NCBI GenBank assembly: GCA_937872515.1
Contig: CALMSX010000060.1
Coordinates: 1 to 53,197 of the forward strand
Direction of reading: 5' to 3'
DNA length: 53,197 bases
DNA from: an uncultured Bacteroidota bacterium
GTDB taxonomy: Bacteria; Bacteroidota; Bacteroidia; Chitinophagales; Saprospiraceae
The position numbers and the translations under genes are program-made. The notes beneath the pieces were generated by a model. The model was not told the origin of the DNA, did no database searches, and saw nothing but the letters and a program-made list of their open reading frames with translations. Positions 1-53,197 of the stretch are shown piece by piece. Positions within the stretch are counted from its first letter, which is position 1, and each line of letters begins with the position of its first letter.

Positions 1-4
1 CCAA

Positions 5-2131
5 ATGAAAAAGATACAATTTCTGCTATGGATTTTACTCACCCTTTTTATTTCTGCATCAAAACTATTGGGTCAATGCTACCAATGTGAATATTTGTAT
101 GCAAGTGACCCCCAAACACCCTGGTACCAAAAGCAGCTCGCGATTGAAGACGTAACCATGGTAGCCAAGCCTGTTGGAAAATTTTATCAGGTGGATTTAT
201 ACATGCATTATAAAGTGAGTCCCTTGGATTATGCATACGATTGGGACACCTTAGAAGTGGTTCATTACTTTAAGCTGCCTAGTAGTTTGGCTATAACAGA
301 TTCATGGTTGTGGGTCAATGATACCATCATGAAGGCTCAGATTTTGGAGCGATATGATGCTTTTAATATATATGAGGGCATTGTGAATAGGAGGAAGGAT
401 CCAAGTGTGTTGTATAAAAATGGAGTAGATCAATACGAATACAGAATTTTTCCAATGCCGGGCAATAAAAGCAGAAAGGTTAAACTTTCGTTTATGATGG
501 CTACCAATGGTTTTGATGAAATTACCTTACCTACCAGTATCTTTAAATTTTCATCGCCAAAGCCTAAGGTAAAAATGATTGTGTATGACAAGGACACGGA
601 TAAACAACCAAGGCTGGGAGGTAATATCACTTTTGTGAAGCGGTCTGATCCTAATTTAGGAAGCTACCACTACGCAGAAATAGAGCCCTCTAATTATTCA
701 GATGTTTCCGGTCATGCCAAGTCAATTTCTTTTAAACTGGAACAAGAAAAAAAGGATGTTGAAATGTTTACCTCCTCTTCTCCGGTAGATGCAGAAAGAG
801 GGTTGTTTCAGTTGGTTGTCAATCCTTCTGAAATATTAGGAGCTGACACCCTGGATGAAAAAAAATACATTTTTGTCATAGATTATCATTCAATTGCTAC
901 CTATTATTCCAAAACGACCATTCTTGAAGCACTAAAGAACCAAATTCAAAGAGTAGTCAAGCCTCGTGATGAATTTAGAATAATGTACAATCAACTTACC
1001 GTAAAGGAAGTATCCAATGATTGGATGAAATTATCAGAGGTTAATTTAGACGACATCATTAACAAAATTAACCTGGGTAACAACAGCCTGCTTAGTTCTT
1101 TATTATATGAGGCTTATGATTACCTGAAAACGGAAGAAACCGGCAGCTTGTTTTTACTCTCATCCGACAATACCAAAGTGCTGCCATCCTCGGCCCAGGC
1201 CCTTAAAAATGAACTCACAGATGCCATAGGTGTTCTTAAACCTACCTTTATTCTGGATTTTGCCAATTATTATAAACACGGACAGTACACTTATTATCTG
1301 GATAAATATTTTTACGGCAATGAATTGTTTTACAAAACTTTGACCAGCAATACAAGGGGAGCCTATGAGAGTCTCGAATTGGACAATGGAAACGCCGACC
1401 TGAATGAAACCCTTAATCTATTATCAGGTAAGATCAGACAAAATAAATTTGATTTTATCGATTATGATATTAAATCAGTTGGCGGTTTGTGTTTTGACAT
1501 ACAGGCAGTCGAGAATGGTGCCAGATCTATTTTAACCGGTAGTTTTAGGGGCAGGGCACCTTTTAGGTTGGAATTGGTGGCATTGTATAAAGACAGCTTG
1601 ATATTGAAAGAGGTAGAACTGGACGTGGTAAGTGAAAACAACTTATATCTCCCGTATAAACAAATTCACGCCATGTCAAAGATTTATAATATAGAGGGTT
1701 CAACCAACACAGAAATCGAACGAGAGGACATCGTAAGATTGAGTTTGGAGAACAGAGTGCTATCAAGGTACACCGCATTTTTGGCTTTGGAGCCCGGCTT
1801 ACAGGAGCCTTGCTTTGATTGTGAAGATGAGTCTGATAATACTGTAAGTGTTGATGATCAAGACCTAAATCAAAAAGTGCTGACAGCTGCCCCCAATCCT
1901 TTCAGGAATGTACTGACCCTACAATTAAAGGGTGTGGAAGATGCCAGTGATATTGAAAAAACAGAATTGATTGATCTAACCGGCAGGGTGACCACCTTGA
2001 CATTGGACTGGAGTCGTGGAGAAAATGGCCTGGTTGCAGAGTTGGATGGTACCGACCTCCAAAGTGGCATGTACATTCTGAGAATTACAGTAAAAGGTAA
2101 GGTGTATATCCTGAAAATAGTGAAAGCCTAA
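5..2131 (+). CDS. T9SS-exported VIT/VWA-like surface protein
   Basis: A 708-residue exported protein. Residues 1-23 form a signal peptide ending near LLGQ. Residues about 45-180 resemble a VIT (vault/inter-alpha-trypsin) domain, with the typical run ILERYDAFNIYEGIVNRR. Residues about 285-420 resemble a von Willebrand A fold that starts KKYIFVIDYHSI. The metal-binding DxSxS motif is absent (DYHSI instead), so metal-dependent ligand binding may be lost. The C-terminal ~80 residues are a T9SS type A sorting tail: the APNPF motif, a GxVTTLTL strand and a final GMYILRITVKGKVYILKIVKA-like strand. The protein is therefore probably secreted through the outer membrane and held on the surface or released. 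The ATG at position 5 precedes a good signal peptide and is accepted as the start, although upstream sequence lies outside the window. The ligand is unknown. Confidence 0.8.
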   Translation: MKKIQFLLWILLTLFISASKLLGQCYQCEYLYASDPQTPWYQKQLAIEDVTMVAKPVGKFYQVDLYMHYKVSPLDYAYDWDTLEVVHYFKLPSSLAITDSWLWVNDTIMKAQILERYDAFNIYEGIVNRRKDPSVLYKNGVDQYEYRIFPMPGNKSRKVKLSFMMATNGFDEITLPTSIFKFSSPKPKVKMIVYDKDTDKQPRLGGNITFVKRSDPNLGSYHYAEIEPSNYSDVSGHAKSISFKLEQEKKDVEMFTSSSPVDAERGLFQLVVNPSEILGADTLDEKKYIFVIDYHSIATYYSKTTILEALKNQIQRVVKPRDEFRIMYNQLTVKEVSNDWMKLSEVNLDDIINKINLGNNSLLSSLLYEAYDYLKTEETGSLFLLSSDNTKVLPSSAQALKNELTDAIGVLKPTFILDFANYYKHGQYTYYLDKYFYGNELFYKTLTSNTRGAYESLELDNGNADLNETLNLLSGKIRQNKFDFIDYDIKSVGGLCFDIQAVENGARSILTGSFRGRAPFRLELVALYKDSLILKEVELDVVSENNLYLPYKQIHAMSKIYNIEGSTNTEIEREDIVRLSLENRVLSRYTAFLALEPGLQEPCFDCEDESDNTVSVDDQDLNQKVLTAAPNPFRNVLTLQLKGVEDASDIEKTELIDLTGRVTTLTLDWSRGENGLVAELDGTDLQSGMYILRITVKGKVYILKIVKA

Positions 2132-2137
2132 GTTAGA

Positions 2138-2695
2138 TCAAGCAGATACCATAATAGCCTTTGCCGTGCGGGTAGCTTGTTGTCTGTGCCTGTTCATGTG
2201 GGCTACAATGATATCTAGCGCAGTTTGTATATCGTAAACAATTAAGTCGTTGGCCGGAGAGGCAATGGTTACATTCCTTTTGACCTGCCCCTCGATGCTT
2301 GCTAATCTTTGAATCATTTGTTGACAATGAGCAGAAAGAAGGGCAAGGGCGTCGACAGTATCGTCTGCTATCTTAGGTTGCCAGATAGGTAGGGTTTTTT
2401 GTTTTTTAGGTTCATTGGGTTGGATAGATTTTAAGATCATTTTCCCAAAGAGATTGCGGAAAAATGCAAAATTACCCAACATGCTGTGCACATACTTGCC
2501 CTTTGCCACGAGGTCAAAGATGGGCCAGTAGCTTTCATTAACCGTAATTACGTGTACAATAATTTCATTTATACTCCAGCCTCCTTTAGAAGGTCTTGTA
2601 TTTCTCTGTTCCGGAGTAAGTCCGGCGAATTCCTTTTGAAAAGCAGCGTTTGTCTCGTTGATCTCAGTGATCCATTTCTGAATGGTAACTTCCAT
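2138..2695 (-). CDS. DinB-like metal-binding four-helix protein
   Basis: A 185-residue cytoplasmic protein of the DinB superfamily (DinB_2 type). It shows the family pattern: an N-terminal helix, LTPEQRNTRPSKGGWSINEIIVH, and a C-terminal AHMNRHRQQ. The likely metal triad is H48, H166 and H170. Relatives include damage-inducible proteins of unknown activity and thiol-dependent transferases (bacillithiol or mycothiol S-transferases), so the substrate cannot be named. It is convergent with the VIT-like gene and lies 5 bases before the end of dacB on the same strand, so it is probably the last gene of the rimK-aspartoacylase-dacB transcript. No signal peptide is seen. Confidence 0.75.
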   Translation of the reverse strand: MEVTIQKWITEINETNAAFQKEFAGLTPEQRNTRPSKGGWSINEIIVHVITVNESYWPIFDLVAKGKYVHSMLGNFAFFRNLFGKMILKSIQPNEPKKQKTLPIWQPKIADDTVDALALLSAHCQQMIQRLASIEGQVKRNVTIASPANDLIVYDIQTALDIIVAHMNRHRQQATRTAKAIMVSA

Positions 2696-2700
2696 TGGGT

Positions 2701-4143
2701 TTATAATTTTTGATAAAGGTCAGAAATCAGTTTTTCAATTGCCTGGCGCGCCTGAGAGCTGGACTGTGTATACCCATTGACCATGACAGAAAAAGTATAC
2801 CATTCCTTGTTTTTAGCTTCGATCAGTCCGGTATAGGACATTATTTTATTGAGCGAGCCACTTTTCATCCACACATGCCCTTTGGCCGGGCTGTTTTTGA
2901 GTAGCCTTCTAACGGTGCCCTCGGATCCTGCTTCCGGTAAAAGATAGGTGGTTGTAGCAGGTGAATTTTTAAGAACAAATTGTGCGAGAAACCCGCTTAA
3001 GATGGCCGGACTAACATAGTTTCTGGCAGACAAACCACTGCCATCTTCCAGGTGTATCGGTGTAATATCAAAACCTTTTTCAGCAAGACTTTTTTCTATC
3101 AAAGCAATGCCCTCGCTACCGGATCCACGACTGCCGGACTTTAACCCCAGGGTCTTAAGAAAGGCCTCACAATACATATTAAGTGAATGGTGGTTGGCAG
3201 CGCGGACCAGGTCTTTTAACGGCATGGATGAAACCGTATCTATGCCTGTCAGTGGGGGATGAAGGGTAGGTGTGCTGATTACTTTTGCCTCTCCACAGCT
3301 GATACCATAATGAGTCAGTTGGTGGTGGATGGCTGAGGCCAGAAAATGTGGCGGGTCAGGTATAGAGCCTTTTATTCGAAAAGCTTGTTTGCTTTTGGGT
3401 ATCGTCCCTACTATGCGTTTCTCATAGGTATAGGGTCCACCAAAAATATAAGCATTGTCGCCTGAATTTTCGGCGTCAATGGTGACTTCATTTTGTAAAA
3501 TCAGATTGGGTATATCGGGTGTTACGGTAAGGATTTCTGCTGCATTTCCTGGTTCAGCCTGGCTGTTGTACCAGATCTCATACTCATTTTCGTTGATATT
3601 GATTCCCCAGGCGCCAGAGGCATAACCACTGCCCAAATCGTTCCATTGCCATGAGGGTGAAATGGGGAAGGAGTCAAAAATCGATTCATCACAGAACAGA
3701 TTGCCAGTTATGGTTTTGATGCCGGCAGCTTTTACCTTTCCAGCCAGGTAATTGGGCAGCTCACTAAAGTTGAGTTTTTCTTCAAATCTTTTAGAACCCA
3801 GAGAAGGGTCACCGGATCCAATGAGATATACGTTTCCTGTTAATACAGAATCTGTCAACGTACCATCGTACGCCAGTACTGTTTTAAAAGTATAATTTGC
3901 GCCCAAAACCTCCCAGGCAGTAAGTGAGGATATTAATTTTAAAGAAGAGGCGGGTACAAAACACTTATCGTGGTTGTATCCTGCCATCATTTTACCGCTT
4001 TTGACTTCGTGCAAGGCAAAGCCTACATGCGCGTGTTTCCATTGATTATCGTCGGCCCACGTGTTGATTAATTCTCCGGCGCCCTGGGCCAGGATACATC
4101 GAACCAACAGGGTAAATAGAAAAATATTAATTGTTTTTTTCAT
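2701..4143 (-). CDS. dacB: D-alanyl-D-alanine carboxypeptidase/endopeptidase (PBP4, peptidase S13)
   Basis: A periplasmic low-molecular-weight penicillin-binding protein that trims or cleaves peptidoglycan cross-links. The 480-residue chain begins with a signal peptide (MKKTINIFLFTLLVRCILAQ). The three S13 active-site motifs are visible: SSLK at 66-69 (nucleophile S66), SLN in NHHSLNMYCE, and KSG in WMKSGSLNKIMSYTG. Length fits the family. The frame is open 90 bases further upstream, but that extension would push the signal peptide inward, so I place the start at 4143. This start overlaps the upstream aspartoacylase-like gene by 17 bases, which suggests translational coupling. Confidence 0.92.
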   Translation of the reverse strand: MKKTINIFLFTLLVRCILAQGAGELINTWADDNQWKHAHVGFALHEVKSGKMMAGYNHDKCFVPASSLKLISSLTAWEVLGANYTFKTVLAYDGTLTDSVLTGNVYLIGSGDPSLGSKRFEEKLNFSELPNYLAGKVKAAGIKTITGNLFCDESIFDSFPISPSWQWNDLGSGYASGAWGININENEYEIWYNSQAEPGNAAEILTVTPDIPNLILQNEVTIDAENSGDNAYIFGGPYTYEKRIVGTIPKSKQAFRIKGSIPDPPHFLASAIHHQLTHYGISCGEAKVISTPTLHPPLTGIDTVSSMPLKDLVRAANHHSLNMYCEAFLKTLGLKSGSRGSGSEGIALIEKSLAEKGFDITPIHLEDGSGLSARNYVSPAILSGFLAQFVLKNSPATTTYLLPEAGSEGTVRRLLKNSPAKGHVWMKSGSLNKIMSYTGLIEAKNKEWYTFSVMVNGYTQSSSQARQAIEKLISDLYQKL

Positions 4144-5122
4144 CGTAACTTCCAATGTGAAATAATGCATCCCCCTGGTTGACCACAGCTGCATGATTGA
4201 TACCCAGCACATGTCCCTTATACCTGGATACAATGGGGTATGATTTCAATCCATAAGGATCCTTTATGATACCCAACATCTCACCTTGTTGAATGTTTTG
4301 TCCAGCTGCGATGGCGGCTGTAAATATACCAGGGTGAGCAGCCCTGATCCACGTTGTTTTATTGATGTGGATAACCTGATCATTATTGATATTTCCTTTC
4401 ATTTGGGGCAACATATCCAGATGGGTCAACACATGGAGAATTCCTGCCACGCCTGTGCTTACAGCCCGATTGTCTATTCTCATGGACTCACCGGCTTCAA
4501 AGACCAGGACATGGGTATTCATGTCGTGGGCAATTTTACGAAAGGAGTTGGAAATAAGGGCTTGTTTGACAGCAAACGGGGCATTAAAAACATCTGCCAG
4601 TTTTTTACAGTGTTCATCGTGCGGAGAATATCGCGTATGGGGAAAATTGTACCTCAGTGCACCTCCGGTGTGCAGGTCAATGGCATAGTCGGTATGGGGC
4701 AAAATATTTTGAGTCAGACATTTGGCCACGCGGGAAGCCAATGAACCTGACTTGTGGCCCGGAAAACTGCGGTTTACATCCTTGCCATCGGGCATGTCTC
4801 TTGACATATTATTGAAACCAAAGACATTGAGCAGGGGTATGGCGATGATGCATCCCGCTTTGATGTCTTTAAAAAACCCCGAGGCCAAAAGATTGGTGAT
4901 GATTTCGATGCCATTGATTTCATCGCCATGGATGCCACCCAATAACAATACCGTGGGGCCGGGATGGTGAGATCTGAATATATGCGCGGTTATTGAAAGA
5001 AGGGAACCGCTGGGCAATTTACCTGCGCTGAGCTGGATCTTTTTATTTTCTCCCGGGGCTATTTTTTCTTCATTGATGACCAGGGCTTCCGGAAAAGGGG
5101 TTTTAGAAGAAGGAGCAATCAT
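4127..5122 (-). CDS. Succinylglutamate desuccinylase/aspartoacylase-family Zn deacylase
   Basis: A 331-residue member of the AstE/AspA family (M14-like zinc amidohydrolases). The zinc-binding motif GGIHGDEINGIEI gives H65 and E68, and DLHTGG supplies the later histidine. VFEAGES (about residue 220) carries the probable catalytic glutamate. The C-terminal ~90 residues form a beta-rich domain like that of aspartoacylase-like proteins. Its start codon overlaps the rimK stop by 4 bases (ATGA), a tight coupling. Family members remove acyl or amino-acyl groups from amino-acid amides. Next to an ATP-grasp amino-acid ligase, it may reverse or process the ligase product (inference). No signal peptide is seen. 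Confidence 0.85.
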   Translation of the reverse strand: MIAPSSKTPFPEALVINEEKIAPGENKKIQLSAGKLPSGSLLSITAHIFRSHHPGPTVLLLGGIHGDEINGIEIITNLLASGFFKDIKAGCIIAIPLLNVFGFNNMSRDMPDGKDVNRSFPGHKSGSLASRVAKCLTQNILPHTDYAIDLHTGGALRYNFPHTRYSPHDEHCKKLADVFNAPFAVKQALISNSFRKIAHDMNTHVLVFEAGESMRIDNRAVSTGVAGILHVLTHLDMLPQMKGNINNDQVIHINKTTWIRAAHPGIFTAAIAAGQNIQQGEMLGIIKDPYGLKSYPIVSRYKGHVLGINHAAVVNQGDALFHIGSYDEKNN

Positions 5123-5997
5123 ACAATGACTTTTCTTTCAATAAATTCAATGATTTTGCCGGCTATGTCTATCTGTGTTGTGCCTTCGATACCTTCAAGC
5201 CCGGGTGAAGCGTTAACCTCCAGGATCAGGGGACCCGCATGACTTCTGAGCATGTCTACACCTGCGATGTGTAAGCCCATGACCTCGGTAGCCTTCAGTG
5301 CCACTTCTTCTTCTTCGGAGGTCAAAACAACATTTTCTGAATGTGCCCCTCTATGCAGGTTGGACCGGAATTCTCCATTTTTCGCTTGTCTTTTCATAGC
5401 CCCGACAATCTTGCCATCGATTACAAAAACGCGAATGTCGCTTCCACGCGCTTCTTCAATAAATTGTTGAATCAGGACCTTCTCCTCCGTTTTTTGAAAA
5501 GCTTCAACGATGGATTCGGCATTGGATTTGGATTCTGAAAGGATGACACCAAGTCCCTGGGTGCCGGTAGCCAGTTTTACAATGTAAGGAGCGGTACTCA
5601 CTTTGTCAATAATAAAAGGCAGGGTGTACAAATTATTGGTAATGCCTGTTCTGGCAACACCCAGGCCGGCACCGGAAAGTAGTTGCATACAGGTAAGTTT
5701 ATTGCGTGCCTTGAGCAGGGCTTCTGCTTTCAGTGTTGTAAAGATGCCCATGGCTTCAAATTGCCTGATGACCGAAGAGCCAAATGAAGTTGCTGTAGTT
5801 CCAATTCGGGGAATCACCGCATGAACATTTTCAAGTTTTTGGAAATTATAATAGATCTCCAGTTTATCCTTTTCGATCAATAGATCGCAAAACATGTGGT
5901 CCAGGACCCTTACATAGTGGTGTTTTTTTCTTCCGGCATCCACAATGGCCTGGGTGCTGTACAAAGAAGGATTTCTGGATAAAACTACGATGTTCAT
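5119..5997 (-). CDS. rimK: RimK-family ATP-grasp ligase (ribosomal protein S6 glutamate ligase-like)
   Basis: A 292-residue ATP-grasp ligase. The RimK hallmarks are present: an N-terminal pre-ATP-grasp domain starting MNIVVLSRNPSLYSTQ, the substrate/ATP region ATGTQGLGVILSES, the RVFVIDGKIVGAMKRQAKNGEFRSN block, and the metal-binding end LEVNASPGLEGIEG followed by T and DIAGKII. Escherichia coli RimK (about 300 residues) adds glutamates to the C-terminus of ribosomal protein S6. The substrate here is not proven, because related ATP-grasp ligases modify other peptides. It is the first gene of a coupled minus-strand set with the aspartoacylase-like gene and dacB. A divergent 175-base region separates it from the next gene. 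Confidence 0.88.
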   Translation of the reverse strand: MNIVVLSRNPSLYSTQAIVDAGRKKHHYVRVLDHMFCDLLIEKDKLEIYYNFQKLENVHAVIPRIGTTATSFGSSVIRQFEAMGIFTTLKAEALLKARNKLTCMQLLSGAGLGVARTGITNNLYTLPFIIDKVSTAPYIVKLATGTQGLGVILSESKSNAESIVEAFQKTEEKVLIQQFIEEARGSDIRVFVIDGKIVGAMKRQAKNGEFRSNLHRGAHSENVVLTSEEEEVALKATEVMGLHIAGVDMLRSHAGPLILEVNASPGLEGIEGTTQIDIAGKIIEFIERKVIV

Positions 5998-6142
5998 TGA
6001 ATGCTTTAATGTCTGGCAAGATACAAAGATTTATTTTTATGTTTTAATGGCAACAAGCCGGTCCAGCTACCTTTCGGGTTATTTTTAGCCTTGATGGCCT
6101 GGTATTGCAGCTTTTCTCTATGGGGGTTACTAAAAGTAAATG

Positions 6143-6150
6143 TATCTTTG
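6143..6150 (+). promoter_or_regulatory. Candidate Bacteroidota -7 box (TATCTTTG)
   Basis: TATCTTTG matches the Bacteroidota sigma-A -7 consensus TAnnTTTG and ends 22 bases before the ATG of the secreted phosphatase-fold gene. No good -33 TTTG is present at the usual 19-21-base spacing, so this rests on the -7 box and its position. Confidence 0.45.
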
Positions 6151-6172
6151 TTGTCCTGCTTTATATTGAAAT

Positions 6173-8455
6173 ATGAGATTCATTTTACCCTTTTTTTTCA
6201 GTTTTATTGGTTTGACCGGAATGTCTGCCCAAATCTTTATCGATGAGGACCTGAGCGATTGGCCTCCTGCATCTCATTTGATCAGTGACGTTGGAGATGG
6301 CTTGGAAAGTGACCTTGACATTCAACACTTATGGGTTGAGAATGACGCTGAAAATATCTACCTCCGCTTTGAACTTGACAGGGAAATTATTCTGCAGGAA
6401 AACAACCAGCTTGCCATCGTAATTGATTTTGACAACAAGCTTACCACAGGACTTAAAGAAGCGGGGATTGGAGCTGAATTGATGGTGGTGTTTGGAGAAA
6501 GAGACATTTTTGTGTACAATCCCAGTGGCACCAGCCAACGATTGAGACACGAAGACATTGGTTTGATTTGTTTGCCTTCTGTAAGCAGTAAATTTTTTGA
6601 ACTCAAAATCAGCAGGGTCGTGGACAGAGGGTCGAGCCTGCTTACCATGGGTAATCAAATAGCCATTGCTGTGAAAAACCGGGTTATTGGAGGGGATGTG
6701 TTACCCAACGATGGAGGTGTTGCCGTTTATGAAATGAAATCAGGGGCGGGTCCTGGAAAAAAGGCCTACCATTTTGACAAACAGAAGGCTGAGCAGGTGA
6801 GAATATTAAGTTATAACTCTGCCAGAGATGGATTGACTGAGGCAGGCACCGGCGAATATCAAATAAAATTGATCCAGGCAGCCAACCCGGATATTATTTG
6901 TTTTCAGGAATTGTACAGCGCCACGGCAGCGGTTTCTGTGATCAACTTGTTAAGCCAGTATTTACCATTGCCCGCCGGACAGACCTGGAAGGCTGTGCGC
7001 ATTAGTCCTGATGTAGTGGTTGCAACCAAATTTTGTATTGAAGCCGCTGTTCCCCTTGATGGCACAGGCATCTTTCTTGTGCATACAGGAAAAAATTGCG
7101 ATGTGCCATTGGTGATTTTTAACGCCCACCTTCCCTGTTGTGACAACGACACAGACCGGCAATCAGAAGTGGACGCCATAATGGCAAGATACAGAACCAT
7201 GAAAGAAAGCCAGGGAGTAGGGTTTTTATATACCGAGGATACTCCAACCATCATAGTGGGAGATATGAATTTTGTGGGCCTCAACCGACAAAGAAAAACG
7301 TTAATTGAGGGTGATATTTTGAACGAAGGATTTTTTGGTGCTGATTTTAAACCTGATTGGGACAGCACGTCTCTGAAGGATGCCAAACCCTATGTACCCG
7401 GTACTCCATTGACGTATACCTGGTACGATGAAGGCAATACCTATATGCCGGGAAGATTGGATTATGTACTCTATACGGGCAGCGTAATGCGACTTGACAA
7501 CAGCTTTGTATTGGAGACCGCCCATTTAAACCTGGAAGATTTACAGGATCACAACCTGCAAACTACTGATTCCCGTTATGCTTCAGACCACCTGCCTGTA
7601 GTGGTAGATTTTACCCTTCATCCTGAAAAAGAAGTGGCTTTGAGTCTAAGCCTTGAACTTAGCCCCGCATTGTGTTATGGGGATACAGCAAAAATTGAGA
7701 TCAAGGCGGCAGGTGGCAAGCCACCGTATAAATACATGTTAGAAAACGGCTTGCCTCAAAATGATTCTTTGTTTTTACTGGTCAATGGAGGAAGCTTTTG
7801 TTTTTCAGTCATTGATGATGGGGGTACAATTGTTACTCAATGCGGAGTTGAAATTTTTATACCGGAAGAATTAAGAGCCTTTTATTTTATCCAGGCAGAT
7901 ACCCTGTCTTGGGTTATAATGGGTGGAAGTCAGCCTTATCAAACCGAACTGACGGGGCCAGGTGTGGTAAGTGTAGAAAACAACAGGGCGGTTATCAATG
8001 CCAGTGGTGCTTATCAATTGCACTATTTTGACGAAAGAGGTTGTGATGTCCTTCAAATAATAAACGTGATTATTGATAAAGACCGCGATGGAAGTCCATT
8101 GGAAGTTGATTGTGATGACAGCAATGCTACGATCTTTCCCGGAGCTATAGATATACCGGGAAATGGCATTGATGAAGATTGTAATGGAACGGATTTGGTG
8201 GGAGTGATTGAAACTGCGGCCAATACATTTAAGCTGCACCCCAATCCGGTGAAAGGACTTTTGTATATTGAATCGTTAACTGATGGAGAATGGCAATTCA
8301 GAATTTTTGATTCTTTTGGAAAAGAAGTGGTGAGTGACAAATCTTTAAACAGTCAGGCTATCCTGGATACAACCCCATGGACTGCTGGAACCTATACGGT
8401 TTGTTTTGAAGTACAGGGCAAGGTTTTCTGTAAAAGCTTGGTAGTCGTTAAATAA
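6173..8455 (+). CDS. Secreted endonuclease/exonuclease/phosphatase-fold protein with MopE motif and T9SS tail
   Basis: A 760-residue exported protein. Residues 1-19 are a signal peptide. Residues about 20-190 form a beta-sandwich-like region (YLRFELDREI, ISRVVDRGSS). Residues about 205-485 are an endonuclease/exonuclease/phosphatase (DNase I-like) domain: ILSYNSARDG, DIICFQELYS (catalytic Glu), FNAHLPCCDND, VGDMNFVGLNRQRKT and the terminal SDHLPVVVDF with its catalytic His. A repeat rich in acidic residues near 640-680 (DKDRDGS, DCDD, IDEDCNGTD) matches the MopE-type metal-binding motif. The last ~75 residues are a T9SS type A tail starting LHPNPVKG. The protein is a probable surface or extracellular nuclease or phosphodiesterase. 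The exact substrate (DNA, phospholipid or sugar phosphate) cannot be told. Confidence 0.86.
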   Translation: MRFILPFFFSFIGLTGMSAQIFIDEDLSDWPPASHLISDVGDGLESDLDIQHLWVENDAENIYLRFELDREIILQENNQLAIVIDFDNKLTTGLKEAGIGAELMVVFGERDIFVYNPSGTSQRLRHEDIGLICLPSVSSKFFELKISRVVDRGSSLLTMGNQIAIAVKNRVIGGDVLPNDGGVAVYEMKSGAGPGKKAYHFDKQKAEQVRILSYNSARDGLTEAGTGEYQIKLIQAANPDIICFQELYSATAAVSVINLLSQYLPLPAGQTWKAVRISPDVVVATKFCIEAAVPLDGTGIFLVHTGKNCDVPLVIFNAHLPCCDNDTDRQSEVDAIMARYRTMKESQGVGFLYTEDTPTIIVGDMNFVGLNRQRKTLIEGDILNEGFFGADFKPDWDSTSLKDAKPYVPGTPLTYTWYDEGNTYMPGRLDYVLYTGSVMRLDNSFVLETAHLNLEDLQDHNLQTTDSRYASDHLPVVVDFTLHPEKEVALSLSLELSPALCYGDTAKIEIKAAGGKPPYKYMLENGLPQNDSLFLLVNGGSFCFSVIDDGGTIVTQCGVEIFIPEELRAFYFIQADTLSWVIMGGSQPYQTELTGPGVVSVENNRAVINASGAYQLHYFDERGCDVLQIINVIIDKDRDGSPLEVDCDDSNATIFPGAIDIPGNGIDEDCNGTDLVGVIETAANTFKLHPNPVKGLLYIESLTDGEWQFRIFDSFGKEVVSDKSLNSQAILDTTPWTAGTYTVCFEVQGKVFCKSLVVVK

Positions 8456-8473
8456 TCGGGATGATTATTTTTT
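8450..8473 (+). terminator. Terminator hairpin overlapping the stop codon
   Basis: AAATAATC (8450-8457) pairs with GATTATTT (8463-8470) across a five-base loop, and T residues run on to 8473. The hairpin includes the stop codon of the upstream gene and lies between two convergent genes only 9 bases apart. The stem is A/T-rich, so efficiency is uncertain. Confidence 0.5.
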
Positions 8474-9193
8474 GGCGGGACGTATCCGAAGTAATTCCAA
8501 CGATTTTCTGATCGAATGGGGTTGTGACCAATCCTGATGCCCGGGAATGGTAATGGCAATCTCATAAAATGTTGACACTACCTTTTGAAGGGAGGCAGGC
8601 CATGCTTCTGTGTTGGCATCACTGAGGTTCCCCAATGATGATGACTCATAACTTTTAACCAGGCAGCCACCAAAAAGCACCTTGTCTTCTGGGACATAAA
8701 TGACTATGTTGTCGGGAGAATGCCCTTCTCCGGGGTAAAAGGTTTGAACCAGCAGTTGGCCCACCTTAAAAGTGGTATCAGATAAAAAACTATGGGTGGC
8801 ATATTTTTCCCCTTTCTCAAGGCACAGTTTTTTGGTTAAAGCGCTAGAGTATGTTGGAATTTTTTTCTCGGTATAATAGTGTAGACCTGCAGTCCTGTCG
8901 TCGTGAAAATGGGTAGAGACGACCCCAATGGCTTTTGCCTTAAATTGGGTAAGAGTATCTAACAGGGTTTGAAACTGGGTGGTGTCCCATGGCGTATCAA
9001 TGATGAGTGCCTGACCAGCATCGATGACCACCATGCCATTGGAAGGGAAGCTGAGTGTACCCAGATTTCTATAAGTAGTAAAAACATAACAGTGTGGACT
9101 GACTTTTTGGATTTCCAAAGCCGGTTGGGCTACGGCAGTTGTGCCCAGCAAGGTTAAACAAAAGCCCCAAAGAAGATGGGTCATTTTTTTCAT
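8465..9193 (-). CDS. Subclass B1 metallo-beta-lactamase
   Basis: A 242-residue periplasmic zinc hydrolase with signal peptide (about 1-22, ending TAVAQ). All six B1 zinc ligands are visible: HFHDD gives H95, H97 and D99; GEGHSPDN gives H158; LFGGCLVKS gives C177; and PGHQDW gives H219. The LIIDTPWD stretch and the GGCLVK motif are specific to B1 beta-lactamases and are not expected in the wider MBL-fold family. Length matches B1 enzymes. The likely role is hydrolysis of beta-lactams, possibly carbapenems (family knowledge; the spectrum is not readable from sequence). It is chromosomal, with no mobile element nearby, and ends 9 bases from a convergent gene. It sits 3 bases after ligA on the same strand and may be co-transcribed with it. 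Confidence 0.9.
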   Translation of the reverse strand: MKKMTHLLWGFCLTLLGTTAVAQPALEIQKVSPHCYVFTTYRNLGTLSFPSNGMVVIDAGQALIIDTPWDTTQFQTLLDTLTQFKAKAIGVVSTHFHDDRTAGLHYYTEKKIPTYSSALTKKLCLEKGEKYATHSFLSDTTFKVGQLLVQTFYPGEGHSPDNIVIYVPEDKVLFGGCLVKSYESSSLGNLSDANTEAWPASLQKVVSTFYEIAITIPGHQDWSQPHSIRKSLELLRIRPAKK

Positions 9194-9196
9194 AAT

Positions 9197-11326
9197 TTAA
9201 GGCTCAATCTTCTGTATGGCATCAACAAATTCTTGTTCTGTCATGATTTCTACCGTTCCCAGTGCTTTTGCTTTGGTCAATTTTGATCCGGCTTTTTCAC
9301 CCACTACCAGGATGTTGAGGTTGTTGCTGACAGCAGATATGTTTTTGGCTCCATGTTTGGCGGCCAGCTCTTCGGCTTGTTTTCTGCCCATGGAAGTGAG
9401 TGTTCCTGTAAACAGAATGGTCTTGCCGGAAAAGATGCCGTCAGCAGCCACTTCCAGGGGTTTATCCTCGTCGGTCTGTGTGAGGTTCACCCCATAAGCT
9501 TCCATGCGTTGTAGCATGGCGATATTGGTATCATCATTAAAGTACTCGATGACATTGTCTGCCACTACAGGGCCGATGTCTTTGATGTCTAAAAACTTTT
9601 CGCGGCTCCAATGCTGAAGATCCAAAACATGGTGAATTTGTTCAGCAATGAGTTTGGATGCTTTTTTACCCAGGTGGTGAATGGATAGGGAATGTAAGAG
9701 TTTGTGGATTGGATTTTTCCTTGCCTTATCGATTGATGTTTTTAATTTTTCAGCAGACTTAACACCAAATCCTTCGAGGGCAGCTATTTTATCGTAATTG
9801 AGATTATAAATATCCGCCATGTCACTCAGCCAGCCCATGTCATAGAATCGCTCTACATACGATTTGCCAAAACCATCAATGTCCATGGCATCTTTACTCA
9901 CGTGGAAAATCATGCGCTGTAAGTCTTGTTTACCACAAATACAATGAGGGCAACGCCAGGCAGATTCTCCTTCTTCTTTCACCAATGCTACCGGAGTAGA
10001 TTCCGTATTGACGGGACAAAATTCGGGAAATTCGATGATGGTTTCTGAACCATCTCTTAGCTCTTCCATACTTTTCACAATGTAAGGAATAACGTCACCT
10101 GCTCTTTCTACCAAAACAGTATCTCCCAGCCTGATGTCTTTGCCTTTGATAAAATCCTCGTTGTGCAAAGAGATAGAACTAACCGTAACCCCTGCCAGGG
10201 CGATGGGTTGAATTTTAGCTACCGGTGTGATGCTGCCAATTTTACCCACCTGGTATTCCACTGCCAACAGCCTGGACGTAGCCTGTTTGGCTTTAAACTT
10301 AAAGGCAATGGCCCATCTGGGGTGGTGGGCAGTACTGCCACATAATTCCTGCAGGGCATAGTCATTTACCTTCACCACCATGCCGTCGATTTCGTAATCG
10401 TAGCTATCTCTTTTTTCCTGCCATTCGAGACAAAAACGCACCACTTCTTCAATGCCTGTGCAAAGTTTTTTTTCTGCTTTGGGAATTTTAAAGCCCAACT
10501 CCCCTAGTTTTTCGATATTGCCATAATGGGTATTGAATTGGGAGAACCGGTTATTTCCCTCTTCATCAACGGCATAAGCTGCCTGGAACATAAACGCTTC
10601 GATGCCCCTGCGTTTTGTCTCCATAGGGTCTTTGGTTCTCAATCCCCCGGTGGCTGCGTTTCGTGGATTGGCAAATAAGACCTGGCCCTCGTCTTCCCGG
10701 TTTTTATTAATGGCTTCGAAGTTCTTTTTGCTGATAAGGGCCTCTCCGCGCAGTTCAACTTTTTTCATACCCAGGGTGGAAAATGGAGCCCGCAGTGGTA
10801 CACTTTGCAACACTTTAATATTTTGGGTAATTTCTTCTCCCTCTAGTCCATTGCCACGGGTAGCCGCCCTAACTAAAATGTCGTCTTCATAAACCAGGGC
10901 TATGGAGCCGCCATCAAATTTGGGTTCTACTGCATAAATTATTTTTTCTTCCGCCGGGATTCCGGTTAGTTTTTTTATCTGTGCATCAAAATCATTGAGG
11001 TCTTCTTCATTATAAGAATTCTCAAGACTCAGCATAGGCACTATGTGTTTGACCGTATTAAATGTAGTAATAAGGTCGGTAGCCACCCGCTGACTAGGAG
11101 AATCGGCGCTGATCAATTCCGGATGAGCTGTCTCGATGGCCTGCAATTGCTTAAACAGGAGGTCATATTCGTGGTCCGAAATTACGGGATCATTTTGGAT
11201 GTAATACTTCCATTCGTGGAACCGAAGAATGGACTTTAAGGCATCCAGCTCATTTATTCCGGCGGGGTGGGAAAGGAAGTGTTTTGAATCTTCGAAGTAT
11301 TTTTTTTGTATTTCGGCTGGATACAT
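9197..11326 (-). CDS. ligA: NAD+-dependent DNA ligase LigA
   Basis: The 709-residue replicative DNA ligase that seals nicks using NAD+. The order is standard: Ia domain (DHEYDLLFKQLQAIE); adenylation domain with the nucleotide-accepting lysine K136 in EPKFDGGSIA; OB fold (VGKIGSITPVAKIQPI); zinc finger; helix-hairpin-helix region (LEGFGVKSAEKL, IKDIGPVVADNV); and a C-terminal BRCT domain (GKTILFTGTL to about residue 705). The zinc finger is unusual: cysteines occur at 437, 459, 462 and 464, and the first pair reads CPVN instead of CxxC. It is upstream of the beta-lactamase gene with a 3-base gap. Confidence 0.97.
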   Translation of the reverse strand: MYPAEIQKKYFEDSKHFLSHPAGINELDALKSILRFHEWKYYIQNDPVISDHEYDLLFKQLQAIETAHPELISADSPSQRVATDLITTFNTVKHIVPMLSLENSYNEEDLNDFDAQIKKLTGIPAEEKIIYAVEPKFDGGSIALVYEDDILVRAATRGNGLEGEEITQNIKVLQSVPLRAPFSTLGMKKVELRGEALISKKNFEAINKNREDEGQVLFANPRNAATGGLRTKDPMETKRRGIEAFMFQAAYAVDEEGNNRFSQFNTHYGNIEKLGELGFKIPKAEKKLCTGIEEVVRFCLEWQEKRDSYDYEIDGMVVKVNDYALQELCGSTAHHPRWAIAFKFKAKQATSRLLAVEYQVGKIGSITPVAKIQPIALAGVTVSSISLHNEDFIKGKDIRLGDTVLVERAGDVIPYIVKSMEELRDGSETIIEFPEFCPVNTESTPVALVKEEGESAWRCPHCICGKQDLQRMIFHVSKDAMDIDGFGKSYVERFYDMGWLSDMADIYNLNYDKIAALEGFGVKSAEKLKTSIDKARKNPIHKLLHSLSIHHLGKKASKLIAEQIHHVLDLQHWSREKFLDIKDIGPVVADNVIEYFNDDTNIAMLQRMEAYGVNLTQTDEDKPLEVAADGIFSGKTILFTGTLTSMGRKQAEELAAKHGAKNISAVSNNLNILVVGEKAGSKLTKAKALGTVEIMTEQEFVDAIQKIEP

Positions 11327-11332
11327 GTTGAC

Positions 11333-12346
11333 TTAAATTTTATTTCTGTTGACTTCCCATTGCCAGGCTGTCTTCATAATATCTTCAATGTTGTATTTTG
11401 GCTGCCAATTTAGCACTTTTTGGGCTTTGGTATAATCACTGTAGATTGCCACAACATCACCTTCCCTCCGACCTGAAATGGAATAATTTAATTTCATTCC
11501 TGTAGTGCTTTCAAAGGCAGCAATGGCCTCCAGCACCGTAACTCCCTGGCCAATGCCAAGGTTAAAAATTGAGATCAAGTCTTCTGAACGATTGTGGATT
11601 AGGTAGTCCATGGCCAGGGTATGGGCTGCTGCCAGATCGCATACGTGAACAAAATCTCGGATGCAGCTTCCATCGCGGGTGGGGTAGTCGTTTCCAAATA
11701 CTTCCAATGAAGCACGTTTGCCAATGGCTGTTTCGGTGATTACCGGCACCAAATTTTGGGGTGTTTGCCTGGGAGATTCCCCAATCAGACCTGAGGGGTG
11801 TGCGCCTGCAGGATTAAAATACCGAAGTAAGGCTGCCTTCATTCCTGTTTTTGCAATGGCGTCCATAATGATGGTTTCTCCCATTTGTTTGGTTCTGCCA
11901 TAGGCTGAAGCTGCCGGTTGTAGAGGTGTATCTTCATTGACAGGGGAAGTTTCAACATTGCCATAAACCGTACAGCTGGAACTAAAAACAAAGGCCTTAC
12001 AGCCGTTTTTTGCAGCGGCATCCATGGTATTGATCAGACTCAACAGGTTGTTTCTAAAATATTCAAGGGGAATTTCCATTGACTCACCCACAGCTTTCAG
12101 GGCCGCAAAATGGATAACGCCATCCGGTTTTTCTGCCTCAAACATTTTGTGGGTTGCTTCTGTATCACAGAGGTCTATGTGGTAATGTTTCACCTTTTTG
12201 TGGGTAAGAGCTTCCACACCTTCTAAGACAGAAGCTTCTGAGTTGATGCCATTGTCTGCAGAGATAACGTCAATGCCGTGGTTTTGGAGGTCCACTATGG
12301 TATGGCTGCCAATGTAGCCGGTACCCCCTGTCACAAGAATTTTCAT
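11333..12346 (-). CDS. galE: UDP-glucose 4-epimerase
   Basis: A 337-residue extended short-chain dehydrogenase that interconverts UDP-glucose and UDP-galactose in the cytosol. It shows the NAD-binding TGGTGYIGSH motif at residues 6-15, FSSSCTVYG with the catalytic Ser/Thr region, and the YGRTK catalytic Tyr/Lys pair. RYFNPAGAHPSGLIGE and TRDGSCIRDFVHVCDLA are GalE hallmarks. The frame is open for 141 bases further upstream, but the protein family starts at MKILVTGG, so 12346 is chosen. It ends 6 bases before ligA on the same strand and probably shares a transcript with it. It supplies sugar nucleotides for envelope polysaccharide. Confidence 0.96.
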   Translation of the reverse strand: MKILVTGGTGYIGSHTIVDLQNHGIDVISADNGINSEASVLEGVEALTHKKVKHYHIDLCDTEATHKMFEAEKPDGVIHFAALKAVGESMEIPLEYFRNNLLSLINTMDAAAKNGCKAFVFSSSCTVYGNVETSPVNEDTPLQPAASAYGRTKQMGETIIMDAIAKTGMKAALLRYFNPAGAHPSGLIGESPRQTPQNLVPVITETAIGKRASLEVFGNDYPTRDGSCIRDFVHVCDLAAAHTLAMDYLIHNRSEDLISIFNLGIGQGVTVLEAIAAFESTTGMKLNYSISGRREGDVVAIYSDYTKAQKVLNWQPKYNIEDIMKTAWQWEVNRNKI

Positions 12347-12375
12347 GATTTGAGTAAAATTTGATGCAATGATAC

Positions 12376-12383
12376 TATATTTG
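12376..12383 (+). promoter_or_regulatory. Candidate Bacteroidota -7 box (TATATTTG) for cysQ
   Basis: TATATTTG matches TAnnTTTG in the divergent galE/cysQ spacer. A TTTG lies at 12349-12352, 23 bases upstream, slightly longer than the usual 19-21. The box is 95 bases before the cysQ start. Confidence 0.4.
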
Positions 12384-12478
12384 GCGGTCCTAAAAAAACG
12401 GATATCCCTTAAATCAAACATTAGAACATCAAAATAAAGTGCCACAACAAAGGGTGGCAGGATGAAAAAAATTGAGAC

Positions 12479-13270
12479 ATGGAGCAATACGCATCATTGT
12501 TTGGTTTGATGGGAGAACTCAATTCCATTGTTAAAAAGGCCGGAGATGCCATACTTAAGGTATATGGCGGAGAGAGTTATGGAGTGCAAATAAAGGCCGA
12601 TGACTCGCCCGTCACCTTGGCCGACATTGCAGCCAATGAAGTAATCTGTGAAGGATTGTTAAAATTGGACCCAGGCATTCCTTTTTTGTCAGAAGAAAAC
12701 ATGGAAATTTCCTATGAGGTTCGCCGGAATTACGAATACTTTTGGTTGATTGACCCGCTCGATGGCACCAAAGAATTTGTCAAGCAGAATGGACAATTTA
12801 CCATAAATGTGTGTTTGGTGCACCGCACCAGGGCTGTGTTAGGCCTGGTCTTTGTGCCCGTTGAACAGACCATGTACTATGCTCTTTCAGGTCATGGCGC
12901 TTTTATGGAAAAAGAGGATAAGCCGGTTTGTCGCCTGGAGTGTGCCACATTTTCAACTGCACAAAAAGGTTTGAGGATACCCTGCTCCTTATCCCATGTC
13001 AACACAGATACCAAAAACTACATTCAACAGTATATTGATCCTGTGCTGATGCCAAGAGGCAGTGCCCTTAAATTTATGATGCTGGCCAATGCAGATGCCG
13101 ACCTGTATCCAAGACTGGCGCCAACCATGGAATGGGATACTGCTGCCCCGCAGATCATTGTGGAAGAGGCTGGAGGTGTAGTACTCAACTATGAAACTAT
13201 GGAGCCATTGCAATACAATAAGGAGAGTCTGGTAAACCCTGGTTTTGTGGCCTTTGGTAAAAGAAGTTAA
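12479..13270 (+). CDS. cysQ: 3'(2'),5'-bisphosphate nucleotidase CysQ
   Basis: A 263-residue Mg-dependent phosphatase of the inositol monophosphatase fold that converts PAP (adenosine 3',5'-bisphosphate) to AMP and so recycles the by-product of sulfate assimilation or sulfotransfer. The metal motifs are E72/E73 (FLSEEN), the DPLDGTKEF block (D92, D95, with the CysQ-typical KEF), and EWDTAAPQIIVEEAGG near residue 220. Length fits the family. ATG at 12479 is used; a second in-frame ATG at 12509 would also leave the domain intact. No sulfate-assimilation partner gene is next to it. Confidence 0.93.
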   Translation: MEQYASLFGLMGELNSIVKKAGDAILKVYGGESYGVQIKADDSPVTLADIAANEVICEGLLKLDPGIPFLSEENMEISYEVRRNYEYFWLIDPLDGTKEFVKQNGQFTINVCLVHRTRAVLGLVFVPVEQTMYYALSGHGAFMEKEDKPVCRLECATFSTAQKGLRIPCSLSHVNTDTKNYIQQYIDPVLMPRGSALKFMMLANADADLYPRLAPTMEWDTAAPQIIVEEAGGVVLNYETMEPLQYNKESLVNPGFVAFGKRS

Positions 13271-13278
13271 GGAAAAAA

Positions 13279-14622
13279 TTAGAACCTAAACTCATAACCC
13301 AGATGGGCACCAACAAACTGGTATTTCTGCACAGTGCCATAACCTTGCGAATTGAATGCCGAAGGTATAAATCTACCCCTTAAGGCAAGGTACAAGTTAC
13401 CGGGTCCCGCAGCTTTTTTAACATAGACACTGGCAAAACCACTTACTCCCAAAGAAGGTTTAAAAGCGGCGGCAGTTTTAACATCCACAAAGCCATTGAC
13501 CGAAGTAAGGATGTTGCCTTTACTTACGAGGGCAAGGTTGAAATAGGCACCAGCTTCTGCACCCAGGCTCCAACTCTCAAAATCTTTTTCATAAAACAAT
13601 GAAAGAGGTATGTCAAAGGTACTGAGTGTATAATGTGATTTTGTGGTGCCGGTCACCCTGGTTTGGGTAATGATGTCTCCATATATGGTAGTAATGGTGT
13701 CACCGGTTTGAGATACCGTTACGGAAATAATGCCCTGGGTGGTATCACTTTTTACATAGGTGTATTGAAGGTTCATCCTTTCTGTGAGACGGCTGTAATG
13801 AAGGCCAGTGCTTAAGCCCCAGTTGCTACCGGGTTTCTGCAATCGGGCGTAGAGTGCTGCCTGGAGCCCTTCCAGACTTTTTTCACTTTCATTTCTTAAA
13901 GAGTAGGTTTCAGGTGCGGGGTTGGATTCGGGACTTAATTTTTTAAAGGGTCTGAAATAACCCACTTCCGGAATGAGGGATAATTTCATGGTTCGGTTTT
14001 TTCTGAAAGTGGGACATTCCACTTCCCTATTCAGGGTGATCTTGTCTTCAATTGTCAAGGCAGCATCAAGGGGGGTGATGGGTGAAACATAAATTGCCTT
14101 GCTCTCTTCTAACAAAGGTTTATTTTCTTCATCCCAATTAGTAATCTTGATTATATTGTTCTCAGAATTGGCATTTATACTGTTTGTAGACGGTTCGATA
14201 GGGCTTTGGCTGATTTTATTGAAGTTTTGATTTTTTGGAGTATTTCCGGCAAAGATTTGTTTTTTTACAGGAGATGAAGGAGAAGTGGTTTGAACATTAC
14301 GTGTACCGGCATCTTGCACAATATGGGGAGTTGTGTTATCAGATACCTCAGTTGCTTTGGCCAGAGTAGGTGCAGAAGCTACAAAATTCTGGGTGGTGGC
14401 CGTCACTGCCAGATGCCTTTGATGGGTATCCAACCAGGCATAGCTGCCCAGGACTACCAGGGTCAATCCGGTAATAAACCAAAGTGCCATCGGTCTTTTT
14501 TTCTTTTTAGGTGGCCGTATGGCATCTATCAACCAGGCAACATCAACCGGCTCTTCTGCATTTTGCAGGGATGTCTTAATCGAATGTTCAAAATTTCTAT
14601 AATTCATGGTAGTCCTATGCAT
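13279..14622 (-). CDS. Membrane-anchored protein with C-terminal outer-membrane barrel-like domain (ECF-linked)
   Basis: A 447-residue protein without a cleavable N-terminal signal. Residues 1-44 are a cytosolic-looking head with a lysine-rich stretch (KKKKR, 39-43). A single transmembrane segment spans about 45-63. A low-complexity Ser/Thr/Asn linker covers about 70-190. From about 205 the chain consists of alternating beta strands (SLIPEVGYFRPF, GLSTGLHYSRL, FDIPLSLFYEKDF, YLALRGRFIPSAF) and ends HLGYEFRF, with the terminal aromatic typical of outer-membrane barrels. It follows the ECF sigma gene by 5 bases. Position and topology suggest an anti-sigma or signal-transducing partner (inference). 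A second ATG at 14607 is a possible start. Confidence 0.7.
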   Translation of the reverse strand: MHRTTMNYRNFEHSIKTSLQNAEEPVDVAWLIDAIRPPKKKKRPMALWFITGLTLVVLGSYAWLDTHQRHLAVTATTQNFVASAPTLAKATEVSDNTTPHIVQDAGTRNVQTTSPSSPVKKQIFAGNTPKNQNFNKISQSPIEPSTNSINANSENNIIKITNWDEENKPLLEESKAIYVSPITPLDAALTIEDKITLNREVECPTFRKNRTMKLSLIPEVGYFRPFKKLSPESNPAPETYSLRNESEKSLEGLQAALYARLQKPGSNWGLSTGLHYSRLTERMNLQYTYVKSDTTQGIISVTVSQTGDTITTIYGDIITQTRVTGTTKSHYTLSTFDIPLSLFYEKDFESWSLGAEAGAYFNLALVSKGNILTSVNGFVDVKTAAAFKPSLGVSGFASVYVKKAAGPGNLYLALRGRFIPSAFNSQGYGTVQKYQFVGAHLGYEFRF

Positions 14623-14627
14623 TAATG

Positions 14628-15188
14628 TTAAGTACCCACTTTAGCGTAAAGTTTTTCGGTAAAGTTTTCATTTTGTAAAATTTCAACCAACCTGTTTCGA
14701 GCCTTGCACAGGGTCGAACGGGAGGTGCTTTCGGTAATGTTAAGCATCTCGGCAATTTCACCGTGGTTATAACCTTCGATGATGTTGAGATTAAATATCA
14801 CGTACTGGCTGTGGGGCAAACGGGTTAAGAGGGCCATGATGTCTTCTTTTCCCATGGTGCTGTACACATCCGGTACCTCGGCAAAGGCATTGGTATCGAT
14901 GGCGGTCTCTTCCAGGGTATGAATCTCATACATGGTTTTAATGGTTTTGAGACTGCAATTGACTGCTATTCTGCGCAACCATCCTTCGATAGAGCCACTG
15001 CCTGAATAAGAGTGTATGTATTTAAAAGCATTGATAAAAGTTTCCTGGAGTGCGTCTTTAGCGAGATCTCGGTCATGGGTATATCGCATACACAATGCCA
15101 TCAGTCTGGTAGCATACAACTGCACCAGACTGTTTTGGCATTTTTCGTTGCCGTTTTTACACCCTTGTATGATCTCTTCTAACTCCAA
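14628..15188 (-). CDS. ECF-family RNA polymerase sigma factor
   Basis: A 186-residue extracytoplasmic-function sigma factor. Region 2 is seen at DLAKDALQETFINAFKYIHSY (about 41-60), followed by the conserved WLRRIAVNCSL. Region 4 contains a helix-turn-helix at YNHGEIAEMLNITESTSRSTL (about 140-160). It should direct RNA polymerase to a small regulon, probably including this operon. It sits 13 bases after the large lipoprotein gene and 5 bases before the anchored barrel-like protein, so the three are likely co-transcribed. I cannot see an autoregulated promoter motif. Confidence 0.92.
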   Translation of the reverse strand: MELEEIIQGCKNGNEKCQNSLVQLYATRLMALCMRYTHDRDLAKDALQETFINAFKYIHSYSGSGSIEGWLRRIAVNCSLKTIKTMYEIHTLEETAIDTNAFAEVPDVYSTMGKEDIMALLTRLPHSQYVIFNLNIIEGYNHGEIAEMLNITESTSRSTLCKARNRLVEILQNENFTEKLYAKVGT

Positions 15189-15201
15189 GTTTACAGCGGC
15201 T

Positions 15202-17448
15202 TTACTTTATTTCAAATTTTCGGTAGGCTACATAACAGCCCGTATTTTCATCAGTAACTACTGCATAGTATAACCCTTTTGACAAGGTTTTCGCTGCATT
15301 GGCTGCTGAGAGATCTGTGTTTAAGTCGGTGGTTTTAAATATTTTGATATCACCAATTGCACAATCAATACAGTTGGAAGCTGTGGCAACCACTACGTAT
15401 CCATCGTTGCAAGTACCACAGGTAGTGGCAAATGGAGTGACATTCAAAGAATCCAAACGTGGGAGACTGATGTTGAATATGCGTTCACAGTTGGTACCAA
15501 CCAGGATGATGTTAAACTGAAAGCCTGTGTTAAAAACACTTAGGTTTTCTGTAGAGTTAATTGCGGTCTGTATGTTTGCTCCTGATATATATCCTTGTGT
15601 GAAAGGTGATGAACTTAGACTAAAGATATCTTTATTACACGAGGTAGGAGTTGGTGAAACAAAAAGATTATTGGCAAGAAACGATGTGCATCCCTGGTTT
15701 GAACATCCATTGGCATCGGTTATTGTTAAACAATAAGTACCTGCAGTAGCCGGTGAAATGGTTTCTGTTGTAGCTCCATTGCTCCACTGGTACGTGAAGG
15801 GAGCCACGCCTCCATATAAAGTAGCACCGAGCCTGTCTTCACATGCCCCGCTCACCAGAAAACTCAACTGGCCTTTGAATTCAATGCAGAAGGTTTTTTC
15901 ACAATTGGCTGTTACATCGGTCACTGTTACACAGTAAATAGTAAATACAGAATCCAGCGAATTTAATTGGATAGAGGGAGTCGTTTTACCATTGCTCCAT
16001 TTGTAGGTGTAATTACCACTGCCGTTGCTGAGATCCACCGCAAACAAATTATCACAATTGTAATTGATGCTACCCGTAAATGCGCACCCTGCATCGCACA
16101 CATCCAATACAGAAGGTTGGGCATCATCTACATTTTTTATTAGTATTTCGCTGGCTTCTCCCGTTGCTTCGTTGTAGGCAAAAATCTTGTAGGTGTCAAA
16201 ATTTTCACACAACAACCAACTTAGATCTTCTTCAAATATGCCTTCTGCATTGGCCTTAAATACCTTTCTCAGGTTTTCAGTTTCAAAAACCACGATGGCA
16301 TTGGGTAAGGCGGTTCCTGAACAAACCACACTGCCTTTTACAATGAGTTGTTCATTTGTGATTTGCACTGCAAAGGTATTGAGTTGGGTGTTGTTGCTCA
16401 ATGCTTCAATTTCTTTGGTAAATACCGGATTGGTACAAAAGCCACCAGTGTAGACATAAAAAGTGAGTTTTACTCCCTTGGGCATCTTGCCGCAGAATTC
16501 TCCATTTTCATCCGTTTGACCTGCAGAACTATATAAGCCCTCAGCATCCACGCGAATCCAGGCATTTTTTAAGGGTTCATTGTCCTGATTGACCACCTTT
16601 CCACACACCTCTATCAACGGAAATGGGGCATCGCAGTTCCAAAAACTAAAGTGGGATACTTCGCCTGTGTAATTATTGTTGACCAAAGTAGCCACACCTT
16701 CTTCCTTCCACCTGCCCTTTGATTCGTCGAATGACCAAAGACCAATGGTGGCTGGTTTTGATTTACTTTGAGCCGGAATGCTGAAAGATACTTTTTTGCC
16801 GTTTCCAAGCTGTAGCTCTTCACCTGAGGTACTGCGCAGTTCTACGGCAAACATGCCTGCTGTTCCCAGCACCACGGTCTTTCCGTTTACATCGTCTGCT
16901 ACCAAGGCACCCGGCATGGTGGCATTGAGTTGAGGGTCAATTGCTGAAATCAGTTTGGCACTAACTTCTACCGATCCATTAAAAGTTGCTCCTCCGGCAT
17001 CCACAATGGCACCGGCAGGAAAATTAAGGGTACCACCACCCGAAATGTCGATGGTTCCTCCTTTTTCAGCATCTAAGATCTTCCCTTTTTCAAGGGCCAA
17101 CAGCCTCACATCAGAGTAGTTTCTGGAAGCCTTAGGATAGATCATGTCTGAACCTAAAATGTATCCATTTTTGCGGACCGTGAGGTAGGTTCCGTTTTTA
17201 TCCATTTTTACATTCTCAAAGGAAAAGACTCCAAATTGATTGGTTCGTGTATTGGCGCTGTAAATCTGAACAACGGCATCTGCCACCGGGCGATTGTTTT
17301 CATCGTACACATGGCCCAGGATGCTGCCGGTTGTCTCCTTCACCACCTCAGCAGTAAAGGTGGTCAACTGCTCTGGTGACTCATTGAAATCATCTTTGTG
17401 GCAAGAGATAAAAAAAAGCAAACTAAAAAAGAAAATAATGAAGCGCAT
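15202..17448 (-). CDS. Surface lipoprotein with carboxypeptidase-regulatory-like and SprB/PKD-like domains
   Basis: A 748-residue lipoprotein with an N-terminal lipobox (FFIS then C16). Domains in order: a carboxypeptidase-regulatory-like beta sandwich at about 40-110 ([20 protein letters not shown]); a beta region with [20 protein letters not shown] (about 128-280); a second regulatory-like sandwich ([19 protein letters not shown]); and SprB/PKD-like repeats ([20 protein letters not shown] and [20 protein letters not shown]). No T9SS tail is recognised, and the C-terminus ends [10 protein letters not shown]. It is first in a minus-strand operon with an ECF sigma factor, so it may be a cell-surface component whose assembly or stress that system senses (inference). 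The ligand is unknown. Confidence 0.78.
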
Positions 17449-18076
17449 TATGGCTGTTTGTGGATTAAAATTAAGTTTAAATCTCTATTTAAAGCGATTA
17501 CTTTTATTAGAGGACTATTTTGTGTTGAACGCTCCCTGAGAAAACGAAAAAAATCTGTTTTTTTTATGATTCATTTAGTTATTTCTTATCGTTGGGAGCA
17601 GATCAGCTTTCTTCAATTCTTCTTTTTGAAAGTTGGGTTATTGAAAGGCAATGGATTACGTATGGAATTAATTATTATGGATAAATTCAGGTGTAAATTT
17701 TCCTCAAAATTATAGGATCAATAATGATATAAATATCAGATATACAGGTGTATATGAATTTATTTTTCCTGAAAAATGTAATTTTTAAATAGCTGAATTA
17801 AAAAGTGGAGCAAAGTTTAGTTTTGACACTCCATTCAAACTTATTCTTTGTGTTTATGGATTTCAATATCCATCTGATACTTGGGAAGGTGGACATTTTA
17901 TTCTTCTGGTTCTTTTTTGCAGGCATTGGTATTATGAAAAATTTTGATGGAAGCGAATGAGAAAAGTATTTTCAGGTTTGGATAGTATATATTTTAGCGG
18001 TCATAGATAAAAAAAATCCCGTGAAACCTTTGCTCCACGGGATTAAAAAACTTAAGTAAAAATGTATTTTGGGGTT
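17449..18076. other. 628-base intergenic region
   Basis: An A/T-rich stretch between two minus-strand genes. It holds the upstream region of the large lipoprotein gene (right of 17448) and the terminator of the DUF4252 gene at 18015-18044. A plus-strand open frame covering 17398-17715 has lysine-rich, low-complexity content and starts inside the lipoprotein gene, so it is not accepted. No RNA gene is recognised. Confidence 0.6.
18015..18044 (-). terminator. Rho-independent terminator of the DUF4252 gene
   Basis: A perfect nine-base-pair stem (18015-18023 with 18036-18044) encloses a 12-base loop. Read on the minus strand it is followed by a run of T residues. It lies 33 bases after the stop codon of the DUF4252/T9SS gene. 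Confidence 0.85.
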
Positions 18077-18826
18077 TTATTCGATCACGATTAGTTTTTT
18101 CTTCAGGTTAATTCCCTTGTTTTCAAACTCGATGAAGTAGTTGCTGGAAGGAAGAGCATCAGCATTGAGTCTGAAGCTTGTAGAATCCAGGCTTTGCTGG
18201 TGTACAGTTCGGCCATTCATATCAATGACTTTAACCGTACCGCCTACCATTTTTTCAGGTACTTCGAGGTTGATTTCGCTTCCCTTCTTTACAGGATTGG
18301 GATACACTTTTACATCATCGATGCCCAGGTTCGTTAAGCCCTGAATGTTACCCAGGTGGTCATTCTGTAATTTGCTGGTAAGTTTGCTGATTTCGTTGAG
18401 GTCGATTTCACCAATCAGGTGGAAGACTACTAATTCGCTATCCGCAGCTACAATACCGATTAACTCGTGGATGATGTCATGGCTCTCGTCAACCAAAATG
18501 GCAACATTGGTTTCTTTGTCTTTAACGCGGATCAATTCATCAAAGCCTTTTACTTTGGCAATACCTGCCTTGAACTCAGATTGGGGATTGCTCAAGCCGC
18601 CTACTCTGATCAGATCAAACGATTTGATTTTTGAAATGAGGTCGTGGGCCTCTCTGTTTTCGCCCTCTTTGGTAAGAGTGGCTGCAATATTAAACATTCT
18701 TTCTCCTACCTGAACACGGGTTATGTCTTCGCGGTCAAGCAGGTGGGCATAGTTGTTTTCAATAAAATTTTGAGCATACGTAAAACTTGTAAATAGAAGG
18801 CAAACCAAAAAGAATATAGATCTCAT
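18077..18826 (-). CDS. DUF4252-like exported protein with T9SS type A tail
   Basis: A 249-residue exported protein. Residues 1-18 are a signal peptide ending TYAQ. Residues about 25-165 resemble DUF4252, with FDLIRVGG, KGFDELIRVKDKETNVAILVD and ELVVFHLIGEIDLNEISKL. Residues 172-249 are a T9SS sorting tail with VYPNPVKKG, VKVIDMNGRTV and a final LKKKLIVIE. DUF4252 proteins are often small membrane-associated proteins near ECF sigma factors; fusion to a sorting tail is less usual. It is monocistronic, with its own terminator. Function is unknown. Confidence 0.75.
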   Translation of the reverse strand: MRSIFFLVCLLFTSFTYAQNFIENNYAHLLDREDITRVQVGERMFNIAATLTKEGENREAHDLISKIKSFDLIRVGGLSNPQSEFKAGIAKVKGFDELIRVKDKETNVAILVDESHDIIHELIGIVAADSELVVFHLIGEIDLNEISKLTSKLQNDHLGNIQGLTNLGIDDVKVYPNPVKKGSEINLEVPEKMVGGTVKVIDMNGRTVHQQSLDSTSFRLNADALPSSNYFIEFENKGINLKKKLIVIE

Positions 18827-19084
18827 GATAGATGGTTGTTTAGATGTAAAAAAGTGTTTTAATTTCGGTTACCCGAAGGTCTTGTTGGTTGACAAGATTT
18901 GCGCATATTGTCTTAACTCTTCCTTGACGCTTATGGTTAAAAAAATGTTACAGGGCTTTTTGTAATAGTTTTCAATTTATCGACGAAATACCGGTTTTAT
19001 TGATATAAATACAGGAAATGGAAGGAGAAGATTCTGTTTTTATATAGACAGGGGGTGTAAAATCGTGGTCATTTAATCAAACCC

Positions 19085-19786
19085 TTATAGTTCCGTCCAG
19101 GGACCGATGAGATCTGGCTCTAAAAAATTGTGTTTCATATGCTCAAAAAAGACTTGGGCTGGAATTTCCTGTCCCCCAAAACTGGTCAGATAGGGATTGT
19201 ACACCTGACAATCGATGAGGCTGAAATTGTGTTTTTCCAAAAATTTTGCCAGCGAAATCATGGCAAAACGGGAAGCATTGGATTCGTGACTAAACATAGA
19301 TTCTCCGGTAAAGACCCTGCCAACTGCTATGCCATAAAGGCCACCTACCAGTTTATCTCCCTGCCAAACCTCCACACTGTGGGCATGACCCTGTTGAAAC
19401 ATTTGTGTATATACCTTAATAAACTGTTCTGAGATCCAGGTTGAAGCCTGGTCCTTTCTTTTGGCTGAGGCACATTGTCTAATGACCATTTCAAATTGGG
19501 TATCGAAGGTAATGGTGAATCGATGGTTATTGAAATAGCTGCGGATGCTTTTGGGTATTTTGATGTGCCGCGGCTCGATCACATATCTTTTGGAAGGAAA
19601 ATAAAAGGCACCTATTTTATCCACATTGTCCCAGGGGAAGATACCAAAGCGGTAACAATGGAGCAAAGTTGTGGGGTCATCCATCATTGCATAACACAAG
19701 AGCCCATGTTCATCAGCCAGATAAGGGTGGGGCATAGTGCCATCCTGATTGTTATAAAGAATTACCCTTGGAGAATGATAAAGCAT
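19085..19786 (-). CDS. aat: Leucyl/phenylalanyl-tRNA--protein transferase
   Basis: A 233-residue cytosolic enzyme that adds Leu or Phe to the N-terminus of proteins beginning with Arg or Lys, creating N-degrons. The family signatures are YRFGIFPWDN near residue 48, AHSVEVWQGDKLVGGLYGIA, GRVFTGESMFS, and LIDCQVYNPYLTSFGG near 205. It lies 39 bases after clpS, the adaptor that delivers such substrates to ClpAP, so the two genes encode successive steps of one pathway. The ATG at 19786 gives a normal family length. Confidence 0.95.
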   Translation of the reverse strand: MLYHSPRVILYNNQDGTMPHPYLADEHGLLCYAMMDDPTTLLHCYRFGIFPWDNVDKIGAFYFPSKRYVIEPRHIKIPKSIRSYFNNHRFTITFDTQFEMVIRQCASAKRKDQASTWISEQFIKVYTQMFQQGHAHSVEVWQGDKLVGGLYGIAVGRVFTGESMFSHESNASRFAMISLAKFLEKHNFSLIDCQVYNPYLTSFGGQEIPAQVFFEHMKHNFLEPDLIGPWTEL

Positions 19787-19825
19787 TAAAAATTATATCG
19801 AACATCTGAAGTGCTTCAGACGCAT

Positions 19826-20137
19826 TTACCTGCTTTCTACTTCGGTTTCAATAACAGCAGACAGCCCGCGGTCAAGCAGAGCGTCTTTCATGGGCTTAAG
19901 GGAATCAAAGGGGCCTGTCTTTACAGTAGCCTTGCCCTTGAAGTGAATGATCAGTGAAAGTTGTTCAGATTGTTCGTGTGTGTGGTTGCAAACATCCATC
20001 AGGCATTGGATGACCCAGTCAAAGGTGTTGTGATCGTCGTTGTAAATGATCAGATAAGCCACGGTGCCTTCGGTCGTTTGGTCCATGACCAACTGTTCTT
20101 CTGATTCTTCAAACTTGTGACTGAGGTGTGGATTCAT
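19826..20137 (-). CDS. clpS: ATP-dependent Clp protease adaptor ClpS
   Basis: A 103-residue adaptor that binds N-terminal Leu, Phe, Trp or Tyr and hands proteins to the ClpA/ClpC unfoldase. The conserved core YNDDHNTFDWVIQCLMDVCN forms the N-degron pocket region. It is followed by the HFKGKATVKTGPFDSLKPMKDALLDRG stretch, which aligns with the Clp-binding face. It starts 2 bases after the peroxiredoxin stop and is followed by aat. Confidence 0.95.
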   Translation of the reverse strand: MNPHLSHKFEESEEQLVMDQTTEGTVAYLIIYNDDHNTFDWVIQCLMDVCNHTHEQSEQLSLIIHFKGKATVKTGPFDSLKPMKDALLDRGLSAVIETEVESR

Positions 20138-20139
20138 GT

Positions 20140-20613
20140 TTAATCCTTTAAGGTTTGCAATAATTGCTGAATGGCAACAAAATTAGGAAGCTCGCCCGCA
20201 TTTTCCAAAACTTCTGCATACCTAATTTTTCCAAAACGATCAATTACAAAGGCTGCTCGTTTGGAAACTCCTTTTAAACCACCTGCAAATTCAGGATAAA
20301 GCACTCCATATTGAATGGAAACTGCCTTGTTGAAGTCGCTTAACAAAGGGAAATTGTAACCCTGGACTTCTTTAAACGCCGCCAAAGAAGCCGGTGCATC
20401 TACTGAAATGGCAAAGACCTGTGCTTCCCAACCGTCATACATGGCTTTGTTGTCACGGATATCACACAATTCTTTGGTACAAACACCGGTGAAAGCGAAA
20501 GGGAAAAAAAGAATAACCACATTTTGACCTTTGAAATCCGACAAGGTGATTTTGGTCCTATCCGATGAAGGAAGGGTAAAATTGGGAGCTGTATTGCCTA
20601 TAGTTAGTTGCAC
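20140..20613 (-). CDS. Peroxiredoxin (AhpE/BCP-like)
   Basis: A 157-residue thiol peroxidase that reduces hydrogen peroxide and organic peroxides. The peroxidatic motif PFAFTGVC places the active cysteine at C45 with T42. C50 follows in a Cx4C arrangement, as in BCP-type atypical two-Cys enzymes, so it may resolve the sulfenic acid. Other family marks are NVVILFFPFAF, ISVDAPASLAAFKE and KRAAFVIDRFGKIRY. The start codon appears to be GTG, since no suitable ATG exists and GTG gives the expected N-terminus. It heads the minus-strand operon with clpS and aat. Confidence 0.92.
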   Translation of the reverse strand: MQLTIGNTAPNFTLPSSDRTKITLSDFKGQNVVILFFPFAFTGVCTKELCDIRDNKAMYDGWEAQVFAISVDAPASLAAFKEVQGYNFPLLSDFNKAVSIQYGVLYPEFAGGLKGVSKRAAFVIDRFGKIRYAEVLENAGELPNFVAIQQLLQTLKD

Positions 20614-20639
20614 AAATATTGTTTTTGAACTTAATCGAA

Positions 20640-20647
20640 CAAAGATA
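20640..20647 (-). promoter_or_regulatory. Candidate -7 box (TATCTTTG) of the peroxiredoxin-clpS-aat operon
   Basis: On the minus strand this reads TATCTTTG, a full match to TAnnTTTG, ending 26 bases before the GTG start. No clear -33 element is visible. Confidence 0.45.
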
Positions 20648-20782
20648 GAAGGAGATGGTTCTTTTTTCTCTTAAAATTTAAAATTTTGTCAAAATTGGTC
20701 GGAGAAATAAGGGTAAACCCCAATTTAACTACTTAATTATCAATAAATGACAAAAATCCGACACATATTTAAAAATTTTATA

Positions 20783-20790
20783 TATATTTG
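20783..20790 (+). promoter_or_regulatory. Candidate -7 box (TATATTTG) of the SdrD-like gene
   Basis: TATATTTG matches TAnnTTTG within a very A/T-rich region, 61 bases before the start of the giant repeat protein. The -33 element is not evident. Confidence 0.45.
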
Positions 20791-20851
20791 CGTACTGATG
20801 CCCTGATTACCGATTAACAATATTGTTAATATATTATTTTAGATCATCAAT

Positions 20852-23800
20852 ATGGGTCTACACTTAGAATACTACAGCCTGTTGAGGCAGTTCTTGCCTA
20901 TTTCATTTCTATTCATCATCCTGGGTAGCAGTAAGGCGCAATCGTCCTGTTCAGTGAGAGTGGCCGAAGAGCCCATTGCTGTTACAGCCATTTCTAAGCC
21001 CTCCAAAGCAGACCAGGTCATTGCCACTGCTCAAAAAGAGTGGCTTTCTACGGAAAAATCGATGATAGCCGATGATGCACATGCCAGGGTAGTGATGGAT
21101 GGTCAGTTTTACTCTTCCACCCTGAGCTTATCTCAACTCGGTTTTAATCTCCCTCAAGGTGCCACCATTCTGGGCATCAAGGTCAATCTGGAAGGCAGGA
21201 GACAGGGCAATGGGACCCTCAAAGAATACAGTGTAAGGCTGGTTTCCGGCAATGCAGTATCCTCCAACATGGCAGGCAAGGGCTATAATGCTATGAATGT
21301 TTGGGCTAAAAATGTCAGTGATAAAAAATGGAGTTATGGCTATGCTGACCACCTTTGGGGCATGAACTGGACAGCAGCCATGATCAATGATCCTTCTTTT
21401 GGTTTACAAATTCAACTCATCAACTTTTCTACCCAAAGCGTTGAAGCATTGCTGGATGGTGCCACCATAGAAGTGACCTATCTGCCACTGGCCACCTTTT
21501 GCCTGACCGATGTTTTTTCGGTTTATGTTGACCAAAGACCAGACGGTTGCAAATACATGTGGCAGGTTCCCCAGGGCTTTGAGTGGACCTCAAAAAGTAC
21601 CAACAATTACATCGTTGATTTTAAGGCTTCCTATGCACAGCCCGGCATCTATCCTTTTTGCGTTGATATTTATGGCTTTCAAAATGAATACCTGGGTAGT
21701 TGCTGCAGAGACATCCGCATCCGTAATTGCACCCCATCTACCCTTGGCAATTTTGTGTGGAATGACATCAATTACAATGGTATCCAAGACAGCGGAGAGC
21801 CCGGCATCAAAGATGTAAAAGTTGAGTTGTATAACAGCGACAATGTATTGGTGCAAACCGTAACTACCAATGCATCCGGCCAGTACCTTTTTACCAACAT
21901 CACAGAAGCAAGTTATTATATTATTGTTCGGCTGCCTTCGGATTATGTAACTACGATTAGTAATACCAACGATCTTCAAAACAACAGTGATTTTATCAGC
22001 GGCAATAACCGTACTGAAACCTTTTTCCTTCCATTTGGTAGCAACCGCACAGATCTCGATTTTGGTTTGGTCAAAAAATTGAAAATAGGTGATTTTGTAT
22101 GGGAAGACCTCAACTACAATGGCGTTCAGGACGGCGGAGAACCGGGGATTGGCAATGTAACGGTAAAACTTTACAATGGGGCAGGTACCCTGGTACAAAG
22201 TGTAGTAAGTGATGCCAATGGAAAATACGCTTTTGACAATGTACCTGCAGCACAATACGAATTGGAATTTGTGGCCGGTACAGCCTATCTACCCACCCGG
22301 TTCCAACAGGGCAGTGCAGCTACAGACAGCGACATCCAAACAAATGGTCGCACTGGCCTGATCAATATGCAAAACACATCTGTGCAAACAGCTATCGATG
22401 CAGGATTCTATCGCTTAGGATCGATTGGTGATTTTGTTTGGAATGATCTCAACAATGACGGCAAACAATCTCCCCAAGAAACCGGCACCCCGGATCTGAC
22501 CCTTTACCTCTTAAATGATCTGGATCAGGTAATTGACACAACCACTACCAATGGCAGCGGTCTGTATCGCTTTGATTCACTGGTACCGGGACGTTACAGG
22601 GTAAAAATAATTTTGCCACCGTTTACAGAACCCACTCAGATTCTTACCGGCACAGGTACTTCGAAGTTGGAAACGGTCAATGGCATGTTTGTATCACAGA
22701 AAGTGACCCTGATCTCTAATCAAAATATAACCGACAATGACCTGGGCTTCATTGAAATCAACAGCGCAGTGGGTGGTTATGTTTTTAGGGATTTCAACAA
22801 CAATGGTGCCCGGGATAATAACGAGCCGGGCATTGCAGCCATAGAAGTGACCCTCGTTCGTGAAAACCTGCAAGTAGTAAGTACGATTACTACAGGGAGT
22901 GATGGTTTTTATCAATTTGACAACTTGCAACAAGGTGGATATTTTGTTTCGTGCTCTATTGCCGATAGCTTGCAGTTTACAGATGCAGACGCAGCCACCG
23001 ATGATATAGATTCAGATATCCTGGACCGCATTGGCATCGGCTATACCAATCTCATACCATTGCTGGCAGGAGATTCTCTTACCAACGTATATGCCGGTGT
23101 GTGCAGACGAAGTTGCATTGGTGACCGGGTTTGGAGAGATGCAGACTACAACGGTGTGCAGGACGCCGGAGAAGCGGGTCTGGAGGGCATAGTAGTAACA
23201 TTAAACGACGAAACAGGAAGTATCCTGGATCAAACCACCACCGATGTTACCGGAAAATACAGCTTTGAAAATCTTCCGGTGGGACTTTACCAAATCCAGG
23301 TAACAGTGCCACAGGGTTCTATCGTTACCCGTTTCCAACAAGGATCTCCGGCACTCGACAGCGACATCAGCCCTGATGGACTGGCCACTGATGTGGCACT
23401 GCCTCTGGGCATTGATAATAAGGACATCGATGCAGGTCTTACCCTTGCTTTGGAATTGGGTGATTTTGTATGGGAAGATATGAATTACAATGGACTCCAG
23501 GATGCAGGAGAACCCGGAATCGAAGGAGTGGTTGTAAAAGCATTGGATGCTTCAGGCGACTTGCTGGCAGAAACCCTGACAGGAGCTGACGGAAAATACC
23601 TGTTGAGTCAGCTACCCTCCATTGATATGGAGTTGACCTTTGAGGCAGCAGATCCTTTTTTGGCTACCCAGTCAAATATATCAGATCTCACCACCAATAG
23701 TGATATCAACAATGTTGGCTCTACCGGCTTGATTGCGCTTGCAGGCCAAAGCAGTAATAAGAACATCGACGCTGGATTGTACAGAGAAAGTTGTATCGGT

Positions 23801-26800
23801 AATTTTATCTGGCTGGATCAAAATGGGAATGGCATTCAGGATACTGATGATAGAGGACTCTGGGATGTGATGGTAGTACTGTATAACGAAGCAGGCATTC
23901 AACAACAAATATACTTCAGCAATGAAACCGGAAGTTATGAGTTTTGTGGCCTAAAACCTGGCAATTACTACCTTACCGCTCAACCGGTAAATGGTTATTT
24001 TCCAACCCTGGAAGGGTTGGGATCAGTGCTACAGGATGCAGGCAATGGTGAATACAAAACAGCGGTATTTACCTTGGTTTCAGGCAATACCCTGGACCAT
24101 CTGGATTTGGGATTTGTTTACAGACCTCAATCCAAAGTATGCGGCATTGTATTTTCTGATGAGAATGCAGATGGAAGATTTACCTTAAATGAACCTGGAA
24201 TTTATAATGCAATAGTAGAAATACAAGATGTAGACTTTAATTTTGTTGCTCAGGTGTTAACCAATGAGGAAGGAAAGTATTGTTTTGAAGAGGTCCTTCC
24301 AGGTAGTTATTATTTTAAATTTTCAATTGGTGACAGCCTGCAATTCACAACAGCCAACATTGGCACAGATGATGCAGACAGTGATGCAGAAGGAACCATA
24401 GATATAGGTATAACATCATTGGTTGCCATACAACCAGCCACCGATATCAACCATGTTTTTGCAGGAACTACCTACAGGTCAACTATAGCAGGCTTTGCCT
24501 GGTTTGACTTTGCCAAAGATGGCTTACGGGGAGGTACAGAACCTGGTATTTCGGGTATTTCGATTGAACTTTTGGATGAAGCGGGACTCAACCTTGCATC
24601 CACTACCACAGGATCAGATCCAGCCGGCCATTACCGTTTTGACAAGTTGCCAAGGGGCAATTATAAGATTAAATTCCAAACCAATCCCAATTTTGAATTT
24701 ACGATCAAAGGAGTGGATCCCATCACTGGATCTTATGCCAATGCAGATGGTATAACAGATGTATTGACCGCCCTTCCCAACACAAATTTGCTCACCATCA
24801 ATGGTGGCTTTGCATTTAAGGGAGGAGGTATCGAAGGAAATGTCTGGAAAGATGTGAATAAAAACAAAGAAAGAGATCAGGATGATGACAACTTACCTTT
24901 GGTGAATGTGCACCTGTACAATGGCCTCGGCCAGTTGTTGCAAACAACACAGTCAGACTTTACCGGTAGTTATTCCTTTTTTCCCATCAACAGTGGATTG
25001 TATTATGTAGTATTTGACACCTTCCCTGAATTATCATTTGTAATGCCGGATCCCTTGTTTTTAAATTCAGATGTCAACCATGAAAACGGACGAGGTAGTA
25101 CCCGCTACATCACAGTAGACAATGGTACCATCGAGGCAGGCATTGATGCCGGATACTACGATATTCGATCTTATCTTGGTGGAACGGCATGGGAAGACAG
25201 AAATGGCGATGGAGCTCTGGAGGCTACAGATACGTTGTTGAGTAATATGAAAGTGAGATTGTGGTCAAATGGACAGGCCGTTGACAGCACCTTTACCGAT
25301 GAAAATGGACTGTATTTATTGGGTCCTTTGTTCCCCGGGAAATATCGCATTCAATATGTAAACACGGATAGTAATTACACCATAACCTATAAGCATGTAG
25401 CCGGCCTGGATACCTTACTCGATAGCGACATCAATGCCGAAGGGTTTACAGATACCCTGGTAGTTGGAGAATGTTTGGTGATAGGAGGCATTAATGGAGG
25501 GTACAGAGGCTTTGGAAAAATGGAGGGAGAAGGTTTTGTAGATGAAGATGAAAACGGACTCAATGACGACGACATTGAAGCATTGAATGACATCCAGGTG
25601 AGTCTGATAGATCAATTCGACAATGTAGTGGCCAGCGACACCACCAGAGAAATAAACGGAGAGCAGGGTAGATTTGCCTTTGACAAGATACCTGTGGGCG
25701 ATTACAAGATGAGGGTTAAAAGACCTTTGTTTTATGTTTTCACTTTGCAGAATACAGGGAGTGGAAGTCAGGAAGACCTAGACTCAGATGTACTGCTGAA
25801 CTCCAACACCTTTGCTTTTTCAGACCCAATAGCCATACGAAAAGCAGTGACGGTAGATGACCAGGACTTTGGCCTTGTATTCAGAACACCCGCTATTTCG
25901 TCGATCAGAGGTCAGGTGTGGACAGAAAACATCATAGATGGTCAGCGTGCTGTTGGGGAAGTACCGGTACAAGGGATGACCATGGGCTTATACAAAAGTG
26001 ACGACAGTCTGGTCAAACAAACGACAACCGATGCAGAGGGTAAATACATATTTGATCAGTTGATAGAAGGTTTTTATTATGTCAAAGCGGATTTGGCAGC
26101 CGGTAAGACCTACACCTTTTATAAAGAGGGAAGTGACTTTACCATTGATTCAGATTTCACTGACGAATACAGGCAGGATGCCACCCTGCTCTTTTATTTA
26201 GGTATTTCAGCAGATACCATGGCCCTGGATTTGGGCATCACCGAGGAATTGCGATTGGGCGATTTTGTGTGGGATGATCTCAATGATAATGGTGTCCAGG
26301 ATGCGCAGGAACCGGGTTTGACAGGTGTTAAAGTTTCGGTAGTGCGCAATGACAATAAAGTAGTAAAAACGACCACTACAGATGCTGTGGGTAAGTACCA
26401 GATGGTGCGCATCCCTGCAGGCAATTATCGCCTTGTATTTGATCTGCCAACGGGCTATAGCAGCGCTAAAAAGCAGGCCGGTGGTTCTTCCATCGACAGT
26501 GATATCAATGAAGATGGGCGAAGCGATTTATTTTTCTTTCCCGCACCTGCTGTACGAAACGACCTGGATGCAGGATTTGTGAAAAATGGCAGCATTGGCG
26601 ATTTTGTGTGGATTGATTTTAATGCCAATGGCATACAAAACAGCGGTGAACCCGGCAAAGACAGTGTGGTCATCAACTTGTACAATGATGCCGGACAATT
26701 GGTAAAGACCACCCAGAGTTTTACCAACATGGCGTCCGGTGTACAGGGACAGTATATTTTTACCAATGTTAGACCGGGGTCTTATTTTCTGGAATTTATA

Positions 26801-27562
26801 ACCCCAGCCCAATACCAAATTGTACCCCAAGACATAGGTGACGATGCCCTGGATTCCGATATAGATGGGGCGGGTGTTACACCGGCCATAACCGTATTGC
26901 CTGGACTGGTAATTAACCATGTGGATGCGGGCATATTCTTGCCGGGTTGTATAGGCAACTTTGTCTGGTTGGATGAAAACAAAAATGGCATTCAGGACAT
27001 TGGAGAGCCGGGTGTGCCAGATGTGGAGGTCAAACTATTTAAATCCACGGGCAGCCTGGTAGCTACCGGTACCACCAATGAAGAAGGATTTTACCAGTTT
27101 AACGATCTTGCACAAGGACTGTATTATTCAGAGTTTATTGTAGAATCACCCTACGTTTTCACCCTTACTGACCAGGGCGATGAGACCACAGATTCAGATG
27201 CCAATGCCAATGGGCAAACCCCATTGATTTCCCTGGCCCATGGCGCCAAGTTTTTTGATCTGGATGCAGGGATCTTTATTCCCACCCAGCTGATCCAAAA
27301 CGCGGTTCCGGCTGCTGTGGTGGTAGAGGATCCATCATTCATAATTGCACCTAATCCGGCCAACTTCCAAACCACTTTAATAGCGCAGGAAGCAGGTAGA
27401 AAAATGACATTGCTGGATAAAAGTGGTAAGATCATCAAGACCTGGCTATCGGGTTCTAAAAATGAAGTAATGGATCTGAGAGGTTTACAAGCCGGAATCT
27501 ACTTTGTGGTCATGGAGAGTCCGGGAGGTAGGGTTCAGCAGCAGCTCATTAAAATGGATTAA
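20852..27562 (+). CDS. Giant T9SS adhesin-like protein with 16 SdrD-B-like repeats
   Basis: A 2236-residue surface protein. A signal peptide covers about 1-29 (ILGSSKAQ). Residues about 50-215 form a beta-sandwich-like head, and about 215-290 a Cys-containing domain. From about 293 I count 16 SdrD-B/Cna-B-like repeats. Each starts with a variant of GDFVWxDxNxNGxQDxGEPG, where acidic residues suggest calcium binding, then VxLYN, TTxxxGxYxFxxL and a closing DxDAGxY. Repeats 8-13 have diverged most from the consensus (for example IRGQVWTENIIDGQRAVGE). The C-terminal ~70 residues are a T9SS type A tail (IAPNPANFQTT). The repeats probably form a long, stiff stalk for adhesion or a matrix (inference from Sdr proteins). 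Confidence 0.9.
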   Translation: MGLHLEYYSLLRQFLPISFLFIILGSSKAQSSCSVRVAEEPIAVTAISKPSKADQVIATAQKEWLSTEKSMIADDAHARVVMDGQFYSSTLSLSQLGFNLPQGATILGIKVNLEGRRQGNGTLKEYSVRLVSGNAVSSNMAGKGYNAMNVWAKNVSDKKWSYGYADHLWGMNWTAAMINDPSFGLQIQLINFSTQSVEALLDGATIEVTYLPLATFCLTDVFSVYVDQRPDGCKYMWQVPQGFEWTSKSTNNYIVDFKASYAQPGIYPFCVDIYGFQNEYLGSCCRDIRIRNCTPSTLGNFVWNDINYNGIQDSGEPGIKDVKVELYNSDNVLVQTVTTNASGQYLFTNITEASYYIIVRLPSDYVTTISNTNDLQNNSDFISGNNRTETFFLPFGSNRTDLDFGLVKKLKIGDFVWEDLNYNGVQDGGEPGIGNVTVKLYNGAGTLVQSVVSDANGKYAFDNVPAAQYELEFVAGTAYLPTRFQQGSAATDSDIQTNGRTGLINMQNTSVQTAIDAGFYRLGSIGDFVWNDLNNDGKQSPQETGTPDLTLYLLNDLDQVIDTTTTNGSGLYRFDSLVPGRYRVKIILPPFTEPTQILTGTGTSKLETVNGMFVSQKVTLISNQNITDNDLGFIEINSAVGGYVFRDFNNNGARDNNEPGIAAIEVTLVRENLQVVSTITTGSDGFYQFDNLQQGGYFVSCSIADSLQFTDADAATDDIDSDILDRIGIGYTNLIPLLAGDSLTNVYAGVCRRSCIGDRVWRDADYNGVQDAGEAGLEGIVVTLNDETGSILDQTTTDVTGKYSFENLPVGLYQIQVTVPQGSIVTRFQQGSPALDSDISPDGLATDVALPLGIDNKDIDAGLTLALELGDFVWEDMNYNGLQDAGEPGIEGVVVKALDASGDLLAETLTGADGKYLLSQLPSIDMELTFEAADPFLATQSNISDLTTNSDINNVGSTGLIALAGQSSNKNIDAGLYRESCIGNFIWLDQNGNGIQDTDDRGLWDVMVVLYNEAGIQQQIYFSNETGSYEFCGLKPGNYYLTAQPVNGYFPTLEGLGSVLQDAGNGEYKTAVFTLVSGNTLDHLDLGFVYRPQSKVCGIVFSDENADGRFTLNEPGIYNAIVEIQDVDFNFVAQVLTNEEGKYCFEEVLPGSYYFKFSIGDSLQFTTANIGTDDADSDAEGTIDIGITSLVAIQPATDINHVFAGTTYRSTIAGFAWFDFAKDGLRGGTEPGISGISIELLDEAGLNLASTTTGSDPAGHYRFDKLPRGNYKIKFQTNPNFEFTIKGVDPITGSYANADGITDVLTALPNTNLLTINGGFAFKGGGIEGNVWKDVNKNKERDQDDDNLPLVNVHLYNGLGQLLQTTQSDFTGSYSFFPINSGLYYVVFDTFPELSFVMPDPLFLNSDVNHENGRGSTRYITVDNGTIEAGIDAGYYDIRSYLGGTAWEDRNGDGALEATDTLLSNMKVRLWSNGQAVDSTFTDENGLYLLGPLFPGKYRIQYVNTDSNYTITYKHVAGLDTLLDSDINAEGFTDTLVVGECLVIGGINGGYRGFGKMEGEGFVDEDENGLNDDDIEALNDIQVSLIDQFDNVVASDTTREINGEQGRFAFDKIPVGDYKMRVKRPLFYVFTLQNTGSGSQEDLDSDVLLNSNTFAFSDPIAIRKAVTVDDQDFGLVFRTPAISSIRGQVWTENIIDGQRAVGEVPVQGMTMGLYKSDDSLVKQTTTDAEGKYIFDQLIEGFYYVKADLAAGKTYTFYKEGSDFTIDSDFTDEYRQDATLLFYLGISADTMALDLGITEELRLGDFVWDDLNDNGVQDAQEPGLTGVKVSVVRNDNKVVKTTTTDAVGKYQMVRIPAGNYRLVFDLPTGYSSAKKQAGGSSIDSDINEDGRSDLFFFPAPAVRNDLDAGFVKNGSIGDFVWIDFNANGIQNSGEPGKDSVVINLYNDAGQLVKTTQSFTNMASGVQGQYIFTNVRPGSYFLEFITPAQYQIVPQDIGDDALDSDIDGAGVTPAITVLPGLVINHVDAGIFLPGCIGNFVWLDENKNGIQDIGEPGVPDVEVKLFKSTGSLVATGTTNEEGFYQFNDLAQGLYYSEFIVESPYVFTLTDQGDETTDSDANANGQTPLISLAHGAKFFDLDAGIFIPTQLIQNAVPAAVVVEDPSFIIAPNPANFQTTLIAQEAGRKMTLLDKSGKIIKTWLSGSKNEVMDLRGLQAGIYFVVMESPGGRVQQQLIKMD

Positions 27563-27634
27563 AGTTGAAATTATAAAATCATTAACACTTGTACCGTGAA
27601 AAGTCACGTTATACTTAACATAAATCACCAATAA

Positions 27635-28717
27635 ATGAAACGATTAACTTTTTTATGGGTATTATTTGCCGGCCTGGCAATGGGCTTGCAGGCTCAACCA
27701 CTTGATGAAGAAATAGGATTTAAGTTGGTTAAAGCAGAATACCTCATCAATACGGAGCGCTTTGAAGATGCGATCAAAGAATTGAATGCCGTAATATTAG
27801 AAAACCCCAACTATAAAAATGCACTGCTGTTGAGAGCAGAAACCAAATACAAGTTGGCGGCATACAAAGGTGCCAAAAACGATGCCATGGAGTACATAAC
27901 CAGCCATGGTATTACCGCTAAGGCTGCTTCTATTTTGGGTAAGTCTGAGTTTGCCATGGGCAATGATGATCCCGCGCTGAATTCACTTACTGCGGCTACC
28001 TCCTTGGGAGAATCCGATTTTAGAATTTATGAAATCAAGGCAGAAATTTTAGAAAGAAAAAATCAAAAAATAAGTGCCTGCGAAGCGTGGCAGGCTGCTG
28101 CGAGGTTGGGAAGCACAAAAGCTGCCATCAATGCCCGTAAGTTATGTGGCACAAAAACGGAGGTCCCTGTACAACAAGTGCCTGTCAACAATGATGCGAC
28201 ACACACAGATGACAATGACGCCACACACCATGAAGAAGTTAATCCCGGAACGGTTAGCGCAGATACCAGCGTGGTAGCAGAGGGTGAAGTGATTTCAGAA
28301 GGAAGCCATGAAGCCACAGATTCCACCAAAACTGAAAATGCAGAAAACCAGACTAGTGGGGGTCAGACCAATGATGGCGGTGATCTTTTAATACCGGATG
28401 AAGACAATACCATCAACAGCATTGTCATCGATGAAGAGTTGACCCTTGAATTGTTTGGACAAGGATTGGGCAAACGAAGGGTTTTGGAACGCCCCAGCAT
28501 CCTGATACTGGCAGAAAAAGATGGGCTGGTTACCGTTGAAATCTGTGTCAACGCGGAAGGCAGGGTTGACTATGCGGAATTTGTAGCTTCCAAATCAACC
28601 CTCAGTCAAAACAGCCTTGTGTCACTAGCCATCAGGAAGGCAAAAGAATTTTGGTTCGAAGATTCAGATTACCCAAAACAATGTGGTTTCATCCGATTCA
28701 AGATCAAGGGAAGTTAA
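27635..28717 (+). CDS. Periplasmic TPR protein with TonB-C-like domain
   Basis: A 360-residue exported protein. Signal peptide at 1-20 (GLQAQ). Residues about 25-170 form tetratricopeptide-like helices (AEYLINTERFEDAIKELNAV, NPNYKNALLLRAETKYKLA). A low-complexity linker rich in Thr, Asp and Glu covers about 175-265. Residues about 275-360 resemble a TonB C-terminal-type domain: GLGKRRVLERPSIL, then GLVTVEICVNAEGRV and the final CGFIRFKIKGS. Unlike true TonB it has a cleavable signal instead of a membrane anchor. It begins 72 bases after the giant adhesin-like gene on the same strand and may serve its export or anchoring (inference). Confidence 0.75.
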   Translation: MKRLTFLWVLFAGLAMGLQAQPLDEEIGFKLVKAEYLINTERFEDAIKELNAVILENPNYKNALLLRAETKYKLAAYKGAKNDAMEYITSHGITAKAASILGKSEFAMGNDDPALNSLTAATSLGESDFRIYEIKAEILERKNQKISACEAWQAAARLGSTKAAINARKLCGTKTEVPVQQVPVNNDATHTDDNDATHHEEVNPGTVSADTSVVAEGEVISEGSHEATDSTKTENAENQTSGGQTNDGGDLLIPDEDNTINSIVIDEELTLELFGQGLGKRRVLERPSILILAEKDGLVTVEICVNAEGRVDYAEFVASKSTLSQNSLVSLAIRKAKEFWFEDSDYPKQCGFIRFKIKGS

Positions 28718-30253
28718 TCATTTGATTTTTTTCAATACCTCTTCCTGTACCGTGGTTCCATTGATTTTGGCATCCAGCCATGCGATGATGTCAAGGTACA
28801 GGAAGGGTCTTTTTTCGTAGGGGTGCTCGCTGTAAGGCAGCAATTTAGCCCGCAAACTTTTAAACTCTTTTTTCACATCCGTCGGGAAAATATTTGGCGT
28901 TTTTCTCAGGAATGAGAGGATTTCTCTTTGCACGCCTTGTAAGTCTTCCATGTTGCTGAGAAATCGAAAAACTGAACGTATCTGATAACTCATCAATACC
29001 TCATTGCCCAGTTCATAGTGTACAATCAAGCTCAGAAACCGAGCAAAACATTGGATGTCTTGTCTGATTTTAGATGAGGGTGCATTGATGATCAGGTTCA
29101 GGTAAGTGAGGGCATGGCTATAATCATTGGCGCCAAAATAGACGCAGGCCAATTTGTAGTGTAACACAATGATGCGACTCTCATCCCATTGCATTTCATT
29201 TTTTTTCAAGAGTTCTTCCAGGGGCTTACAGTTGTTTTTACCACTTAAAAATTGCCCTGTAAGAAAGATTTCATTGAGCAGGTGCAGATGGTAGTACATC
29301 AGGTAGTTGGATCGGTCGTTTTCACTTAGCTTAATGGGGGGGTGGTCGCCAAAACTTTTATACTTCTGAAAGTAGGATTTAAACTTATCTCTTTTACCGG
29401 CCATGTAGAGCGCATTAAGCGTGTTGTGAAGGCCTTTCAGGTACATGGTTGTATCTGTCAAAATCATTTTTGGGTCTGACTCAAAACAATCCACCCATTT
29501 TTGTGAGAATTTGTAATAGCCGGCAAAATCCTGGATCATATGGTGGTACCAAACCTGGCATTGGAAGAGGTAAACCTTTTCGTAAAAATCAAGATTTTTG
29601 GTACTTTTTTGAGGAAGGTTGGATTGGAAAAAGGCATGGATATAGTCAAAATCTTTTTGGTCTTTGACATAGCCATGTTTCAGGTATAGCGTATAAAGCG
29701 CCATAGACAAATTGCTGTATTCATTGCCGGTCACGAGGTTCCTTACCAGATCGTCGCCTTGTTTTTTTAATCTGTCAGCAATAACAGGATTGCTGCCGGT
29801 GACAAATTGGTTTTCAATAAATCTTTCAAAATCCAGCGCGTGGTACAACAGTGCCTGGTTGTGGATAGCGAGCGCCGATTTTTTAGCTTTTTCAATGCTC
29901 TCCAGCGCCGCTTTCTGCATACCCTTGGTGAGCAGGATTCTGGCGTGATCAATCCATTCGCGGGCAGCAATGTCTTCATAAGTATTTCTTCCGAGCCACC
30001 TGAGACTGCCCAATAATTGTCGGTAAAGATTAGCTTTCAGATTGGGTAGCTGTGATTTTTTGATGCCCTGTATTTTTTGGAGCAACATCGCTTCATTGTA
30101 ATCGCGGTGATCATCTATATAATCGAAAAGCTGTAGAAATAATTTTTCCTCTGCATTGCCCAACCTGCCGGCAAATAACCGAAAATTTCGCTTTTCGGAT
30201 TTGGAAAGAGAATGAATTAAATCTACCAGGTATTCTGTTTGCTGTTTTGGCAT
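28718..30253 (-). CDS. Conserved helical-repeat protein of unknown function
   Basis: A 511-residue, mostly helical cytosolic protein with no signal or membrane segment. The N-terminus (SLSKSEKRNFRLFAGRLGN then LFLQLFDYID) resembles a family I know only as conserved hypothetical in Bacteroidota. The rest looks like TPR-type helical hairpins (AREWIDHARILLTKGMQKAA, LACVYFGANDYSHALTYLNL). It starts 23 bases after the carbonic anhydrase gene on the same strand and is convergent with the TonB-like gene, touching it end to end. A scaffold or regulatory role is possible; no enzyme motif is seen. Confidence 0.75.
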   Translation of the reverse strand: MPKQQTEYLVDLIHSLSKSEKRNFRLFAGRLGNAEEKLFLQLFDYIDDHRDYNEAMLLQKIQGIKKSQLPNLKANLYRQLLGSLRWLGRNTYEDIAAREWIDHARILLTKGMQKAALESIEKAKKSALAIHNQALLYHALDFERFIENQFVTGSNPVIADRLKKQGDDLVRNLVTGNEYSNLSMALYTLYLKHGYVKDQKDFDYIHAFFQSNLPQKSTKNLDFYEKVYLFQCQVWYHHMIQDFAGYYKFSQKWVDCFESDPKMILTDTTMYLKGLHNTLNALYMAGKRDKFKSYFQKYKSFGDHPPIKLSENDRSNYLMYYHLHLLNEIFLTGQFLSGKNNCKPLEELLKKNEMQWDESRIIVLHYKLACVYFGANDYSHALTYLNLIINAPSSKIRQDIQCFARFLSLIVHYELGNEVLMSYQIRSVFRFLSNMEDLQGVQREILSFLRKTPNIFPTDVKKEFKSLRAKLLPYSEHPYEKRPFLYLDIIAWLDAKINGTTVQEEVLKKIK

Positions 30254-30276
30254 GAAGCGGTTAAAAAAGAGCGAAT

Positions 30277-30903
30277 TTACTGAAGACGATATATTTCCAT
30301 GATCTTTGACAAGATTTGGGAAAAATTGATGTTGAGGTCTTTCAATTTTCCTGAATGGACATCAAATATCCAGCCATGTACCAGCAGCCCCCATTCTTTG
30401 TGTGCCCTCTGTACAGATGCTGTTTTGATCAGATTGATGCATTGCTCCTGTACATTGAGTTCGATTAACCGATTGTAGCGGTCATCTTCGTTGATATAGG
30501 TATTGAGCTCTTCCTGGTGGGTGCGGTATACATCCCTGATATTTCTGAGCCATGGATTGAGTATGCCCAAGTCTTTGCTTTGCATGGCTGCTTTGACACC
30601 TCCGCAATAGTAGTGTCCGCAAACGATGACGTGTTTGACCTTTAGGTGATCGATGGCATAATTGATCACAGACATGGCATTGAGGTCGATGCTTACCACC
30701 ATATTGGCTATATTGCGATGTACAAAGATCTCGCCCGGTACCAGGCCCATGATTTCTTCTGCGGTTACCCGGCTGTCAGAACAACCAATGTAGAGGTATT
30801 CCGGATTCTGACCTTTTGATAGCTTATCGAAATACATGGGATCTTCAGCTATGCGATCTTTCACCCATTTTTCATTGTTTTCAAATATTTTGGACAGTTG
30901 CAT
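30277..30903 (-). CDS. Beta-class carbonic anhydrase
   Basis: A 208-residue zinc enzyme interconverting CO2 and bicarbonate. Zinc ligands are C41 (in YIGCSDSR), H97 and C100 (in VCGHYYCGG). The D43/R45 catalytic dyad is present. GEIFVHRNIANMV and SVINYAIDHLKVKHVIVCGH are family signatures. Length and motif order match the Can/type beta enzymes. There is no signal peptide, so it is cytosolic. It lies 11 bases after the bestrophin gene on the same strand, which suggests joint handling of bicarbonate. Confidence 0.95.
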   Translation of the reverse strand: MQLSKIFENNEKWVKDRIAEDPMYFDKLSKGQNPEYLYIGCSDSRVTAEEIMGLVPGEIFVHRNIANMVVSIDLNAMSVINYAIDHLKVKHVIVCGHYYCGGVKAAMQSKDLGILNPWLRNIRDVYRTHQEELNTYINEDDRYNRLIELNVQEQCINLIKTASVQRAHKEWGLLVHGWIFDVHSGKLKDLNINFSQILSKIMEIYRLQ

Positions 30904-30914
30904 AAGAGTGGTTT

Positions 30915-31937
30915 TTAAAGTAAAATATTGTTGACAGGTTTGATGGGATCCGGAATTTCTTCGTAATTAAACATCTCTTTGAGATCGATCTCAATGCCCC
31001 GTGACATGGCAGTTATGGGTACATCGTTGGCGCTGCCCTCAAAGGGACTTTCGGTGACTTCGCCTATCTTTTCAAGGGTGGTAAATAGCCATGCTGATAG
31101 AATAGAAAAAGGAATATTGAGCCAAATCAGATTATCGCCCAACTTATCAAATTCCTGCAACATGCCAAATGGAATCAGCACCACAAAAGCTTTGATAAAA
31201 TATTGATTGAGTGTTGCAAATTGACGGGGATAGGGAAAATTTTTAATTCTTTCGGAGGCTCCCTGCTGGTTGTAGAGTTCCACAATGATTCTTTCCATTT
31301 CCATGTGGCGAAAGTCTTCAATGTATCCCTCATCTAGCAACTGCCTGAGGTGAGCTGATTGAAGGGCCAGGATCTGAGCTGCTTTGTTGGTTTTTTTACT
31401 TACGATATTACATTCTTCTCCGGCAACAAATGGAGCAATGGCTTCGTTGATGGGCACAGCATGTTCGTCAACAGTATAGGTGCGATTGCGGTATTCGATG
31501 TTGTGGACCTGATGGCGGGATTCCCAGATGCGCGGCTCCCTCAGCTGGTAGCGAAGTGCTGTCAGCCAGGCAATATGTCGGTCTATCAATCTTCGTTTTA
31601 CCTTTGACAATTCCTCTTCATTGAGGCTTGTGGTGGCATGGCGATTGGTAACATAGTCCTGAACCATAATGCCCCAACTTCTGCTGGCATTGACAATGGC
31701 GCCCCAGATGCGACGGGCCTCCCACAGACGATCGTAAGACGCATTGTTTTTAAAACCCACCACAAAGGCAACAGCAGTGCCCATGAGGGCAATTGGTAAC
31801 CAGGGTATGGCAATCCACTTACAGTTGAAATACTGGTAGATTGCAGTAGCCACAAAAGCTACCATAAAATGAAAGTAAATATCTCTCCGGGTCCAAAGAA
31901 TAACCTCTTTGAGCGAATAGTTTTTAGCGGTGTGCAT
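30915..31937 (-). CDS. Bestrophin-family anion channel
   Basis: A 340-residue membrane protein of the bestrophin/UPF0187 (YneE) family. N-terminal membrane segments fall at about 22-40 and 45-62. Family marks follow: FKNNASYDRLWEARRIWGAIV, then the later hydrophobic pair near 245-290 (FVVLIPFGMLQEFDKLGDNL, WLNIPFSILSAWLFTTLEKIGE), and ESPFEGSANDVPI near the C-terminus. Bacterial bestrophins form pentameric channels; some family members pass bicarbonate or chloride. It is first in a minus-strand operon with carbonic anhydrase and the helical-repeat protein. Confidence 0.9.
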   Translation of the reverse strand: MHTAKNYSLKEVILWTRRDIYFHFMVAFVATAIYQYFNCKWIAIPWLPIALMGTAVAFVVGFKNNASYDRLWEARRIWGAIVNASRSWGIMVQDYVTNRHATTSLNEEELSKVKRRLIDRHIAWLTALRYQLREPRIWESRHQVHNIEYRNRTYTVDEHAVPINEAIAPFVAGEECNIVSKKTNKAAQILALQSAHLRQLLDEGYIEDFRHMEMERIIVELYNQQGASERIKNFPYPRQFATLNQYFIKAFVVLIPFGMLQEFDKLGDNLIWLNIPFSILSAWLFTTLEKIGEVTESPFEGSANDVPITAMSRGIEIDLKEMFNYEEIPDPIKPVNNILL

Positions 31938-32241
31938 ACCATCAAATTGTTGGACACAAGATAAGACTTAAGAGAATGCCAAACAATGTGAAAGCCGGAG
32001 GCCTAGAACGAATGCTTAAAATTCCAGTTTCTTATTGTCCGATTGAGGAAGTATTATTGAATTTTGCCATTTAATAAAATTTGGTTTTTTGCTGTATTTT
32101 GAGGTAAATACAGAATAAAGTAGCATAAATTTAAATTTTGCAGGATTTAAATAGAAAAAATGACAATTGTTTTAACAAATATTGTTTTTGTGATATTCGA
32201 TCTTAGTAGTAAACAAAATTTTATTTCGCTATCTTTGGTAT
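31938..32241. other. 304-base divergent intergenic region
   Basis: An A/T-rich spacer between the minus-strand bestrophin operon and the plus-strand cytochrome operon, so it must hold promoters for both. A TATCTTTG at 32230-32237 matches the -7 box, but it is only 4 bases before the first ATG of the plus-strand gene. It would therefore imply a nearly leaderless message, and its role is uncertain. No RNA gene is seen. Confidence 0.5.
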
Positions 32242-32631
32242 ATGAAAAGGCGATTGGCTACGCTACTACTTATCTTGTACATTTCGGCCATTGTTCCTAT
32301 TTCGGAATGGGCGAAAATTCCGTATTTGTGGGATCACTATTGTGAACACAAATTGGCCGATGCCAGTATGGACTTTTTCGACTTTATCAACCATCACTAC
32401 GACAACTGTCTTAAGGTCTATCCTGATGCAGAAAAGGACATGAAGCTGCCATTTAAGTCAGACCATCAATCCACCAACACTGTGTTATCCGTTTTGCCCA
32501 AAGAGATGCAACCAATAGTAGTGGTTAAATCACTTCCCACCAAGTTTATCAAAACCAGGTTTATATTCAACAATCATTTCACTTCTGCAGATGAGGCAGA
32601 TACCTGGCAACCGCCCAAACTTCTTGCTTAA
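32242..32631 (+). CDS. Small conserved exported protein of unknown function
   Basis: A 129-residue protein with an N-terminal hydrophobic segment (LATLLLILYISAIVPIS, about 5-21) that could be a signal peptide or membrane anchor. It then has a conserved-looking central block: KIPYLWDHYCEHKL, FFDFINHHYDNC and EKDMKLPFKSDHQ. I recognise this layout as a Bacteroidota family of unknown function, often placed ahead of redox or metal-related membrane genes. The several His and Cys residues hint at metal or heme contact (inference). It is the first gene of the multiheme cytochrome operon, 55 bases before the cytochrome b gene. Confidence 0.7.
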   Translation: MKRRLATLLLILYISAIVPISEWAKIPYLWDHYCEHKLADASMDFFDFINHHYDNCLKVYPDAEKDMKLPFKSDHQSTNTVLSVLPKEMQPIVVVKSLPTKFIKTRFIFNNHFTSADEADTWQPPKLLA

Positions 32632-32686
32632 ATACTTCGGGACCTTCACTTAGCTTTTTGCTTATCTTTTCTTTTTAATTTTTTTA

Positions 32687-33547
32687 ATGAATAAAACCGC
32701 TCATAGCATTTATCTTGCTACGTTGACATTGATAGTCATAGCAGTAACCATTTATCTGTTTTACTATGGTGCTTCGTATTACAATACCAGTATGGAAGAA
32801 CGTTTCTACCATGCGGATCACGCTGTGCTAAAGCCAAGTGGCATTTATGGCCATGGTTTGGGTATCATAGGTACTCTGCTAATTTTAATCGGAGTGTTTG
32901 GTTACATGGCGCGCAAGAGGTATCGTATTTTATCCAGGATAGGGGTACTTAAACATTGGTTAGAGTTCCATATCTTTTTGTGTACACTGGGTCCTATTAT
33001 GATTCTTTTTCATACCTCTTTTAAGTTTGGAGGAATTGTATCCATCAGTTTTTGGAGCATGGTGGCTGTGGTGGCAAGTGGGGTGATCGGAAGGTTTATC
33101 TATTTGCAGATTCCCCGCACCATCCAGGGCAGGGAGTTGAGCATTGCAGAGATCGGTGAAATGCAGGAAGACATATCTTACCGGGTAAGAGAAGAAGCGG
33201 GTGAGCATTCAGAAGATGTATTACAGGCCTGGCACGATGTTATTCAGGAAAGAAAAAACCAGGGCAATCCCGGATTTTTTAAAACGTACATTCGCGACTA
33301 TCAGCTTAAATCGCGTTTTGCTGGCCAGTTAAAGGCCTGGAACATATCCACCCGTAATAACCGAATCATTACCGGATTGATAGCCACAGAACTGGGCATT
33401 CAGAGAAAAATTGAAAGACTCATGTTAATGCAAAAACTATTCAGGTATTGGCACATTGCCCACCTGCCTTTTGCATTGATCATGCTTATCATCATGGTCA
33501 TCCACGTAGGAGTGACCCTTGCTTTTGGCTATAAATGGATATTTTAA
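32687..33547 (+). CDS. Membrane b-type cytochrome (quinol/NAD(P)H electron-entry subunit)
   Basis: A 286-residue inner-membrane protein with about five transmembrane segments: 8-27, 55-74, 92-110, 118-141 and 257-280. Histidines suited to bind heme b lie in or next to them: H56, H90/H95 and H109, then H256, H259 and H273 in the last segment. A charged cytosolic or periplasmic loop of about 110 residues separates segments 4 and 5. The layout resembles cytochrome b561/NarI-like electron carriers, though no named family is certain. The next gene (membrane-anchored Fe-S flavoprotein) begins 1 base after its stop, so it probably passes electrons between that protein and periplasmic cytochromes. 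Confidence 0.7.
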   Translation: MNKTAHSIYLATLTLIVIAVTIYLFYYGASYYNTSMEERFYHADHAVLKPSGIYGHGLGIIGTLLILIGVFGYMARKRYRILSRIGVLKHWLEFHIFLCTLGPIMILFHTSFKFGGIVSISFWSMVAVVASGVIGRFIYLQIPRTIQGRELSIAEIGEMQEDISYRVREEAGEHSEDVLQAWHDVIQERKNQGNPGFFKTYIRDYQLKSRFAGQLKAWNISTRNNRIITGLIATELGIQRKIERLMLMQKLFRYWHIAHLPFALIMLIIMVIHVGVTLAFGYKWIF

Positions 33548-33548
33548 C

Positions 33549-34886
33549 ATGGGCTGGTCAATAGAAGAAATCGGAATTTATGCTGTGGCTGCGCTCATGT
33601 GTGGACTCATTCTTATGATCTATTTGCGCAAGCTTAAAAAAGAATCTAAGGAGGTTGATGTAAAAATTGAAAAAGCCATAGCGGAAGGAGTTCATGAGCC
33701 TGTTTCTCTCCACCCTTACATCGATTTGAATACCTGCATCAAAAGTGGTGCCTGTATCATTGCCTGTCCTGAACAGGATATACTTGGCATTCGAAATGGC
33801 AGAGCTACCCTGATCAATGCATCCAAATGTGTGGGCCATGGAGCTTGCTTTCATGCCTGTCCGGTGGAGGCCATTTCACTCCGCATCGGTACAGAAAAAA
33901 GGGGGGTAGACCTACCTCATGTCAATCAGAATTTTGAAACCAATGTACAGGGAATCTTTATCGCCGGCGAATTAGGTGGCATGGGCCTGATTAAAAACAG
34001 TGTGGAGCAGGGCAAACAAGCAGCCGACGAGATCAAAAAATCAATCGAAAAAAATCACGGTGCTACCTACGATTTGGTCATTGTTGGCGCAGGTCCGGCG
34101 GGCATCTCCGCTTCAGTACAAGCCAAATTGAACGGACTGAATGCTGTGATTTTAGAACAAGATAGTTTGGGAGGAACTGTGTTTAATTTTCCCCGGGCCA
34201 AGGTTGTGATGACCAACCCGATGGACCTTCCGGGCCATGGCAAGGTAAAATTATTTGAGACTAGCAAGACCGAATTGCTCACACTTTGGAATGATGTCAT
34301 CCATAAACACAACATCGATGTCAGAGAACAATCCAAGGTAGAAGGCATTTCCAAAAAAGACCACAACTTTGTTGTCACCACCCACGACGGTGAACAATAC
34401 CACACCCATAAAGTATTGCTTGCCATTGGCAGAAGAGGTACACCACGTAAGCTGGGCGTGCCAGGAGAACAAATGGAAAAAGTAGCTTACCGTTTGCTGG
34501 AACCAGAGCTCATCCAGGGTAAAAAGGTTTTGGTTGTAGGCGGAGGCGATTCAGCTATAGAAAGCGCTATATTATTGGCCCAGGGCAATAAAGTTACCTT
34601 GTCTTACCGCAGCGAAAAATTCAGTCGCTTAAAACCCAAAAACGAAAGCAGCATACAGAATGCGATCAAAACGCAATTGTTAGATGTAGCATTTAATACC
34701 AATGTTGTAAGTATAGAAAGTGACCATGTGATGATGACGGGGCCGGAAGGTGAGTTTAAACTTGACAACGACCTGGTCTACATCTTTGCCGGCGGTGAGC
34801 TGCCCACCCAGTTTTTACAGAAATCGGGAATAGAAATACAAAAACGTTTTGGTTATACAGTAAAATCGCACAAAAGGGTAGGATGA
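33549..34886 (+). CDS. Membrane-anchored Fe-S/FAD/NAD(P) oxidoreductase with permuted order
   Basis: A 445-residue protein. A membrane anchor spans about 7-26. A ferredoxin-like region has two Cx5Cx3CP motifs: C63, C69, C73 and C94, C100, C104. Next comes a segment at about 129-162 (TNVQGIFIAGELGGMG) that resembles the last FAD-binding stretch of thioredoxin-reductase-like proteins. Only then do the FAD-binding GAGPAG (180-185) and the NAD(P)-binding VVGGGDSAIESA (about 330) follow. The C-terminus stops after FAGGELPTQFLQ, without the usual final FAD segment. The start at 33549 follows the upstream stop by 1 base; an upstream ATG at 33519 would overlap it. It is the likely NAD(P)H entry point of the electron-transfer operon. 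Confidence 0.8.
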   Translation: MGWSIEEIGIYAVAALMCGLILMIYLRKLKKESKEVDVKIEKAIAEGVHEPVSLHPYIDLNTCIKSGACIIACPEQDILGIRNGRATLINASKCVGHGACFHACPVEAISLRIGTEKRGVDLPHVNQNFETNVQGIFIAGELGGMGLIKNSVEQGKQAADEIKKSIEKNHGATYDLVIVGAGPAGISASVQAKLNGLNAVILEQDSLGGTVFNFPRAKVVMTNPMDLPGHGKVKLFETSKTELLTLWNDVIHKHNIDVREQSKVEGISKKDHNFVVTTHDGEQYHTHKVLLAIGRRGTPRKLGVPGEQMEKVAYRLLEPELIQGKKVLVVGGGDSAIESAILLAQGNKVTLSYRSEKFSRLKPKNESSIQNAIKTQLLDVAFNTNVVSIESDHVMMTGPEGEFKLDNDLVYIFAGGELPTQFLQKSGIEIQKRFGYTVKSHKRVG

Positions 34887-36730
34887 CCACCGGAAACCAT
34901 ATAACAAAGTTTATGCAAACTGCAATGACGGCCATACTTGTCTTTGGCATTCATGCTGCATGGGCTCAGTTATCTCCCGGTAAATTGACCAAGGCCCATG
35001 CCAAGCTCGAAGGTTTGGCCAATTGTACTCAGTGCCACACCATTGGTGCAAAAATTTCCGAGCAAAAATGCCTTGACTGCCATAAAGAACTAAAAGCCAG
35101 AATTTCTGCTAAAAAGGGATATCACGTTTCATCGGCCGTAAAGGGCAAAGAGTGTATAACTTGTCACAGCGAACACCACGGTCTCAACTTCGACATGGTT
35201 AGGTTTGATAAAAAGACCTTTGACCACAAGCTTACCGGCTATGAATTAAAAGGTGGTCACAAAATCCAGGACTGTGCCAAATGCCATAAGCCGGACAACA
35301 TAACCATAGCCACCCTCAAAAAGAAGCCCGAAACTTTTCTCGGCCTTGACACCAAATGTCTGAGCTGTCATGAAGACTACCACCAAAAAACCATGTCTTC
35401 GGATTGCGCTTCTTGTCACAATTTTACCAAGTTTAAGCCGGCCTCTTTGTTCAATCATGCCAAAACTGAATTTCCTTTAGCAGGGGCACACAAGACGGTT
35501 GATTGTGCATCGTGTCACAAAGTAGAAATGCGAAATGGCAAAGAGTTTCAAAAATTTGCTGTGGCCTCCTTTAAGAACTGCAGTAGTTGCCACAACGATG
35601 TACACAAAGGTGAATTTGGTACACAATGTAAGGCCTGCCACAATGAAGAATCATTCCATAAAATAACTGCGGGCCCCAGCTTCAATCACAATGTTACCGG
35701 ATTTACCCTGGTGGGCAAACACCATAAAATAGATTGCAAAGCTTGTCACGAGAAAAGTTTTGGATTGGGCGGACACTTCAAAGAGTTTAAAGCCAGGGAT
35801 GTCAAAGATTGTCGCACCTGCCACAAAGATGTACATGAGGGAAAATTTGGAAACCAATGTTTAGACTGTCACAACCAAAACTCATTCAAATCGGGCAAGA
35901 CCCCACAATTAGACAATTTTGATCACAGTTCTACCGGTTTTGCCTTATTGGGTAAACACCAGAAAGTGGATTGTCGCACCTGTCATAAACAAGATCTGAC
36001 CACACCCATGGCCCATGATCAATGTGCCTCTTGCCACAAAGATTTTCACGAAGGGGACTTCGCGACAAAAAAAGACAGATATCCCGATTGTGCCAGCTGC
36101 CACACTGAGCAAGGCTTCCTGCCTTCTACTTTTACCATTGAGCAGCATGAAAAAAGTAGTTTTGTTTTAGCTGGGGCTCACGTGGCAACACCCTGTAATG
36201 CCTGTCACTGGAAAGAAAATAAATGGGAATTCAATCTTCCCCAACAGGATTGCCATTCTTGTCATGAAGACATCCATAAGGGTCATATAGATGAAAAATA
36301 CTATGGTCAAAACTCATGTAAAAGCTGTCACAATACAGATTCATGGCTTGCCGGAAATTTTGATCATGGACTTACCGGCTGGGCCTTGGAAGGTAAACAT
36401 GCTGACGTTAGTTGCGGTAAATGTCACATGGATAAAAAATCGGGTACAAGGGTACAACGCTTTAGAGATTTGGATGCTCAGTGCGTTACCTGTCATGACA
36501 ATGTACATGGAAGCCAGTTTGAAGTGGAAGGGAAAACAGATTGCAACCGGTGCCACGGCTTCAAAGAGTGGAAGGCAGACCGCTTTGACCACAGCCTGAC
36601 TCGGTTTAAATTAGAAGGAGGTCATCAGGGTGTGGCCTGTGTAAAATGTCATAAAGAAGTAGTCATAGAAGGTAAAGTAAGTGTCAATTATAAAATAGAA
36701 AAATTTGCATGCATAGACTGCCATCAATAA
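34883..36730 (+). CDS. Periplasmic multiheme c-type cytochrome, 23 CXXCH motifs
   Basis: A 615-residue exported cytochrome with 23 CXXCH heme-attachment sites, about one per 26 residues. A signal peptide ends near AAWAQ (about residue 29); an alternative start at 34913 would give a shorter signal. Seven copies of a motif like FDHxxTGFxLxGxHxxxxCxxCH recur (for example FDHSSTGFALLGKH and FDHGLTGWALEGKH). Their extra histidines are probable distal ligands, giving bis-His hemes. The same motif occurs in the next gene, so the two share ancestry. The start overlaps the flavoprotein stop by 4 bases, and the end overlaps the giant cytochrome by 22 bases. It probably moves electrons across the periplasm. 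Confidence 0.92.
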   Translation: MTTGNHITKFMQTAMTAILVFGIHAAWAQLSPGKLTKAHAKLEGLANCTQCHTIGAKISEQKCLDCHKELKARISAKKGYHVSSAVKGKECITCHSEHHGLNFDMVRFDKKTFDHKLTGYELKGGHKIQDCAKCHKPDNITIATLKKKPETFLGLDTKCLSCHEDYHQKTMSSDCASCHNFTKFKPASLFNHAKTEFPLAGAHKTVDCASCHKVEMRNGKEFQKFAVASFKNCSSCHNDVHKGEFGTQCKACHNEESFHKITAGPSFNHNVTGFTLVGKHHKIDCKACHEKSFGLGGHFKEFKARDVKDCRTCHKDVHEGKFGNQCLDCHNQNSFKSGKTPQLDNFDHSSTGFALLGKHQKVDCRTCHKQDLTTPMAHDQCASCHKDFHEGDFATKKDRYPDCASCHTEQGFLPSTFTIEQHEKSSFVLAGAHVATPCNACHWKENKWEFNLPQQDCHSCHEDIHKGHIDEKYYGQNSCKSCHNTDSWLAGNFDHGLTGWALEGKHADVSCGKCHMDKKSGTRVQRFRDLDAQCVTCHDNVHGSQFEVEGKTDCNRCHGFKEWKADRFDHSLTRFKLEGGHQGVACVKCHKEVVIEGKVSVNYKIEKFACIDCHQ

Positions 36731-39700
36731 TATTTTTGTTGATGGTGCTGATGGCTCAGTTGTCAGCACAAACGTCACCCCACGGCGCAGGCTTTGCCAT
36801 GGATTGTGCCAAGTGTCATAGTCCGGAAAGCTGGTCATTCTCCGGCAAGGCTCAATTTTCTCATGACAGCACTGGGTTTGCGCTTACCGGTCAACACCGA
36901 GATCTGGAATGTAAGTCGTGTCATACCAGTCTTGAATTCAAAAAAATTGACAATGCCTGCATCTCGTGTCATACAGATGTACACCAACAAACCGTAGGTA
37001 ATGATTGTGCACGGTGCCATACCTCTGACTCCTGGTTGGTAGACAATGTCACACAATTACATGAGAAGACCTCATTCCCACTAATGGGTGTACACGCCAC
37101 GGTCAATTGTAATGCATGCCATGACAATGAGACCAACCTTCGGTTTGCGCCTACCGGCGTGGATTGTATTTCATGTCACCGGGCTGACTATGTAGCAACC
37201 CAGCAGCCTGATCACGTTAAGTTTGGATTTTCAACCGATTGCGCATCTTGTCATAGCTTGACCGTAAGTGATTGGAATACCAACAAGGTCGATCACTCGT
37301 TTTTTCCGTTGGAAAAAGGACATGCCATTGATGATTGCGCCAAGTGCCACCAGGGCGGTGATTATTCATCGGCAATGGCAGATTGTTTCAGCTGCCATGA
37401 GAATGATTACATGGCTACAATCAACCCCAATCACAGCGTCCTTGCTTTTGGCACAGATTGTAGACAATGCCACGATTTAACACCGGGTTGGAAGCCCGTG
37501 GATTATCGAGAACACGACGCCAAATTTTTTCCAATTTATTCAGGCAAACACCAGGGTACCTGGGAGTCGTGTGCCTCTTGCCATACAGATCCCAATAATT
37601 ATGCTTCATTTTCATGCGTAATTTGTCACAAAGATCCGGAGACCAGCAATCTTCACCAATTGGTATCCGGGTATACTTATCAGGACAATGCCTGTCTTGC
37701 CTGTCACCCTACCGGTGATGCAGACATGGCTTTCAACCACGATGCCACCCAATTCCCTTTGACAGGGGCTCACAAGATTTTGGATTGTATTGCCTGTCAT
37801 GCCAACGGATATGCAGGTACACCCATTGAGTGTAAGTCGTGCCACCTGGAAAACTTTACCTCCACCTCAGACCCCGACCACCAGGCCTTACATATTTCTG
37901 AAGATTGTAAGGCGTGTCATACGACTGAACCGGGCTGGGCGCCTGCAAGATTTGATGTACACGATGACTATTATCCATTGTTGGGGGCGCATGCGGCAGT
38001 AGCCAATGATTGTGCCTTGTGCCACAACGGTAGTTACAACAATACACCCAATAATTGTGCAGGTTGTCACATAGACGATTACAATACCACCACTGACCCC
38101 AACCATAAGTTGAGTCAGATATCTCAGGACTGTGCATCGTGCCATGGACAAGCCGCATGGCAGCCATCTACTTTTAACCACGATGGCATGTATTTTCCAA
38201 TCTATTCCGGTAAACACAACGGTGTATGGATGCAGTGTACTGAGTGTCATAAAAATCCATCCAACTACGCAGAATTTACCTGTGTTAGTTGCCACCAAAA
38301 TCCGGAGACCAATGATGTTCACACCGGTGTGAGTGGGTATAATTACAATGACAATGCCTGTCTTGCCTGCCACCCTACAGGTGACGCCGACAATGCATTT
38401 GATCACAACAATACCCAATTTCCTTTAACCGGGGCTCACGTAAATGTGGACTGTATCAGCTGCCATGCCGCGGGATTTGAAGGGACTTCAACCCTGTGTG
38501 TGGATTGTCATCAGTTAGATTTTAATGGCACCACCAACCCCAACCATACGGGTCTGGGCTTTGCTACAGATTGTAAACAATGTCACACGACAGATCCGGG
38601 ATGGGCCCCTGCATCCATGCCCAATCACAACGATTATTATGTTTTAAATGGTGCCCATGCCGGCATTGCCAATGACTGTGCAACGTGCCACAATGGCAAC
38701 TACAACACGACCCCTAATACCTGTGCCGGTTGTCACCAGGCTGACTACGATGCCACCACTGACCCCAATCACTTTCAGGCTCATTTTCCCAACGACTGTG
38801 CATCCTGTCATAACGAAAGTGCATGGCAACCTGCTACCTTTAACCACGACGGTCAATATTTCCCCATATATAGTGGCAAGCACCAGGCTACCTGGACCCA
38901 GTGTACAGAGTGTCACACCAATCCGGCGAATTATACAGAGTTTACCTGTGTGACCTGTCACCAAAACCCGGAGACCAATGACCAACACAATGGTATACCC
39001 GGTTATATTTATCAGTCAACTGCCTGTCTTGCTTGTCACCCCACCGGTGATGCAGATTTGGTCTTTGATCACAACACCACTCAATTCCCATTGACTGGCG
39101 CGCATACTACGATAGATTGTATCAGCTGTCACGCCAATGGCTTCCAGGGAACTTCGACTGCATGTATGGATTGCCACCTTACCGATTTTAATTCAGCCGT
39201 CAATCCCAACCACGTTGCTTTGGGCATACCTACCGATTGTGCTCAATGTCACACTACAGCTCCTGGTTGGTCGCCAGCCAGTTTTGCCATCCATAACCAA
39301 TATTATCCTTTGAATGGGGCCCATGCCGCAATTGCCAATGATTGTGCTACTTGTCACAATGGCAATTACAACAATACACCCAATACCTGTGCTGCTTGTC
39401 ACAATGATGATTATGTAGCTACCACCAATCCGAATCACGTGGCAGCTCAGTTTCCCAATGACTGTGCTTCTTGTCATAGTGAGCAAAACTGGGTGCCATC
39501 TACCTTTAACCACGATGGTCAGTATTTCCCTATTTACAGCGGAAGTCACAATGGCCAATGGACACAGTGTGTAGATTGTCACAGTAACCCTGCCAACTAT
39601 GCCCAGGTTGTGTGTATTACCTGTCACCAAAATCCGGAGACCAATGATCAACACCAGACCGTAGGAGGTTATGTGTATACCAACGCAGCTTGTTTGGCAT

Positions 39701-42700
39701 GTCACCCCACGGGCGAGGCCAATGGCATGTCATTTAACCATAATACCACCGCCTTCCCATTAACAGGGGGCCATATTGGAGTAGATTGTATTCAATGCCA
39801 TGCCAATGGATACCAGGGCACTTCAACTGCATGTGTAGATTGTCACATGGACAATTTTACAGCTAGCATAGAGCCCAACCACGTTGCCCTAAACGTCCCT
39901 ACCGATTGTGCCATGTGTCATACCACCACACCCGGCTGGGCACCTGCCACTTTCCCGATCCACAACCAATACTATGCATTGAATGGCGCGCATGCTGCCA
40001 TTGCTAATGATTGTGCACAATGTCATAGCACTGGCTATAACAATACTCCCAATACCTGCAACGGGTGTCACAATGCCAATTACCTGGCTACTACCAATCC
40101 CAACCACGTGACTGCTCAATTCCCAACGGATTGTGCATCTTGTCACAATGAAAACGTTTGGATGCCGGCTAACTTTGACCATGATGGCTTGTATTTTCCG
40201 ATTTACAGTGGCAGTCACAATGGTCAATGGACACAGTGTATAGATTGTCATAACAACCCTGCCAATTATGCCCAGGTGGTTTGTATCACCTGTCACCAAA
40301 ATCCGGAGACCAATGATGAACACCTGACTGTAGGGGGCTATGTATATACCAATGCGGCTTGTTTGGCGTGTCACCCTACGGGCGAGGCCAATGGTATGAC
40401 ATTTAATCACAATACAACCGCATTTCCATTAACCGGAGGCCACGTAGGAGTAGACTGTATCCAGTGTCATGCCAGTGGCTATCAGGGAACAACTACTGTA
40501 TGTATGGATTGCCACATGGATAACTTTACTGCCAGTGCTGAACCCAATCACGTGGCTTTAAATATGCCCACTGATTGTGCCATGTGCCATACCACCACAC
40601 CTGGTTGGGCACCGGCTACCTTCCCGATTCACGACAACTATTATGCGTTAACAGGTGCCCACGCTGCCATCGCCAATGACTGTGCACAGTGCCATAGCAG
40701 CGGTTATAGTAATACACCGAATGATTGTAATGGCTGCCACAATGCTAATTTTACGGCAGCTGTCAACCCCAATCACGTAGCGCTGGGTCTGTCAACAGAT
40801 TGTGCAAGTTGCCATACTACTGCCCCAGGTTGGGCTCCTGCTACATTTGCCGTTCACGATGATTATTATCCATTAAATGGAGCCCATGCTGCCATTGCCA
40901 ATGATTGTGCAGAATGCCACAATGGTAATTATACCAATACACCGAATACTTGTAATGGTTGCCACAATAGTGAATACCAGGCTACCACCAATCCCAATCA
41001 CGTAACTGCCAACTTCCCAACTGATTGCGCAGCGTGTCACAATGAAAACAACTGGACACCGGCAACATTTAACCACGATGGCTTGTACTTCCCTATATAC
41101 AGTGGCGAACATCAAGGGGAATGGACATCCTGCACAGATTGTCATACCAATCCCAACAATTATGCGGTTTTCACTTGTCTGACGTGCCACACCAACCCTG
41201 AGACCAATGACGAACACGAAGATGTAGGTGGATATGTATACAACAGTCCGGCTTGTCTGGCTTGTCACCCACAGGGAGAGGCGAGTCCTTCATCCTTTAA
41301 TCACAATGCTACTGCCTTCCCTATTACAGGAGCGCACCAGGGCTTGAGTTGTGTTGAATGCCATTCTGCTGGGTATCAGGGTACATCTACGGCTTGTGTT
41401 TCATGCCACAATACCGAGTTTCAGGGTGCTGCAGAACCTAACCACGTGGCATTAAATTTCCCAACTGATTGTGCCATGTGTCATAATACATCGGCTGGAT
41501 GGGCACCTGCTACCTTCCCAATTCACAGCAATTATTATGAATTAACTGGAGCGCATGCCTCCATTGCCAACGACTGTGCTTTATGCCACAGTGCTGGTTA
41601 TAGCAATACCCCCAATACTTGCAATGGCTGCCATAACGACAATTATACAGCAGCGGTCAATCCCAATCACGTAGCCCTTGGCTTGTCAACAGATTGTGCA
41701 TCTTGTCACACCACAGCTCCCGGTTGGGCACCCGCCACCTTTGCTGTCCACGATAATTACTATCCTCTGACAGGGGCCCATGCCTCGATAGCTACTGATT
41801 GCGGACAATGTCATGCTGGAGGAAACTACAATAACACGCCCAATACGTGCAATGGTTGTCACAATGCCAACTACATTGCAGCTGCCAATCCAAACCACGT
41901 GGCTCTTGGCTTGTCTACTGATTGTGCATCATGTCACAGTACAGTACCTGGCTGGGCGCCAGCTACCTTTGCTGTCCACAATACCTATTATCCTCTGACT
42001 GGTGCACATGAAGCAATTGCCACAGATTGTGAGCAATGCCATGCCGGAGGCAATTACAGCAATACGCCAAATACATGCAATGGTTGTCACAATGCCAACT
42101 ATGTTACAGCAGCCAATCCCAATCACGTTGCTCTTGGCTTATCCACAGATTGTACTTCTTGCCATACTACAGCTCCCGGCTGGTCGCCTGCCACTTTTGC
42201 GATACACAATACCTATTATCCATTGACAGGCGCCCATGCAGCTATAGCGACTGATTGTGAGCAATGCCATGCCGGAGGAAATTACAGCAATACACCCAAT
42301 ACGTGCAATGGTTGTCACAATGCCAATTATGTAGCTGCGGCCAATCCGAATCACGTAGCCTTGGGTTTATCAACCAATTGTGCATCCTGTCACACTACAG
42401 CCCCTGGTTGGTCGCCTGCTACCTTTGCGGTACATAATACCTACTATCCATTGACCGGTGCCCATGCGGCCATTGCTAATGATTGTGAAGAGTGCCATGC
42501 TGGAGGAAATTACAACAATACGCCCAATACGTGCAATGGATGTCACAATGCCAATTACGTAGCAGCATCCAATCCGAATCACGTTGCCTTAGGCTTGTCA
42601 ACCAATTGCGCAAGCTGCCACACCACGGCGCCTGGTTGGTCGCCAGCCACCTTTGCGGTGCACAATACCTATTATCCATTGACAGGGGCCCATGCCGCCA

Positions 42701-43323
42701 TAGCCAGTGATTGCGAAGAGTGCCATGCGGGTGGAAATTACAACAATACACCTAGTACATGCAACGGCTGCCACAATGCCAATTACATAGCTGCAGCTAA
42801 TCCTAACCACGTTGCTCTTGGCTTGTCAACGGATTGTGCATCTTGTCACACCACAGCCCCCGGTTGGTCGCCAGCTACTTTTGCTGTCCACAATAATTAT
42901 TATCCACTTATTGGTGCCCATGCTTCGATAGCTTCAGATTGTAGTCAATGTCATACAGGAGGAAATTACAGCAATACGCCCAATACATGTTTTGGATGTC
43001 ACGCATCAGAATACAATACTGCCAATAGTCCCAACCACATTTCAGCAGGCTTCCCTACCGACTGTGTCATTTGCCATGGTCAATCCAACTGGACACCATC
43101 AACCTGGGATCACGATGATTTGTATTTTCCTATCTTTAGTGGCGAACACGAAGGAGAATGGGATGACTGTAGTGATTGCCACACCAATCCTAATAATTAC
43201 AATGTATTTACTTGTTTTACCTGCCACTCACAATCTTCAACCAATGGAGACCACAATGGAGTATCCGGGTATCAATACAACAGCAATGCTTGTTACAATT
43301 GTCACCCCAACGGAGAAGAATGA
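36709..43323 (+). CDS. Giant multiheme c-type cytochrome, 88 CXXCH motifs
   Basis: A 2204-residue exported protein. The signal peptide is MHRLPSIIFLLMVLMAQLSA. I count 88 CXXCH heme sites spread over the whole mature chain, about one per 25 residues. After an N-terminal region like the 23-heme protein, a nine-heme module of 222-223 residues repeats (starting near 37729, 38395, 39061, 39730 and 40399; the fifth contains one extra three-heme unit). After a partial sixth module, a three-heme module of 76 residues repeats six times (41659-43026). Each unit keeps extra histidines in patterns such as FNHDGxYFPIYSGxH, NPNHVALG and YYPLTGAH that can serve as distal ligands. There is no T9SS tail, so it may sit in the periplasm or pass through the neighbouring barrel protein. 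Confidence 0.93.
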   Translation: MHRLPSIIFLLMVLMAQLSAQTSPHGAGFAMDCAKCHSPESWSFSGKAQFSHDSTGFALTGQHRDLECKSCHTSLEFKKIDNACISCHTDVHQQTVGNDCARCHTSDSWLVDNVTQLHEKTSFPLMGVHATVNCNACHDNETNLRFAPTGVDCISCHRADYVATQQPDHVKFGFSTDCASCHSLTVSDWNTNKVDHSFFPLEKGHAIDDCAKCHQGGDYSSAMADCFSCHENDYMATINPNHSVLAFGTDCRQCHDLTPGWKPVDYREHDAKFFPIYSGKHQGTWESCASCHTDPNNYASFSCVICHKDPETSNLHQLVSGYTYQDNACLACHPTGDADMAFNHDATQFPLTGAHKILDCIACHANGYAGTPIECKSCHLENFTSTSDPDHQALHISEDCKACHTTEPGWAPARFDVHDDYYPLLGAHAAVANDCALCHNGSYNNTPNNCAGCHIDDYNTTTDPNHKLSQISQDCASCHGQAAWQPSTFNHDGMYFPIYSGKHNGVWMQCTECHKNPSNYAEFTCVSCHQNPETNDVHTGVSGYNYNDNACLACHPTGDADNAFDHNNTQFPLTGAHVNVDCISCHAAGFEGTSTLCVDCHQLDFNGTTNPNHTGLGFATDCKQCHTTDPGWAPASMPNHNDYYVLNGAHAGIANDCATCHNGNYNTTPNTCAGCHQADYDATTDPNHFQAHFPNDCASCHNESAWQPATFNHDGQYFPIYSGKHQATWTQCTECHTNPANYTEFTCVTCHQNPETNDQHNGIPGYIYQSTACLACHPTGDADLVFDHNTTQFPLTGAHTTIDCISCHANGFQGTSTACMDCHLTDFNSAVNPNHVALGIPTDCAQCHTTAPGWSPASFAIHNQYYPLNGAHAAIANDCATCHNGNYNNTPNTCAACHNDDYVATTNPNHVAAQFPNDCASCHSEQNWVPSTFNHDGQYFPIYSGSHNGQWTQCVDCHSNPANYAQVVCITCHQNPETNDQHQTVGGYVYTNAACLACHPTGEANGMSFNHNTTAFPLTGGHIGVDCIQCHANGYQGTSTACVDCHMDNFTASIEPNHVALNVPTDCAMCHTTTPGWAPATFPIHNQYYALNGAHAAIANDCAQCHSTGYNNTPNTCNGCHNANYLATTNPNHVTAQFPTDCASCHNENVWMPANFDHDGLYFPIYSGSHNGQWTQCIDCHNNPANYAQVVCITCHQNPETNDEHLTVGGYVYTNAACLACHPTGEANGMTFNHNTTAFPLTGGHVGVDCIQCHASGYQGTTTVCMDCHMDNFTASAEPNHVALNMPTDCAMCHTTTPGWAPATFPIHDNYYALTGAHAAIANDCAQCHSSGYSNTPNDCNGCHNANFTAAVNPNHVALGLSTDCASCHTTAPGWAPATFAVHDDYYPLNGAHAAIANDCAECHNGNYTNTPNTCNGCHNSEYQATTNPNHVTANFPTDCAACHNENNWTPATFNHDGLYFPIYSGEHQGEWTSCTDCHTNPNNYAVFTCLTCHTNPETNDEHEDVGGYVYNSPACLACHPQGEASPSSFNHNATAFPITGAHQGLSCVECHSAGYQGTSTACVSCHNTEFQGAAEPNHVALNFPTDCAMCHNTSAGWAPATFPIHSNYYELTGAHASIANDCALCHSAGYSNTPNTCNGCHNDNYTAAVNPNHVALGLSTDCASCHTTAPGWAPATFAVHDNYYPLTGAHASIATDCGQCHAGGNYNNTPNTCNGCHNANYIAAANPNHVALGLSTDCASCHSTVPGWAPATFAVHNTYYPLTGAHEAIATDCEQCHAGGNYSNTPNTCNGCHNANYVTAANPNHVALGLSTDCTSCHTTAPGWSPATFAIHNTYYPLTGAHAAIATDCEQCHAGGNYSNTPNTCNGCHNANYVAAANPNHVALGLSTNCASCHTTAPGWSPATFAVHNTYYPLTGAHAAIANDCEECHAGGNYNNTPNTCNGCHNANYVAASNPNHVALGLSTNCASCHTTAPGWSPATFAVHNTYYPLTGAHAAIASDCEECHAGGNYNNTPSTCNGCHNANYIAAANPNHVALGLSTDCASCHTTAPGWSPATFAVHNNYYPLIGAHASIASDCSQCHTGGNYSNTPNTCFGCHASEYNTANSPNHISAGFPTDCVICHGQSNWTPSTWDHDDLYFPIFSGEHEGEWDDCSDCHTNPNNYNVFTCFTCHSQSSTNGDHNGVSGYQYNSNACYNCHPNGEE
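37729..41292 (+). repeat. Nine-heme module tandem repeat (666-669 bases, five units)
   Basis: Equivalent codons of the AFNHxxTxFPLTGxH motif start at 37729, 38395, 39061, 39730, 40399 and 41293. Spacings are 666, 666, 669, 669 and 894 bases. The last equals 669 plus 225, which corresponds to an inserted three-heme unit starting near 40765. Each normal unit carries nine CXXCH motifs. Confidence 0.9.
41659..43026 (+). repeat. Three-heme module tandem repeat (228 bases, six units)
   Basis: The codons for NPNHVALG-type sequence occur at 41659, 41887, 42115, 42343, 42571 and 42799, and the degenerate NSPNH equivalent at 43027: exactly 228 bases apart each time. Each unit carries three CXXCH motifs. 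Units differ at many synonymous positions while the protein stays nearly constant. Confidence 0.95.
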
Positions 43324-44936
43324 TGAAAAAAATATATAGCAGCATATTATTTTTATGTGTACTGGCAGGAAGTGTTTCAGCACAGCAAAAGGAATGGATA
43401 AAAGGAAGTATTTCATTTGCCAGCGCTGTCAATGTTTATGTAAGATTTGACAATACAACCGACATTAAAGAAGGGGATACTTTGTACATTGATGAAGCGG
43501 GACTATTTAAAGCAGCTTTGCTTGTTAAAAAGAAGTCGTCTCTTTCTTGTGTTACAGAACCATTGATAGCGGGTAAGGCGTGGACAACGGGAATGGTTGT
43601 GATGAGTCCCAAAGTGATGGAGAAAAAAGAAGAGATTAATCCAGTCCTTGTAAGTCCCACCCCGGTTGTGGTTACTGAAGATACGGCCAATACAGAAGCA
43701 ACTGACTCCAGTTCCACAAAAAAAGAAAAGGTGAGAAAACCACTCATCAATGGTCGTTTTTCTGCATCGACCAATGCCAGTCTGACAGATGGAGAAGATT
43801 ACCAGCGGATGCGTCTTGGGTTTACTTTTAATGTGACCAATATCGGAGGAGGCTATTTTTCAACTCAAAATTACATCACTTACCGGCACAGGTATGGCAT
43901 AGATCAACAGACCGGATTTTACGACGATTTTAAAATTTATGCATTGGCACTGGGCTATGACCGAAACGGCCACAGCATTTATTTGGGAAGGCGAATTAAT
44001 AATCGCATAGCCAATCTGGGTGCCATAGACGGTCTGCAATACGAAAAAAAGGCTGGTTCGTGGGTCGTTGGGGCCTTTGCAGGATCTAGACCCGATTACC
44101 TCAATTATACTTTTAATCCCACCTTATTGCAGGGAGGGGTACTGCTTGGTTATGAAAAACAAGGCGACAAAAATAGCAGTCAGACTTCCTTTGCCTGGGT
44201 TGAACAACGCAATGATGGCAAGACAGACAGGAGGTTTGCCTATTTTCAGCACAACAGCAATCTGGGCAAGAATGTAAATATTTTTGGTTCACTTGAAATG
44301 GACATGTATCAAAATGTTAGAGATACAGTGAGCAATAAGTTACAATTAACCGGTGCTTATTTTTCTGTGCGTTATCGTCCCTTTAAAACTTTTAACATAA
44401 CGGCATCGTATGACAACCGAAGAAATGTAATTTTTTACGAGAGCCAGAGAACTTATATTGATCAGTTGTTAAACCAGGAGACCCGCCAGGGCTATCGACT
44501 CCAGGCGGGTTGGCAGGTGATCAGAAACATCAATTTGAATGCATCTGTATTTTATCGTTTCCAGGAAAACCAGCTGAAGCCTACCAAAAATCAGGTGGTC
44601 AATTTAAATATCAGCAGATTCCCTTTACAAAACATGTCGCTCAATCTCAACTACAATACACTTGAGTCTTATTACTTCACGGGCAATATCTATGGGGGGC
44701 GATTGAACCACAGTGCCATGAAAGGCAAGCTGGGTCTGGAGGCCAGTTACCGCAAGGTCAACTACTCCTTCTTTAGCGGTGAGCAACAATTGAAACAAGA
44801 CATCTTTGGAATTTCTGCCAATGTTGTCATGGCCAGATTCACCACACTGATCCTGAGTTATGAAGGTACCTTTGAACCCAATAAAAAATACCACAGGTAT
44901 TTTATCACTGCTATACAACGTTTCAAAAACAAGTAA
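43323..44936 (+). CDS. Outer-membrane beta-barrel protein of the multiheme operon
   Basis: A 537-residue protein with signal peptide MKKIYSSILFLCVLAGSVSA. Residues about 25-105 form a small beta domain (GDTLYIDEAGLFKAALLVKK). A Thr/Glu/Ser-rich linker follows (about 110-155). From about 165 to the end, short amphipathic strands alternate with loops (RLGFTFNVTNIGGGYFST, LALGYDRNGHSIYLGRR, YFSVRYRPFKTFNITASYDN, GISANVVMARFTTLILSYEG), as in a 16- to 20-strand porin. The ATG overlaps the stop of the giant cytochrome (1 base, or 4 bases from the ATG at 43320). By analogy with porin-cytochrome conduits, it may insert the cytochromes into the outer membrane. Sequence identity to known MtrB-type porins cannot be judged here. 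Confidence 0.72.
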   Translation: MKKIYSSILFLCVLAGSVSAQQKEWIKGSISFASAVNVYVRFDNTTDIKEGDTLYIDEAGLFKAALLVKKKSSLSCVTEPLIAGKAWTTGMVVMSPKVMEKKEEINPVLVSPTPVVVTEDTANTEATDSSSTKKEKVRKPLINGRFSASTNASLTDGEDYQRMRLGFTFNVTNIGGGYFSTQNYITYRHRYGIDQQTGFYDDFKIYALALGYDRNGHSIYLGRRINNRIANLGAIDGLQYEKKAGSWVVGAFAGSRPDYLNYTFNPTLLQGGVLLGYEKQGDKNSSQTSFAWVEQRNDGKTDRRFAYFQHNSNLGKNVNIFGSLEMDMYQNVRDTVSNKLQLTGAYFSVRYRPFKTFNITASYDNRRNVIFYESQRTYIDQLLNQETRQGYRLQAGWQVIRNINLNASVFYRFQENQLKPTKNQVVNLNISRFPLQNMSLNLNYNTLESYYFTGNIYGGRLNHSAMKGKLGLEASYRKVNYSFFSGEQQLKQDIFGISANVVMARFTTLILSYEGTFEPNKKYHRYFITAIQRFKNK

Positions 44937-44975
44937 AAAATTCTTTAATTTTACCCCATCAAATTTATAATCAGC

Positions 44976-45728
44976 ATGAGAATCCTCTTTGCCCTCGTTT
45001 TGTTTTCATTTTTTGCTTGCGACTCAAAGCCCAAGGTTATCGTAGAAGATACCACAACCCAACCGACAGACGGCACCATGCCTGCTAACAATCCCTCGAC
45101 CACTGTGCCCGGTCAGGAGAGTGCCCAAGGCACCGATGTGCATCAGGTTAAGGCTGTAGAAATATTGCAGGCTGAAAAATACACTTATATGAAGGTAGTA
45201 GAGAATGCAGATACTTTTTGGATTGCAGCCTCCAAAATGGATGCGGCCAAGGGTAGAAGTTATTTTTACAGAGGTGGCCTGCTCAAAACCAATTTTGAAA
45301 GTCAGGAATTCAATCGCACCTTCGATAAGATATTTTTGGTATCTCAAATCATTGATGCTTCAGCCCACCCCGGTGGAAGAGGACAAGGAGGCGCTACCCC
45401 TTCCGTGGCCGATGTAGACATTAAAAAGGTGGCAGGAATTATGTCTCTTAGCACTCTTCTTGCTCAACCCGCCAAACATGCTGGTAAAGCTATTGTAGTG
45501 GGTGGAAAAGTAGTTAAAGTTAACAATGGCATCATGGGTAAAAACTGGATTCATATCCAGGATGGCACCTCTATCAAGGGTAAAAAATGCGACCTGGCTA
45601 TTACCACCCAGGAGAATATTCCGATGGGAGCAACTGTAGCCTTTGAGGGTAAAATTTTTGTAGACAAAGATTTTGGAGCGGGCTACCGGTATGATATCAT
45701 CATGGAAGAAGCGGTTGTTAAGAAATAA
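44976..45728 (+). CDS. Lipoprotein with OB-fold-like C-terminal domain
   Basis: A 250-residue lipoprotein with lipobox FFAC (C15). A low-complexity Thr/Pro linker covers about 20-50. Residues about 57-135 are a small beta domain (VEILQAEKYTYMKVVENADTF, then WIAASKMDAAKGRSYFY). Such modules with the KYTYMKV/WIA pattern occur with multiheme cytochromes in other bacteria, to my knowledge. Residues about 150-250 resemble an OB fold (GKAIVVGGKVVKVNNGIMGK, NWIHIQDGTS). It is the last gene of the cytochrome operon, 39 bases after the barrel gene and just before a strong terminator. A structural or assembly role for the cytochrome complex is likely but unproven. Confidence 0.7.
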   Translation: MRILFALVLFSFFACDSKPKVIVEDTTTQPTDGTMPANNPSTTVPGQESAQGTDVHQVKAVEILQAEKYTYMKVVENADTFWIAASKMDAAKGRSYFYRGGLLKTNFESQEFNRTFDKIFLVSQIIDASAHPGGRGQGGATPSVADVDIKKVAGIMSLSTLLAQPAKHAGKAIVVGGKVVKVNNGIMGKNWIHIQDGTSIKGKKCDLAITTQENIPMGATVAFEGKIFVDKDFGAGYRYDIIMEEAVVKK

Positions 45729-45763
45729 AGCGAGGACCAACTGGCGTAGAGATCAATTGGCTT

Positions 45764-45790
45764 ATCTGCCCTTTTTCAGGCAGATTTTTT
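45764..45790 (+). terminator. Rho-independent terminator of the multiheme operon
   Basis: ATCTGCC (45764-45770) pairs with GGCAGAT (45779-45785) across an eight-base loop, followed by six T residues ending at 45790. It starts 36 bases after the stop of the OB-fold lipoprotein. Confidence 0.88.
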
Positions 45791-45911
45791 GATTGGAGGA
45801 TAATTTCTTCCTGATGTTAGTTTGAGATTTCACAGCGCTAACATTTTTTCCAATAAAAGACATTCGGATTTATTTTTTATTCACTACATAACTACATTTT
45901 ATATGCACAGC

Positions 45912-45988
45912 CATTAAGAGAATTAAGGTAATTAAGATGGACTCATCGTCAAATGAAGAATCCCTTAATTCGCTTAATTCCCTTAATG
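45912..45988. repeat. Long imperfect inverted repeat between convergent genes
   Basis: A 25-base arm at 45912-45936 matches the reverse complement of 45964-45988 at 22 of 25 positions, with a 27-base centre. The arms are built from TTAATT/CTTAAT units. The hairpin lies between the operon terminator and the end of ccsBA. A close relative of one arm (22 of 25 identical) occurs at 53068-53092. Confidence 0.8.
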
Positions 45989-46008
45989 ATGTTATGATTT
46001 AATGCACA

Positions 46009-49000
46009 TCACAAATACAAGCCGTTTGAAAATTTGCTCCTATATCGAATGAAGGCGGCAATGCTCAGTATGGTCAATGAAATGGCAGTGTAATACACTT
46101 GTGACGGAATTGGAACAGGATCACCGGCAGCATATGAATGGAGACCAGATAAGTAATAATTGACACCAAAGTAGGTCATGATTACTGTAGCAAAACCAAA
46201 CAAAGAAGCGAAATTGAAAGCATAAAGACTTTTTAATCCCGGTATAAAACGCATGTGCAAGATAAACGAGTATACCAAAATGGTAACCAGGGCCCAGGTC
46301 TCTTTGGCATCCCAGCCCCAGTAACGACCCCATGATTCATTGGCCCAAACACCACCCAGGTAGGTGCCTATGGCAACCATAAACAAGCCACCGAGCAAAG
46401 TAATCTCACTTATGATCGAAAGCTCACGGACAGCTCTTGTGGTGTAGGCCATGTTTTTGTCTGTGGTAAAGACCATCAGGATTAGGTTGAGCATGCCAAT
46501 GACAGCACCCAACATCAAAAAGCCATAACTGCCTGCTTCGAGGGATACGTGGATGGTCAACCAGTAGGACTTAAGTACCGGCACCAAAGGGGTAATTTCT
46601 GGATCGAGCCAGCTCATACCCGCCACTAATAAGATGGTTGCAGCAAGGGTCATGGTAGCAGCGAGACCTCCCAACGACCTTTTAGAAAAAAGAATACCGG
46701 CCAGGGTGGTGGTCCATCCAATGTAGATCATAGATTCGTAGCCATTGCTCCAAGGGGCCCTGCCTGAGATGTACCATCTTAAACCTAGTCCAATGGTGTG
46801 AAAGGCAAAGCCTGCAATGACGGCATAAAAGGCAACATTGGACCACCTTTCCCTGTTGGCACTGGTTTTTAAAACAGTGTAAAAAAACATAGCAAGGATG
46901 CCCAGGGCAAGTAAGCCATAGTAGTTTCGCAGTCTTCCAAACACATCCAGTTTATTTAACAGCAATTCTGCTTTTATTTTGGAGTCTGATGGATAAACAG
47001 CTGCTGCATTGGTTTTCTGGAAGTTGGTAATTTTAGCAAGGCTGGCATCAGCGGCTCCATAATTTCCGGACTGAGCACCTTGACTCAGGTTTTGCAGGTA
47101 CTCCATAAAGAGGGTGCGCTGCGATTCGGTCCTTACATCGGCCCCCTGGTTTTGAAAAATATCAGCGGGAGAAAGCCAGGTATTGCTTGGGTCGTTGGGC
47201 ATCGGAAACAATTTGAACAAGCGACCGGAAAAGACCATGCTGGTGATGTTGACTTTTTCATCCAACTTGATGATGGTTTTTTCAAAGGTACCATGGTCTT
47301 TAGGATTCATGGTTTGTGCTTTTCGGATCTGGTCTTTGAAAATGTATTGACCGTCGGCGCCAAAAAACTGGGCATAGGCCACTCTTTTTTCAGTGGTGCC
47401 CAGCATTTGTGCTACCTGCGGATGCGTGCCAATGTGGATAAATGGTTTGCGTTCCCATTCCATAGGGGCATTCATCATTGACAACATCATTTGTTCAGGG
47501 CTCAGGCCATCTATGCTTTCGGTTTTAGCTACCTTTCGCATTATTTCTCCACACAGGGTATTCATAGGCTTAAACCTGCCATTGTTGTCCTGAACCACAA
47601 TGCTGCCAAATTTGGAGGCGTGATCGCCAGAGATAACAGCCTGAGCATTACTCGCAAAAGGAAGCATTAAGAGAAGTATGAAAACAAGATGGGAGTTGGA
47701 CTGCATTTCTCTTAATTTTTTAGATAAGTAAGTAAAGCGACTGGTCTTTGAAAAGAAGGTCATCATCAAACCAATGGTAAGAATAATGTAGCCTATATAG
47801 GAAATCCATGTGCCCCAAAAATCGTGGTTGACACTCAGGTAGGTGCCCAATTCATCCTGATCAAAAGAGGATTGGAAAAATCTGTAGCCTCCGTAATCGA
47901 GGATATGATTCATATAAATGCGCTGGTCTCTGTTGACCCCGTTTGCAGGATCTATCAGCGTTACTTCACTGGCATAAGAGGATGGGTTATCAGTACCCGG
48001 ATAACGCTCAAGGATAAAGTCGCGACATTTGATAGAGAAGGGTACGGTCTTGATTTTAGAACCATAGGATACTGCCAGTTGCAGGTCTTTGTAGAGCAGC
48101 TCGGCAGGTCGGCCAATAACGCCCTGGCGCCCGATTACAAAGGCTGGTTGGCTCTGCCCATTGACATCAATATTGAGGTTAAGTCCTGTGGCGCTTTCAC
48201 TTTTGACCTTGGCATCACCCGAAGAAAGTGTTACTTTACCTTTTGGCGTATAGCTGCCAACTACAAAATTGGAGCCGCCCATGGTATAAAGAGATCTGAG
48301 CATCAGCATATGGGTGCCCGGTTGTAACGTGTCGTTTTGTTGAGTAGCCATCACCATCTGGGTTACCGGCACCCCGGTTTGGAACATCAGCGAATCACCT
48401 TGCAGAAAGACATTAAAAGCACCTTCTTCAGGCGTATTGGTAAAATTGAAACGAATGCCATTTACCAGGACCTTGTCACCATATTTTACATAGTGTTCTT
48501 CGCGACCACCCATGCCCCCAATGACCACCTTGATCATGGGTTGACCATTGGGGTCATCTACTGCCGATTCTACCGGATTGGGCATAAAACTTTGGAGGTC
48601 TACTTTGATGAGGTCGCTGCCAATTTGATATGCTTTTGAAAAGGCATTATTGCCCAAAGAAGAAAAATAGACCGGTTCATCAAAGGAATACGATTTACCG
48701 TTTTTAATGACCCTGAATTGCAGGTATTGTTCAGTAGAAACAAAACTATTGGCGGTTTCTCCTTCACGGATGTGCATCATGCCCTCATAACCGAAATATC
48801 GGGTAACGCCGGCTCCGATCAAAATGATGATGATGGAAGCGTGAAAGCTCAGACTTGCCCATTTGCGGAGAGGAATGAGGCGGTATTTGTAAATATTGAA
48901 CAAGATGGTAGCTCCAAATAGAGCCAGTAAAATTTCAAACCAGCGACTGCGAAAAATGACGTGTTGGGCTGAAGAAGTGCCAAAATCGTTTTCAACAAAG

Positions 49001-49101
49001 GTGGCAACCCCAATGGCGATGGCAAACAGCAACATATACATGCCCGCTGCCCTTTCTGACACCAAAGCCTTTCCCCACTTGCTTAAATCCTGAATTTTCA
49101 T
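46009..49101 (-). CDS. ccsBA: Cytochrome c biogenesis protein CcsBA (fused ResB-CcsA)
   Basis: A 1030-residue membrane protein of cytochrome c maturation System II, which exports heme and attaches it to CXXCH sites. The N-terminal ~470 residues are ResB-like, with membrane segments at about 18-35, 56-72 and 84-100 and a large periplasmic loop. A middle periplasmic region follows (about 485-720). The C-terminal part is CcsA-like, with multiple membrane segments and the WWD-type heme-handling motif ESWGRYWGWDAKETW near residue 930. Fusion of both parts in one chain is common in Bacteroidota. It lies convergent to the multiheme operon, which carries 111 heme sites and would depend on this machine. 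It is separated by a 280-base spacer. Confidence 0.94.
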   Translation of the reverse strand: MKIQDLSKWGKALVSERAAGMYMLLFAIAIGVATFVENDFGTSSAQHVIFRSRWFEILLALFGATILFNIYKYRLIPLRKWASLSFHASIIIILIGAGVTRYFGYEGMMHIREGETANSFVSTEQYLQFRVIKNGKSYSFDEPVYFSSLGNNAFSKAYQIGSDLIKVDLQSFMPNPVESAVDDPNGQPMIKVVIGGMGGREEHYVKYGDKVLVNGIRFNFTNTPEEGAFNVFLQGDSLMFQTGVPVTQMVMATQQNDTLQPGTHMLMLRSLYTMGGSNFVVGSYTPKGKVTLSSGDAKVKSESATGLNLNIDVNGQSQPAFVIGRQGVIGRPAELLYKDLQLAVSYGSKIKTVPFSIKCRDFILERYPGTDNPSSYASEVTLIDPANGVNRDQRIYMNHILDYGGYRFFQSSFDQDELGTYLSVNHDFWGTWISYIGYIILTIGLMMTFFSKTSRFTYLSKKLREMQSNSHLVFILLLMLPFASNAQAVISGDHASKFGSIVVQDNNGRFKPMNTLCGEIMRKVAKTESIDGLSPEQMMLSMMNAPMEWERKPFIHIGTHPQVAQMLGTTEKRVAYAQFFGADGQYIFKDQIRKAQTMNPKDHGTFEKTIIKLDEKVNITSMVFSGRLFKLFPMPNDPSNTWLSPADIFQNQGADVRTESQRTLFMEYLQNLSQGAQSGNYGAADASLAKITNFQKTNAAAVYPSDSKIKAELLLNKLDVFGRLRNYYGLLALGILAMFFYTVLKTSANRERWSNVAFYAVIAGFAFHTIGLGLRWYISGRAPWSNGYESMIYIGWTTTLAGILFSKRSLGGLAATMTLAATILLVAGMSWLDPEITPLVPVLKSYWLTIHVSLEAGSYGFLMLGAVIGMLNLILMVFTTDKNMAYTTRAVRELSIISEITLLGGLFMVAIGTYLGGVWANESWGRYWGWDAKETWALVTILVYSFILHMRFIPGLKSLYAFNFASLFGFATVIMTYFGVNYYLSGLHSYAAGDPVPIPSQVYYTAISLTILSIAAFIRYRSKFSNGLYL

Positions 49102-49232
49102 CGATAATTTTATACGTAATAAAAGGTTAAAGATAAGGATTTTAGGCCTTATCTTCCCTTTTATTAGGCCCCAAACCGCATATTTGAGCCTGACCCGGCG
49201 TGGGGTATCAACACATTGTTTTTGTGCTTTTG

Positions 49233-49240
49233 TATCTTTG
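49233..49240 (+). promoter_or_regulatory. Candidate -7 box (TATCTTTG) of the methyltransferase gene
   Basis: TATCTTTG matches TAnnTTTG and ends 18 bases before the ATG at 49259. The spacer to ccsBA is divergent. No clear -33 element is seen at normal spacing. Confidence 0.45.
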
Positions 49241-49258
49241 CCACAGACTCAAAAAAAG

Positions 49259-50395
49259 ATGTCAAAAAAAGAACTTTTTTTTCAGGACGTAAAACAACTT
49301 TTGGATGCCGGAACGGCATTTAAAATGATATTGTCCAAACCTCGCCCAGGAGTGGAGATGCGCAGTGCTATCATTTCACAGATGGATGAAGAAGGGGAGT
49401 TGAGTTTTAAACAGGTTGAAAAAACCGATACCCAACACTTTACCACCGTCATTCCTTACGCCGATTTTTTAGAGCACATCATAAAGGTGATGAATGAAAG
49501 GTTTTACTACTGTGAGCTTTTTAATGAAAATGGTAATTCTGCCCTGTTGCAAAATCAAAAAGGTACGGTTACCTACTTAAAGAGAAAGGGAGGGACGGCG
49601 GTTAAAACCGAAAGTCACGACAGAGAAAAATCTTATCTCATTCCAGAGGAGGCTGATTTTTTGCAAAAGCTGGGCATCAGCAGTAGCCAGGGAAGGGTAT
49701 TTGAGCAAGCCACTAAAAAATTCAGGCAAATCAATAAATATGCTGAGATCATTGACAGCCTGGTAGACAAGCACCGCAAACAGCTGACCATTGCCGACAT
49801 GGGCAGTGGCAAGGCCTATCTTACATTTGCCCTTTACTATCACCTCAAACACAACAGGGGCATTGAGGTAGTGATGACCGGATATGAGCTCAGGCCAGAA
49901 TTGGTAAATCTCTGCAATCAATATGCGCGAGAGCTGGGCTATGACAAACTTAATTTTGTGGAAGCCAACATCGAAGCCATTGTTTTGGATAAAATTGACA
50001 TGGTGGTTTCACTCCATGCCTGCGATATTGCTACAGACATGGCCATCCACGCCGGACTCAAGGCACATGCCGACTACATTGTACTGGCACCTTGTTGTCA
50101 CAAACAGATCCGCAAACAGATCGAATTGAGAAATGGCATTCTCAAGCATGGCATCCTTTTGGAGCGCCAGGCCGAGATTATAACCGATGCCATCAGGGCC
50201 CTTGTTTTGGAGGATAAGGGCTATAAGACCCAGGTTTTTGAGTTCATTTCAACAGAACATACCGCTAAAAACACCATGATCATTGCTAAAAAAGCAAGGG
50301 CCAATGCGCATGCAGCCCTTGAGATCAGGGACATCAAAGAGACCTATGGCATCAGGTACCACTACCTCGAAAAACTGTTGGAAGTGAAATATTAA
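49259..50395 (+). CDS. Class I SAM-dependent methyltransferase (RRNAD1/METTL25-like)
   Basis: A 378-residue cytosolic protein. Residues about 1-140 form an N-terminal domain of unknown role (MSKKELFFQDVKQLLDAG). Residues about 165-340 are a Rossmann methyltransferase: ADMGSGKAYLTFALYYHL is the SAM-binding motif I, EVVMTGYELRPELV is motif II, and VVSLHACDIATDMAI with LAPCCHKQ is typical of the methyltransferase-32 (RRNAD1/METTL25) group. The substrate is unknown, perhaps RNA. The frame opens 75 bases earlier, but the upstream codons lie over the promoter-like box, so 49259 is chosen. Confidence 0.85.
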   Translation: MSKKELFFQDVKQLLDAGTAFKMILSKPRPGVEMRSAIISQMDEEGELSFKQVEKTDTQHFTTVIPYADFLEHIIKVMNERFYYCELFNENGNSALLQNQKGTVTYLKRKGGTAVKTESHDREKSYLIPEEADFLQKLGISSSQGRVFEQATKKFRQINKYAEIIDSLVDKHRKQLTIADMGSGKAYLTFALYYHLKHNRGIEVVMTGYELRPELVNLCNQYARELGYDKLNFVEANIEAIVLDKIDMVVSLHACDIATDMAIHAGLKAHADYIVLAPCCHKQIRKQIELRNGILKHGILLERQAEIITDAIRALVLEDKGYKTQVFEFISTEHTAKNTMIIAKKARANAHAALEIRDIKETYGIRYHYLEKLLEVKY

Positions 50396-50463
50396 GGGAA
50401 TTTCTTAGCTTTTTATGTCTATTTCACACCTATTTTGACCATCGGGCAAGGTTTTTGCACTGA

Positions 50464-50485
50464 AATAAGTATAGTAGTACTTATT
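50464..50485. promoter_or_regulatory. Perfect inverted repeat just upstream of rmlA
   Basis: AATAAGTA and TACTTATT form a perfect eight-base inverted repeat around the six-base centre TAGTAG. It ends 4 bases before the rmlA start codon, so it could be an operator or an mRNA hairpin that masks the start. No known regulator site is recognised. Confidence 0.5.
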
Positions 50486-50489
50486 CGAA

Positions 50490-51356
50490 ATGAAAGGAAT
50501 CATTTTAGCCGGCGGCCTAGGCACCCGCTTATATCCACTGACCCTTGCCATGAGCAAGCAGATGATGCCCGTGTACGACAAGCCCATGATTTATTACCCC
50601 TTATCGACCATGATGAGTGCGGGAATAAGGGAAATATTGATCATCAGTACCCCGGCGGATTTGCCCAATTTTAAAAACCTGCTGAAGGACGGTAGCGAAA
50701 TCGGCTGTTCTTTTACCTACATCGAACAACACAATCCCAATGGTTTGGCGCAAGCTTTTGTACTTGGAAGAGATTTTGTAGGAAACGATAATGTGTCACT
50801 CATCCTGGGCGACAATATTTTTTACGGGCATGGATTAAAAGAATTGCTGCAATCCTCTACCAAACCCGATGGAGGCATCGTTTTTGCCTACCAGGTAGCC
50901 GATCCTGAAAGATACGGGGTGGTAGATTTTGACAAAGATTTTAAAGCCCTGAGCATAGAAGAAAAGCCGGCCCAGCCGAAGTCCAACTACGCAGTACCAG
51001 GTATTTATTTTTACGACAATACCGTTTTGGACATCGCCAGGGACCTCAAACCATCGGCCCGTGGAGAATACGAAATTACCGATGTAAACAAGACCTACCT
51101 TGAATTGGGAAAACTAAAGGTGGGTGTTTTATCCAGGGGCATTGCCTGGTTGGATACTGGTACCCATTTGTCGCTGCTCCAGGCCGGTCAATTTATTCGG
51201 GTCATCGAAGAAAGGCAAGGACTCAAAATTGGATGTATCGAAGAAGTGGCGCACGAAATGGGCTTTATTTCTGATGCTCAACTGGAGGCACTGGGTCACA
51301 AGTACATCAAAAGTGGTTATGGCGAGTACCTGCTCAATTTGCTGCGTAACCGTTAA
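50490..51356 (+). CDS. rmlA: Glucose-1-phosphate thymidylyltransferase
   Basis: A 288-residue nucleotidyltransferase that makes dTDP-glucose from dTTP and glucose 1-phosphate, the first step of dTDP-rhamnose and related sugars. It carries the signature [20 protein letters not shown] at 4-23, [53 protein letters not shown] and a C-terminal [15 protein letters not shown]. Length equals the family norm. The other rml genes are not in the window after it, so it is separated from the usual operon. It supplies envelope polysaccharide precursors. Confidence 0.96.
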
Positions 51357-51415
51357 ATTTGGACGCGCTTAAACCTTTGTCCGGTCCAACCGTTTATTAG
51401 CAGAATCAATCAGAG

Positions 51416-52366
51416 ATGAATAAACACTATGACAGGAGGGTCTTCCTTCAACAAACCGGTCTTGGCCTTGCCGGCCTTTACCTGGGGTCAGGGCTTATAT
51501 CATGTAGTCCAAAAACATCTTATGCCTCATTGACCACCATCCCAACTGATTCGCCTTATGTGATGAAACACCTGAGGGGCAGGGTGGGTTACTTTACCGA
51601 AAAGGGAGGTACCATTGCCTGGCTGATCGATGGCAAAAGCTGTGCGCTTGTAGATTCTCAGTTTCCGGAGCAGATGGCTCATTTAATAACAGAAGTCAAT
51701 AAACTTACAGACGATAGTTGGAACGCCCTGTTTAATACCCACCACCATGCAGACCACACCAGTGGCAATATCAGCCTTAAGGGAAAAGTAAGCGCGGTTA
51801 TTGCTCATGAAAATTCAAAAATCAATCAAAAGAAAGCGGCAGAGCAAAAGAACAATTTAGAAGGTGTGTTATTACCTGATACCACCTTTAGCCAAAATTA
51901 CAAGGTCAAAGTGGGTAAAGAAAACATCAGCTGTCACTACTTTGGTGCGGCCCATACCAATGGCGACAGCATCGTGCACTTTGAAGACAGCGACGTGGTT
52001 CACATTGGCGACCTGGTTTTTAACCGCAGATTTCCGTACATCGACAAAGGAGCCGGAGCCAGCATTCAGGGTTGGATCAGTGTACACGATGCACTGTTGC
52101 GTTATTTGGACGATTCGACTCAGATCATCTGCGGACATGCAGGACAGGGCTATGATGTCATCCTGGGCAAAGAAGACATCAGGGCCTTTAGAAACTACCT
52201 CGAACAACTGTTGCAATTTGCACGTAAAAAAATCAATGAAGGCGTGCCATTGGAAGAATTAAAAAAGACAACCACCTTTATACCCGGCGCAGAACAATGG
52301 CAGGGCGATGGCATAAGCCGCAGCCTCGAAGCCGCATACTTAGAATTGAATGGACCCAAAGGATAA
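51416..52366 (+). CDS. Tat-exported MBL-fold lipoprotein hydrolase
   Basis: A 316-residue exported protein. The N-terminus combines a twin-arginine signal (R7-R8 followed by VFLQQ) with a lipobox LISC (C30). Zinc motif: THHHADHTSG gives H109, H111, D113 and H114. Later ligands lie in GAAHTNGDS and CGHAGQG. The layout resembles glyoxalase II-like and other general MBL-fold hydrolases, not the B1 beta-lactamase earlier in the window: no GGCLVK or DTPW motif. The substrate is unknown. The stop overlaps the start of the HAD gene by 17 bases, so the pair is translationally linked. Confidence 0.85.
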   Translation: MNKHYDRRVFLQQTGLGLAGLYLGSGLISCSPKTSYASLTTIPTDSPYVMKHLRGRVGYFTEKGGTIAWLIDGKSCALVDSQFPEQMAHLITEVNKLTDDSWNALFNTHHHADHTSGNISLKGKVSAVIAHENSKINQKKAAEQKNNLEGVLLPDTTFSQNYKVKVGKENISCHYFGAAHTNGDSIVHFEDSDVVHIGDLVFNRRFPYIDKGAGASIQGWISVHDALLRYLDDSTQIICGHAGQGYDVILGKEDIRAFRNYLEQLLQFARKKINEGVPLEELKKTTTFIPGAEQWQGDGISRSLEAAYLELNGPKG

Positions 52367-52982
52367 AGTCAGCTACAAAAACATCATCTTTGATTTCGGG
52401 GGCGTGCTGCTGGATCTCGATGTCAATCGCACTTACGATGCCCTGAAACAAGTCATGGCTTTTGAAGGTGATGCCCACCAGATCTACCTCGATCACCAGG
52501 ACCTTTTTGACTCTTTTGAGATGGGCCACACCATTGTTGAAAATTTTTTATGGAAACTTCAAAACAAGAGCAAACGGGTACCTCCGGTTGACAAGATGAT
52601 TACAGCCTGGAATGCCATGTTACTGGGTTGGAGGCCCGAAAAACTTAGGCTGCTGGAAGAATTGAAACCCAGGTTCAGGACTTTTTTATTGAGCAATACC
52701 AATGAGATCCACATCGAGTGGGTACGCCGTGATTTAAAAAACAACCACCATATCACCGACTTCGACACCCGGTTTTTTGAAAAGACTTATTATTCTCATC
52801 ATTTGGGTAAACGCAAGCCCAATGCCGACATCTTTGAATATGTAATCGCGGATGCAAAACTGAACCCTGCTGAAACTTTGTTTATTGATGACAATGCCCA
52901 CAATATTGAAACGGCTGCTGGCCTGGGCTTTCAAACAAAGTTGCATGAGACCAACGCCAACCTTGATTTTTTGAGGGGGTAA
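52350..52982 (+). CDS. HAD-family phosphatase (YihX-like)
   Basis: A 210-residue cytosolic hydrolase. Motif I is IIFDFGGVLLDLD, with the YihX-type DFGGV form. Motif II is FLLSNTNEIHIEW, motif III lies at HLGKRKPNADIFEYV, and motif IV at TLFIDDNAHNIETAAGLG. YihX in Escherichia coli removes phosphate from glucose 1-phosphate; this protein may act on a similar sugar phosphate, but that is inferred from family only. It overlaps the MBL lipoprotein gene by 17 bases. Confidence 0.88.
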   Translation: MDPKDKVSYKNIIFDFGGVLLDLDVNRTYDALKQVMAFEGDAHQIYLDHQDLFDSFEMGHTIVENFLWKLQNKSKRVPPVDKMITAWNAMLLGWRPEKLRLLEELKPRFRTFLLSNTNEIHIEWVRRDLKNNHHITDFDTRFFEKTYYSHHLGKRKPNADIFEYVIADAKLNPAETLFIDDNAHNIETAAGLGFQTKLHETNANLDFLRG

Positions 52983-53000
52983 GGGGAGGGCGGAGAAATG

Positions 53001-53054
53001 TTCAAAGTGTTCGAAATGTTCAAAGTGTTCGAAATGTTCGAAATGATTTGAATG
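53001..53054. repeat. Nine-base tandem repeat array
   Basis: Five contiguous nine-base units (GTTCAAAGT, GTTCGAAAT, GTTCAAAGT, GTTCGAAAT, GTTCGAAAT) and one degenerate unit follow the HAD gene by 18 bases. The array has an in-frame length but lies in a non-coding region, and the minus-strand frame through it encodes only a repetitive FEH string. Confidence 0.85.
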
Positions 53055-53067
53055 GTGGGCATTCTTC

Positions 53068-53149
53068 TTAATTCTCTCAATTCCCTTCATGTTGTAAGAA
53101 ATACCGTATGTTAAAGTTAAGAGACATTAAGAAAGTAAAGATAAATTAA
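53068..53149. repeat. Degenerate palindromic element related to 45912-45988
   Basis: The arm at 53068-53092 matches the arm at 45964-45988 in 22 of 25 bases. The opposite arm (from 53125, starting CATTAAG) is much less conserved. Further CTTAATG and CATTAAG words run to the window edge. Confidence 0.6.
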
Positions 53150-53197
53150 CCTTTAATGCCACTCAATGCTCTTAATGTTTAAATGCTGCTGGATCTC

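What the first reader, a model, noticed from the sequence alone, without database searches (positions are those of the whole stretch)
36709..43323. A single gene encoding about 88 heme-binding sites
I count 88 CXXCH motifs in one 2204-residue exported protein, spread evenly at about 25 residues each. Well-studied outer-surface cytochromes have far fewer: 4 to 10 in OmcE, OmcS, OmcZ and MtrC. If fully loaded and extended, the protein would be a single-chain molecular wire. I do not know of a described function for such a giant cytochrome in Saprospiria-like bacteria.
Basis: partly seen in the sequence, partly recalled or inferred. Interest (0 to 1): 0.93.

Follow-up and report, generated by a model that had tools for sequence, protein, structure and literature searches.

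The report
Length-variable 88-heme wire protein
A Saprospiraceae-like bacterium has one gene for a protein with 88 heme-attachment sites, built from 29 repeats of a three-site unit and lying beside genes for a likely membrane electron carrier, a 23-site cytochrome and a predicted outer-membrane barrel; it would likely act as a long molecular wire carrying electrons out of the cell, and in related bacteria the same protein nearly always differs in length by multiples of three sites.

Summary
In detail: ORF 36709-43323 (+) encodes 2204 aa with 88 CXXCH, and all 176 Cys sit in them (shuffles: mean 1.1, maximum 6). It is not an even string: 29 triheme units of about 75 aa plus a last motif. Each unit has His for three distal ligands; with His25 that makes 88.

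The gene belongs to a tight operon: likely b-type membrane protein, Fe-S/FAD oxidoreductase, 23-site cytochrome, giant, predicted 22-strand barrel, lipoprotein. In relatives the middle cytochrome mostly has 23 or 20 sites (44 and 17 of 67 complete ORFs), whereas giant-like genes run from 10 to 94 and are 3n+1 in 83 of 88 complete ORFs and 90 of 92 end-to-end database proteins. A cultured strain carries the set, 40 sites long, on a plasmid.

Closest known: PCC3 (2017), whose inner-membrane motif signature is met. Giant Saprospiraceae cytochromes were reported in 2024. Not found in print: the Fe-S/FAD module, the three-site rule, the near-fixed inner against variable outer cytochrome. Heme loading, geometry, location and expression are untested.

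The parts
36709..43323 (+). Giant multiheme cytochrome, 2204 aa, 88 CXXCH, 29 triheme units plus a last motif, predicted signal peptide (read by eye), no Cys outside motifs
   Evidence: Pfam Cytochrome_C7 274.5 bits
36775..37737 (+). Head region of the giant (residues 23-343, motifs 1-13); short 13-motif paralogs elsewhere match this region
   Evidence: short ORFs of about 337-379 aa; matches to giant residues about 1-340
41695..43062 (+). Late homogeneous array, units 23-28, 76 aa / 228 bp each (TRF 41598-42989, period 228, 6.1 copies)
   Evidence: near relatives lack whole units in and just before this part
34883..36730 (+). 23-motif cytochrome (615 aa), likely the periplasmic partner; overlaps the giant's start by 22 bases
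33549..34886 (+). Fe-S/FAD oxidoreductase, 445 aa from its ATG (ORF listed from 33519): one predicted TM helix, 4Fe-4S dicluster domain, pyridine-nucleotide-disulphide reductase fold; 4-base overlap with the next gene
32687..33547 (+). Inner-membrane protein (286 aa), likely di-heme b-type: WX3HX13H at 91 and 255, SGXXG at 131
43320..44936 (+). Outer-membrane barrel, 538 aa, predicted 22 strands, no plug domain; 4-base overlap with the giant's end
44976..45728 (+). Lipoprotein-like 250-aa protein (Cys15 in all 46 aligned sequences), function unknown
32242..32631 (+). Small 129-aa protein upstream; membership of the operon uncertain
   Evidence: of 79 loci, found only in L056-L058, the nearest relatives
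46009..49101 (-). Fused ResB/CcsA cytochrome c maturation protein (1030 aa), next door on the other strand
   Evidence: a relative lies in 37 of 99 related loci

Best explanation
The 88-motif gene is the variable-length member of a gene cluster that likely forms a trans-envelope electron conduit of the PCC3 type, in which the giant protein would serve as the outer wire. Inferred path: cytoplasmic NAD(P)H, or a ferredoxin, would reduce the Fe-S/FAD protein; electrons would cross the inner membrane through the di-heme b-type protein, cross the periplasm along the 23-site cytochrome, and pass to the giant, which would contact or thread the 22-strand barrel and run outward as a chain of bis-His hemes. 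Shown: the gene order, the 88 motifs with matching His, the near-constancy of the inner cytochrome against stepwise variation of the giant, and the motif signature of the inner-membrane protein. Inferred: heme loading, location, direction of flow and wire function. By the printed relation of about 27 hemes per 200 A (PMC7096707, passage), 23 hemes would span about 170 A, near the periplasm's width, and 88 about 650 A. That would explain why the inner part is nearly fixed (a set gap) and the outer part free to vary in three-site steps.
Against: No data on heme loading, expression, location or current. The giant model is poor overall (pLDDT 70, pTM 0.30) and finds no PDB fold. That the giant is outside is inferred from size variation and barrel linkage; no lipobox is seen by eye, and a C-terminal secretion domain was not tested for. 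A 22-strand barrel may be too narrow; PCC3 porins are printed with up to 42 transmembrane regions, and Foldseek ranks pilus ushers first for it. The inner cytochrome is not strictly fixed: in the second set it has 20 in 13, 23 in one, 19 in two, 16 in one and is split in one of 18 loci. Departures from the order that are not contig ends: L061, L071 and L111 lack the upstream genes, L089 has no barrel in the next 4.6 kb, L114 has the inner-membrane genes on the other strand, and in L169-L172 and L174 the Fe-S/FAD gene follows the barrel. Five of 88 and three of 22 ORFs break the 3n+1 rule.
Confidence: 0.62

Rival explanations
1. Electron reservoir: the giant stores up to 88 electrons at or near the outer membrane, buffering the cell through spells without oxygen in flocs, rather than wiring them to a distance.
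For: The genome has three genes of the heme-copper oxidase family (one may be a nitric oxide reductase), so it likely respires oxygen; the 2024 sludge paper and the Gallionellaceae paper both raise a capacitor role (passages); size variation without a set length suits a store as well as a wire.
Against: Storage alone needs no barrel, yet the barrel is found in 28 of the 29 family genomes that have the giant. The two roles are not exclusive.
Confidence: 0.17
2. Electron uptake: the same parts run inward, taking electrons from Fe(II), minerals or other cells, as proposed for PCC3 in iron oxidisers.
For: PCC3 was found in Fe(II) oxidisers and modelled as flow from an extracellular donor to the quinone pool (passage); heme wires conduct both ways (established knowledge).
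Against: The operon carries an NAD(P)H-type flavoprotein, and reduction of NAD(P)+ by Fe(II) is uphill (established knowledge). The named relatives are Bacteroidota, not known to me as iron oxidisers (titles; physiology recalled).
Confidence: 0.13
3. Wholly periplasmic: the giant is a coiled or fibrous periplasmic cytochrome and the barrel serves another purpose, such as export of a reduced shuttle.
For: No lipobox or known surface anchor was seen by eye; the predicted barrel is smaller than the larger PCC3 porins in print.
Against: A partner of periplasm-spanning size lies in the same operon, and the barrel gene overlaps the giant's stop codon.
Confidence: 0.08

Closest known systems
PCC3 porin-cytochrome cluster (He et al. 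2017, PMC5566968; Gallionellaceae, PMC10734462)
   Same: Porin, inner-membrane protein of about 300 aa with two WX3HX13H and SGXXG, mid-size cytochrome (median 21; 21, 24, 27 in Gallionellaceae; 23 or mostly 20 here) and a larger, repeat-built cytochrome that varies widely (10 to 85 there).
   Different: An Fe-S/FAD NAD(P)H-type gene sits in the operon; giant sizes follow 3n+1, while the Gallionellaceae counts in print (10-18, 26, 28, 29, 33, 35, CX3CH and CX4CH included) do not; barrel of 22 predicted strands against up to 42; here in Bacteroidota (the word Bacteroidetes does not occur in the 2017 main text). Sequence homology of the cytochromes and barrel to PCC3 was not tested.
Saprospiraceae secreted proteins with many heme motifs (PMC11495043, 2024)
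   Same: Same family of bacteria and same kind of protein; some Bacteroidota proteins with more than 100 motifs.
   Different: The passages I read give no operon, partner, repeat rule or ligand analysis.
MtrCAB / DmsE-MtrA family
   Same: Cytochrome plus outer-membrane barrel; TIGR03508 gives 67.2 bits to the giant.
   Different: Below the family cut-off of 192.2; 88 and 23 sites instead of ten and ten.
Triheme c7 repeat cytochromes (TIGR04257 nanowire_3heme; GSU1996-type)
   Same: Three-heme repeat of about 75 aa; Pfam Cytochrome_C7 matches far above cut-off.
   Different: TIGR04257 is not listed for the giant and scores 28.1 of 40 bits for the 23-site protein. PDB 3ov0, recalled to be GSU1996, matches the profile only at E 0.014.
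OmcS, OmcE, OmcZ filaments
   Same: Proposed long-range heme wires (names and heme counts recalled).
   Different: Those polymerise many small subunits (recalled); here the chain length is written in one gene. None of them was among the PDB matches.

Membership tests
PCC3 | Inner-membrane protein of about 300 aa with SGXXG and two WX3HX13H motifs | tested here: met
   286 aa; WX3HX13H at 91 and 255, SGXXG at 131; two WX3HX13H in 52 of 58 aligned sequences, SGXXG in 58 of 58; the six His concerned or nearby are present in 58 of 58
PCC3 | Five TM helices in that protein, with the motifs on TM3, TM4 and TM5 | tested here: inconclusive
   Hydropathy peaks merge into four or five TM regions; the motifs fall in the third to last
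PCC3 | Porin gene in the cluster | tested here: met
   Predicted 22-strand barrel, pLDDT 85.9; porin, receptor and usher barrels as fold matches
PCC3 | Mid-size cytochrome, about 21-27 heme sites | tested here: met
   23 CXXCH; the 20-site form of other Bacteroidota lies just under that range
PCC3 | Large extracellular cytochrome with repeats | tested here: inconclusive
   Size and repeats met; extracellular location not testable here
PCC3 | Sequence homology of cytochromes and porin to the published PCC3 proteins | not tested
   No proteobacterial PCC3 cluster was reached; three proteobacterial plasmid hits to the inner-membrane protein have no large cytochrome beside it in their (incomplete) annotation
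DmsE/MtrA decaheme family (TIGR03508) | Score over the curated cut-off | tested here: not met
   67.2 (giant) and 44.8 (23-site) against 192.2 bits
c7 triheme nanowire domain (TIGR04257) | Score over the curated cut-off | tested here: not met
   28.1 against 40 bits for the 23-site protein; giant not listed at E 0.001
Cytochrome_C7 (PF14522) | Score over the gathering cut-off | tested here: met
   274.5 (giant) and 97.7 (23-site) against 24.8 bits
Polymeric cytochrome nanowires (OmcS kind) | Filament of repeated subunits | not testable with these tools
   Needs microscopy

The most novel reading that the evidence does not exclude
A length-tunable molecular wire: one gene sets the reach of an extracellular heme chain, and lineages lengthen or shorten it quickly by gaining or losing a 225-228 bp cassette that carries three heme sites and their three distal histidines, while the periplasmic segment stays near 23 or 20 hemes; the whole NAD(P)H-to-surface circuit, with its own heme-attachment enzyme, can travel on a plasmid.
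Probability: 0.35. Interest if true: 0.86.

Novelty: new variant of a known kind. Interest (0 to 1): 0.64.

Why it matters
If true, wire length in living cells is a countable, heritable trait: related loci differ by one triheme unit (cultured Lacihabitans sp. CCS-44 and CS3-21, 49 and 46 sites), so the distance dependence of biological electron conduction could be tested with natural length variants of one protein instead of engineered filaments. It would also place electron export in Bacteroidota of sludge and water that are mostly thought of as aerobes (recalled), and the plasmid copy in a cultured strain gives a complete parts list for work in a laboratory host.

Tried and rejected
Chance or artefact: rejected (shuffle control; purifying selection; end-to-end relatives). 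Plain PDB sequence search found nothing for the giant or the 23-site protein; a profile of the giant's first 680 mature residues reached the 16-heme cytochrome 1z1n at E 6e-7 and four weaker chains; the barrel profile found none. Foldseek and VIA-align found nothing for the giant model, which is weak overall, so this says little. MtrA/DmsE and c7-nanowire membership: below cut-offs. Rfam (gathering scores) and tRNA scans of the window: nothing. Pfam gave no family over its cut-off for the membrane protein, barrel, lipoprotein or small protein. Proteobacterial plasmid relatives of the inner-membrane protein (25% identity or less) lie beside a 2Fe-2S protein in metal-resistance regions, not in a PCC3-like cluster; of 27 plasmids with a match to the 23-site protein only Emticicia's covers it, the rest cover half or less. 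The searches scored only 7999 candidates each, so those families are larger than shown. The relative in L056 has an assembly gap, and its giant shows one odd spacing of 58, so its 82 is a weak point, though it is among the 88. The flag 'N' printed for exceptions tests for asparagine and means nothing; only the count of N per locus is used. P0061 and P0092 (115 and 112 motifs, another spacing) failed the both-ends test and are not in the 92; P0082 and P0105 are the two of 92 that break the rule.

Print searches: ten in an open-licence library only. No listed title or abstract start, and no passage I read, ties PCC3 to Bacteroidota or gives the three-site rule; the listings show at most 40 papers of each search, and subscription papers and preprints are not covered. 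PMC11495043, PMC11475568, PMC12977616, PMC7082337, PMC11936953, PMC7096707, PMC5566968 and PMC10734462 were seen as passages; all others as search listings.

Full report
What was checked. ORF 36709-43323 on the + strand is one open frame of 2204 aa with 88 CXXCH motifs; all 176 Cys are in those motifs. Shuffles of the same residues give 1.1 motifs on average, at most 6 in 2000. The window is a whole contig (C60) of a 4.71 Mb genome held as 124 contigs, rated 100% complete.

Anatomy of the giant. Motif spacing cycles 35/15/25, a unit of about 75 aa with three sites; 29 such units and one last motif give 88. Non-motif His are placed by rule: every unit has two between motif 1 and motif 2 and none between motif 2 and motif 3; after motif 3, 27 units have one and units 5 and 9 have two. 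With His25 before the first motif this makes 88 in-register candidates for distal ligands, plus two spare; bis-His ligation of every heme is thus possible, though not shown. By His position the units are of three kinds that cycle in the middle of the protein (9 sites, about 222 aa); late in the protein one kind is repeated (units 22-28). Adjacent units 23-27 are 80-85% identical in DNA (TRF 228 bp x 6.1). Against the near relative in L058 the window has four extra units (gaps of 75 and 229 aa), and against L057 an internal block of 228 aa, placed by the aligner between about residues 1573 and 1936; L057 is cut by its contig end.

Operon. Genes overlap or abut: membrane protein to 33547, Fe-S/FAD protein from the ATG at 33549 to 34886, 23-site protein 34883-36730, giant 36709-43323, barrel 43320-44936, then a lipoprotein at 44976. 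The membrane protein has two WX3HX13H motifs and SGXXG, and His56, His95, His109, His256, His259 and His273 are present in all 58 aligned sequences, which suits a di-heme b-type protein. The next protein has one predicted TM helix, a 4Fe-4S dicluster domain and a pyridine-nucleotide reductase fold, with no Cys in its reductase part (read), so it is unlikely to be a disulphide reductase. A fused ResB/CcsA maturation protein lies next door.

Relatives. A protein search found 640 relatives at E 1e-20 or better; of the 120 listed, all have at least 55 motifs and 22, the window's own entry included, have 88 or more. A scan of named genome contigs kept the 80 best of 391 (79 loci); it was made with an alignment of 15 giants, so it leans to such proteins. 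With 20 stretches taken from the 32 genomes of a phylum-wide barrel search, 99 loci were read by BLAST best match: full gene order in 63, barrel in 86, inner cytochrome in 84, Fe-S/FAD in 79, membrane protein in 75. Many of the rest are cut by contig ends, but L061, L071, L089, L111 and L114 depart for other reasons, and in L169-L172 and L174 the Fe-S/FAD gene follows the barrel.

Presence and absence. In 150 genomes of the family, giant, barrel and 23-site protein are each found in 29; the overlap of the printed lists gives 26 with all three, 28 with giant and barrel, and 119 with none. In 395 genomes of the phylum 32 have a barrel match at E 1e-20 or better, some partial.

The size rule. Of 88 complete giant-like ORFs with ten or more motifs, 83 have 3n+1 motifs, in 28 sizes from 10 to 94; the five others (18, 20, 29, 35, 39) lie in L110, L127 (two), L130 and L134, and the L110 and L127 stretches contain assembly gaps. 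In the second set 19 of 22 obey. Of 120 database proteins 105 obey, and of the 92 with both ends 90 do. These are related sequences, so the count is not a probability; the weight lies in many different sizes keeping one remainder. The partner gene behaves otherwise: 23 sites in 44 and 20 in 17 of 67 complete ORFs, the six others being split genes (L110, L132), an 18-site form (L122) and a separate 10-site gene (L074). In the second set it has 20 in 13, 23 in one, 19 in two and 16 in one of 18 loci, and is split in one. So it is nearly, not strictly, fixed. Among 48 locus pairs with barrels at least 55% identical (not independent), only 8 share the same giant size. Five single-contig genomes also carry the genes, with smaller versions of 22 to 43 sites (L155-L159), and Emticicia oligotrophica pEMTOL02, a complete plasmid record, has 40. 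The database search lists giants on contigs of 8.05 and 8.87 Mb (P0002, P0016: 106 and 85 motifs), so great length is not only an artefact of short contigs.

Mechanism. I judge an electron-export conduit most likely. The inner cytochrome is nearly fixed and, by the printed relation of heme number to length (27 hemes per about 200 A, PMC7096707), about as long as the periplasm is wide; the giant is free to vary, as expected of a part that ends in open space. An NAD(P)H-type entry module favours outward flow. The giant is strongly acidic (29 K+R, 180 D+E) and more so than its partner in 52 of 52 loci, which would suit electrostatic docking. Each of these last steps is inference.

Known or new. 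PCC3 in Proteobacteria (PMC5566968) already joined a porin, an inner-membrane protein with this very motif signature, a 21-site-class cytochrome and a larger one of up to 85 sites; Edwards et al. (PMC7096707) wrote that such a protein might pass out through the porin. Giant Saprospiraceae proteins were counted in 2024 (PMC11495043). What I did not find in print (ten searches) is the Bacteroidota operon with its Fe-S/FAD gene, the 3n+1 rule with matched His, the contrast of inner and outer cytochrome, and the plasmid-borne set. I file it as a new variant of a known kind.

Noticed in passing
locus L046 8624-9670 (own genome, contig C5): A second, short cytochrome of 348 aa with 13 CXXCH matches the giant's head region but has no barrel gene of this family in the 20 kb read; similar 13-site genes sit inside the operon in other genomes.
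   Followed up: partly
locus L175 (Emticicia oligotrophica DSM 17448 plasmid pEMTOL02): The whole set with its own cytochrome c maturation gene lies on a 100-kb plasmid of a cultured strain (recalled to be the type strain).
   Followed up: partly
proteins P0061 and P0092: 115 and 112 CXXCH motifs with a 16/25/32 spacing; 115 would exceed the 113 called the record in a 2020 paper. Host not named; ends not verified.
   Followed up: no
window 20852-27562: A 2236-aa secreted protein made of repeated beta-sandwich-like units, with a C-terminal stretch that by eye resembles a type IX secretion signal (read).
   Followed up: no
window 30277-31937 (-): A beta-carbonic anhydrase gene next to a bestrophin-family channel gene, kept beside the operon in L056-L058.
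   Followed up: no
loci L048 and L124 (same contig): One barrel gene lies between a 37-site giant and a second giant-like gene of at least 37 sites that is cut by the contig end.
   Followed up: no
loci L056 and L057: Two contigs of one metagenome-assembled genome (Go_SlAct_bin_393) both begin the operon with the same-looking upstream genes; a doubled operon or mixed strains.
   Followed up: no
loci L169-L172 and L174: In distant families the Fe-S/FAD gene follows the barrel instead of preceding the cytochromes, and the barrel is only 21-23% identical.
   Followed up: no
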